Assembly (NCBI GenBank): GCA_016177405.1
Contig: JACOVG010000030.1
Location: forward strand, 1-43,935
Direction of reading: 5' to 3'
DNA length: 43,935 nt
DNA from: Candidatus Omnitrophota bacterium
Lineage (GTDB): Bacteria; Omnitrophota; Gorgyraeia; 1-14-0-20-64-10
The first letter of the stretch is position 1. The number at the start of each line of letters is the position of its first letter. A model generated the notes under the pieces. That model searched no databases and was not told the origin of the DNA. It saw nothing but the letters and a program-made list of their open reading frames with translations. Shown piece after piece: positions 1 to 43,935 of the stretch. The translations under genes and the position numbers were made by a program.

Positions 1-175
1 CGCGAGGGGATGTCCCGAAGCGCACCTCCCGAGGCTGCCCGGGCATGGTTCCCAGCGAGCCACCCTTCTTGGAGAGGGCAGCCGAGGGCAGAGTGAGAGC
101 GCCACGCTGGGGCGCTCGAACGATGCGCGCAGGGACACCCCGAACGGGGGTTCCGATGCTCCTAAGGTGGGCGGG
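1..175. other. Left-edge sequence with no recognised gene
   Basis: One frame stays open into the yjbQ-like gene, but its translation is arginine- and glycine-rich and resembles no protein I know. I checked for RNase P, SRP, tmRNA and tRNA signatures and found none. Short inverted segments such as ACACCCCGAACGGGGGT are present, so a structured leader is possible but unproven. Confidence 0.4.
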
Positions 176-592
176 ATGAAGTCTTTTAGGAAGGAGCTGT
201 GGTTCAACACGAAGGAGCGCTGCTGCTTCGTCAACATCACCCCCGACGTCGAGGCGGCCCTGAAGGAAAGCGCAATCCGGGAGGGCCTGTGCCTGGTGAA
301 CGCCATGCACATCACCGCGAGCGTCTTTGTGAATGACGATGAGGAAGGGCTTCACCAGGATTTTATGCTGTTCCTGGAGAAGCTCATCCCCTACGACCTG
401 AAGCGCTACCGCCACAACCTGACCGGCGAGGACAACGGCGACGCCCACCTGCGGCGCGAGTTCCTGGGGCGGGGGGTGACGGCGGCGGTCACCAAGGGAA
501 GGCTCGATTTCGGTCCCTGGGAGCAGATCTTTTACGGCGAATTCGACGGCCGCCGGAAAAAACGGGTCCTCATCAAAATCCTTGGGGAATAA
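176..592 (+). CDS. YjbQ/UPF0047 family protein
   Basis: This small cytoplasmic protein of about 138 residues matches the YjbQ (UPF0047) family along its whole length. The C-terminal family signature is visible as [13 protein letters not shown], followed by the GRL...W..I...E.DG.R pattern ([25 protein letters not shown]). Family members have been reported to have weak thiamine-phosphate synthase activity, and the true role is not settled. I prefer the ATG at 176 over the GTG at 167 because AAGGTGGG lies just upstream at normal spacing and MKSF is a typical family start. The 3' end overlaps the next gene by 11 bases, so the two are probably cotranscribed. Confidence 0.85.
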
Positions 593-2000
593 AAAGCGCT
601 CGGCCGGCGGTCCCTCCCTGGTGGGCGCCATCGAGGCGCTTCCCGAATCGGTCCTGACCGAGATCCTTTCTTCCCTCCGGGAGGAGGCGAGAAAGAATCA
701 GTTTCTCATCAAGACGGAGCAGGGCGAGGAGGAGCTCGTCCCCGTCGCCTTGACCCCGTGGGTGATTACCCCCTCCTGCGCCCGCTACCTGCAGGGGTTC
801 TTCCGGGGCATCCGGCGGACGGTGAACCGGATCCTGAAGTCGTACTTCGAGGACCCGCGGCTTCAGGCGATCCTCCCCTTGAGGGAGACGGAGCTGGCGT
901 GGCTGAAGGCCAGCTGTCCGGACGGCATCCCGCGGCCCCAGACCGTCTTTGAGCGCTTCGACACGAACCTGGGCCCGCCGGTCGAGGAGAATCTCCGCTC
1001 CTTCCAGGTGATCGAATTCAACGCCGTCGGGGTGGGCTGCGTTCACCTGATGCCGGCCGCCGTCGAGATGCTGGAGGCGCGCCTGCTTCCCAAGCTCCGG
1101 GAGGCCCTGCCGGGGCTTTCGCTGAAACCCCCCTGCGATTACCGGCGGCTCCTTTTGGAGGAGCTGAAGAACCACGCCCGGGCCCTGGAGTCTCCCTCTT
1201 GCCGGATCGGCCTGGTGGAGCGCCGGGAGCCGGTGACCGGCGGGGTGGATGAGTTCAATGAGCTGGCCCGCTATTTCTCGGCCCAGGAGGTTCCTTCGGT
1301 GGTGGGGGATCCGCGCGAGGTGGAGAAGGCCGATGGCCAATTCCGCCTGAAGGGCCAGCCGGTCGACGTGATCTACCGGGATTTCCAGATCGAGGAGGTG
1401 GTCTCCATCCAGACCCACGGCGGATCGGTGGAGGGGATCCAGGAGGCCTTTTCCTCCAACCGGGTGGTCTCGTCGGTCTTCGGGGAGTTCGATCACAAGA
1501 GCCTCTGCGAGCTTCTGACCAACCCGGATTTTTCCGGCTATTTCAGCCCGCAGGAGATCCGGGCGGCCCGCAAACATTTTCCATGGACGCGCCTGGTGGA
1601 GGAGCGCAAGACCACCGACGGCCAAGGCAAGGAGGTGGATCTGACGGAGACGGTCCGAGGGGGGCGGGAACGGCTGGTCCTAAAGCCCAACCGCGGCTAT
1701 GGGGGGGAGGGGGTGATCGTCGGCGAGACCGTGGCCGCCTCGGCATGGGAGGAGGCCCTCGCGCGCGCCCTGCAAAAGCCGAAGAGCTGGGTGGTCCAGG
1801 AAAAGGTGCCGATCTTGAAATCCCAGGTGATGATTCTTCGCGGGCGCGGCAGGCCCAAGGTGGAAGAGTCCTTTGTCACCCTGGGGGTGACCGCCACCGC
1901 GCGGGGGGCCGCCTTCGTGGGGCGATCGTCGGAGGAGCAGGTGGTCAACATCAGCCGGGGCGGGGCGCTGGTTCCGGTTTTCTTGGGAGGGGCGAGGTGA
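582..2000 (+). CDS. Circularly permuted ATP-grasp family protein
   Basis: The 472-residue protein has no signal peptide. Near residues 365-385 it carries a glycine-rich nucleotide-binding segment ([18 protein letters not shown]) followed by WVVQEKVPI, as in ATP-grasp ligases. The order of elements, with the substrate-side lobe first ([21 protein letters not shown]) and the phosphate-binding loop late, fits the permuted ATP-grasp families related to glutathionylspermidine synthase. Such enzymes join a carboxylate to an amine through an acyl phosphate; the substrate here is unknown. The start is uncertain: a TTG at 582 with no clear ribosome site, or a GTG about 13 codons later. It overlaps its upstream neighbour by 11 bases and its downstream neighbour by 4, suggesting translational coupling. 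Confidence 0.75.
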
Positions 2001-2650
2001 GCGATTTTCTGAAAACGGTTTCTAGGATGGCTGGGCTGGCGGGTCTGGCGTTTCTTTTGTGCGCGGCCGCGCCGGCGGCCGATTCGCCGGATCCGGAGAG
2101 CTTCGGGGGGCCCCAAGAGGGGGACGAGGTTCCGGACCTGACGCTGAAGGATTTGGACGGAAGGCCGGTCCGCCTGGCCGACTTCAAAAAGAAGAAGCCG
2201 GTGCTCCTGGTGACCGGCAGCTACAGCTGTCCGGTTTACCGCCAGCGGCTGTCCGCCTTGAAGAAGCTCCACGAAAGGCACGGCAGGCGGGCGGCCATCT
2301 TTGTCCTTTACACGGTGGAGGCCCATCCCGTGGGCGAGGCCAGCCCCTACGCGCCGGGCGAATGGTTGACCGAGGAGAATCGCCGCGAAGGCCTGCTCCT
2401 CAAACAGCCCAGGACGTACGAGGGCCGGGCGGCCTTGGCCAGCCGGTGCCAGACCGACTTGAAAAGTCCGGTCCCGGTGCTGGTGGACGGCATGGACAAC
2501 GCCGCCTGGGAGACCTTCGGCAGGGCGCCGAACGCCGCCTACCTCGTGGACTACGCGGGCAAGATTCACCTGCGGCAGGGATGGTTTGAGCCGGTCGCGA
2601 TGGAGGAGGCGCTCCTTGCCCTTCTCTCGGAAGAGCCCCCGAAGTGGTAA
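1997..2650 (+). CDS. Secreted deiodinase-like thioredoxin-fold protein
   Basis: The ORF track extends this frame far upstream, but the start is best placed at the GTG at 1997, which overlaps the previous stop as GTGA and has GGGAGG just upstream. Residues 1-28 form a Sec signal peptide (hydrophobic MAGLAGLAFLLCAAAPAA), so the protein is probably periplasmic. The mature part begins with a redoxin-like DLTLKDLDGRPVRLADF and has GSYSCPVYR with a lone Cys78 where iodothyronine deiodinases carry selenocysteine, then FVLYTVEAHP, the other deiodinase-family signature. Bacterial relatives are thiol redox proteins of unknown substrate. Iodine metabolism should not be assumed. Confidence 0.75.
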   Translation: MSDFLKTVSRMAGLAGLAFLLCAAAPAADSPDPESFGGPQEGDEVPDLTLKDLDGRPVRLADFKKKKPVLLVTGSYSCPVYRQRLSALKKLHERHGRRAAIFVLYTVEAHPVGEASPYAPGEWLTEENRREGLLLKQPRTYEGRAALASRCQTDLKSPVPVLVDGMDNAAWETFGRAPNAAYLVDYAGKIHLRQGWFEPVAMEEALLALLSEEPPKW

Positions 2651-2752
2651 AAAGGGGGGACGCTCCATTTTGGGACACACCTTCGTACGGGAGTGTTCCT
2701 GAGGGCTGCACGTGCGAATAAGAGTGTCCCTTTTTGGAGCGTCCCTTTTTTT
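2649..2752. repeat. Imperfect inverted repeat with arms of about 29 nt
   Basis: The left arm (AAAAAGGGGGGACGCTCCAT, continuing TTTGGGACAC) is nearly the reverse complement of the right arm, GTGTCCCTTTTTGGAGCGTC followed by CCTTTTTTT. The loop is about 45 nt. The right arm lies inside the next gene and encodes part of its N-terminal membrane segment. Confidence 0.8.
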
Positions 2753-3443
2753 GCTGGCGGTTGTCTTGGCGGCCGGCGGCGCGGCGGTCTGGGTTCAGTC
2801 GCCCGCGGGGGAGGCGGGGGTATCCCGCTGGCTGACCGCCCGGGTTCAAAAGGAATACCCGGGCACCCGGTTGGCGGTGTCGGCGATCCGGTGGGCGGCT
2901 CCGGAGGCCGTCCGCGCCGGTTCGGTGGCTTGGCTTGAAGAGGGCTCCGGCGCCATCCTGGAGCTGAAGGATGTCAGGTTGACGATCGGCCTGACGCGGA
3001 AGCGGGCGATTTCCTGGAACCTGCGGGGCCGCGTGCAAGGCCTTCACCTGGCCTCGGCCGACCGGCTCTTTTCCGAGGGCCGATGGCAGGCGACCGGCGT
3101 TCTGTCGGGGTGGGTCGAGTTATCCGGTGGAGGCGGGAAGATGGAAGTGGTAGGATTGAAGCTGGAGGCGGGAGAGGACGGGGGAAATCTCAACAACGAG
3201 GTCTTGTCCAACCTTCTCTCCATGCTGCCGGCCGGCGCCGCCGGCCAAGAGAAGATCCTGAAGGCGCTGCGGGCGAAGACCGGTTTCCATTACGCGGTGT
3301 GCAGGCTGGAGGTGGCTGTTTCGTCCGATGACTACCGGATGAATCTTTTGCTGGATGGGGATCATTTACTGGATCTTACCGTTTCCGTGCCCAAAGAGGG
3401 GCTGGGGGATTTGGCGGGTTTATTTCTAAAGGAGGTTCAATGA
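2712..3443 (+). CDS. AsmA/YdbH-like periplasmic protein, short form
   Basis: This 243-residue protein has an N-terminal membrane anchor (RVSLFGASLFLLAVVLAAGGAAV) and a periplasmic part of alternating beta-strand-like segments (ILELKDVRLTIGL, MEVVGLKLEAG, LLDLTVSV). That pattern is typical of AsmA-like and DUF748-like lipid-transport proteins. The next gene encodes YnbE- and YdbL-like sequence, and in E. coli YdbH, YnbE and YdbL act together in outer-membrane lipid homeostasis, so a YdbH-like role is a reasonable inference. It is far shorter than YdbH (nearly 900 residues), so it could not span the periplasm alone. The start is the GTG at 2712. The first codons come from the right arm of an inverted repeat. 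Confidence 0.55.
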   Translation: MRIRVSLFGASLFLLAVVLAAGGAAVWVQSPAGEAGVSRWLTARVQKEYPGTRLAVSAIRWAAPEAVRAGSVAWLEEGSGAILELKDVRLTIGLTRKRAISWNLRGRVQGLHLASADRLFSEGRWQATGVLSGWVELSGGGGKMEVVGLKLEAGEDGGNLNNEVLSNLLSMLPAGAAGQEKILKALRAKTGFHYAVCRLEVAVSSDDYRMNLLLDGDHLLDLTVSVPKEGLGDLAGLFLKEVQ

Positions 3444-4024
3444 AGTTACCTGTGCTCTTCTTTTGGGTCGGGATGGGGGTTGTTGGGATGGGGGCCCTGT
3501 CGGCCTGCCGGGCGACGGTGGCCGGAGATCCCAACCGGCCGATCAAGATCGAGGCCCACATCACGGTGGATGTGCGGCAGGTGAAGGAGGCCGCCGCCTC
3601 GATTGAGGATTTTGTGAGCGGCAAGAGCCCGGCCCCCGCCAAGCCCAGCTCCCGCTGGGAGGGTCTGGTTTCGCCGGCCTACGCGGAATCGGCCGAGCTC
3701 AAATACACGACCCCGGAGGTCCAGGCGGCCCTGGATTCGCGGCGCAACCGGTTTGAGAAACTGAAGACCTACAAGGCCCAGGGTCTGGTGGGCGAGGATA
3801 ACCAGGGTCATGTGGCGTCCTTCGGCGGAGACGCCAACGTTGCTTCCTTGGTCGAGGCCGAGAACCGGGACCGGGAGGTGGTCTACCAGGCGATCGTTCA
3901 GCAAAACAATTTGGCCCCCGCGGCCATCGAAACGGTCCGCTCCACCTTCGCCCAGGTCCAGAGGGAAAAGGCCGAGCTCGGAGAGAAGATTCAGCAGCCC
4001 TCGGGCGAGTGGGTCACGCAGTAG
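3440..4024 (+). CDS. YnbE-YdbL (DUF1318) fusion lipoprotein
   Basis: Residues 1-23 form a lipoprotein signal peptide ending in the lipobox LSAC. Just after the cysteine, PNRPIKIEAHITVDVRQV resembles the core of the small lipoprotein YnbE. The C-terminal half (PEVQAALDSRRNRFEKLKTYKAQGLVGEDNQG, then VQQNNLAPAAIETVRSTFAQ) matches YdbL/DUF1318. In E. coli these are two separate genes beside ydbH. YnbE is thought to stack by beta-strand augmentation with YdbH to bridge the envelope, and YdbL is thought to limit that stacking. The ATG overlaps the upstream stop (ATGA) and has a good GGAGGT site. The joined architecture is visible in the sequence; the function is inferred from homologues. Confidence 0.7.
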   Translation: MKLPVLFFWVGMGVVGMGALSACRATVAGDPNRPIKIEAHITVDVRQVKEAAASIEDFVSGKSPAPAKPSSRWEGLVSPAYAESAELKYTTPEVQAALDSRRNRFEKLKTYKAQGLVGEDNQGHVASFGGDANVASLVEAENRDREVVYQAIVQQNNLAPAAIETVRSTFAQVQREKAELGEKIQQPSGEWVTQ

Positions 4025-5175
4025 TTCTTACCCCGAAAGGGGAACGGTGGCGCCGGAGCCGCCACCCCTGGATCTACCAGGACGATCTTCAAGCCGGCGA
4101 GTCCGGTCTCTCCGGCCGGATCGTTCAGGTGAAATCCCCGCGGGGCCAGCCGCTGGGGCAGGCCTTCTACAACGCCAAATCCAAGATAGCCCTCCGGTGG
4201 CTCACGGACGATCCGGAGATCCCCATCGACAAGGGCTTCTGGGAAAAGCGGCTCCTGGCGGCGATCGAATACCGCCGGCGGATCGCCGCCGGCGCTTCGG
4301 CCTTTCGCCTGATCCATTCCGAAGCGGACGGCTTTCCCGGATTGATCGTGGACCGGTATGGGCCGGTGGTCGTTCTGCAATCCTTGAGTCTAGGCGTCGA
4401 GCAGATCCTCCCCCTCCTGACCGAGCTGATCCTCCAGCACCTGGCTCCGGAGGCGCTGGTGGCGCGCAACGACTCCCAGGTGAGGATTCTGGAGGGCCTG
4501 CCCTCGGAGAAGAAGCTCCTGGCGGGCTCCTCGCCGGGTCTGGTCGAGGTGAAGGAGGGCGAGCGCCGCTACGGCGTGGACGTCTGGGAGGGACACAAAA
4601 CCGGCGCTTATCTTGACCAGCGGGAGAACCGTCTTTGGGCGGGGGAACTCGTTCGGGGAAGGGTGCTGGACGCCTTCGCCTACCAAGGGGGATTCAGCCT
4701 GCAGGCGGCCGCGCGCGCGGGCGAGGTTCTGGCCATCGAGGATTCGGCGCAGGCGGTCACCCGCTTGGGGGAGAATTTGAAGCTGAACGGGATTACCAAC
4801 GTCCGGGTCGCGAAGGAGAACGCCTTTGAGGCCTTGCGCAGGCTCGACAAGCTTGGCGAGCGCTTTGACGCGGTCATCCTGGACCCTCCGGCCTTCGCCA
4901 AGGCCAAGGCGGAGCTTGCCGGCGCGGTCCGCGGCTACCGGGAGATCAACCTTCGGGCCCTGAAGCTCTTGAATCCCGGCGGGGTCCTGATCAGCTGTTC
5001 CTGCTCGTATCAGGTTTCGCAGGAGCTCTTCGTGGAAATCCTGCGCGAGGCCTGCGCCGATTCCGGGCGGGAGGTGCGTCTGCGGGAGATCCGCTCCCAG
5101 GCGAGGGATCATCCGGTTGTTCTGACCCACCCGGAGTCCCGCTATCTGAAATGCGTGGCTCTGGAAGTTGTGTGA
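4009..5175 (+). CDS. rlmI: RlmI-type rRNA large-subunit cytosine methyltransferase
   Basis: The 388-residue protein has an N-terminal PUA-like domain (LTPKGERWRRSRHPWIYQDDL), a central EEHEE-like part (RLIHSEADGFPGLIVDRYG) and a C-terminal Rossmann methyltransferase domain. The SAM-binding motif is VLDAFAYQGGFSLQAA and the catalytic-region motif is ILDPPAFAK. This order and length match RlmI/RlmK-like class I methyltransferases that make 5-methylcytosine in 23S rRNA using SAM; exact target specificity is inferred. The GTG start lies inside the end of the preceding gene (16-base overlap) with only a weak ribosome site, so coupled translation is likely. Confidence 0.85.
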   Translation: MGHAVVLTPKGERWRRSRHPWIYQDDLQAGESGLSGRIVQVKSPRGQPLGQAFYNAKSKIALRWLTDDPEIPIDKGFWEKRLLAAIEYRRRIAAGASAFRLIHSEADGFPGLIVDRYGPVVVLQSLSLGVEQILPLLTELILQHLAPEALVARNDSQVRILEGLPSEKKLLAGSSPGLVEVKEGERRYGVDVWEGHKTGAYLDQRENRLWAGELVRGRVLDAFAYQGGFSLQAAARAGEVLAIEDSAQAVTRLGENLKLNGITNVRVAKENAFEALRRLDKLGERFDAVILDPPAFAKAKAELAGAVRGYREINLRALKLLNPGGVLISCSCSYQVSQELFVEILREACADSGREVRLREIRSQARDHPVVLTHPESRYLKCVALEVV

Positions 5176-5196
5176 TTCGCGGGATAGAATGAAGCC

Positions 5197-5589
5197 ATGC
5201 CCCACTACACGGCCGCGCACGCCCAGGCAGGTTTAAAGAGCAAGCTTCCGCCCTTGGAGCGCTGGCCCAACCCGTATCCCGGCTACGAGACCACCCTGGA
5301 GGTGCCCGAGTTCACCTCGGTTTGCCCCAAGACCGGACTGCCCGATTTTGGGTTTCTTCGGATTCGCTACCAGCCCAAGCGCTGGTGCGTGGAGTTGAAG
5401 TCTCTGAAGTACTACGTAAACGGCTACCGGAATCTGGGGATCTTCCAGGAGAACGCGGTGAATCGGATCTTGAACGATTTCGTGAAGGCGGTCCGGCCGG
5501 TCTGGGCCGAGGTGACCGGCGAATTCAACGCCCGCGGGGGGATCAAGACCGTGGCGGCGGCCCGGTACCCCAAGAGAGGTCATAGATGA
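5197..5589 (+). CDS. queF: NADPH-dependent preQ0 reductase QueF
   Basis: QueF reduces 7-cyano-7-deazaguanine (preQ0) to preQ1 in queuosine tRNA modification. The 130-residue chain fits the short, single-domain type. The catalytic Cys43 sits in EFTSVCPKTGLPDFG with Asp50 following, and the QueF signature appears as CVELKSLKYYVNGYRNLGIFQEN (residues 64-86) with substrate-binding Glu66. No other queuosine genes are in the window. The last bases overlap the next ATG as ATGA. Confidence 0.95.
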   Translation: MPHYTAAHAQAGLKSKLPPLERWPNPYPGYETTLEVPEFTSVCPKTGLPDFGFLRIRYQPKRWCVELKSLKYYVNGYRNLGIFQENAVNRILNDFVKAVRPVWAEVTGEFNARGGIKTVAAARYPKRGHR

Positions 5590-6992
5590 AATTCATCACT
5601 CAACCCACAACCTGTCATTGCGAGGCCGCAGGCCGAAGCAATCTCGCCTTTAAGACGAGATCGCCACGCCCGCCAACGTACTTTGGCGGGCTCGCGATGA
5701 CGGTTTTGTTCCTAGCGGGGTGCGCGCCGCTGCATCCGCCGGTTTCGACGCCCCCGGTCTTGGAAGAGGCCAAGGGCCAGATTCACCTGGCCGGCACGAG
5801 CCCTCTCATGGCCGGGATCGCCAAGGTGGAAATCACCCCGCCGGTCGGAACGCCCCTGGCGGGCTACGCCAAGCGCCGGGGCAAGCCCTCCGTCGGCATC
5901 CGGGACCCGCTTTACGCGAGGGTCCTGACCTTGAGCGACGGCCAGGACACGCTCGTTTTCGTCTCGGCCGATCTCTTGATCTTTCCGCCGCCGATGGCGC
6001 GGGCCCTCGCGGAACGGATCGCCAAGGAATCCAAGATTCTCCCCCAGGCCGTGGTCCTGGCGGCCACCCATACCCATTCCGGCGCCGGAGCCATCGCGCC
6101 GGGCTTCCTTTATGAGAAGGTTTTCGGCCGCTACCAGGCGTCGGTGGAGGAGGGGATCGCCGCCCGAATCTCCTGGGCGGTGGGCCAGGCGATCCGCGGC
6201 CAGCAGAGGGCCCACTGGGGGATTCAGGAGGGGCCCTCCCTGGCGGGCCTGACGGAGAACCGGGCGAGCCCGGCAGGATCCGTGGATGCCTCGCTTTCGG
6301 TTCTCTTGATCGCCTCGGACGCGGCCAAGCCGCTGGCCGTCCTCGTGGCCGCCTCGGCGCACCCGACCCTGCTGGACTCGAAGGATCTTCGGTTCAGCGC
6401 CGATTACCCCGGCGAGGTTTGCCGCGCCCTGGAGTCCGCCTACCCCGGGGCCGTGGTTCTTTTTGTGAACGGCTCGGCGGGGGATCTCCGGCCCAAGGAT
6501 CTTTTGGGATCCGATCCGGAGCAGCGCCTGAAACGGTTCGGCTCGGCGGTGGCCGAGGCGGCCGCGGGGTTCGTGAGCGGCATTTCCTTGAGGTCTCACG
6601 CGGACCTGGCCGCCTGGGGCGCCGAGATTCCTCTGCCTCCCCCTCAAATCCATCTGGGCGCGATTCCCCTTCATCCGGCCATCGGAAGGAGGATGCGGCC
6701 CTCGCGGGTCTCCTTGAACCTTTTGAGCCTGGAGGAGACGGTCTTTGTTCCTCTGCCGGTCGAGGCCACCCGCGAGGCTGGCCAGGGGCTCGCGGCCGCG
6801 GTTCGTTCCCAGGGGGTTCAACCCCTTCTGATCGGTTACGCCAACGGCTACCTCGGCTACGCCGTGACCCCGTGGGAGTACCAGCGCCGGACCTACGAGG
6901 CCGGGATGAGCTGGTACGGCCCCTTTTTCGGCGAGGTCCTGGCCGACGGCCTGGCGGCCTTGTCCAACCTCTATCCCAAGAAAAAGAAGTAA
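5586..6992 (+). CDS. Neutral/alkaline ceramidase-like lipoprotein
   Basis: The protein belongs to the neutral/alkaline ceramidase N-terminal domain family: GIAKVEITPPVGTPLAGYAKR opens the domain, the zinc site is THTHSG (residues 161-166), and VNGSAGDLRPK is present. Such enzymes cleave the amide of ceramides or related N-acyl lipids. It lacks the C-terminal beta-sandwich of full ceramidases. A lipobox LAGC46 marks it as a lipoprotein. The N-terminus is unusual: residues 11-38 are encoded by a 90-bp palindromic repeat lying between the start region and the hydrophobic core. ATG 5586 has an AGAGGT ribosome site and overlaps the queF stop; ATG 5697, inside the repeat end, would give a very short signal peptide without basic residues. 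Confidence 0.8.
   Translation: MKFITQPTTCHCEAAGRSNLAFKTRSPRPPTYFGGLAMTVLFLAGCAPLHPPVSTPPVLEEAKGQIHLAGTSPLMAGIAKVEITPPVGTPLAGYAKRRGKPSVGIRDPLYARVLTLSDGQDTLVFVSADLLIFPPPMARALAERIAKESKILPQAVVLAATHTHSGAGAIAPGFLYEKVFGRYQASVEEGIAARISWAVGQAIRGQQRAHWGIQEGPSLAGLTENRASPAGSVDASLSVLLIASDAAKPLAVLVAASAHPTLLDSKDLRFSADYPGEVCRALESAYPGAVVLFVNGSAGDLRPKDLLGSDPEQRLKRFGSAVAEAAAGFVSGISLRSHADLAAWGAEIPLPPPQIHLGAIPLHPAIGRRMRPSRVSLNLLSLEETVFVPLPVEATREAGQGLAAAVRSQGVQPLLIGYANGYLGYAVTPWEYQRRTYEAGMSWYGPFFGEVLADGLAALSNLYPKKKK
5614..5702. repeat. Imperfect palindromic repeat (GTCATTGCGAG...CTCGCGATGAC)
   Basis: The termini GTCATTGCGAG and CTCGCGATGAC are inverted copies with one mismatch, and the interior has further short inverted segments (GAGATCGCC, CCCGCCAACGTA/TTTGGCGGG). 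It resembles the small dispersed GTCATTGCGAG repeats found in many bacterial genomes. It lies in frame within the signal-peptide region of the ceramidase-like gene. Confidence 0.85.
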
Positions 6993-8234
6993 GTGAAAGT
7001 TTTAAGGCTTACCGCTTACTGCCTGCTGGTTGCTGCTGTCTTCGCGGGGTGCGCTTCCTCCCACGCCCCCCGCGGTCCCATCCTCGCCACGGTCCCCTCG
7101 GGGAGGATGGAATGGGTCGAGGGCCTTCCGGTTCTGTATCTTTCGGGGTCTCCCTACGAGATCGGCTATCAGCACGGCTCCATGATGCGCGAGCAGGTTC
7201 GCCGGGCGGCCGCCAACGCCTCGGCCTTTGCCGACCGCCAGTCCAAGGTTCCCCTGGTGGGCAAATGGATGGCCCGGGGAAGGCTTGACGCGGCCTGGAA
7301 GCAAATGAGCCCCTTCGTGCCGGGGGATTACCTTCAGGAGATGGAGGGTCTGGCCGACGGAGCAGAAATTTCCCTGAAGGTTCTGCAGCGGATCCACGCC
7401 CTGCCGGAGTTGACCTCCGTCTCCTGCGCCAGCTTTGCCGCCTTTGGCCGGGCGACCGAGGGGGGCAGGCTCATCCAGATCCGGAATCTGGATTGGGCGA
7501 TCCAGTCGGACGTTCAACGCTACGCCGCTGTTTTTGTGGTCCGTCCGGCCGGAAAGAAGGCCTGGGTCGGTTTGGGGTGGCTGGGCTTCATCGGGGCGCT
7601 TTCCGGGATCAACGAAAAGGGAATCTCGGTGGCCGAGATCGGGGCCGCGACCACCGACGCCTCCCTGGAAGGCCTCCCCATGCCCTTTCTGCTTCGCCGC
7701 GTTCTGGAGACGGCGGGAGATTTGGAAGCGGCGGCCCAGATCGTCCGGGATTCACCCCGGACGGTCGGCTACAACTACCTCTTCGCCGACGCCAAGTCCA
7801 AGCAGGCCGTCGCGCTGGAAACCACCCACGGCCGCTTCGCGCTTCACCGGGCCGATCAGGAACCCGGCAATCCCTTCGCCCTCCAGGTGGCCAACGCGAT
7901 CTTCCGCTCCGATTGGGCCCTGGATCCCTCGGTGAGGGAGCTTCAGCGCGCCAGCGGCGGCGACCCCCGGCGCCAGGGGCTGGAGTCTCCCCTGGGTTCG
8001 ACCGCCTACGAGACGCGCTACCGGGGCCAGGGGCTTTTGCTCGTGCGCTTCCACGGCCGGGTCAACCCGGAGATTGCCATGGCCATCGCCCGCGCGATCG
8101 CGCCCGAGAGCAACATCCAGAGCGTGGTGTACGCCTACCCCGAGGTTTGGGTGGCCAACGCGCGGGAGAGAAAGCCGGCGGCCTGGGGCAAATACGTCCG
8201 GCTGGACCTTAAGGAGCTGTTTCAGGAACGGTAG
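6993..8234 (+). CDS. C45-family Ntn hydrolase lipoprotein
   Basis: This 413-residue lipoprotein (lipobox FAGC20) belongs to the C45 family of self-processing N-terminal-nucleophile hydrolases, related to penicillin acyltransferase. Visible marks are GSPYEIGYQHG (residues 52-62), the likely autoprocessing site before Cys145 in SVSCASFAAFG, and RNLDW shortly after. C45 enzymes cleave or form amide bonds of N-acyl compounds, so pairing with the adjacent ceramidase-like lipoprotein suggests a shared role in N-acyl lipid or N-acyl amino acid turnover at the cell surface (inference). The GTG start follows the upstream TAA directly. The signal-peptide DNA closely resembles that of the hydrolase lipoprotein at 13772. 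Its 3' end overlaps the convergent GH57 gene by 13 bases. Confidence 0.8.
   Translation: MKVLRLTAYCLLVAAVFAGCASSHAPRGPILATVPSGRMEWVEGLPVLYLSGSPYEIGYQHGSMMREQVRRAAANASAFADRQSKVPLVGKWMARGRLDAAWKQMSPFVPGDYLQEMEGLADGAEISLKVLQRIHALPELTSVSCASFAAFGRATEGGRLIQIRNLDWAIQSDVQRYAAVFVVRPAGKKAWVGLGWLGFIGALSGINEKGISVAEIGAATTDASLEGLPMPFLLRRVLETAGDLEAAAQIVRDSPRTVGYNYLFADAKSKQAVALETTHGRFALHRADQEPGNPFALQVANAIFRSDWALDPSVRELQRASGGDPRRQGLESPLGSTAYETRYRGQGLLLVRFHGRVNPEIAMAIARAIAPESNIQSVVYAYPEVWVANARERKPAAWGKYVRLDLKELFQER
6999..7052 (+). repeat. Signal-peptide-encoding repeat, copy 1
   Basis: GCTTACCGCTTACTGCCTGC and the bases after it align closely with the start of the unrelated minus-strand lipoprotein at 13772. 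Both encode LTAYCLLxAxVFAGC. Confidence 0.6.
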
Positions 8235-9682
8235 AAGTTGGGCTTGACCTGCTTTTCGAAGAGGACTCGGCCGTTCAGGTAGCGGGAGCGGTTGCTTTTG
8301 GCCAGGGCGAGCTTGCTCAAGAAATCGGTCAGGAGGGGCTCTCCGCTCACCTCCTGGGCGAGCTGGATCGCCCTTCCCGCGTAGCGCAAAATCAGGATCG
8401 TCTCAAGGCCCGCCAGATCGTCGAAGAACCATCCGCAGCTGGTGAACATGAGCAGGGCGCACCGCTGAAGCTCCAACAGCTTCACGGCGAGCGCGCGCTC
8501 CTTTTCCGCCGGCTCCCGGCATCCCGACTCGGCCAGGAATCTTAAGAGACTCTCCGGCGAGGGATCCTGAAAGATCTCGATCGCCCGGTCCCTCGCGTCC
8601 CAGGGGTCCCGGAAGAGAGCGGCGGCCTTTTCCTCGTAACAGCGGTCCAGCTTGACCTTCAGCTCATCCAGGGCTTCCCTCAAAGGGGCGCGCCAGGCCT
8701 GGTTCCAATTCCGGTGCGAGGCCGCGTGGCAGCCGCAGTCGCTTCTCCAGCGCTCGATCCCGTGCGCGCAGCTCCAGGAGCTCTTCTCCAGGATCCTCAC
8801 CTCCCAGGCGGGCGGGTGCCGGTCGAGAAAGCCGGCGAAGTTCATCAGGCGGACCGTCCCCTGGTTGGCCGCGGCGGAAAGAAGATGTCCCAGCCCTTTT
8901 TCCCCAAAGCGCTGGTGATGCCCGAAGGTCTCTCCGTCGGTGGCGGCGTGGACCAATTGGGGGGTGGGATCTTCGGCTCGGAAGGCCCCCAGAAATCTTC
9001 GCAGGAGATCGTCGCCGTTTTTGAGAAGCCCCTCGAAGGCGATCCCCTTGGAGATGGGGCCGTCGAAGAAAAAGAGGGACAGGCTCTTTCCGGATGGCAG
9101 CGCCGCCCGATAGGCCATTTGCGGAGGGAGGCTGCCGGAAGGGAACTCCTTCCAATCGGGCTCTCCGATCCGCCGGGCGGCCGCGCCCTGATGAGGGGAC
9201 AAAAGGGTGAACCGGATGCCGGCTTCCGCGAGGCTCTCCAGCGTGGGAAGGTCCACCGCGGTTTCCGGAAGCCACATTCCCGCCGGTTCGCGGCGGAAGC
9301 GGCGCTCAAAATCCCTGATCCCCCAGAGGATCAAGGTTTTCCGGTCGCGGGCCCGGGTCAGCGGCAGGATCAGGTGTCCGTACGGCATTGCCATCGCCGA
9401 GCCCTGCCCAAAGAGGGCTTGGCTCTCCTGGTCGGCCGCGAGGATCGCCTGGTAGGTCTTGGGCGATTTTTTCTCAAGCCAGCCCAGGAGGGAAGGGGCG
9501 AAATTGAAGCTCATCCGGGCGTAGTTGTGGAGGTTGGCCTGGTAGCACTCGTGGGCGATCCGCTCGTTCCAGTTCGCGTAGGGGTGGGCGGTGTACTCCG
9601 GCTCAATCTCGCCGGTCCAGGGATTCTCGCGCGGCGGCTGGTAGAAATGCCCGTGGATGGCGAGGTACCGCTCGGACGCCAC
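8222..9682 (-). CDS. GH57 family glycoside hydrolase (DUF3536 type), short at C-terminus
   Basis: The N-terminal GH57 barrel is clear: AIHGHFYQPPRENPW near residue 8, FNFAPSLLGWLE, GMWLPETAVDLPTLE with the presumed catalytic glutamate, and HAATDGETFGHHQ. A DUF3536-like helical part follows (DRCYEEKAAALFRDPWDARD, TSCGWFFDDLAGLE). From memory, family members run to about 800 residues and continue past the motif seen here as GRVLFEKQVKP; this protein stops eight or so residues later (486 aa). The C-terminal third therefore appears lost, and the stop overlaps the convergent C45 gene. GH57 enzymes act on alpha-glucans, which fits the adjacent GlgB gene two bases upstream. Confidence 0.8.
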   Translation of the reverse strand: MASERYLAIHGHFYQPPRENPWTGEIEPEYTAHPYANWNERIAHECYQANLHNYARMSFNFAPSLLGWLEKKSPKTYQAILAADQESQALFGQGSAMAMPYGHLILPLTRARDRKTLILWGIRDFERRFRREPAGMWLPETAVDLPTLESLAEAGIRFTLLSPHQGAAARRIGEPDWKEFPSGSLPPQMAYRAALPSGKSLSLFFFDGPISKGIAFEGLLKNGDDLLRRFLGAFRAEDPTPQLVHAATDGETFGHHQRFGEKGLGHLLSAAANQGTVRLMNFAGFLDRHPPAWEVRILEKSSWSCAHGIERWRSDCGCHAASHRNWNQAWRAPLREALDELKVKLDRCYEEKAAALFRDPWDARDRAIEIFQDPSPESLLRFLAESGCREPAEKERALAVKLLELQRCALLMFTSCGWFFDDLAGLETILILRYAGRAIQLAQEVSGEPLLTDFLSKLALAKSNRSRYLNGRVLFEKQVKPNFYRS

Positions 9683-9684
9683 CG

Positions 9685-11568
<1,884 letters not shown>

Positions 11569-11572
11569 GGAG

Positions 11573-12787
11573 TCACCTCCCGGAGGGGGTCTGGGCTTCC
11601 GCTTTCGGGGGGGCCTTGAGGGAGATTTCAGACGGCTCGATCCGATAGACGGAAAGATTCAGATTGAATGGGCGCCTCAAGGATTCCTCGGTCAGGGCGA
11701 AGACCTCCTGGCCGTCCTTCAAGGGGGTCAAGTCCAAGGAAAGGATGAGCTGGTTGGGGTTGAGCAGGCCGAAGGCCCTTTCGGAACCCGAGAGGGTGAC
11801 CCGCGCCTCGGTCGGTTTGGCGCCGCTGACGTACCCCTCCCTGGGGAGGTTGCGGTACTCGATGGGGACCACAAAGGTCCGCTGGATGGTGGCGGGCTGG
11901 TAGGCGAGGACCAGCCACAGGAAGGCCGCCAGGGCCACCGAGAGGCCCTTCAGGCGGAAATCCTCCCTCAAGAGCTGTTTGAAAGGGGTTTCGGTTTTCC
12001 GGGGAAAGCGGCTGCGGTAAAAATGCTCCAGGCGTTCCTTGAGCTCCGCCGCCGAGAGATCGGTGTAAAGGATTCCATTCTCCGCCGCCGAGATCGTCCC
12101 GTATTCCTCGGAGACGACCAGGACCAGGGCGTCGCTCCGCTCCGAGAGGCCCAGGGCCGCCGCGTGGCGGGTTCCCCGGTGCCCGACCAATTTGGCGTTC
12201 TTGGACAGGGGCAGGTGCACGCTGAATTTGACCAGCCGGTCCGCCTCGATCCAGGCGGCCCCATCGTGCCCCGGGGAATGGGGGTCGAAGAGGCTGTAAA
12301 GCAGGGGCTTGCTCAAGCGCCCGCCCAAAAGGACCCCCCCATCCACGTGACGGTCGATCGGCTCTTTCCCCTTGAGGACGATCAGGGCCCCGACCTTTTG
12401 AGAGGCCAGGGTGGAGGCGACCTCGATCAGGGTGTCGATGTTCAAGGGGGAGGCGTAAAGCCGGCGGCGCTCCCGGAAGGTTCCCCAAAGGGCGATCCGT
12501 TCGAAGACCCGCCGGATGTCCTCCTGAAAAACCACCACCAGAACCAGGATGGAGGCCGCCAGGATGGCCTGAAAGAAAAGGGAGGTCAGCACCATCCCGA
12601 AGGTTCGGGCCAGGAAATAGACGAAGACCAGAACCCCCATCCCCAGGAAGGCGAAACGGCTGGCGGTTTGTTTGAACCAGGCGATCGCCGAATAAAGAAA
12701 GACGGAGATGATCACGATATCGAAGAAATCGGCCAGACGAAAACTGCCCGACAGCTCCCTTAAGAAATTGGAAATGGTTTCAGCCAT
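11573..12787 (-). CDS. CdaA-type diadenylate cyclase fused to a YbbR domain
   Basis: The chain has an N-terminal membrane region (helices near residues 21-35, 46-62 and 68-88), a DisA_N diadenylate cyclase domain (about 105-235), another hydrophobic segment (282-296) and a C-terminal YbbR repeat ([17 protein letters not shown]...RVTLSGSE). CdaA makes c-di-AMP from two ATP, and CdaR, a separate YbbR protein, normally regulates it; here both are on one polypeptide. The DGA motif is intact (D175-A177), but the usual RHR motif reads RHA (GTRHAAALG, 205-213). Whether that residue change reduces activity cannot be judged from sequence. The start overlaps the preceding hydrolase gene by 8 bases. Confidence 0.8.
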
Positions 12788-13772
12788 GGGGGCCTCCTTC
12801 AGGTTTCAGGTGCCTCACCAAGAAAGAGAAGCTCAAAATCTTCAAATAGGGGGTCGCCAAATAGGCCGTGTAATGCCCCGTGGGCAGAAGGACCAGAGCC
12901 GGCTTGCCCAGGACCCGCCAGAGCTCCAGGGAATTCGTGAGACCCAGGACCCGGTCGAAAAGGCCGGTGATCATCAGGGTTTTCTTGGGGGCAACGGCGG
13001 GGGCGAAGGCCAGCGGCTCGGAGAGGATCACCCGCCTCAACTCGGCCAGGCCCTGGGCCCGGCTCCAGCCCCGGTGTTCCAGGAAGGCCCGCCGCCTCTT
13101 GCGGATGGTCTTGTCCTTGGAGGTCATGATGATCTCGGCCACGTTCGCCGCCGGCAGGGCCAGGACGCTCGCCTTCACCCGGGGCTCGACGGCCGCGAGC
13201 AGGGTGGTGAGGATCGCCCCCATGGAGATGGAGAAGGTCCCGATCCGCTCGGGATCCACCCAGGCGAGGGTTTGAAGCCAGTCGATCACCTGCCGAAGCT
13301 GGATCACCGATTCCCTGAAATGATTCTCGATGTCGGTAAGCTCGCGGTCGGCGGAGAAAACCTCGCGGGGCCGGTAGACGATGACGGCCGCCAGCCCCCG
13401 GGCGGCGTAAAACTTGGCGAACTCATTGATATAGAGGTTGTTGCCCGCGAGGATGGGCGACATCAGAACCACCGGCAGGCGGCCGGGGCGGTTGGGCCGA
13501 TACAGATCCACCCGGATGGGTCTGAAGCCCGGGATTTCCTGGTTGGGAGAGAGCTTGAAGCGCTGGAGCTCATAGCCGGATCGAGGCTCGAGCGAAAGAT
13601 CGCTGGGTTTAAGCGCGACGGGACTGTACCGGTAAAGGGCTTCCAGGGAGGCGGCGAGCGGGGCGGGGCGATGGGCGCGCGCGGCCGCCGGAAGGCTGAT
13701 ACAGCCGGCGAAAACAACAGCAAGCAGCAGGCAATAAGCAGTAAGCAGTAAGCGGTAAGGCGTAAGTTTCAT
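12780..13772 (-). CDS. Alpha/beta-hydrolase fold lipoprotein
   Basis: A 330-residue lipoprotein with lipobox FAGC and an alpha/beta-hydrolase core: PVVLMSPILAGNN forms the oxyanion-hole region, GTFSISMGAILT holds the nucleophile serine (SISMG instead of the usual GxSxG), and TGLFDRVLGL and LPTGHYTAY supply a likely acid and histidine. The substrate is unknown; relatives include esterases and dienelactone-hydrolase-like enzymes. ATG 13772 has a GAGGAAG ribosome site. The first 22 codons derive from a TTACTGC-type repeat shared with the C45 gene. It leads an apparent minus-strand operon running through the cyclase, glgB and GH57 genes. Confidence 0.7.
   Translation of the reverse strand: MKLTPYRLLLTAYCLLLAVVFAGCISLPAAARAHRPAPLAASLEALYRYSPVALKPSDLSLEPRSGYELQRFKLSPNQEIPGFRPIRVDLYRPNRPGRLPVVLMSPILAGNNLYINEFAKFYAARGLAAVIVYRPREVFSADRELTDIENHFRESVIQLRQVIDWLQTLAWVDPERIGTFSISMGAILTTLLAAVEPRVKASVLALPAANVAEIIMTSKDKTIRKRRRAFLEHRGWSRAQGLAELRRVILSEPLAFAPAVAPKKTLMITGLFDRVLGLTNSLELWRVLGKPALVLLPTGHYTAYLATPYLKILSFSFLVRHLKPEGGPHG
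13701..13772 (-). repeat. Signal-peptide-encoding repeat, copy 2
   Basis: Read on the minus strand, CTTACCGCTTACTGCTTACT with the following GCTTATTGCCTGCTG is a tandem-like repeat. It aligns with the C45 signal-peptide DNA apart from one 15-base (five-codon) gap. Confidence 0.6.
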
Positions 13773-13783
13773 TCTTCCTCGCT

Positions 13784-13793
13784 ATGATATCAT
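13784..13793. promoter_or_regulatory. Palindrome ATGATATCAT between divergent genes
   Basis: This perfect 10-bp palindrome lies in the 48-bp gap between the hydrolase and phosphodiesterase genes. It overlaps TATGAT, a possible -10 box for the plus strand. It could be an operator or simply the overlapping -10 boxes of two divergent promoters. Confidence 0.35.
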
Positions 13794-13820
13794 GGTCATG
13801 ATGCCGAGGGCCTTTTTCAG

Positions 13821-14537
13821 ATGGGAGTGACACCAACGCTGATCGCCCATCGGGGCGACCCCCAGCATGCCCCGGAAAACACGCTGGCCTCTTTCCGGTC
13901 GGCCCTCGCCAAGGGGGCCAGGGCCGTCGAGGCGGATCTGCGCCAAACCGCCGACGGCGTCTGGGTGATCTTCCACGATCCCTCCCTGAAAAGGACCACC
14001 GGACGCGACGCCCTCCTGGAACGGACCCCCTGGTCGAGGCTCAAGGGCCTTCAGGCCGGCGGATGGTTCTCCGAAGGCTTCAGGGGTGAGCCGGTCCCCC
14101 GCCTCGCGGATCTGCTGATCTTCTGCCGCGAACAAAAGGTTCGGCTTTTCCTGGATCTGAAGGTGACCGGAGAGGAAGAATCGCTGGCCGGTTTGCTGAA
14201 GGGCTCCGGGTGTCTCAACCGGGTGAGCCTGGGGGTGGGGGAGATTTCCGCTTTCGGCCGGTGGCGGCGGCTCTTAAGGGAGATTCCGCTTTTCTGGGTG
14301 ACCGGCTATGAGGATTCGATCACCCCGGAGAGGATGGCCTTGGCCAAGCGCTGGAGGCTGAACGGTTTTGTGGCGTACCGGCGCTGGGTCACCGCCCGGA
14401 CGGTCAAGGGCCTGCGCGCCCAGGGCCTTGAGATCTATGTCTGGACGATTCGAAACGCCAGGGAGCTGGCGCGCTTTGCCCGCATGGGCGTGGATGGTCT
14501 GATGAGCGAGGTTTGGCCGTGGCCGCCGGCCCGTTAG
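13821..14537 (+). CDS. Glycerophosphodiester phosphodiesterase
   Basis: The GDPD-family TIM barrel is complete in 238 residues: LIAHRGDPQHAPENTLASF with the catalytic His-Arg and the Glu of PENT, EADLRQTADG, and IFHDPSLKRTTG with the second catalytic His. LFLDLK and the closing YVWTIRNARE...MGVDGLMS are typical barrel strands. These enzymes hydrolyse deacylated phospholipids to glycerol 3-phosphate and an alcohol. No signal peptide is seen, so it is cytoplasmic. The ATG at 13821 or the GTG at 13827 could be the start, and neither has a strong ribosome site. It overlaps the next gene by 25 bases. Confidence 0.88.
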   Translation: MGVTPTLIAHRGDPQHAPENTLASFRSALAKGARAVEADLRQTADGVWVIFHDPSLKRTTGRDALLERTPWSRLKGLQAGGWFSEGFRGEPVPRLADLLIFCREQKVRLFLDLKVTGEEESLAGLLKGSGCLNRVSLGVGEISAFGRWRRLLREIPLFWVTGYEDSITPERMALAKRWRLNGFVAYRRWVTARTVKGLRAQGLEIYVWTIRNARELARFARMGVDGLMSEVWPWPPAR

Positions 14538-15937
14538 ATCTTCTGGCGCTGGCCAAGCGCTTGGTGGGGATCAACACCTCCACCTGGAAGGGCAACGCCG
14601 AGGCGGCCGTTTTGGTCGGCGATCTCTCGCGGAAGATCGGCCTGGCGGTCTATTACCAGGAAGAGCGGGCAGGGGAAGAGCTTTTCATGAACGTGGCCGG
14701 CCTGACCCCCGGCAAGGGCAAGCATCCCTTGCTGTTGGCGACCCACCTGGACACCGTGGAGCCCGGCGATCCCGGCCTGTGGACCAAGACAGGGAAAAAC
14801 CCCTGGCGGCTCACGGCTGCCGGCGACAGCCTCTATGGGCTGGGGGCGGCCGACACCAAGCTGGACATTCTATGCAAGCTCTCCGCGCTAAGCCGCCTTC
14901 CGCTGGCTTCCTTGAAGCGTCCGGTCATGATCCTTGGGACTTACGGGGAGGAATCCGGGTTAAGGGGGGCGGCCCGCTTCTGCCAGGGGGATTTTCCGAA
15001 GCCGGAGATGGCCCTGGTGGGAGAGCCGACGGACCTGGCGCTGGTGCACCGGCACAAGGGGTTGGCCGTGGCGGAGTTTCTCTTAAAGGAAAAGGGCCTG
15101 CACCGTCCGGCCGCGGCCGAATGGCAGTACGAGGTCCGCTTCAAGGGCCGCGCCGCCCATTCCAGCACCCCGGGACAGGGCGAGAACGCCCTCCAGGCGA
15201 GCCTTCTCTTCCTGGAAAAGCTGAAGACGCGCTTTCCGAAGGTGGCGGTCCTGGCCTGGGAAGGGGGGACAGCGCTCAACATCATTCCGGAGGCCGCCTC
15301 CCTGCGCTTTTCTTTGGGGGGGCGGCCGAGGGTTTCGTTTCCTTCGGCCAGGGGTTGGAAGGTTCAGGTCAAACGCCTTAAGCCCGGCTGGTACCAGACC
15401 CTTGCCTGGGAGCGGGCCTTGGAGTTGATCCGTTCGCTGGAGGATCTGCTCCTGCCCTTGGCGCGATCCAAGGACAAGAGCTTCGACCCCCCCTCCTTGA
15501 CCTCCAGCTTAACCTGGCTCAAGGAGTCGAAGGAGGGTTGGCAGATCGCCCTGGACGTGAGGTCTTTGCCGGGCCAATCGCTCCACCCGGCCGCGAAGAA
15601 GCTGGAGGCGAGGCTTTGGAAGAGGTTCGGGCCTCCGGGCGCGGCCTGGCATTTCCGGCTGGAGCGGGACAACCCCCCGCTGGATTTGGAAAAGGGCTCG
15701 GCCCTGGTGAAGCTCGCTGCCAAGTCTCTGCGCAAGGCCCGCCTGCCGGTCACGCTCGCGGCCAAGGCCGGCTGTTCGGAGGCCGGGCTCTATTCCAAGG
15801 TGGGGATTCCCTCGCTGGTCTTCGGGCCGGGCCGGTCGGCCGGAAATATCCACCGCCCCAATGAAATGGTCAGCCTTAAGCAGTTGAAGAAGGCGATCCG
15901 CTTTTACGAAGCCTTCATCCGGCAGACATGCTGCTGA
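14513..15937 (+). CDS. M20-family metallo-deacylase (ArgE/DapE-like)
   Basis: The 474-residue enzyme shows the two-zinc M20 site: ATHLDTVEPGD, GLGAADTKLD, TYGEESGLRGA with the catalytic Glu pair, GEPTDLALVHRHKG and NIHRPNEMV near the C-terminus. A dimerization-domain histidine lies in GRAAHSSTPGQGENA. The usual GGTDA motif reads AGCSEAGLYSK, with Glu for Asp. M20 members remove acyl groups from N-acyl amino acids. Because the next three genes look like arginine succinyltransferase pathway enzymes, this may replace the desuccinylase AstE (inference). It is longer than ArgE because of an insertion near residues 265-345. The start is TTG 14513 or GTG 14519. Confidence 0.75.
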   Translation: MAVAAGPLDLLALAKRLVGINTSTWKGNAEAAVLVGDLSRKIGLAVYYQEERAGEELFMNVAGLTPGKGKHPLLLATHLDTVEPGDPGLWTKTGKNPWRLTAAGDSLYGLGAADTKLDILCKLSALSRLPLASLKRPVMILGTYGEESGLRGAARFCQGDFPKPEMALVGEPTDLALVHRHKGLAVAEFLLKEKGLHRPAAAEWQYEVRFKGRAAHSSTPGQGENALQASLLFLEKLKTRFPKVAVLAWEGGTALNIIPEAASLRFSLGGRPRVSFPSARGWKVQVKRLKPGWYQTLAWERALELIRSLEDLLLPLARSKDKSFDPPSLTSSLTWLKESKEGWQIALDVRSLPGQSLHPAAKKLEARLWKRFGPPGAAWHFRLERDNPPLDLEKGSALVKLAAKSLRKARLPVTLAAKAGCSEAGLYSKVGIPSLVFGPGRSAGNIHRPNEMVSLKQLKKAIRFYEAFIRQTCC

Positions 15938-16959
15938 TCCGCCAGGCAGGCCCAAGGGATTTTCAGGGAGTCATCCGGCTGGCGAAGATTCTGGATTCGT
16001 ACAACCTGCCCAACGATCCGCGCTACGTCCGGCAGCTTCTTAAGATCTCCCAGGCCTCCTTCGGCGGCAAGCTCCCCAAGGAAAAGGCCAAGTACCTCTT
16101 CGTCCTGGAAGCGGTACCGGGTACCGAGGGGACAGGTTATGGGAAAATTGTTGGTTGTTCCCTCATCATCGCCAAGCACGGCACCCCGGGCAAGCCCCAC
16201 CTCTGGTTTTCCAGGGACACCGTCACCTTCAGGAGCCGGACGCTTGGGGTGAAGCGCGCCCACCAGGTGCTCCGCCTGGGGTTCACCGAGGACGGCCCCA
16301 CCGAGGTGGGGGGGCTGGTGGTTCTGCCTGGCTGCCGCGGAAGAGCCAGCCGGTGCGGGCTCCAGCTTTCCTTTGTCCGCTTCCTCTATATGGCGATGCA
16401 CCCCGACCGTTTTGAGCCGGAGGTTCTGGCCGAGTACCGGGGCCGCATGGGGCAGGGGGGCGACAGCCCCTTCTGGCGGCGCGTGGGGCACCGGTTCACA
16501 GGGCTTTCCTACAAAAAGGCGGACCGGTTGAGTGTCACCAACAAGGAGTTCATCCTCTCCCTGATGCCCAGGGAGCCGATCTACTGCGCCCTTTTGCCCT
16601 CTTCCGTGCGGAAGGCCATGGGCCAGCTTCATCCGGAGGCCGTCCGCGCCGCCGGGCTTTTGAAACGGATCGGGTTTCGCCCCATGAATCAGATCGAGCC
16701 GTTTGACGGAGGACCTTACTACGCGGCCAGGCGCCGGGAGATCTCCCTGATTCGGCGGACCAGGCGTGTGAAGGTTTTCCTTGATGGGAGGGGTCAGGGG
16801 AGGGAGGCGTTCTTCCTGGCAGGGACCGAAACAAAAGTTGGCTTGCGCGCGGTGCTTACCCGCGGACGCCTGGTCCATGGACGGCTGGGCATCCCCAAGG
16901 ATCAGATGAAACTCATTTCCCTTCAACCCGGTGAGGCGGCCTATGTCTGTCCTTTATAA
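15928..16959 (+). CDS. astA: Arginine N-succinyltransferase AstA homologue
   Basis: The protein is 343 residues, like E. coli AstA (344), and is similar along its length: LLIRQAGPRDFQGVIRLAK at the N-terminus, SPFWRRVGHRFTGLSYKKADRL and FILSLMPREPIYCALLP in the middle, then GQLHPEA...LLKRIGFRP and IEPFDGGPYY. AstA uses succinyl-CoA to succinylate arginine in the first step of the AST catabolic route. Residues 62-72 (AVPGTEGTGYG) look inserted relative to the family and are encoded by a compositionally distinct stretch with repeated GGTACC. The gene overlaps both neighbours, by 10 and 17 bases. Confidence 0.82.
   Translation: MLLIRQAGPRDFQGVIRLAKILDSYNLPNDPRYVRQLLKISQASFGGKLPKEKAKYLFVLEAVPGTEGTGYGKIVGCSLIIAKHGTPGKPHLWFSRDTVTFRSRTLGVKRAHQVLRLGFTEDGPTEVGGLVVLPGCRGRASRCGLQLSFVRFLYMAMHPDRFEPEVLAEYRGRMGQGGDSPFWRRVGHRFTGLSYKKADRLSVTNKEFILSLMPREPIYCALLPSSVRKAMGQLHPEAVRAAGLLKRIGFRPMNQIEPFDGGPYYAARRREISLIRRTRRVKVFLDGRGQGREAFFLAGTETKVGLRAVLTRGRLVHGRLGIPKDQMKLISLQPGEAAYVCPL
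16113..16160 (+). repeat. Possible short inserted repeat within astA
   Basis: GGTACCGGGTACC with the following GAGGGGACAGGTTATG and GGAAAATTGTTGG is less GC-rich than the flanks and encodes residues absent from the E. coli AstA alignment I recall. Only one copy is in this window, so calling it a dispersed repeat is an inference. Confidence 0.35.
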
Positions 16960-18433
16960 AGGGAACTACGTTCAGGGCCGGTGGAGCCGGCCCTCCAAGG
17001 GGGTCGAGCTGATCAGCGAGGATCCGGGCGATTTGCTGGTGCCGGTGGGCAAGCTGATTGTTTCGGCCGACGGCGTGGCTCCGGCGGTGGAGGCGGCGGC
17101 CCGGGCCTTTCCCGGGTGGAGCCGTCAGCCCTTGAAGGCGAGGATCAAGAAACTGCTCGATCTCAAGAAGGCTCTGGTTTCCCGGCAGGAGTCCCTCATC
17201 CGGCTGACGGCCCAAGAGGCCGGCAAGCCGTTGGCGGAATCACGCAGGGAGGTGGAGCGCCTGGCCGCCAAGATTGATGAGATGGTCGGGGAGGGCTTGA
17301 GGTTCGTCCGGGATTTCTCCGTGAAGGTCGCCCCCCGGGTGGATGGGCAATGCCGGTACCGGCCCCTTGGGGTTTTGGCCGTCATCGGCCCGTTCAACTT
17401 TCCGGCCCACACCCCGGCCAGCCACATCGTGCCGGCCCTTTTGACCGGGAACACGGTGGTCTTCAAGCCGTCCGAATACACCCCCTTCGTCGGCCAGGCG
17501 ATGGCCGAGGCGCTGGACCAGGCCGGCTTTCCCGCCGGCGTTTTCAACCTGGTGCAGGGGGGCGCCGACGTCGGCCAGCGGCTGGTGGCGCATCCGGGCA
17601 TCGCCGGCGTCCTCTTCACCGGTTCCACCGCGGCAGGCCAGGCGATCCGGAAGGCCATGCTGGAGAGGCCCCGCGTGAACCTGGCCATGGAGATGGGGGG
17701 CAAGAACGCCGCCCTGGTCCTGGCCGACGCCGACCTGGAGCTGGCCGCGCGGGAGACCGCCCTTTCGGCCTTTTCCATGGCCGGCCAGCGCTGTAACGCG
17801 ACCAGCAGGGTCATCGTTCACCGCGGCGTCATCAAACCTTTTCTGGAGAAGTTCCTCTGCGCCGTGGACCGGATCAAGATCGGCTATCCCCTGGAGGAGG
17901 CCGTGGTGATGGGCCCTCTGGTCAGCCACGAAGCGGTGGCCAAGTTCCAGCGCTACATGCGTCTGGCCGAGGAGGAAGGCTTTGAGACCCTTCTGTCGGG
18001 CAAGGCGCTGGGCCGCTGGGAAAAGCGCAAGGGCTACTACGTGACCCCGGCGGTTCATCTTTGCGAAAATCCGTCCAAGAACCGGGGAAGCCATTACCGG
18101 CTGGAGGAGATTTTCGGCCCGGACGCGGCGGTCTATCGGGCCAGGGACGATCAGGAAGCGGTGGCGCTGAACAACGAGGTGCCCTACGGCCTGATCACCG
18201 CGGTTTTCACCCGAAGCTCAAGCCGCTTCGAGAAGATCGCCTCTGCCGTGGATACCGGCATGGTCAACATGAATCGGGGCACCATCTTCTCTTCCGGCCG
18301 GCTTCCCTTCGGCGGCACCAAGGCGAGCGGCTCCTTCAAGCCGGCTGGAATCCTCTCCCCGCTTTACTGCGCCTATCCGGCGGCAATCCTCAAGGACAGG
18401 CGTTCTCTCGCCGAGCGCTCTCTCCCGCTGTAA
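16943..18433 (+). CDS. astD: AstD-type succinylglutamate-semialdehyde dehydrogenase
   Basis: This is a full-length NAD(P)-dependent aldehyde dehydrogenase of about 496 residues. Motifs in order are GPFNFPAHTPASHIVPALLTGNTVVFKPSE, VLFTGSTAAGQAI for cofactor binding, LAMEMGGKNAALV with the general-base Glu, and FSMAGQRCNATSRVI with the catalytic Cys. The GPFNFPAH and QRCNATSR signatures are characteristic of AstD, which oxidizes N-succinylglutamate semialdehyde; the astA neighbour supports that reading. ATG 16943 is preferred over GTG 16931 because GAGGCGG is correctly spaced before it. The next gene starts within the stop codon (TAATG). Confidence 0.82.
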   Translation: MSVLYKGNYVQGRWSRPSKGVELISEDPGDLLVPVGKLIVSADGVAPAVEAAARAFPGWSRQPLKARIKKLLDLKKALVSRQESLIRLTAQEAGKPLAESRREVERLAAKIDEMVGEGLRFVRDFSVKVAPRVDGQCRYRPLGVLAVIGPFNFPAHTPASHIVPALLTGNTVVFKPSEYTPFVGQAMAEALDQAGFPAGVFNLVQGGADVGQRLVAHPGIAGVLFTGSTAAGQAIRKAMLERPRVNLAMEMGGKNAALVLADADLELAARETALSAFSMAGQRCNATSRVIVHRGVIKPFLEKFLCAVDRIKIGYPLEEAVVMGPLVSHEAVAKFQRYMRLAEEEGFETLLSGKALGRWEKRKGYYVTPAVHLCENPSKNRGSHYRLEEIFGPDAAVYRARDDQEAVALNNEVPYGLITAVFTRSSSRFEKIASAVDTGMVNMNRGTIFSSGRLPFGGTKASGSFKPAGILSPLYCAYPAAILKDRRSLAERSLPL

Positions 18434-19410
18434 TGCGCCAGACGGTTCTCCTGGGGGATCCCGCCCATTTTCGGATCAAATCGGGCGCCAACCCGCACAC
18501 CCGAACCCGCTGGGGCCGCAGGAAGAAGGTGGACAGCGGCCTTGCCTTGCGCCAGTGGCAGGGCTTGAAAGAGGCGCTGGAAGGTCACGGCATTCAGGTT
18601 CGCGTCCTGCCGGCTGTGAAGGATGAGCCGGGGATGGTTTTTCCGGCGAATGCCGGCTTTCTCTTTGGCAAGAGCTTTTACTTGAGCAATCTGAACCCGG
18701 CCCGGGCAGGGGAGAAGGAGCATTATCGAAGGTTTCTCACCTCCTTAGGCCGCGCGGTGCGCGATCTTCCCTCCGAGTTTTCCTTTGAGGGCCAGGCCGA
18801 CTTCTTCCCGGTGGGGGACCCCTCCGGCGACCCGGAGAAGCAGGTCCATCTCTTTACCCATGGACGGATCGAGACCAGGGTGCCAGGTCTTCGACCTGGC
18901 ACCCGTTTCAGATGGGGCATCCCTCCCTACCGCAGGATCTACGGCTTCCGGTCGGACCGAAAAGTTCTTCCGGTTCTCCAGGCGATTGTCGGAAAAAGGG
19001 AGATTCTTGATCTGGAGCTGATCGTCGAGGCCCATTACCACGGCGACACGGTTCTGTGCCCGTTCGGCCCCCACCGGGAATACCTGCTGGCCTTCCTGGA
19101 GGGTTTGTCGGACGACTCGCGGTCCGCCCTTCGCGCCCGGTTCAAGGACCGGCTGGTTCCCCTCTCCGGCGAGGACGGCCGGCGCTTCGCAGCCAACAGC
19201 TTTCAGGTGGATGCCCCTTATTTTGGCGAGGAGGTTCCGGTTCTTCTGATGCCCGACGGGCTGACGAACGGCCTCTACGAAACCATTCGGGCCAGGGGAG
19301 TGATCCCTTGCCCGGTGGACATCTCGGAATTCCTCGACAAGGGCGGCGGCGCGGTGAAATGCCTCCTGCTTGACCTGACCATTGGGGACCTTGACAGGTT
19401 AACCAAATAG
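18433..19410 (+). CDS. Guanidino-group hydrolase (arginine deiminase superfamily)
   Basis: The ORF track begins at 18061, but that part is a shadow of astD; the start is ATG 18433, overlapping the astD stop. The 325-residue protein fits the guanidino-modifying superfamily (DDAH/arginine dihydrolase branch): LLGDPAHFRIKSGANPH at the N-terminus, PGMVFPANAGFLFG, the histidine motif EAHYHGDTVLCPFG and a late catalytic cysteine in GGGAVKCLLLDL. It is not similar to classical AstB as I remember it. With AstA and AstD alongside, it may act on succinylarginine in AstB's place, or directly on arginine (inference). RVPGLRPGT is encoded by an in-frame perfect hairpin. Confidence 0.72.
   Translation: MRQTVLLGDPAHFRIKSGANPHTRTRWGRRKKVDSGLALRQWQGLKEALEGHGIQVRVLPAVKDEPGMVFPANAGFLFGKSFYLSNLNPARAGEKEHYRRFLTSLGRAVRDLPSEFSFEGQADFFPVGDPSGDPEKQVHLFTHGRIETRVPGLRPGTRFRWGIPPYRRIYGFRSDRKVLPVLQAIVGKREILDLELIVEAHYHGDTVLCPFGPHREYLLAFLEGLSDDSRSALRARFKDRLVPLSGEDGRRFAANSFQVDAPYFGEEVPVLLMPDGLTNGLYETIRARGVIPCPVDISEFLDKGGGAVKCLLLDLTIGDLDRLTK
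18879..18903. repeat. Perfect hairpin repeat GGTGCCAGGTC-TTC-GACCTGGCACC
   Basis: An 11-bp perfect stem with a 3-nt loop lies in frame inside the guanidino-hydrolase gene and adds about eight residues (VPGLRPGT). The next part, RFRWGIPPYRRIYGF, reads naturally straight after RIET. Confidence 0.7.
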
Positions 19411-19477
19411 GAGCCTACTCCATAAATAGACAACCAGACGGGAGTTGAGATCTCACCGGACCGTTGCATAGAAAATA

Positions 19478-19505
19478 TTGTTAAATTGTAGAAATATGGT
19501 ATACT
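19478..19505 (+). promoter_or_regulatory. Sigma70-like promoter of brnTA, giving a leaderless start
   Basis: TTGTTA (19478-19483) and TATACT (19500-19505) are separated by 16 bp in AT-rich DNA. The expected transcription start, about 7 nt past the -10 box, falls at or next to the A of the brnT ATG (19512). No ribosome site precedes that ATG. Confidence 0.6.
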
Positions 19506-19511
19506 TATTGT

Positions 19512-19802
19512 ATGGAATTTGAGTACTTCTCGGAGAAGTCTGCGGCCAATCTCAAGAAACACGGCTTGTCATTAGACCAAGCCAGAAGGCTGTGGGAAGT
19601 TCCGTCGGTCGTTGTCAAGGCCAGGACGGTGGGAGAAGCAAGGTTTATGATCATAGGCCGGTTGGGCGGCAGGTGGTTTTCTTGCATTTACACGATGCGC
19701 GGGGAAACCATCCGGCTCATCTCAACGCGCCGAAGTCACAGAAAGGAGGTGCGGCTCTACCATGAAATCATCCAAAAGATTCGTTCCAGCGGAGGCGTTT
19801 GA
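19512..19802 (+). CDS. brnT: BrnT family toxin
   Basis: The 96-residue protein has the BrnT pattern: FEYFSEKSAANLKKHGLSLDQARRLWE at the N-terminus and RFMIIGRLGGRWFSCIYTMRGETIRLISTRRSHRKEVRLYHE in the middle. BrnT toxins have a RelE-like fold and are ribonucleases that halt translation; the partner BrnA neutralizes them and represses the operon. The 3' end overlaps brnA by 41 bases, the usual gene order. The start appears leaderless, so the antitoxin, which has a strong ribosome site, may be translated better than the toxin. The AT-rich upstream DNA differs from the arginine genes. Confidence 0.85.
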   Translation: MEFEYFSEKSAANLKKHGLSLDQARRLWEVPSVVVKARTVGEARFMIIGRLGGRWFSCIYTMRGETIRLISTRRSHRKEVRLYHEIIQKIRSSGGV

Positions 19803-20013
19803 TAAGGCCTTTGAGAAGGGGAGGGATGTAACCCCCTACCTCGATTTGAAATCTGCCAAGGCCCGGCACCCCATTCAGCGGATCAATGTGGATGTCCCGA
19901 AGGATCTGCTGGAGAAGGTCGATGAGGAGGCTGCTCGCATTGGGGTTCCCCGGACATCCCTGATTAAGATCTGGCTCGCCGAGAAACTGGACCGCTTGAG
20001 CAAAGCGGCCTAA
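19762..20013 (+). CDS. brnA: BrnA-type antitoxin, ribbon-helix-helix
   Basis: This 83-residue protein ends in a ribbon-helix-helix segment, RINVDVPKDLLEKVDEEAARIGVPRTSLIKIWLAEKL, preceded by an acidic and basic N-terminal arm that would bind the toxin. BrnA antitoxins bind BrnT and the operon promoter. A near-perfect ribosome site, AAAGGAGGT, lies about 11 bases before the ATG and inside brnT, so this start is well supported and translation should be efficient. Confidence 0.82.
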   Translation: MKSSKRFVPAEAFDKAFEKGRDVTPYLDLKSAKARHPIQRINVDVPKDLLEKVDEEAARIGVPRTSLIKIWLAEKLDRLSKAA

Positions 20014-20060
20014 GCAAGAACGGCCTTCGATCTTCAGTAAAAATAATGGAGAGTTTGATT

Positions 20061-20091
20061 TTGTAACTTGATTATATTTATATAGTTACAA
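20061..20091. promoter_or_regulatory. Inverted repeat TTGTAACT-N15-AGTTACAA upstream of the AGLEE protein
   Basis: These are perfect 8-bp arms around an AT-only-like core (TATATTTATAT), 70 bp before the ATG at 20161. Placement and composition suggest an operator or promoter core. The matching regulator is unknown; BrnA of the adjacent operon is one possibility. Confidence 0.45.
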
Positions 20092-20160
20092 TTATTTTCA
20101 TTGGAAATATTGTTTTCCCATCCCGTGCCGTGTAGACTTGTGGTATCAACGATCAATCCC

Positions 20161-22974
20161 ATGACTCAACGCCAGTTCAGTTTTTTCGATAGAACCTTAG
20201 CCCTTTTGCTAAGCCTGGGCCTCGCTCTGCCCTCGGTGTCTGACACCTCCCGGGTGTCAGACACCGTTTTGCCTTCCTCTCACCTGCGCCCCCTCAACGC
20301 CGGCCTCGAGGAGCGCAACCCCGTCAACCAAGAGTTGGAGGCGGCCCTCGGCCGCCCCGCTTCTCCCCAACCGCTTCAGGGTTCCGGGCTGGAGGAGGAA
20401 GTTTTCAACTTTGCGCTGGCAGCGCGCGGGCTCGATCTTTCGAAACCGGGGGATGTGGAGATTCTCTTTGCGATTCGTAACTCGCTCCACAGCATTTCTC
20501 CTGAAGCCCTCGGAAAGCTGCCCAAAGCAAGGGTTCCGCCAGCCAAGGATTTAACCGGCCATATTGCCGAATCCTTCCTCGCTGGGCCTGACCCGGATGC
20601 CACCCGGATTCAAGGGATTGCCGCGATCCAGGTGGCTCCTGCGATTTTAAGGGAGCTTCGAGGCCTGCTTGACGTGGAGGATCAGGAATCCGGCCTGCTT
20701 CGGAACCCAGAGATTTCCCGCTTGATCTTTGAGGCTGCTACCCGCGGAGAAAAGAACTACCTTGTTTTTGAAAAAAACCGGTTGACCTTGAATCCTGTTT
20801 TTGTTCGGGAGGTCATGGCCGACGTCGAAACGGCCATCCAAGACTTGCAAGATTCCGATGAGGAAGGGCGAAACGCTGCCGGCATTGCGCTACTGGATGT
20901 GGCAGGTGGTTTCGGGTTTTATGAGCGGGTGCGCGCCGCTCTTGTGGTGGCGGAAACTAAAGCGTCAGAAAGGGGAAAAGAAATTCTGCGTCCCACCGTA
21001 GGTGCCATTGAGCGTATGGCCAAAGACGCCGATTTAAATCTGGATCAGCAGTCCCCAACCACTCCGCCACGACATCGGCTGCCGCCCGGCGCCGGGCTGG
21101 AGGAGCCGAAGGTTGAAATTACAAGTGCCTTCCTATTCCTTATTCCATTACATGAAAGGGATGGATTCACCCAACAAATTAAGGCATTGGCTGTTGATCC
21201 GACCTTAGGGGAGACTCCCCGGGTGATCAAGACGATCGAGACGTTTTACATTTTTGGGGAAGGACATAAACCGTACGAAGCCGGTACGAATAGCTTTCTC
21301 ACTTTACCCGTGAGCGCGGTGAAGGTTCCGGGGGGGAAGCTGATCGTCTACGTTGACGCGGCGCGGCTTGAGAGCATTCTTGGGAACCTAAGCGATCGCG
21401 GAGCTATGGACGGTGCCATGGCGCGAAAGAAGGTGAGCGAGTTTGAATTGAACATGGTTAAGGAGTCATCTTTTTTAAGGAAGTATTTGGGTTTAATGGG
21501 ATTATTTGAATTGGCGGCTGCTTTGCCGGCTCCGAAACGGTCTGTCCCACCCGGTCTTGAGAAATTATTGAGATCCTTGAGAACCGGAAGTTCGCGCTCT
21601 ATCCAAAGGAGGGAGGTTTCTTACGATGGGGGAGAAATAGGACTATCGGCCCAAGAGATAGAAACGGGCTGGAATGCAAAACCGCCTACCCTGAATTGGG
21701 ATGAAGCGTTAGGCAAATTATCCTTCGCGGACCCTCAAGTGTCTGCCGCGGTTACTCGGGCGATGAAGCAGTCGGAACCCGCGGGTTTCGCAGGGATTTT
21801 TTATGTGCATTCCTCCACATCAGGGCAGAAAACCGAAGAGCTCAATCTGGACGATCTCATTCTACAGCTCCTTTCGAGGCAAGTCGTATGGGACGAGACG
21901 TGGGAGGTGTTCAAGAAAGTTCCCGCCGCCGGGCTGGAGGAGGAATGGCGGGAAAGGGCGAAGGCTCTTCTTGAAATGTACGACTTGCTTCCAACGCTTG
22001 GGGAGTCGTTGGGAACCCAGGCAGGTCCGGGAGTGCTTTTGTCTGCCTTACTCGGAGCAGGCCGGCAAACATCTACGGCAGATGTTTTTGAACAATATTG
22101 GAAGGGTCTTGTGTACATCCTCTTTAATATGAAGGGAGATACGCAGGCGCTCTTGAGGCAGCTTCATGAGATGGACCAAAACGCACACATGAGAGGAACT
22201 TCTGCGGGATTAATCGTTTTGATGCGGCTGGTCCTGTTAGGATTTGTAAACAGCGAACCGGACAGCCTTCAACCCTTTTACCGCCAATTGAAGTTGACCT
22301 TGGAAACAATGATCGATCTCCCGGACTCTGCAGTTCAACCGAGCCCTGAAGTTCGGAAGTCTGGAGAGAAGCTTTTGGAAGAGGCATTACCCGCCATCGT
22401 GAAACGAACCGCGCAGATAATCGGGTATCCAAACCCGGACCGTTTCAACCCAACTCCCGACCCCGCCGGGCTGGAGGAGGGGGAGAAGTTTGGGTCGGTA
22501 AGGGAGTTTCTGGACTCACCGGCCGGGAAATGGTTACAGAACCGGGAACCAGGCCTTGCAAAAGCGGCCAATATCCTTGGAGGGGCCGCGTCTCAAATTA
22601 TTGTTGTGGGTGAGAGAGGCGCGCAAGAGGAGAACGTGATTGCCTACCACTACACCGATTGGCCGCGGGAGGTGAGAGCCCAATTGGAAAACAATTTTGT
22701 CCAGCCCGAACCTTATCCAGCGAATGGCAAGCTTGAGGAAGCTCGGACTGTCATCATCCAGCAGGAGGGGAAAGGTCTTCCGTCGGAGCCGAAACCTAAC
22801 AAGGTGCCCCGGATCGTCGTAAAGGGCCCTAAGGCGCTCAAAGGCCTCACGCCAGGTTTCGTCTATACGGTGGCGGTTGATGAAACATTTGCCGGCCAGG
22901 TCATTGGGCCCATCATTGGCGTCATCACCTTTGAGGATGAGCACGGCCGCACCCTCCACGCGGTCTTCGCGTAA
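20161..22974 (+). CDS. Large secreted protein with AGLEE-type linkers, function unknown
   Basis: I do not recognise the family. The likely start is ATG 20161, giving 937 residues with a signal peptide (FFDRTLALLLSLGLALPSVS), so it is exported. Five copies of [AS]GLEE occur at residues 47-51, 75-79, 311-315, 590-594 and 769-773. They divide the chain into segments of about 23, 231, 274, 174 and 164 residues, with proline before several copies. Three copies are identical in DNA (GCCGGGCTGGAGGAG). The segments between them are mostly helical in appearance and less GC-rich than the rest of the window. A palindromic repeat encodes SVSDTSRVSDT right after the signal peptide. The ORF-track start at TTG 20101 is less likely. 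Confidence 0.7.
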   Translation: MTQRQFSFFDRTLALLLSLGLALPSVSDTSRVSDTVLPSSHLRPLNAGLEERNPVNQELEAALGRPASPQPLQGSGLEEEVFNFALAARGLDLSKPGDVEILFAIRNSLHSISPEALGKLPKARVPPAKDLTGHIAESFLAGPDPDATRIQGIAAIQVAPAILRELRGLLDVEDQESGLLRNPEISRLIFEAATRGEKNYLVFEKNRLTLNPVFVREVMADVETAIQDLQDSDEEGRNAAGIALLDVAGGFGFYERVRAALVVAETKASERGKEILRPTVGAIERMAKDADLNLDQQSPTTPPRHRLPPGAGLEEPKVEITSAFLFLIPLHERDGFTQQIKALAVDPTLGETPRVIKTIETFYIFGEGHKPYEAGTNSFLTLPVSAVKVPGGKLIVYVDAARLESILGNLSDRGAMDGAMARKKVSEFELNMVKESSFLRKYLGLMGLFELAAALPAPKRSVPPGLEKLLRSLRTGSSRSIQRREVSYDGGEIGLSAQEIETGWNAKPPTLNWDEALGKLSFADPQVSAAVTRAMKQSEPAGFAGIFYVHSSTSGQKTEELNLDDLILQLLSRQVVWDETWEVFKKVPAAGLEEEWRERAKALLEMYDLLPTLGESLGTQAGPGVLLSALLGAGRQTSTADVFEQYWKGLVYILFNMKGDTQALLRQLHEMDQNAHMRGTSAGLIVLMRLVLLGFVNSEPDSLQPFYRQLKLTLETMIDLPDSAVQPSPEVRKSGEKLLEEALPAIVKRTAQIIGYPNPDRFNPTPDPAGLEEGEKFGSVREFLDSPAGKWLQNREPGLAKAANILGGAASQIIVVGERGAQEENVIAYHYTDWPREVRAQLENNFVQPEPYPANGKLEEARTVIIQQEGKGLPSEPKPNKVPRIVVKGPKALKGLTPGFVYTVAVDETFAGQVIGPIIGVITFEDEHGRTLHAVFA
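20235..20265. repeat. Palindromic repeat GGTGTCTGACACC-TCCCG-GGTGTCAGACACC
   Basis: Two 13-bp arms are exact reverse complements, and each is itself nearly palindromic. It lies in frame at the signal-peptide cleavage region of the AGLEE protein gene. Confidence 0.85.
20299..22479 (+). repeat. Five in-frame copies of a GCCGGGCTGGAGGAG linker repeat
   Basis: Copies lie at 20299, 20383, 21091, 21928 and 22465, each encoding A/S-GLEE. Three are identical over 15 bases and two differ slightly. They separate otherwise unlike segments of a single protein. Confidence 0.8.
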
Positions 22975-22977
22975 ACG

Positions 22978-24123
22978 CTAAAGGGCGAGATCCTTCAGGA
23001 ACGCTTGCCAGGGGAGAACCTCAACCCCTTCGATCTTCTTGTGAATGTTCCCCAGGTAAACGAGGAGGGGGCGATGCTTCTTTCCATAATACTGCGCGAA
23101 GCTGCGCAGGCCCCGCAGGTCGGTCCCTCCCACGTTGGTGGAGGCCTTCACCTCGACCGCCAGGACTTGGTCTTTGGTTTCAACGATGAAATCCACCTCC
23201 GCGCCATGCTCGGTTCGGTAAGAGGAGATCCGGATCGGCTCGTCCTTGGCTAAGGCGCCGTGGACGAGCTGATTGAAGATGAGATGCTCAAAGAGCGCCC
23301 CGATTCGGTCGCTGGAGGCGGTAAAGTTGTTCAGGAGCCCATTGAGCACGCCGGTGTCGAAGAAGAAGAAACGGGGGCTTTGGACAAGCCGCCTGACTTC
23401 CGATTTCCTGAAGGCCTCGCAGCGCCGAAGGATGAGGGTGTCCTCCAACACCTCGAAGTACCGCAGGGCGGACTGACGCGGTATCTGGGCCAGAGAGGCC
23501 AGCTTGGACAAATCCAGGAACTTGCCGGCCCAGGCGGCGACGACGAAGAGAAACCTGGAGAAGCCCTCGATGTTCCGGGTGAGGGCCTCCGCTTGAATTT
23601 CCTCCTTCAGGTACGTGGCGGCATACGATCTAAGCGTCTTGCATTTTTCGTGGAAGTCGGGTTCCGTCCAGATTCCCGGCAGGGTCCCTGTTTCCAGGGC
23701 TTTCTTGACGTCCATCCGATGGTGGAGCTCGGAGGCCGTCAGAGGACCCAGGTGATAGGTGTGAATCCTTCCTGGAAGAAGGTTGGCGTTTCCCCGCTTG
23801 AGCTTGCTGGCGCTGGAACCGGTCAGAAGGAAGCGAATCGGCGGCCGCCCTTCGTCGATGATGGCCTGCAGGGTGTTGAGCAGACTGGGAAGCCGCTGGA
23901 CCTCGTCGATGAAAACGGTCTTGAACGATTTGGCCGCCAGGCGCTGCTCCAGCGCGGAGGGGTTTCGAGCAAACTCGAGGTAAGTGGGTTCGTGCGCCAG
24001 GTTGATGGTGAGGTCCGGGGCAAGGGAACGGATGAGGGTCGATTTCCCCGTTTGCCTTGGGCCCAAAAGGAGAATGCCCTTTTTGGACCTTTGGATAAGG
24101 GGGCCCAGGGTCCTGGCGATCAT
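22978..24123 (-). CDS. AAA ATPase with DUF4143 domain
   Basis: The 381-residue protein has Walker A GPRQTGKST (21-29), Walker B VFIDEVQRLP and sensor-like FLLTGSSASKLKR, then a winged-helix region and a C-terminal restriction-nuclease-like fold (EHGAEVDFIVETKDQVLAVEVKAS). This is the standard architecture of the widespread AAA_14/DUF4143 family, which often sits in mobile or defence-rich regions. Its biochemical role is unknown, and some members have been proposed to be toxin-antitoxin-like. Its stop is 3 bases from the convergent AGLEE gene. A strong promoter overlapped by an inverted repeat lies upstream. Confidence 0.88.
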   Translation of the reverse strand: MIARTLGPLIQRSKKGILLLGPRQTGKSTLIRSLAPDLTINLAHEPTYLEFARNPSALEQRLAAKSFKTVFIDEVQRLPSLLNTLQAIIDEGRPPIRFLLTGSSASKLKRGNANLLPGRIHTYHLGPLTASELHHRMDVKKALETGTLPGIWTEPDFHEKCKTLRSYAATYLKEEIQAEALTRNIEGFSRFLFVVAAWAGKFLDLSKLASLAQIPRQSALRYFEVLEDTLILRRCEAFRKSEVRRLVQSPRFFFFDTGVLNGLLNNFTASSDRIGALFEHLIFNQLVHGALAKDEPIRISSYRTEHGAEVDFIVETKDQVLAVEVKASTNVGGTDLRGLRSFAQYYGKKHRPLLVYLGNIHKKIEGVEVLPWQAFLKDLAL

Positions 24124-24144
24124 GGGAGGGCGGGAGTTGAAAAA

Positions 24145-24189
24145 GTTAACATGTGGTTATTTTACGCGGTATTTTAACCACATGTCAAC
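24145..24189. promoter_or_regulatory. Operator-like inverted repeat GTTAACATGTGGTTA/TAACCACATGTCAAC
   Basis: The 15-bp arms have one mismatch and a 15-nt spacer, in low-GC DNA 22 bp upstream of the ATPase start. On the minus strand TTGACA (24188-24183) falls in one arm and TAAAAT (24164-24159) at the edge of the other, so a protein bound here would block the promoter. Confidence 0.6.
24159..24188 (-). promoter_or_regulatory. Promoter of the DUF4143 ATPase
   Basis: A consensus -35 TTGACA and a -10 TAAAAT are separated by 18 bp on the minus strand. The expected transcript would start near 24152, about 30 bases before the coding region. Confidence 0.6.
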
Positions 24190-24201
24190 AACCATCCGGA
24201 C

Positions 24202-25116
24202 CTAGGCCAGCGGGCGGTAGTGGCGGCGCAGCTTCGGGTTGGGGAAGAGCTTGGGGTGGAGGAGGTGGGCGAGGAGCTCGACCCCGTCCACCAGGCGGGG
24301 CCCGGCGTGATGGAAGAAGGCGCCGTCCACGGCAAAGACCCTGCCATTCTTCACGGCGCTTAAATCCTTCCAGCCGGCGCGTTCGGTCAAACGGCGTTTC
24401 TCCTTCAGGGTCTGCGGGATCGAATAGCTGCAGGGCATGACCAGGATCACCTCGGGGTCGTAAGAGAGGACCCTTTCCCAGGTGGGCCGGGCAGAGCTTT
24501 CCCCGGCGGTGCCCAGGCCGTCGGTACCCCCGGCCAGCGCCACCATCTCCGGAATCCAGTGGCCCGCCGCGATGAGGGGTTCCAGCCACTCACAGCAGAA
24601 GAGCCGCGGACGCGCGTTGGTTTCGGCCAGGGTTTCCCGGATTTTGGTGAGGCGTTTCTCAAACCCGCCGATCAGCTTAAGCGCCTTCTTTTCCCGCCCG
24701 GTGACCTCGCCCAGCCGCTTTAAGTCGGTGAAGACCTCGCTGAACCTCTGCGCCGAGACGGTGACGGTTTTAGGGCGCGGATGGATCTGGGAAAGGGCAG
24801 GGAAAACTTCCGTGTGGCTGGCCGCGCAGACCGAGCAGAGGTTTTGCGTCACCACCAGGTCGGGCTTGAGGCGCTTCAGGGCTTGGACATCGATCACGAA
24901 TTGGTGGACCTTTTGCTGGCGCAGTTTTGAGACGGCCTCGTGGATCGCCTGGGATTCCCGCGGGGCGATCCTTTGAATGCGGCTTTCCACCACAACCGGC
25001 TTCTTTCTGACCTCCGGCGGGTGGCCGCAGTGCTGGCTTCGGCCCACGATCGAACGGCCCAGGCCCAGGGCGTAGAGCATCTCGGTGGCGGTGGGCAGCA
25101 GGGAGGCGATGCGCAC
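24202..25116 (-). CDS. Cobalamin-binding (BtuF-like) protein without signal peptide
   Basis: The 304-residue protein matches the periplasmic binding fold of BtuF-like proteins: RIASLLPTATEMLYALGLG at the N-terminus, DLVVTQNLCSVCAAS, and FFHHAGPRLVDGVELLAHLLHP at the end. BtuF captures vitamin B12 for ABC import, but no signal peptide is visible and no btuC or btuD is adjacent. It therefore belongs to the cytoplasmic-looking subgroup often annotated cobalamin-binding protein. The start is GTG 25116, two bases from the dehydrogenase stop, so the three minus-strand genes form an operon. A link to the B12-dependent radical chemistry sometimes found in hopanoid modification is possible but unproven. 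Confidence 0.75.
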   Translation of the reverse strand: MRIASLLPTATEMLYALGLGRSIVGRSQHCGHPPEVRKKPVVVESRIQRIAPRESQAIHEAVSKLRQQKVHQFVIDVQALKRLKPDLVVTQNLCSVCAASHTEVFPALSQIHPRPKTVTVSAQRFSEVFTDLKRLGEVTGREKKALKLIGGFEKRLTKIRETLAETNARPRLFCCEWLEPLIAAGHWIPEMVALAGGTDGLGTAGESSARPTWERVLSYDPEVILVMPCSYSIPQTLKEKRRLTERAGWKDLSAVKNGRVFAVDGAFFHHAGPRLVDGVELLAHLLHPKLFPNPKLRRHYRPLA

Positions 25117-25117
25117 G

Positions 25118-26149
25118 TTAGGGAATGATCGCCGTTTTCACGCCGTCGGCTTGGGTCAGCATCCGGCGAAGGATTTGAGGCAGATCGTCCAGCGGGGCCT
25201 GGCGGGTGATGAGGGGTTCGGGGCGGACCACCCCTTTGGCCAGAAGGGAGAGGGATTTCCGGATGGCTTCTGGGGTGTGGTGAAAGGTGGAGAGAAGGGT
25301 CAGCTCGTCGTAGTGCATCCGCCGGGTGTCCAGCGGGACCTCGGCGCCGGCGGGGCAGCCGCCAAAAAGAAGCACGCGCCCGCCGGGCCGGACGATCCGC
25401 AGGGCCTGCGACCAGGCGGCCGGACGGCCCACCGCTTCGATCACGAGGTCGGCCCCTCTTTTTTCCGGCGTCTTTTCTTGGGCTGCCTTGACCGGATCGG
25501 AAAGCTGGTCCAGGTCGAGGGCCGCTTCCGCGCCGCAAGCCAGGGCGGCCTTCAACCGACTGTCCCCTTTACCCACCAGGACCACCTTCGCGCCGGTTCC
25601 GCGGACCAACTGGAGGAACATCAAGCCGACCGGCCCAGCCCCCAGGATGACCACGGTTTCGCCGGCGGCAGGCTTTGCCGCCTCCGCGCCCCTTACCACG
25701 CAGGCCAGCGGCTCGGTGAGGGCGGCCGCCTCAAAGGAGAGAGAAGCCGGGATCTCCAGGAGATTCTCCCGGACCAGCCGCGCGGGAAGCAGGAGATACT
25801 CGGCGTAGGCGCCGTTGACAAAAAGGAGATCCTCGCAGAGGTTCGGTTGGCCCTTCCTGCAGAAGAAGCAGGCCCCGCAGGGGGCGGAGTTGGCCCCGAC
25901 CACCCGCTGGCCGGGCTTGAAGGAGGTTACCCCTGGCCCCGCCGCTTCCACCACACCGGCGAATTCGTGGCCGAACGGGGCAGGGGGCTTGATCATGCGG
26001 GCATGGCCGCCGTTTCGGAAGACCTTGAGGTCGGTGCCGCAGGTCAGGGCCGCCTTGATCTTCAGGAGAACCTCGCCCGGGCCTGGGCGCGGGGTAGGTC
26101 TCTGCTCCAGCCGGACGTCCTCTTTGCCGTACAGGACCGCTGTTTTCAT
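25118..26149 (-). CDS. Zinc-dependent alcohol dehydrogenase (MDR family), second of pair
   Basis: This is a 343-residue medium-chain dehydrogenase with catalytic zinc ligands in LTCGTDLKVF and FGHEFAGVVEAAG, a structural-zinc cluster CGACFFCRKGQPNLC, and the Rossmann motif VILGAGPVGLMFLQL. Such enzymes interconvert alcohols and aldehydes or ketones with NAD(P)H; the substrate is unknown. Similarity to sorbitol and threonine dehydrogenases suggests a polyol or sugar-like substrate. Its ATG overlaps the stop of the first dehydrogenase (ATGA). Because it is divergent from the hopanoid operon, a role in reducing the hopanoid side chain is worth considering (inference). Confidence 0.85.
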   Translation of the reverse strand: MKTAVLYGKEDVRLEQRPTPRPGPGEVLLKIKAALTCGTDLKVFRNGGHARMIKPPAPFGHEFAGVVEAAGPGVTSFKPGQRVVGANSAPCGACFFCRKGQPNLCEDLLFVNGAYAEYLLLPARLVRENLLEIPASLSFEAAALTEPLACVVRGAEAAKPAAGETVVILGAGPVGLMFLQLVRGTGAKVVLVGKGDSRLKAALACGAEAALDLDQLSDPVKAAQEKTPEKRGADLVIEAVGRPAAWSQALRIVRPGGRVLLFGGCPAGAEVPLDTRRMHYDELTLLSTFHHTPEAIRKSLSLLAKGVVRPEPLITRQAPLDDLPQILRRMLTQADGVKTAIIP

Positions 26150-27180
26150 CGGGTGGAACCGTTTAAGCCAAACCGGATGATCACCTTCAGCGAGCTGGGT
26201 GAAGGATTCAGGGCCACGTGGATCGCCTCGTTGATCTGATCCAGGCCGAAGCGGTGGGTGATGAGCGGCTTCACCTGGATTTGGCGGGTGAAAACCAGAT
26301 CGGCCGATTTGGCCTGAAGGTCCACCGAGGCGCTGTAGCTGCCGATCAGCTCCTTCTCCAGCTTGCCGATCTGGCCCACGTCCACCGGGGCCAAGTCGCC
26401 GACGCGGGTTTGGGCAAAGAGAACGACCCTTCCGGCAGGCCGAACCGCGTCCAGGGCCGAGGGCACCGCTTGGGCGGAGGCGGCCGCCACCAGGGCGATG
26501 TCGAAATGCTCTTTGGGAAGCTGTTCGGGGGAGGTGGTTTCCCGCGCGCCGAGTGCCTTGGCCAAGGTCAGCCGCTCTTGAATGGGATCGGCCACCGAGA
26601 CATCGGCCCCCTTCAAGCGGGCCAGTTGAAGGAGGGTGAGCCCCACCGGACCGGAGCCCAGGATGAGAACCCGGCTGCCAGCTCCGATGCCTGCTTTTTC
26701 GATCCCTTTGAGGCAGGTGTTGACCGGCTCCACGAAGGAGGCCTCTTCATCCTCCACCCCTTCCGGGATCTTCACCAGCCCCTCCCGGACGATCCAATCC
26801 TTCACCTTCACGAACTCGGCAAAGCCGCCGCCCGAGGGCTCGAACCCGGCGGTGGTGCCGACCCGCTTGTACTGGGGGCACTGGGCGTAATTCTTGGCGC
26901 GGCAGAAGGGGCAGTTCCGGCAGGGGATGTGATGAAAGAAGACCGCCCGGTCACCCGGCTTCCAGCCGCGGACAGCCTGGCCCACCGCTTCCACCCGGCC
27001 GGCCACCTCGTGGCCGAAGACGAGGGGCGGGGGCAAGTCGCCGTGGACGATCTTCTTAAGGTCGGTCCCGCAGACCCCGCAGACCGCCACCTTAAGGAGA
27101 AGCTCTCCGGCTTCCAGGGGAGGAACGGGAAGCTCCTCGACCCGGACATCGTTGGCCCCTCGATAAACCGCTGCGCGCAT
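26146..27180 (-). CDS. Zinc-dependent alcohol dehydrogenase (MDR family), first of pair
   Basis: This 344-residue homologue of the following dehydrogenase has CGVCGTDLKK and FGHEVAGRVEAVG for catalytic zinc, CRNCPFCRAKNYAQC for structural zinc and VLILGSGPVGLTLLQLA for the cofactor. The pair is clearly divergent in sequence, so it is not a recent duplication. The two might oxidize and reduce related substrates or form a hetero-oligomer. ATG 27180 lies 77 bp from the oppositely oriented hpnCD start, so the two operons share a promoter region. Confidence 0.85.
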   Translation of the reverse strand: MRAAVYRGANDVRVEELPVPPLEAGELLLKVAVCGVCGTDLKKIVHGDLPPPLVFGHEVAGRVEAVGQAVRGWKPGDRAVFFHHIPCRNCPFCRAKNYAQCPQYKRVGTTAGFEPSGGGFAEFVKVKDWIVREGLVKIPEGVEDEEASFVEPVNTCLKGIEKAGIGAGSRVLILGSGPVGLTLLQLARLKGADVSVADPIQERLTLAKALGARETTSPEQLPKEHFDIALVAAASAQAVPSALDAVRPAGRVVLFAQTRVGDLAPVDVGQIGKLEKELIGSYSASVDLQAKSADLVFTRQIQVKPLITHRFGLDQINEAIHVALNPSPSSLKVIIRFGLNGSTR

Positions 27181-27236
27181 GCCATCAGCCTATCACCCGG
27201 TTCCTTCCCCCGTCAATCTCGCCCCCGTCCCATGGG

Positions 27237-27245
27237 TGATATAAT
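27237..27245 (+). promoter_or_regulatory. Extended -10 promoter of the hopanoid operon
   Basis: TGATATAAT is a perfect extended -10 element (TGnTATAAT) 12 bases before the hpnCD ATG, with no convincing -35 box. Transcription would start around 27252, leaving a leader of only about five bases and no ribosome site, so near-leaderless translation is predicted. Confidence 0.55.
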
Positions 27246-27257
27246 GAGCTTCCTGTT

Positions 27258-28970
27258 ATGCCTTCCCTAGAACAAGCGTACCAATATTGCCAGTGGCTGA
27301 CGCGCCGCCACTACGAAAACTTCCCGGTGGCCTCGGGGCTTCTGCCCAAGGCCCTGCGGCCGCACGTGGCGGCGGTCTACGCCTTTGCCCGCTCGGCCGA
27401 CGACTTTGCCGACGAGGAAAGGGATCCCAAAAAAGCGCTGGCGCGGCTGGCGAACTGGAGAGAAATGCTCGGCGCTCGCAATGACACCCATCCGATCTTT
27501 ATCGCCCTGGCCGACACGATCCGCCGGTTTGACCTTCCGCCGCAGCTTTTCCACGATTTGCTGACCGCTTTTGAGCGGGATGTGACGGTGAAGCGCTACG
27601 CCGCGTGGGACGATCTCCTCAACAACTACTGCCGGTATTCGGCCAACCCGGTGGGGCGGCTGGTTCTGCTTCTGTTCGGCCACAAGGAACCGCGCCTGCA
27701 CGAGCTTTCCGACTTTATCTGCACGGCGCTTCAGCTTACCAACTTCTGGCAGGACCTCTCGATGGATCTGGCCAAGGGAAGGATCTACCTGCCGCAGGAG
27801 CTTCTGCGCCGCCATGGGGTGACGGAGGAGTCCCTCTTCCAAGGCAAGCCCTCCGGAAATTTCGCGGCGGCGATGGAAGAGGCCGCCGGTTTCACCGAGG
27901 AGCTTTTCTGGAGGGGAGAGGCGCTTCCCTCTTGGGTGAGCGGCCGGCTCCGGTGGGAGCTTCGGGCGACCTGGCTCGGAGGGATGGCTGTTCTCAAGCG
28001 GACGACAAGGCTTCGGGTTAGAGGAAGCTGTAAGCGCCCGGCCTTGGGATGGAAGGACAAGCTGGCGATCGGCATGACAGCCATCTCCGTCAACGGAGGC
28101 GGCGGCTCGGCGGCTTACTGCCGCCGGGTCGCCGGAAAAAGCGGAAGCCATTTCTATCAGGCCCTGTGGCTTTTGCCGCCGGAGCGCCGGGAGGCGATGT
28201 TTGCCGTCTACAGCTTTTGCCGGGCGGTGGACGACTGCGTGGACGAAGGCAAACCGGCGGATCAAGCCCGCCGGGAGCTTGAGGGATGGAGGAGGGAAGC
28301 GGACGCCTGCTTTGAAGGAAGGCCCACCCATCCGATCACACGCGCCTTGTCTGGCGCGGTGAAGCGCTACAACATTCCCCGCCAGCTTCTATTGGATTTG
28401 ATCGTCGGAATGGAAATGGATCTTGAGAAAAAGCGGTACGCCACCTTTGAGGAGCTTCAGGCCTACTGCTACCACGCGGCCGGGGTGGTGGGTCTGATGG
28501 CGGTGCGGGTCTTCGGCTGCCGCAATCCCAAAAGCGACGAGTTCGCCATCGCGCTCGGCACGGCGTTTCAGCTGACCAACATTCTGCGGGACGCGGCCTC
28601 CGACGCCCAGCGAGGCCGGGTCTACCTCCCCGAGGAGGATCTCAAGCGCTTCGCGAACCCGGCACTCCCGGAAATGGTACCGGAGTTGCTGGCGTTTGAG
28701 TGCGAGAGGGCGCGCGGCTGGTTTGCCAAGGCCTACGCCGCGGTCACGGCCCAAGACCGCTGGGCCCTGACCCCGGCCCTGGCCATGGCCGCGGTCTACC
28801 GCCGGCTCCTGGATCGGATTGAGTCGGCCGGCCCTGCCGCGCTGGCCCAGCCCATCCGGCTTTCCACCGGTGAAAAACTCTCCCTTGCTTTGCGCGGCGC
28901 CTTCTTTTCAACCTCCAACGTCATCTCGAGTCCCGAAGGGACGAGAGATCTCTCACTTCGTTCGAGATGA
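27258..28970 (+). CDS. Fused squalene-pathway enzyme HpnC-HpnD
   Basis: Two squalene/phytoene-synthase-like enzymes lie on one 570-residue chain. Residues 5-275 match HpnC, with DDFADE (48-53) and LTNFWQDLSMDLAKGRIYLP (160-179). Residues 285-550 match HpnD, with VDDCVDE (324-330) and LTNILRDAASDAQRGRVYLP (439-458). The glycine-rich linker NGGGGSA lies near 279-285. In known hopanoid producers these are separate genes: HpnD makes presqualene diphosphate from farnesyl diphosphate, HpnC converts it to hydroxysqualene, and HpnE reduces that to squalene. Both aspartate-rich metal-binding pairs are intact in both halves. The last 17 residues are encoded by a palindromic repeat and are probably dispensable. 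It overlaps hpnE by ATGA. Confidence 0.9.
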   Translation: MPSLEQAYQYCQWLTRRHYENFPVASGLLPKALRPHVAAVYAFARSADDFADEERDPKKALARLANWREMLGARNDTHPIFIALADTIRRFDLPPQLFHDLLTAFERDVTVKRYAAWDDLLNNYCRYSANPVGRLVLLLFGHKEPRLHELSDFICTALQLTNFWQDLSMDLAKGRIYLPQELLRRHGVTEESLFQGKPSGNFAAAMEEAAGFTEELFWRGEALPSWVSGRLRWELRATWLGGMAVLKRTTRLRVRGSCKRPALGWKDKLAIGMTAISVNGGGGSAAYCRRVAGKSGSHFYQALWLLPPERREAMFAVYSFCRAVDDCVDEGKPADQARRELEGWRREADACFEGRPTHPITRALSGAVKRYNIPRQLLLDLIVGMEMDLEKKRYATFEELQAYCYHAAGVVGLMAVRVFGCRNPKSDEFAIALGTAFQLTNILRDAASDAQRGRVYLPEEDLKRFANPALPEMVPELLAFECERARGWFAKAYAAVTAQDRWALTPALAMAAVYRRLLDRIESAGPAALAQPIRLSTGEKLSLALRGAFFSTSNVISSPEGTRDLSLRSR

Positions 28971-28971
28971 C
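28920..28971. repeat. Palindromic repeat (GTCATCTCGA...TCGAGATGAC)
   Basis: Ten-bp perfect inverted ends surround an inner palindrome GAGAGATCTCTC. It encodes the C-terminus of hpnCD, and its last bases supply both the hpnCD stop and the hpnE ATG. Confidence 0.85.
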
Positions 28972-30319
28972 CCCGGCTCACGTCGTGGTGATCGGCGGGG
29001 GATTCGCGGGGTTGAGAACGGCCGTCTCGCTGGCCGACGCCGGCATCCGGGTCACGGTGCTCGAGGCCCGCGGCAGCCTTGGCGGCAGGGCCCGCTCCTT
29101 CGCCGATCCGGCCACCGGGGAGGTGGTGGACAACGGCCAGCACCTTTTTCTGGCCGGATACGAGGCGACCCTTCGATTCCTCAAGCGCTTAGGCACCCAG
29201 GACCGCCTCATCTTTCAGGACCGGCTTTCGGTGGTTTTTGTGGAGCCCGGCGGCCGGGTGAGCCGGCTGGATTGCCCGCCGCTTCCCGCGCCGTGGCACC
29301 TGGCGGCGGGGGTGGCCGGGCTTTCCTCTCTGTCGCTGGCCGACAAATGGAAATTTATGAGGGTCTTAAAAGCGGTGTCAAGGGAAGAAGATGGTCAGAC
29401 GGTGGAGGAGTGGCTCACCCGGCAGGGTCAATCGGAGGGGAGCCGGCGGATCTTTTGGGATCCTCTCACGATCGCGACCCTGAACGAGATTCCCTCCAGG
29501 GCCTCGGCGTCAGGCTTACGGGCTGTTCTGCGCGTTCTCCTGAAAGGACCCTGGCCCAAGGCCCGGCTGGGAATGCCCAAGGTGGGGCTAAGCGATCTTT
29601 ACACCGAGGCGGCCCGCCGGATCATCGAGGAAAACGGGGGAGAGGTTCGGGTGAACGCGCCGGTGGCAGGGCTCACGCTCGAGGGATCCAGGGTCAGGGC
29701 CGCGCGGCTGGCCAACGGCTCGTCCCTGGAGGCCGAATCGGTGGTGAGCGCCCTGCCGCCCCAGGCCTTAAACCGCCTTCTGCCCGATGGGGTAAGGTCT
29801 TCCGATCCGGCCTTTTCGAACTTGGACCGGTTCTCAAGCTCGCCCATCGTTTCGGTGAACCTGTGGCTGGACCGGCCAGTCACGAAAGCGCTTTTTGTGG
29901 GGCTCATCGGCACCCGATTTCAGTGGCTCTTCAACAAGGAAGCGATCTTGAAGAAAGCGGGGATCGAGGCGCGCTACGTGGCCCTCATCTTGAGCGCGGC
30001 CCAGGCCTACATGGACCAGCCCAACGATGCCCTGGCCGCGATGGCCCTGGAGGATCTCGCGGCCTGTTTTCCTCACCTCGCGGCTGTCAGGCCGATCCGA
30101 TCCCAGGTGGTGAGGGAGCGGGACGCGACCGTTTCGTTGGGGGTCGGAATGGAGCGGTTCAGGCCCAGCGCTCGCACCCGCTTGGAAAACTTCTTCTTGG
30201 CCGGCGATTGGACGGCGACCGGTTTGCCGGCCACCATCGAATCGGCCGTGCTAAGCGGGGAAGAATGCGCTAGCCAGGTCATTTCCCATCTATGTCCTGC
30301 AACCTTGAATCGGCCTTAA
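28967..30319 (+). CDS. hpnE: HpnE, hydroxysqualene FAD oxidoreductase
   Basis: HpnE is the FAD enzyme of the hopanoid squalene route. The N-terminal dinucleotide-binding motif is HVVVIGGGFAGLRTAVSLADAGIRVTVLEARGSLGGRA (residues 5-42), followed by the amine-oxidase/desaturase-like VDNGQHLFLAGY. The C-terminal FAD motif is NFFLAGDWTATGLPATIESAVLSGEECA. At 450 residues it is full length. The start ATG is the end of a palindromic repeat and overlaps the hpnCD stop, so translation is coupled. Confidence 0.9.
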   Translation: MTPAHVVVIGGGFAGLRTAVSLADAGIRVTVLEARGSLGGRARSFADPATGEVVDNGQHLFLAGYEATLRFLKRLGTQDRLIFQDRLSVVFVEPGGRVSRLDCPPLPAPWHLAAGVAGLSSLSLADKWKFMRVLKAVSREEDGQTVEEWLTRQGQSEGSRRIFWDPLTIATLNEIPSRASASGLRAVLRVLLKGPWPKARLGMPKVGLSDLYTEAARRIIEENGGEVRVNAPVAGLTLEGSRVRAARLANGSSLEAESVVSALPPQALNRLLPDGVRSSDPAFSNLDRFSSSPIVSVNLWLDRPVTKALFVGLIGTRFQWLFNKEAILKKAGIEARYVALILSAAQAYMDQPNDALAAMALEDLAACFPHLAAVRPIRSQVVRERDATVSLGVGMERFRPSARTRLENFFLAGDWTATGLPATIESAVLSGEECASQVISHLCPATLNRP

Positions 30320-30333
30320 CCCTAAGGTAAAAT
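30305..30333 (+). promoter_or_regulatory. Internal sigma70-like promoter before the prenyl synthase
   Basis: TTGAAT and TAAAAT are separated by exactly 17 bp. TTGAAT lies in the last codons of hpnE, and the predicted start is about 12 bases before ATG 30352. It could give the downstream genes an extra transcript. Confidence 0.45.
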
Positions 30334-30351
30334 AGGCAGTTACGACTTGTC

Positions 30352-31170
30352 ATGAATCTCACCGCTTACCTTAAAAAACGCAAAATTCTGGTCAACTCGG
30401 CGCTGAAGAAATGCCTGCCCGGCGCCCGGGAATTCCCAGGTCAAATCCACCAGGCAATGCGCTACAGCGTCCTGGGGGAGGGTAAAAGGATCCGGCCGAT
30501 CCTGGCCCTGGCCGCCTGCGAGGCGGCGGGGGGAAAGGCCCGGCAAGCCCTGCCGGCCGCCTGCGCCCTGGAGCTGATCCACGCCTACTCCCTGGTTCAC
30601 GACGATCTGCCCGCCATGGACGACGACGACTTCCGTCGGGGAAAACCCTCGTGCCACAAGCGGTTCGGTGAGGCGATCGGCATCCTGGCCGGGGACGCCC
30701 TCTTGACCCACAGCTTCCTTCTCCTTAGCCAGGGGCCTCTGGCGCCCTCGGCGCGCGTTCAAATCATCCGGGAGGTCAGCCAGGCCATCGGCACGCAAGG
30801 GATGATCGGCGGCCAGGTGGCGGACGTGATCTCCGAAAACGGCGCCCGCGCCGCCCAAATCGAGAAGATCCACGCGATGAAAACCGGCGCCCTGATCGCC
30901 GCCTCCGTGCGGGTGGGGGCGCTTTGCGCCGGCGCCTCGGCCAAGCGCTTCAAGGCCCTTTCCGGTTACGGCTCCCGGGTGGGCCTGGTTTTTCAATTGG
31001 TGGATGACCTCCTGGATTCCGACGGAGCGGTGAAGCTTTACGGCCGGCAGGCGGTTCGTCGAAAGGCCGAGCGCCTGACGGCGGAGGCGATCCGATCCCT
31101 TCGGCCGCTGGGCGCCGGGGGCGGCCCTTTAAGCGAGATCGCCCGCTTCATCTTAACGAGGAGCTCCTAG
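30352..31170 (+). CDS. Short-chain polyprenyl diphosphate synthase (farnesyl-type)
   Basis: This enzyme condenses isopentenyl diphosphate with allylic diphosphates, most likely to farnesyl diphosphate for the squalene enzymes next to it. The first aspartate-rich motif is DDLPAMDDDDFRRG (84-97) and the second is VFQLVDDLLD (213-222). After the second motif the usual GK-containing loop is missing: DDLLDSDGAVKLYGRQ runs straight into the last helix, making it 272 residues against about 295 usual. It could still be active because both metal sites are complete, but the product tail-binding end may differ. Confidence 0.85.
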   Translation: MNLTAYLKKRKILVNSALKKCLPGAREFPGQIHQAMRYSVLGEGKRIRPILALAACEAAGGKARQALPAACALELIHAYSLVHDDLPAMDDDDFRRGKPSCHKRFGEAIGILAGDALLTHSFLLLSQGPLAPSARVQIIREVSQAIGTQGMIGGQVADVISENGARAAQIEKIHAMKTGALIAASVRVGALCAGASAKRFKALSGYGSRVGLVFQLVDDLLDSDGAVKLYGRQAVRRKAERLTAEAIRSLRPLGAGGGPLSEIARFILTRSS

Positions 31171-31176
31171 GAAGCG

Positions 31177-33087
31177 ATGCCCAAGCTGATTGACGGGATC
31201 AACGACCCCAAGGAGTTGAGGGCCCTGCCGCAGGCCAGCCTGCCGCGGGTGGCCCAGGAGATCCGCGAGCTCATCATCGACAAGGTTTCGGCCACCGGCG
31301 GCCACCTGGCCGGCCCGTTGGGGGCGGTGGATCTGGTGGTCGCGCTTCACTACGTGTTTCAGACGCCGGAGGATCAGCTCGTCTGGGACGTCGGCTATCA
31401 GGCCTACGCCCACAAGATCCTGACAGGACGCCGCGACCGCTTTGGAACCCTGCGCCAATGGAAGGGCATCTCCGGTTTTCCCCACCGGGAGGAATCGCCC
31501 TATGATCTTTTCACCATCGGCCACGGCGGCACCTCCATCTCCACGGCGCTGGGGCTGGTCCGGGCCCGGGACCATCAGGGCAAGCGCAACAAGGTGGTGG
31601 CGGTCATCGGGGACGGCTCCCTGCCCGAGGGGATGGCGCTGGAGGGCTTGAACCACGCCGGCCACCTGAAGTCCGATCTCCTGGTGATCTTGAACGACAA
31701 CAAGATGGCCATTGCCCCGGCGATCGGCGCCCTGACCCACTACTTCACCCGGATCATCACCGACCCGCTGTACAACCGCTTCCGCCGGGAGGTGGAGAGC
31801 GTGATGTGCCGGGTGCCCCGTTTCGGCTTCAGGATCCTGCGGGCGGGCAAACGGCTGGAGGAGTCGCTCAAGAATCTTCTGGTTCCGGGCATCATCTTTG
31901 AGGAGCTGGGCTTCCGGTACTTCGGGCCGGTGGACGGCCACAATCTGGATGAGATGATCTCCACGCTGAACCACCTGAAGGGCCTGCCGGGACCCAAGTT
32001 CCTCCATGTGAGAACCGTCAAGGGGAAGGGCTACCCGCCGGCCGAGCAGAATCAGTGGAAGTACCACGGGGTGACCCCCTTTGATCCGGCCACCGGCGAG
32101 TTCCTGAAGAAGCCGCAGGCGGAGGGCTTCACCCAGCGGTTCGGCCAGGCGATGATCGGCTTGGGGCGGAAAGACCCCCGGGTGGTCGCCATCACGGCGG
32201 CCATGCCGGATGGGACAGGATTGGTGGAGTTCTCCAAGGCGCTGCCCGGCCAGTTTTACGACGTGGCCATGTGCGAACAGCACGCCGTGGCCTTCGCCGC
32301 GGGGCTGGCCCGCGGCGGGATGCGCCCCGTGGTGGCGATCTATTCCACCTTCCTTCAGCGCGGCTACGACCAGGTGATCCACGACGTCTGCATTCAAAAT
32401 CTGCCGGTTGTCTTCGCGATGGACCGGGCGGGCCTGGTCGGGGACGACGGGATCACCCACCACGGCCTCTTTGATCTGGCGTATCTCGGGGCCTTGCCCC
32501 GGATGACGCTCGCGGCCCCCAAGGATCTGGACGAACTGGAAGCGATGCTGGCCTTTGCCCTGCGCCACAACGGCCCGATCGGCCTCCGGTACCCCAGGGG
32601 CGGGGTCCTCCGGTTTCATCCCGAGTGGGCGATGGATCTTCCCAAGGAGGCGGCCCCCATCGAGCTGGGCAAGGCGGAGATTCTCTCCCAGGGCAGCGAT
32701 CTGGCCCTGGTGGCGCTGGGCTCGATGGTTTATCCGGCCCTGGAGGCGGCCAAGCTTCTGGAAGGGGAAGGGATCTCCACCACGGTGGTCAATGCCCGGT
32801 GGGCCAAGCCGATGGACATGGCCCTGTTTGCCGGCCTGGTGAAGGAGCATCGCGCCCTCCTTGTCGTCGAGGAGGGGGTGGTGAAGGGGGGTTTCGGGGC
32901 GAGTCTCCTGGCGGCGGTTGAAGAGCACCGGTCCAATGGCTTTGCCGTCAAGGTGATGGGGATCCCCGACGCTTTCTTTGAGCATGGAAAACGGGAGATC
33001 CTGCTTGCGCAGGCGGGATTGACCCCGTCGGCGATGGCGGCCTCGGCCAAGGAGCTTCTTTCCAGGAGCCCGGTCTATGCTCGCTAG
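31177..33087 (+). CDS. dxs: 1-deoxy-D-xylulose-5-phosphate synthase
   Basis: DXS joins pyruvate and glyceraldehyde 3-phosphate with thiamine diphosphate, the first step of the MEP isoprenoid pathway. The 636-residue protein contains FTIGHGGTSISTALG, the thiamine motif VAVIGDGSLPEGMALEGLNHAG, YFGPVDGHNLDEM, the transketolase-like YDVAMCEQHAVAFAAGLA and DRAGLVGDDGITHHG. The first motif usually reads GHSSTSIS; GHGG is a variant. Its place here would raise precursor supply whenever hopanoid genes are expressed. It overlaps shc by 11 bases. Confidence 0.95.
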   Translation: MPKLIDGINDPKELRALPQASLPRVAQEIRELIIDKVSATGGHLAGPLGAVDLVVALHYVFQTPEDQLVWDVGYQAYAHKILTGRRDRFGTLRQWKGISGFPHREESPYDLFTIGHGGTSISTALGLVRARDHQGKRNKVVAVIGDGSLPEGMALEGLNHAGHLKSDLLVILNDNKMAIAPAIGALTHYFTRIITDPLYNRFRREVESVMCRVPRFGFRILRAGKRLEESLKNLLVPGIIFEELGFRYFGPVDGHNLDEMISTLNHLKGLPGPKFLHVRTVKGKGYPPAEQNQWKYHGVTPFDPATGEFLKKPQAEGFTQRFGQAMIGLGRKDPRVVAITAAMPDGTGLVEFSKALPGQFYDVAMCEQHAVAFAAGLARGGMRPVVAIYSTFLQRGYDQVIHDVCIQNLPVVFAMDRAGLVGDDGITHHGLFDLAYLGALPRMTLAAPKDLDELEAMLAFALRHNGPIGLRYPRGGVLRFHPEWAMDLPKEAAPIELGKAEILSQGSDLALVALGSMVYPALEAAKLLEGEGISTTVVNARWAKPMDMALFAGLVKEHRALLVVEEGVVKGGFGASLLAAVEEHRSNGFAVKVMGIPDAFFEHGKREILLAQAGLTPSAMAASAKELLSRSPVYAR

Positions 33088-35011
33088 CCCGGCCGCCGAT
33101 TTGCGCCTGACCGACCCCACCGCCACGGTCCCGCCGGCTCTGGCCCGCGCCTGCGAACAGGCCCAGCGGTACCTCCTTTCCAAGCAGGACCCCGAGGGAT
33201 TCTGGGTGGCCGAGCTGGAGGCCGACACCACGCTGGAGTCCGACACGATCAAGCTGATGCATCTCTTGGGAAGGGTGGATCAAGACAAACAGGAGCGCCT
33301 CATCCGGACAATCCTCAAGAATCAACTGCCGGACGGCGGCTGGCCCATCTACGCGCGAGGCCCGGCCGAGCTCAACGCGTCGGTCAAGGCCTACGCGGCC
33401 CTCAAGCTCTCCGGCCGCCCGGCCGACGACCCGGTCCTCGCGGCGGCCCGTAGAACGATTCTGCGCCTGGGGGGTCTGGCGCGGATCAACAGCTTTGAGA
33501 AGGTGTACCTGGCGCTGTTCGGCTGTTATCCCTGGGAAGAGGTCCCGGCCCTCCCGCCGGAGCTTGTCCTTCTTCCGAATTGGTTTTACTTTAACCTGTA
33601 CGAGATCGCCTATTGGTCCCGCACGATTCTCGTTCCTCTGGCCGTGGTCTATGCCACCCGGCCGATGGCGCCGCAGGCGGCCTTGAACCTCGATGAGCTC
33701 TGGACGGACCCCAAGAGCCGGAGGGCCCGGATCACGAACCTCCAAAAAGGGGGAGCCCTCTGGCGGACCTTCTTTCTTTCGGCCGACCGGCTCTTGAAGG
33801 CCTATGAGCGTTCGCCCTTCAAGCCCTTGAGGCGCCTGGCCCTGCGGGAGGCCGACCGGTGGATCACCGACCGGCTGGTTGAAACCGACGGGCTGGGGGC
33901 CATCTTTCCGGCGATGTTGAACGCCGTCTTCGCCCTCAAGGGTTTGGGCTACCAGGATGGGGATCCCCTTTTCGAGAAGCAGATCGAGGAGCTGGCCCGG
34001 TTGGAGCTGGCCGACGGCGATGCCCTGAAGGTTCAGCCCTGTTTCCCTCCGATCTGGGACACGGCCTTGGCCATGTACGCCCTGGGAAAATCCGGCCAGC
34101 GCTCCCCGGAGCAGGAGGGGCTCACCCGGGCCGGCCAATGGCTTCGGTCCAAGGAGATCAGGCAGTGGGGAGACTGGAGGATCAAAAACCCCGAGGGCCG
34201 CCCCGGCGGATGGGCCTTTGAGTTTGACAACCCTTACTACCCGGACGTGGACGACACGGCTCAAGTGCTCCTGGGGCTGGCGCACAGCCGGGCGGCCGCG
34301 GTCTCCGACGGGGTTTTCCGGCGGGGGATGGATTGGGTCTTGAGCATGCAAAACCGGGACGGTGGATTCAGCTCGTTCGATAAAAACAACAACCGCCAGG
34401 CCCTGACCCACTTTCCCTTTGCCGATCACAACGCCATGCTGGATCCCTCCTGCCCGGACATCACCGGGAGGATCCTGGAGCTGATGAGCCTGGCGGGATT
34501 CCGGCGCGGGCATCCGGCCCTGGAAGCCGCGGTGGGCTATCTTCACCGGACCCAGGAGACGGATGGAACCTGGTTTGGGCGCTGGGGAGTGGGCTTTCAT
34601 TATGGCACGTGGCTGGCTTTGCGGGGACTGCGCTCGGTGGGCGAGCCGATGGAGAGCCTGCGCTATCAGAGGGTGGGGCGGTGGTTTGCCACCCGGCAGA
34701 ATCCGGATGGGGGCTGGGGCGAAAGCTGTCGCGCCTACGATGATCCTTCGGTGAAGGGTCAGGGGGAGTCCACCTCCTCCCAAACGGCGTGGGCCCTGAT
34801 GGCCTTGATGAGTCTGGGTCAGGTGGCCGAGCCGGCCTTCCAACGGGGGATCCGCTGGCTGCTCACCCGGCAGGGTCCGGAAGGGGACTGGCCGGAGGGC
34901 CCCTTCACCGGCACCGGATTTCCGCGGGTTTTCTATCTCAAGTACCACTTCTACCGGATCTACTTTCCCTTGCTGGCCTTGACCGAGGCCCGGGAATTCT
35001 TTAAGGAATAG
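33077..35011 (+). CDS. shc: Squalene-hopene cyclase
   Basis: This 644-residue enzyme cyclizes squalene to hopene (diploptene) and diplopterol at the membrane. The proton-donating DVDD is at residues 390-393 (YYPDVDDTAQ). QW repeats are spread along the chain (QDPEGFW, QLPDGGW, QNRDGGFSSF, QETDGTW, QNPDGGWGES, QGPEGDW), with WGDWRIKNPEGRPGGWAFEFDN before the active site and GTGFPRVFYLKYHFYRIYFP at the end, all typical of SHC/HpnF. Nothing looks missing. Confidence 0.96.
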   Translation: MLASPAADLRLTDPTATVPPALARACEQAQRYLLSKQDPEGFWVAELEADTTLESDTIKLMHLLGRVDQDKQERLIRTILKNQLPDGGWPIYARGPAELNASVKAYAALKLSGRPADDPVLAAARRTILRLGGLARINSFEKVYLALFGCYPWEEVPALPPELVLLPNWFYFNLYEIAYWSRTILVPLAVVYATRPMAPQAALNLDELWTDPKSRRARITNLQKGGALWRTFFLSADRLLKAYERSPFKPLRRLALREADRWITDRLVETDGLGAIFPAMLNAVFALKGLGYQDGDPLFEKQIEELARLELADGDALKVQPCFPPIWDTALAMYALGKSGQRSPEQEGLTRAGQWLRSKEIRQWGDWRIKNPEGRPGGWAFEFDNPYYPDVDDTAQVLLGLAHSRAAAVSDGVFRRGMDWVLSMQNRDGGFSSFDKNNNRQALTHFPFADHNAMLDPSCPDITGRILELMSLAGFRRGHPALEAAVGYLHRTQETDGTWFGRWGVGFHYGTWLALRGLRSVGEPMESLRYQRVGRWFATRQNPDGGWGESCRAYDDPSVKGQGESTSSQTAWALMALMSLGQVAEPAFQRGIRWLLTRQGPEGDWPEGPFTGTGFPRVFYLKYHFYRIYFPLLALTEAREFFKE

Positions 35012-35020
35012 GAGAGCGCA

Positions 35021-36064
35021 ATGGCGGTTTCCATGGGGCAGGGCTTGGCGGTGGCCCGCTACATCCTGGGCCAGAAGCTTAAAGGGGTGAAGCGTTTTCC
35101 GCTCGTTCTGATGCTGGAGCCCCTGTTCCGGTGCAATTTGGAGTGCGCCGGCTGCGGCAAGATCCAGTACCCGGAGGAGATTCTAAAAAAGAGGCTTTCC
35201 GCCCAGGAGTGCGAGGAGGCGGCCCTGGAGTGCGGGGCGCCGGTGGTTTCAATCGCCGGGGGCGAGCCCCTGGTTCATCCCGAGATGCCCGAGATCGCCC
35301 GGAGGCTCGTGGCCAGGCGGAAGTTCGTTTACCTGTGCACCAACGCCATCCTCCTGTCCAAGAGGATCAAGGATTACACCCCCTCGCCCTATTTCCGGTT
35401 CAGCATCCACCTGGACGGTCTGGAGCAGACGCACGACCAGGCGGTCTGCCGCCAGGGGGTCTTTAAGCTCGCGGTGGAGGCGATCCGCCAGGCCAAGGGG
35501 GCCGGCTTCCAGGTTTCCACCAACACCACGATCTTCCTGGGGGCCGATCCCAAGGAGTACCGGAGGATGTTCGACTTCCTGACCGATCTGGGGGTGGACG
35601 GGATGATGATCTCGCCGGGCTACCCCTACGAGAAGGCTCCGGATCAGGAGCATTTCCTCCGCCGCGGCGAGACCCAGGCCCTTTTCCGAAAAATCCTGGA
35701 TCAGGCCGACCCGCGCTGGCGCTTCAACCATTCCTCCTTCTTCCTCGAATTCCTTCAGGGTTACCGGGATTACCAGTGCACCGCTTGGGGCAACCCCACC
35801 CGGAACATCTTCGGCTGGCAGAAACCCTGCTACCTCATGTCGGACGGCTACGCCAAGACCTTCCGGGAGCTTGTTGACGACACCCCCTGGGAGCGGTACG
35901 GCACCGGACGGGATCCCCGGTGCGCCGACTGCATGGTCCACTGCGGCTACGAGCCCTCGGCGGTGGCCGATGCCATGGGTTCCTTCAGGAACATGCGCAA
36001 GGCCTTCGCGAACGACTGGAAAGGGAAAGCGGCTGAAAGAGAGCCTGAAGAAGCACGGGTTTAA
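35021..36064 (+). CDS. hpnH: HpnH, radical SAM adenosylhopane synthase
   Basis: HpnH adds the 5'-deoxyadenosyl group of SAM to hopene, forming adenosylhopane, the first C35 hopanoid. The iron-sulfur motif is CNLECAGC (Cys38, 42, 45), followed by the HpnH signature [15 protein letters not shown] and [13 protein letters not shown] cysteine-rich C-terminal part ([15 protein letters not shown]) is also typical. At 347 residues it is full length. GGAGAG precedes ATG 35021. Its end overlaps the decarboxylase alpha gene. Confidence 0.95.
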
Positions 36065-36515
36065 TTTCTTCACCGGGGTGGCCGACTCCTTGATCGGCTC
36101 CCTGCTGGAGGAGCTTTCCCGCGAGCCGGAGGGGTACCGCCCGGCCGTGCGCGAAGACATCGCCGTGGGGCTGGCCTCCGGGGCGTACCTGGCCGGCCGG
36201 TGGCCGTGCGTCCTGATGCAGAATTCCGGTTTGGGGTATTGCCTGAACGCCCTGATGAGCCTGAACCTGATCTACCGGATTCCGCTCCTTCTCGTCGTCG
36301 GGCACCGCGGCTACCAAGGCAAGGACGCGCCCGAGCACCTTGTGATCGGCCGGCACGGCGAGGCCATTCTGAAGAAGATCGGGATACCGGTTTTCTCGCC
36401 GGGCGCCAGGGACCTTCCGAGGGCTCTGGGAGCCGCCGACTCGGCGATGCGCCGGAAGAGGATCCCGGCGGCCCTTTTCATCCGGCCCGGGGTGCTGGGA
36501 GGATCGGCGGGGTGA
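36033..36515 (+). CDS. Phosphonopyruvate decarboxylase-like, alpha (PYR-domain) subunit
   Basis: This is the N-terminal half of a thiamine-diphosphate decarboxylase. [17 protein letters not shown] closely follows the phosphonopyruvate decarboxylase signature (FFTGVPDSLLK), the catalytic Glu lies in [17 protein letters not shown], and [19 protein letters not shown] and [12 protein letters not shown] complete the PYR domain. Sulfopyruvate decarboxylase ComD is related and is an alternative. No standard start fits: the in-frame ATG at 35970 would add a meaningless shadow of hpnH, while a CTG at 36033 has GGGA six bases upstream. I favour CTG or a coupled restart. The end overlaps the beta gene as GTGA. 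Confidence 0.75.
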
Positions 36516-37072
36516 CGGCGCGGGAAGCGGTTGCCGTTGTGGCGTCGAGGCTCTCGGACGAGCTGGTCGTCTGCACCACCGGGTACACCTGCAGGGACCT
36601 GCAGGTGGTCCGCGACCGGCCCGGGAATTTCTACATGATCGGTTCGATGGGCCTGGCCGCCTCCCTGGGGCTTGGCCTCGCGATCCACCGGCCCCAAAGA
36701 AGGGTGGTGGTGCTGGATGGGGACGGCTCGGTCCTGATGGGTCTGGGCAACCTTCCCATGGCGGGGGCCTGGGGGCCGGAGAACTTTCTCCATGTGGTGC
36801 TGGACAACGGGGTTTACGCCTCCACCGGAGGCCAGCCCACCCCGGGCGGTCAAGTTTCTCTGGAGCAGGCGGCGAGGGTTTTTGGATACGCGGCGGCGGT
36901 AAAGGCGGCCACGCGGGAAGAGCTCCTCGCGCGATGGGACGAGCTTGAAAAGAAGAAGGGGCCTCGCTTTCTTCTGGTGAAGTGCAGCCCCACGCCCGGC
37001 GCGCCCTCCCCGCGGGTTCGGCTTTCTCCCGATAAAATCACGAAACGATTCAGACAGGCGGTGAAAAAGTGA
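36512..37072 (+). CDS. Phosphonopyruvate decarboxylase-like, beta (TPP-domain) subunit
   Basis: This is the C-terminal half of the same enzyme, 186 residues, with the thiamine-diphosphate motif VLDGDGSVLMGLGNLPMAG and the following HVVLDNGVYASTGGQPTPGG. STGGQPT matches phosphonopyruvate decarboxylase, whereas ComE usually has STGNQPT. Phosphonopyruvate decarboxylases are normally one chain of about 380 residues; here it is split, as in ComD/ComE. The predicted reaction gives phosphonoacetaldehyde, which draws the unfavourable PEP mutase reaction forward. The start GTG overlaps the alpha stop, and the last bases overlap the transaminase start, so all three are coupled. Confidence 0.78.
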   Translation: MTAREAVAVVASRLSDELVVCTTGYTCRDLQVVRDRPGNFYMIGSMGLAASLGLGLAIHRPQRRVVVLDGDGSVLMGLGNLPMAGAWGPENFLHVVLDNGVYASTGGQPTPGGQVSLEQAARVFGYAAAVKAATREELLARWDELEKKKGPRFLLVKCSPTPGAPSPRVRLSPDKITKRFRQAVKK

Positions 37073-38367
37073 AACCAAAGACGAAGATGCTCCGGCTTAA
37101 AAAAGCGCAAGCCCACCGAGGGCGGCAAGCCAGACTCCGGCGAAGGAGGCTGCGGCGAAAGAGATTTCAGAGAGTGGTCCTCGCCAGAAGGATGGAGAAG
37201 CCTCAAGCCAAGCTTCCGGCCGGCGACGCGGCGCCGGCGCCGGTGGAAAGAGCGGCGCGCCCGAAGCGCCAGGTGCTTCTGTGCCCCGGCCCCGTCATGA
37301 CGAGCCTTCACGTGAAGGCGGCCTTGGCCCGCCCGGACGCGTGCCACCGGGAACCGGAGTTCTCCGAGCTTCTGTCCATGGTTCGCGCCAAGCTCCTGCA
37401 CGCGCTGGGCCTGGGCGGGCGCTACACGGCGGCGGTGGTCAACGGCTCTGGAACGGCCGCCCTGGAGTCCGCCGTCCTGGCCGCCTGCGAGCCGCCCCGC
37501 AAGCTCTTGGTGATCAACAACGGCGTCTACGGCTCCCGGATCGCCCGAATCGCGAAGATTCACGGGATTCCCCTCGTGGAGATCCGCTCCCCCATCACGG
37601 AGCGGCCGGATCTGAACCGGGTTTCGGCCGCCCTCAAGAGGGCCCGGGATGTGGGCACGGTGGCCATGGTCCACCACGAAACCTCGACCGGCATCTTGAA
37701 CCCGGTGGAGGAGGTGGGAGCCCTGGCCGAGAAGTACCGCCGGCGTTTTCTGGTGGACGCCATCTCTTCCCTGGGGGCGGAGAAGCTGGATCTGGCGAAG
37801 GCCCATGTGGATTTCTGCGTGGGCTCCGCGGGCAAGGCCCTCCACGGCGCGCCGGGCCTGGCCTTTGTTTTGGCGGCCCAGGAGGAATCGGCCCGGGTGC
37901 TGAAGCTCAAGCCCCGGAGCTTGTATCTGGATCTGGGAACGATGCTCCAGGCCCAGGATGCCGGCGACCCTCCCTTCACGCCGGCCGTTCCATTGATCGC
38001 CGCCTTCCATGCTGCCCTGGATGAGCTGATCCGAGAGGGGGTCAAGGGGCGGACGATCAAATACCGCCAGCGGGCCTTGTTCCTGCGTTCGGGCTTCAAG
38101 AAGCTGGGGCTGGCCTTCGTGCTGGACGAGAAGATCATGTCCAATTCCCTGACCAGCCTCTGGGTTCCCAAGTGGCTCACCTACCAGCAGCTTCACGACC
38201 GTTTGAAGCGCGCCGGCTACGTGATCTACGCGGGGCAGAGCGAATTGAAGGGGAAGATCTTCCGGGTGGCTCACATGGGCGGGCTCCTGCAGAGCGACCT
38301 GGATGGGTTCTTGAAATCCCTGAAGGTGGTGACCGCGCCGCCGGTGGCGGCGGCCAACACCAAATAG
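37069..38367 (+). CDS. 2-Aminoethylphosphonate transaminase-like enzyme
   Basis: This is a class V pyridoxal-phosphate aminotransferase. VLLCPGPVMTSLHVKAAL...CHREPEFSELL, VNGSGTAALESAV, VHHETSTGILNPVEEVGALA, FLVDAISSLGAEKLDL and the Schiff-base Lys256 in GSAGKALHGAPG match PhnW, which interconverts 2-aminoethylphosphonate and phosphonoacetaldehyde with alanine and pyruvate. Placed after the decarboxylase subunits, it would make 2-aminoethylphosphonate. Residues 1-60 are an odd, very basic extension (QARLRRRRLRRKRFQR). If translation starts at ATG 37192 instead, most of it disappears, but GTG 37069 overlaps the upstream stop and is coupled. An alternative role is amination of the hopanoid side chain. 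Confidence 0.8.
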   Translation: MKPKTKMLRLKKAQAHRGRQARLRRRRLRRKRFQRVVLARRMEKPQAKLPAGDAAPAPVERAARPKRQVLLCPGPVMTSLHVKAALARPDACHREPEFSELLSMVRAKLLHALGLGGRYTAAVVNGSGTAALESAVLAACEPPRKLLVINNGVYGSRIARIAKIHGIPLVEIRSPITERPDLNRVSAALKRARDVGTVAMVHHETSTGILNPVEEVGALAEKYRRRFLVDAISSLGAEKLDLAKAHVDFCVGSAGKALHGAPGLAFVLAAQEESARVLKLKPRSLYLDLGTMLQAQDAGDPPFTPAVPLIAAFHAALDELIREGVKGRTIKYRQRALFLRSGFKKLGLAFVLDEKIMSNSLTSLWVPKWLTYQQLHDRLKRAGYVIYAGQSELKGKIFRVAHMGGLLQSDLDGFLKSLKVVTAPPVAAANTK

Positions 38368-38383
38368 TTGGCGCGCTCTTAAG

Positions 38384-39340
38384 ATGCGCTGGGTCCGCGG
38401 CCTGGGCTGGGTGATCGGGATAGGGCTTTTCGGGTGGATCCTGTCCCAGCAGGACCTGCCTTCCTTGAAGGGCCTGCTGGCCCGTTTTCAATGGCGGTTC
38501 GCGCCGATCCTTCTTTTTTACGCCGTGATCTTCGGGCTGGACACCCTGGGCTGGAAATTCGCCTTGAGCCATCCCAGCCGGAGCCGGATCCGCTGGGACC
38601 GCCTCTTCCGAGCCCGCCTGGCCGGCGAGGCGGTGAATTACGTGACCCCCGCCGCCTCGATCGGCGGCGAGCCGGTGAAGGCCCTTTTGCTTCAGCGGCG
38701 CGAAGGAGTTCCCCTGGCCGACGGGGTGGCGTCGGTCGTGGTGGCCAAGACCACCTTCGCGGCGGCGATGATCCTCTTCATCCTGACCGGCCTGGCGGTC
38801 GCGGCAAGGGGCGGCCCGATGCCCGATGCCCTCTCCCGCTGGGTGGGGGTGATCCTGCCGGTCTTGCTGGTTCTGATGGCCCTCTTTCTGGCGGTCCAGT
38901 TCGTCCGTCCCTTCTCCCGGGGCTTGGCCTTATTCAAACGGCTCGCGCCGGGGCGCTTCACCGGCTGGACCGGCAAGATCGAAGCCTGGGACCGGCTGAT
39001 CCTTGAGTTCTACAGGGATTCCCCCCGCGCTCTGGCCTCATCGGTTTTCTTCCATTTCCTGGGGTGGATGGCCGGCGTGGTGGAGGTCTACATGATCCTG
39101 CGGTTCCTGGGGGTGGCGGTTTCCTGGTCCACCGCCTGGACGATTGAAGCGCTGTGGGTTTGCCTGAAGAGCGGAGCCTTTATGATTCCGGCCGGCTTGG
39201 GAGCGAACGAGGGTTTCGCCATCTTGATCTGCGCGGCCAGCGGCATCCAGGCCATCCCGGCCTTGGGGCTCTCGCTTGTCCGGAGGGTCCGCGAGCTGGT
39301 CTGGATGGGGCTGGGGCTGGTGGAGTTCGCGAGGGATTAG
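38384..39340 (+). CDS. hpnL: HpnL-like membrane protein
   Basis: The 318-residue integral membrane protein has about eight hydrophobic segments and matches the lysylphosphatidylglycerol-synthase transmembrane family. Markers are NYVTPAASIGGEPVKALLLQRR near the first third and IPAGLGANEGFAILICAASG near the end. HpnL members accompany hopanoid genes and are thought to help move or place hopanoids in membranes; direct biochemical proof is limited. It lacks a catalytic aminoacyltransferase domain. Confidence 0.85.
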   Translation: MRWVRGLGWVIGIGLFGWILSQQDLPSLKGLLARFQWRFAPILLFYAVIFGLDTLGWKFALSHPSRSRIRWDRLFRARLAGEAVNYVTPAASIGGEPVKALLLQRREGVPLADGVASVVVAKTTFAAAMILFILTGLAVAARGGPMPDALSRWVGVILPVLLVLMALFLAVQFVRPFSRGLALFKRLAPGRFTGWTGKIEAWDRLILEFYRDSPRALASSVFFHFLGWMAGVVEVYMILRFLGVAVSWSTAWTIEALWVCLKSGAFMIPAGLGANEGFAILICAASGIQAIPALGLSLVRRVRELVWMGLGLVEFARD

Positions 39341-39346
39341 GCGGCG

Positions 39347-40333
39347 ATGAAACCCGTTCTGGTGACCGGGGCCACCGGATTTGTGGGAAGCCATATAGCG
39401 CGCAAGCTCCTTAAGCGCGGGGAGGCGGTCCGGGTGCTGGTCAGGCGCGAGAGCCCGCCGGGCAACCTCGAGGGGCTGGATGTTGAGCGGGTGGTCGGCG
39501 ACCTGACCGATCCGGGGTCCCTGGCGAAGGCGGTCGCGGGCTGCCGGGCCGTCTTCCACGCGGCCGCCGATTATCGCCTCTGGGCGGCGAACCCGTGGGT
39601 CTTGTACGAAACCAACGTCCAGGGGACCCGGGGCCTGCTTCGGGCGAGCCTCGCGGCGAAGGTGGAGCGGGTGGTCTACACCTCCACGGTGGGCGCCCTG
39701 GGCATTCCGGCCAACGGGCACCCGGGCAACGAGGAAACCCCCTCCACGCTGGCCGACATGGTGGGCCACTACAAGCGCTCGAAATTCCTGGCCGAGGCCG
39801 AGGCCCGCCAGGCGGCGCGGGAGGGGCTGGATGTGGTGATCGTCAATCCCTCCACCCCCGTGGGTTCGCGCGACGTGAAACCCACTCCCACGGGCCAGAT
39901 GATCGTTGATTTCTTGAAGCTCCGCATGCCGGCCTATTTGGATACCGGGCTCAACCTCGTGGACGTGGAGGATGTGGCCGAGGGGCACCTCCTGGCCTGG
40001 GACAAGGGACGCTCCGGCCAGCGGTACATCCTGGGCCATCAAAACCTTGCCTTGAAAGAGATCCTGGATCTCTTGAGCCGGGTAAGCGGCGTCCCCTCGC
40101 CGCGGTGGCGCTTGCCCCGGGCCGCGGCCCTGGGGCTGGCCGTTGTCAGCACCGGTGTGAGCCGCCTCACCGGAAAGCCCCCGCGCGTTCCGCTGGAGGC
40201 CGTCCGGATGGCGGGCAAGAAGATGTTCTTCGATTCCTCCAAGGCGGTTCGTGAGTTGGGGCTTCCGCAAACCCCGGTGGAGGAGGCCCTCCGGAAAGCG
40301 GTGGACTGGTTCAGGGCCCATGGCTACTGCTAA
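39347..40333 (+). CDS. hpnA: HpnA, hopanoid-associated NAD-dependent sugar epimerase-like
   Basis: This extended short-chain dehydrogenase of 328 residues has the cofactor motif VTGATGFVGSHIARKL near the N-terminus and the catalytic YKRSK (in VGHYKRSKFLAE). VFHAAADYRLWAANPWVLYETNVQGTRGLL and VNPSTPVGSRDVKPTPTGQMI are HpnA signatures. Its exact step in hopanoid side-chain modification is not established. The last bases overlap hpnG. Confidence 0.92.
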   Translation: MKPVLVTGATGFVGSHIARKLLKRGEAVRVLVRRESPPGNLEGLDVERVVGDLTDPGSLAKAVAGCRAVFHAAADYRLWAANPWVLYETNVQGTRGLLRASLAAKVERVVYTSTVGALGIPANGHPGNEETPSTLADMVGHYKRSKFLAEAEARQAAREGLDVVIVNPSTPVGSRDVKPTPTGQMIVDFLKLRMPAYLDTGLNLVDVEDVAEGHLLAWDKGRSGQRYILGHQNLALKEILDLLSRVSGVPSPRWRLPRAAALGLAVVSTGVSRLTGKPPRVPLEAVRMAGKKMFFDSSKAVRELGLPQTPVEEALRKAVDWFRAHGYC

Positions 40334-40904
40334 GATTTTGTTGGCGGCGGCCGTACGGCCTGAACTTGCCTCCTTTCCACGAAAACTCCATGCCAAGGTG
40401 GACCTCCTCTTTACCGGGATGGGCAAGCAGGCCCACCGGGCGGCGGCGCGGGCGCTTGCCGCCGAGAGTTACCGCCTGGTGGTGAGCAGCGGCTTCGCGG
40501 CGGGGGCGCGGACCGGCCTGAAAACGGGCGATCTGGTGGCGGCCGAGGAGGTGGTGGACGCTGTCTCGGGAGAGGTCCTGGTTTCTCGGCGCCCGGCCGT
40601 GAACGGCTCCGTGGCCCTGGGGAGGTTTGTGACGGTTCCCCGGGTCATCGCGGGCCCAAGGGGCAAGGAGCAGGCGGGCCGCCGCTGGCAGGCGGCGGCG
40701 ATCGAGATGGAAACCTTCCATGTCGCCCGCGCCGCCAGCCAAGCGGGCGTTCCCTGGGTGGGCCTGCGGGTGATTCTCGATCCGATGGAGGTTTCTTTGT
40801 TAAGGGGCGTCTTGGGTTTTCTTCCGGCGGTCCGTCTGGCGAGCCGCTCGCTCGCCGACGGCTTAGGGAAATTCATTGAGGGAGGCATCGATGGATCTGG
40901 ATAG
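40320..40904 (+). CDS. hpnG: HpnG, adenosylhopane nucleoside phosphorylase
   Basis: HpnG removes adenine from adenosylhopane, giving ribosylhopane. The phosphorylase fold is seen in LVVSSGFAAGARTGLKTGDLV and in the base/ribose site AIEMETFHVARAASQAGVPWVGLRVI. The ORF track starts too early at 40251, within hpnA; ATG 40320 gives 194 residues, near the usual length. It overlaps hpnA by 14 bases and the next gene by 14, with a GGGAGG ribosome site for that gene in its tail. Confidence 0.88.
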   Translation: MATAKILLAAAVRPELASFPRKLHAKVDLLFTGMGKQAHRAAARALAAESYRLVVSSGFAAGARTGLKTGDLVAAEEVVDAVSGEVLVSRRPAVNGSVALGRFVTVPRVIAGPRGKEQAGRRWQAAAIEMETFHVARAASQAGVPWVGLRVILDPMEVSLLRGVLGFLPAVRLASRSLADGLGKFIEGGIDGSG

Positions 40905-41895
40905 GGTGACGGCTTTGATCGAATCGGAATACGGCTTCTTTCAGAGGGAGCGTGCCCGCTGGAGCTTGACGGCCGGCCCCCAGGACATGGAGCTGGTTGC
41001 CCACGCCCTTCGGGTGATCCTTCACATGGGCAAGGCCGAGGAATCTTTGCCGGAGTACCTGGCGCTGGCCGCGGCGCAGCATCCGGACGGGGGCTGGGGC
41101 CGGGAGTCCGCCGAGAAGGAATCGGCCGCCTGGGTTTCCGCCTTCATGGGGCTGATGCTCATCCGCGGCAACGCGGTCCTCAAGCATCCGGTGATCGAGC
41201 AGTCGGTTTTGAAGGCGGTCCGCTATTTTCTTGATTCCCAGAAGCCGGATGGCCGGTGGAAGGACGCCGAGTGGGGCGATCTGGACACGACCTCGCACCC
41301 GGTGAGCTTCTTCAACGTGGTGCTTGCCTTAGGAACCGAGGCGATGAAGGCCCCGGTCCGCCCGGCCTGGCGCAAGGGTCTGCGCTTCATCCTCCAGGGT
41401 CAGTCGGAGGACGGCGGCTGGTACGACCCCGTCTTTCATCCCTCCGGTGTGGAAACGACGGCCCATCTGGTGCAGGACGCGGTGATCGCCTCCCTGTTCC
41501 TGCCGGAGGGCCTGCCGGTCCGGCCCGCCTGCGAGAAGGGGCTTCGCTGGATCCTCAACCACCAGGAGGCCGAGGGCTCCTGGGATGAGAAGAACGTGGA
41601 CCACACCATGGACTGCACCCGGTCGGCCCTGCTCATCTCCCGCTCCTTGAGGCACGAGGTCTTGGCCCGGCCCACGGTGGAGAAGGCGATGGACTGGATC
41701 GCGGCCAGCAAGAACGAGAACGGCTGGCCCGATTTCCCCGGATTGGAAACCAGCCTGGAGCGAACCTGCGACGGCTTGGACACCCTGCTCAAATACCAGG
41801 CGTGGTGCCTGAAGGATCCGCTCGCGACGGCGCGCCGCTGGGGGTATGTGACCGGGGAGACTGCCTTCTTGCCGGCGGTGGAAGCCAAGCTGTAA
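40891..41895 (+). CDS. Half-size terpene-cyclase-like QW-repeat protein
   Basis: The 334-residue protein is built of alpha-barrel repeats related to squalene-hopene cyclase and prenyltransferases: QHPDGGWGRES, QKPDGRWKD, QSEDGGWYDP, QEAEGSWDEK and NENGWPDF. It covers only about one barrel domain, half of SHC. A GDLDTTSHP motif resembles the acidic DxDD/DxDT sites but lacks the full DxDD, so squalene cyclization is doubtful. It could act on a different terpenoid or serve as a binding partner. ATG 40891 with GGGAGG five bases before is preferred to TTG 40876. Confidence 0.75.
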   Translation: MDLDRVTALIESEYGFFQRERARWSLTAGPQDMELVAHALRVILHMGKAEESLPEYLALAAAQHPDGGWGRESAEKESAAWVSAFMGLMLIRGNAVLKHPVIEQSVLKAVRYFLDSQKPDGRWKDAEWGDLDTTSHPVSFFNVVLALGTEAMKAPVRPAWRKGLRFILQGQSEDGGWYDPVFHPSGVETTAHLVQDAVIASLFLPEGLPVRPACEKGLRWILNHQEAEGSWDEKNVDHTMDCTRSALLISRSLRHEVLARPTVEKAMDWIAASKNENGWPDFPGLETSLERTCDGLDTLLKYQAWCLKDPLATARRWGYVTGETAFLPAVEAKL

Positions 41896-42228
41896 ATGGA
41901 CCGTCCGGGCGTTGCCAAGCCGGAGGAGATCCCGCCGGGCGCCTCGAAGCTGGTGACGGTTGACGGTAAAGAGGTGGCCCTCTTCAACGTGGAGGGATGT
42001 CTCTACGCCCTGGGTAACCGCTGTCCACACCGCGGCGGCCCGCTGGTCCGCGGCCGCCTTGAGAGATTGCCCGATTCCGGGGCTTGGGCGGTGCGCTGTC
42101 CCATTCATGGCTGGCTCTTCGACCTGGCCAGCGGCAAGAACGCCACAGGCCCCCATGCCGGCACACCCTCTTATCCTGTGATTTGCCGGGACGGGGAGGT
42201 TTTTGTGGAGCCGCCCCCTCCGGGATGA
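41896..42228 (+). CDS. Small Rieske-type ferredoxin
   Basis: This 110-residue protein is a single Rieske [2Fe-2S] domain with ligands Cys43-x-His45 (CPHRGGPL) and Cys68-x2-His71 (CPIHGW). It has no oxygenase catalytic domain, transmembrane anchor or signal peptide, so it is a soluble electron carrier like NirD-type or ring-hydroxylating ferredoxins. In this operon it might feed electrons to HpnH or to an unidentified side-chain reductase (inference). The ATG begins right after the upstream stop, and the TGA overlaps the next ATG. Confidence 0.9.
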   Translation: MDRPGVAKPEEIPPGASKLVTVDGKEVALFNVEGCLYALGNRCPHRGGPLVRGRLERLPDSGAWAVRCPIHGWLFDLASGKNATGPHAGTPSYPVICRDGEVFVEPPPPG

Positions 42229-43583
42229 CCGCCATCATCCTGGCGGCCGGGGTGGGCAAGCGGATGGGCCCCGGCGCCGGCCCCAAGTGTCTGCTTTCGC
42301 TCGGCGGCAAGACCCTTCTTCAGAGAACCTTCGAATCTCTGCGCTCGGCGGGGGTGAACCGTCTGGTGCTGGTGACGGGCTACCGGAAAGAGGAGGTGGC
42401 GGCCGAGGCCCGGCGGCGCGCCGGTTCCACCGCGCTCACCCTTCTCGTGAACCCCCGCTGCACCGAGGGGGCCATCCTCTCCCTCTGGACCGCGCGCGAA
42501 GCGCTCGCGGACGACGACGTTCTTATCCTCGACGCCGATGTTCTTTGCCCGCCGGCGGCCTTCGAGCGGCTGATCCGTTCGGCCCATCCCAACTGCCTCC
42601 TGGTGGACGGAACCGCCGCCGACACGGGAGAGGAGCAGATGGTTTTGGGCAAGGAGGGCAGGGCCCTGTTCATCACCAAACGTCCCTCGCCGGAGCTCAA
42701 ATCCCGCTTGACCTCCTTGGGCGAGTCGGTGGGCTTCCTCAAGCTCGGCCCCGAAGGGGCCCGGTTCTTGAGATCCTTCTTGGAAAAGAAGGTGGAGACA
42801 GGCCAGGTGAACCTGGAGCATGAACAGGTTTACCCGGCCCTCTTTGAGAGGGTGCCGGTCGGCTTTGAGCGGATGGACGGCCTGGCCTGGACCGAGATCG
42901 ACACGCCGGAGGAATTGAGCAGGGCCCAGCAGGAGATCCTCCCCTCTTGGTCCGGCCCGGGCGAAGAGTGCGTCAACCGGCGGTTGGCCAAGCTGTTTCT
43001 GCCGGCCATCCTGCCTTTGCCGCTTTCCCCGAACGCCTGGACCTTCTTGTCGCTGGTCAGCGGCCTCACGTCGGTGGCGTGGATGGCGCGGGGGAACGGG
43101 GCCTGGGCGGCCTGCTTCTTTCAGCTTTTTTACCTGATCGACTTCTGGGATGGAGAGGTGGCCCGGACCAAGGGGTTAAGCTCCAAATGGGGCGGATGGT
43201 TCGACGTCACCGTGGACGCCCTCGTTCATACCCTGATGCCGCCGGCGCTGGCGCTGGGCCTTTGGCGCGGCGGCGCGCCGGACTGGGTTTGGGTGCTGGG
43301 GCTTCTCGCCGCTTTCGGGATCCTTTTCGATTTCTTGGTGACGATGCGGGCGAAGGCCAGGGGCTTCGGGCCGGCGGTTCATGGAGATTCTTCCGGCCGC
43401 TTGGCCTCGGGAGAAACAGCCCTTCGGCGTTTTGTCAGGGTGAATGGGACTGGCGAGAATTTTTCGTGGCTCGTGGCGGCGGTGCTGGCCTTGGGGCTCG
43501 AGCTGCCGTTTCTGGCGGCGATGGCCGCCGGCACGCAGTTCTACTGGATCTTGTTTCTTTGGCGGGAGCGCCGCCGCCTTTAA
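42225..43583 (+). CDS. Nucleotidyltransferase-CDP-alcohol phosphotransferase fusion
   Basis: Residues 1-235 form a sugar-phosphate-type nucleotidyltransferase (IILAAGVGKRMGPGAGPKCLLSLGGKTLLQ, then LILDADVLCP). Residues 250-452 form a membrane CDP-alcohol phosphatidyltransferase with the complete motif DFWDGEVARTKGLSSKW-GGWFDVTVD (D306, D309, G310, A313, R314, G323, D327, D331). The architecture recalls the inositol-phosphate cytidylyltransferase/DIPP synthase of thermophiles. Beside a 2-aminoethylphosphonate pathway it would be expected to make CMP-AEP and move the AEP group to a lipid alcohol (inference). Myo-inositol phosphate is the main alternative substrate. It is the last gene of the hopanoid operon. 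Confidence 0.82.
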   Translation: MTAIILAAGVGKRMGPGAGPKCLLSLGGKTLLQRTFESLRSAGVNRLVLVTGYRKEEVAAEARRRAGSTALTLLVNPRCTEGAILSLWTAREALADDDVLILDADVLCPPAAFERLIRSAHPNCLLVDGTAADTGEEQMVLGKEGRALFITKRPSPELKSRLTSLGESVGFLKLGPEGARFLRSFLEKKVETGQVNLEHEQVYPALFERVPVGFERMDGLAWTEIDTPEELSRAQQEILPSWSGPGEECVNRRLAKLFLPAILPLPLSPNAWTFLSLVSGLTSVAWMARGNGAWAACFFQLFYLIDFWDGEVARTKGLSSKWGGWFDVTVDALVHTLMPPALALGLWRGGAPDWVWVLGLLAAFGILFDFLVTMRAKARGFGPAVHGDSSGRLASGETALRRFVRVNGTGENFSWLVAAVLALGLELPFLAAMAAGTQFYWILFLWRERRRL

Positions 43584-43935
43584 AGCTTAAACCCTCTCCC
43601 TAAGCCTACCCTCGAAGCGTCGCCACCCGCCTCCCCGCAGTACCCCGCCCTTGGTCTTGGGGAGAGGGCTCGCTCCGGAGATCTGGCTGGGTGCTCGGCG
43701 CTCCGCTTGCAGAACCTCGGCGTCCACCCTCGCCCAAATCCAGCGGGGGAGCGGCCAGACCCAAAGGCGCCGTTTCCGCTGCGCTTCGCTCCTGCGCGCC
43801 CTGGTCCTGCGGACCACCGCCAGGATATCCTAAGGGTCGCCCTTCCCCCATCCCCAGGGCGGTGTGCTATCTTACGAAGAGACTGATCGGGGTGTTGGGT
43901 GAGACTGCGGACACGGGTGACGCCGGAGGGAGGAC
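43584..43935. other. Right-edge noncoding region
   Basis: I see no protein gene in these 352 bases. It holds an inverted pair CCCTCTCCC (43592-43600)/GGGAGAGGG (43660-43668), a small hairpin TGGTCC-TGC-GGACCA at 43802, and fragments such as CTGCGCTTCGCTCC that resemble dispersed-repeat debris. The last 70 bases may start an RNA gene. Confidence 0.5.
43865..43873 (+). promoter_or_regulatory. Possible extended -10 promoter for an RNA gene at the window edge
   Basis: TGCTATCTT fits an extended -10 element. The downstream sequence GAAGAGACTGATCGGGG... ends in GCCGGAGGGAGGAC, faintly like the 5' part of RNase P RNA up to the GGAGGA that precedes the conserved AAGTCCGGGC. The window ends before that test can be made. 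Confidence 0.25.

Follow-up and report, generated by a model that had tools for sequence, protein, structure and literature searches.

A predicted HpnC–HpnD fusion heading a hopanoid operon in a Candidatus Omnitrophota genome

HpnC, HpnD and their known fusions

The first step in the HpnCDE pathway to squalene is the conversion of two molecules of farnesyl diphosphate (FPP) into presqualene diphosphate by HpnD, which is followed by the formation of hydroxysqualene by HpnC and of squalene by HpnE (PMC5462960). In Zymomonas mobilis and Rhodopseudomonas palustris, HpnC and HpnD are two separate proteins according to the work of Pan et al. 2015, as it is cited in PMC5462960. A fusion of hpnC and hpnD is found in most subdivision-2 (SD2) genomes of the Acidobacteria (Damsté et al. 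2017, PMC5462960). It is also reported from Actinopolyspora and Blastococcus saxobsidens (Actinobacteria) and from Rhodospirillum centenum (Alphaproteobacteria), to which the SD2 fusion is closest (PMC5462960). A search for further HpnC–HpnD fusions, suggested by the first-pass annotation of the present locus, added to these published cases Microvirga ossetica, which carries a 552-amino acid fusion (WP_162299269.1) on the finished plasmid NZ_CP016619. Matches spanning both halves in Azospirillum, Cupriavidus, Comamonadaceae and Palleronia are adjacent separate genes and not fusions.

The window analyzed here, a stretch of 43,935 nucleotides from a Candidatus Omnitrophota genome, contains a gene of the same kind. 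It resembles the SD2 gene in being one gene of about twice the usual size that starts with HpnC and belongs to a hopanoid gene cluster; as far as the published description of the latter goes, the two differ in their affinities, the nearest relatives of the window gene being split genes of the same order (PMC5462960). The Microvirga fusion shares the HpnC–HpnD order and is also followed by an HpnE-like FAD oxidoreductase, but is only about 35–40% identical per half, has a linker around TPSSSDSR and adjoins carotenoid genes, and in the tree its halves group with those of Azospirillum and Palleronia. With the separate proteins of Z. mobilis and R. palustris, the window gene has in common the domain families, the motifs and the gene order hpnC-hpnD-hpnE (Pan et al. 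2015, as cited in PMC5462960). The description of the two enzymes as normally separate thus holds for the relatives, all of which are split, but not in general, as fused hpnCD has been published (PMC5462960) and is present in M. ossetica. This kind of fusion has been known since 2017, and the window case adds a lineage rather than a surprise.

The fused gene and its neighbors

The gene is a single frame from an ATG at 27258 to a stop codon ending at 28970, and the 1.70-Mb genome (35 contigs) contains no second copy of it. Its parts are as follows:

27258..28970, + strand: fused hpnC–hpnD gene, one open reading frame of 570 amino acids
27258..28091, + strand: HpnC domain, predicted to form hydroxysqualene, aa 1-278
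27399..27416, + strand: first aspartate motif of HpnC, DDFADE, aa 48-53 (D48, D49 and D52 invariant in the alignment)
27741..27767, + strand: second aspartate motif of HpnC, NFWQDLSMD, aa 162-170 (N162, D166 and D170 invariant in the alignment)
28092..28115, + strand: linker NGGGGSAA, aa 279-286, delimited by comparison with where HpnC ends and HpnD begins in relatives
28116..28967, + strand: HpnD domain, predicted presqualene diphosphate synthase, aa 287-570
28230..28247, + strand: first aspartate motif of HpnD, DDCVDE, aa 325-330 (from the translation)
28578..28604, + strand: second aspartate motif of HpnD, NILRDAASD, aa 441-449 (from the translation)

Each half matches its own family model. 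The NCBIfam models for HpnC (TIGR03464) and HpnD (TIGR03465) fit aa 15-275 and aa 292-549, respectively. Scored alone, the N-terminal half (aa 1-277) reaches 298.8 bits with the HpnC model, passing the cutoff of 250.45, whereas it misses the HpnD cutoff of 278.6 with 166 bits. Conversely, the C-terminal half passes the HpnD cutoff with 294.6 bits and misses the HpnC cutoff with 167 bits. The best match of the HpnC half among solved structures is the HpnC structure 4hd1. Furthermore, a tree built from 29 sequences splits HpnC from HpnD with 100/100 support, and each half of the fusion lies inside its own clade. The separate clades and the scores against the respective cutoffs therefore show that the halves are two different enzymes and not a duplication, and the assignment of the N-terminal half to HpnC in the first-pass annotation is borne out. 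The same annotation had read HpnC and HpnD as one polypeptide with a glycine-rich linker and all four aspartate-rich motifs intact; this agrees with the uninterrupted frame, which starts with HpnC as in a fused HpnCD, with the two motifs in each half and with the position of NGGGGSAA, which follows the end of HpnC homology and precedes YC, the first residues conserved in HpnD.

At its 3′ end, the predicted hpnCD frame slightly overshoots HpnD proper, the last ~20 residues (STSNVISSPEGTRDLSLRSR) extending past the HpnD ends of relatives. Most of these residues are encoded by a palindrome (28919-28971) that spans the codons of the final ~17 residues as well as the hpnE start codon. The corresponding RNA hairpin has a folding energy of −25.9 kcal/mol (z −3.3), and no second full copy of the palindrome was found in 391 kb of the genome.

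From its gene content, hpnCD is read as the first gene of a hopanoid operon. The start of hpnE overlaps the end of hpnCD, and the two genes are adjacent as in an HpnCDE squalene pathway. The genes that follow are:

28967..30319, + strand: hpnE, hydroxysqualene dehydroxylase (TIGR03467, 440.4 bits, cutoff 283.05)
30352..31170, + strand: farnesyl diphosphate synthase, substrate supply (NF045485, 287 bits, cutoff 275)
31177..33087, + strand: dxs, 1-deoxyxylulose-5-phosphate synthase (TIGR00204, 775 bits, cutoff 466)
33077..35011, + strand: shc, squalene-hopene cyclase (TIGR01507, 671.7 bits, cutoff 431)
35021..36064, + strand: hpnH, adenosylhopene transferase (TIGR03470, 528.7 bits, cutoff 225)

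Two Zn-dependent alcohol-dehydrogenase-like genes (25118-27180, − strand) are divergent from hpnCD; in SD1 and SD3 of the Acidobacteria, hpnC is preceded by a gene for a Zn-binding alcohol dehydrogenase of ~350 aa (PMC5462960). Phosphonate-type genes are found within the hopanoid cluster at 36200-38367 and at 42084-43583. The set includes a phosphonopyruvate/sulfopyruvate decarboxylase-like TPP enzyme, a 2-aminoethylphosphonate transaminase-like enzyme (316.8 bits, under the cutoff of 360.8) and a nucleotidyltransferase–CDP-alcohol transferase fusion, and a PEP mutase domain is encoded elsewhere in the genome in a 610-aa frame (C16:7127-7855). These genes may serve to equip a lipid, perhaps a hopanoid, with a phosphonate head group. 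A 339-aa protein (40876-41895) encoded toward the end of the cluster shows weak similarity (49.6 bits) to squalene-hopene cyclase, in the C-terminal part of that enzyme.

Origin of the fusion and reading of the junction

Both genes are present in nine more genomes belonging to the same family or order, in each of which hpnC and hpnD are separate, adjacent frames. Across 384 sampled genomes of the phylum, no other HpnC–HpnD fusion was found; four SQS_PSY frames of 539-572 aa from four genomes of another class (L123-L126) resemble fusions at first sight but combine a phytoene-synthase-like domain with a C-terminal membrane domain and are not HpnCD. The split HpnC and HpnD of the two closest genomes, which belong to the same order, are 64% and 61% (G010) and 60% and 55% (G009) identical to the window halves, and each half groups with its G009 and G010 counterparts in a supported clade of the tree. 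The simplest history is therefore a fusion after divergence from these genomes. As the nearest relatives are split, the window fusion is probably of separate origin from the hpnCD fusions known elsewhere. The hpnC and hpnD genes of G009 are in the same reading frame and separated by a lone TAA (VVAG*MSYC), which puts them one step away from fusion; those of G010 overlap and differ in frame. The fusion would have originated, presumably in a single event, from a lost boundary between adjacent, nearly overlapping genes in the window lineage. As a whole, the explanation by a genuine fusion that heads a hopanoid operon, lost its boundary in this lineage and is of independent origin appears very likely.

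The frame contains one further potential start codon that is relevant to the reading of the junction:

28074..28077, + strand: in-frame ATG in the tail of HpnC that forms an ATGA with a TGA of another frame

This ATG precedes the first conserved residues of HpnD by 14 codons and has no other in-frame ATG near it; a free HpnD could be translated from it in addition to a real fused protein. However, the closest purine-rich stretch (GGAAGGA) ends ~16 bases upstream, which is more than a typical ribosome site allows, and the Met encoded by this ATG aligns with a Met inside the HpnC tail of G010, rendering a separate HpnD improbable.

The second alternative is an artefact in which a single spurious base just upstream of 28074 has joined two ordinary overlapping genes, with hpnC ending in the ATGA and hpnD starting at ATG 28074. 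Overlapping gene pairs usually take the form ATGA, two overlapping open reading frames result from 25 of the 69 single-base deletions across the junction, and all relatives from the family and order are split; the species is represented here by one assembly. Such an event would leave an HpnC tail of 9 residues past the RPxx motif, as compared to 15-27 residues in 11 split relatives. In addition, HpnC homology runs on beyond ATG 28074, where DKLAIGMTAISV is aligned with DKLMIAMRAFRG of G010. The in-frame continuation of the window HpnC, RPALGWKDKLAIGMTAISV, aligns with RPALTTADKLMIAMRAFRG of G010 and is followed by NGGGGSAA and then by YC of HpnD. The HpnC tail is therefore of normal length before the linker.

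The effect of errors was examined in silico by making every possible one-base change from RPAL to YC, whether substitution, insertion or deletion. The frame is split by 5 of 207 substitutions, 5 of 276 insertions and 28 of 69 deletions, most of which use the ATGA at 28074, a genuine argument for the artefact. Every one of these changes leaves a tail of 0-9 residues past RPxx, and none gives a tail of at least 14. Given the tails of 15-27 residues in relatives, these in silico changes indirectly favor the fused frame. Moreover, a simple coding-frame model, applied to 391 kb of stretches from the 1.70-Mb genome, flags 13 frameshift-like sites, or at most about 1 per 30 kb, a count taken as an upper bound on indel errors, as it may include long overlaps and pseudogenes. 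At this rate, an indel error would fall within the ~70 bases of the junction with a probability well below 1%. Codon usage has no power to separate fusion from overlap here, because the halves share one frame.

Just upstream of the junction, aa 249-258 of HpnC (about 27999-28035, ~TTRLRVRGSC(K)) form an odd stretch with poor codon usage, where close relatives have a YDVF-x-RP-like stretch before RP. The neighboring frames contain ASG and EE, and it is a guess that compensating indels occurred, with ASG and EE as leftovers of the usual sequence; such local indels might also be taken in favor of the artefact. Altogether, a single sequencing error is an unlikely source of the fusion and the merging of an ordinary overlapping pair by a spurious base is decidedly improbable, and the fused frame, as read in the one assembly of the species, is very likely genuine. 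The ATGA at 28074 is possibly the fossil of an overlapping start and stop, or is due to chance.

The remaining alternative, in which the halves are duplicates of one enzyme such as phytoene or dehydrosqualene synthase, is suggested by their common SQS_PSY family and their 37% identity over 179 aa, but is contradicted by the clades and cutoffs described above as well as by the CrtB phytoene synthase cutoffs (480-550 bits), which the whole protein, at ≤265 bits, is far from reaching, and can be dismissed.

As a separate observation, frameshift-like changes of frame are found inside the window at 11579, 21465 and 36021, possibly reflecting pseudogenes, long overlaps or errors.

Predicted activity and meaning of the fusion

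The genuine fusion is presumably translated as a single protein with both predicted enzymatic activities. The HpnD half would join two molecules of FPP to presqualene diphosphate, which the HpnC half would convert into hydroxysqualene, and the neighboring HpnE and Shc would then lead via squalene to hopene. HpnC, which acts second, is indeed N-terminal, so that the domain order is the reverse of the reaction order, as had been pointed out. However, no special meaning attaches to this reversal: the order is the usual hpnC-hpnD operon order, as expected when adjacent genes merge, is the same in Microvirga and carries no message on the order of reactions.

The short, glycine-rich linker makes it probable that each catalytic domain is mobile and independent of the other. 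Channelling of presqualene diphosphate between the halves is possible. That the window encodes, among split kin, an independently evolved fusion that is also a bifunctional FPP-to-hydroxysqualene synthase passing presqualene diphosphate directly between its active sites is rather doubtful.

The window fusion leaves the understanding of the pathway unchanged and is a modest addition, in that a likely independent hpnCD fusion is added from a lineage of small uncultured genomes. A single polypeptide would be handy for an assay of the conversion of FPP to hydroxysqualene. The repeated fusion of hpnC and hpnD hints that joining both steps is useful or at least harmless.
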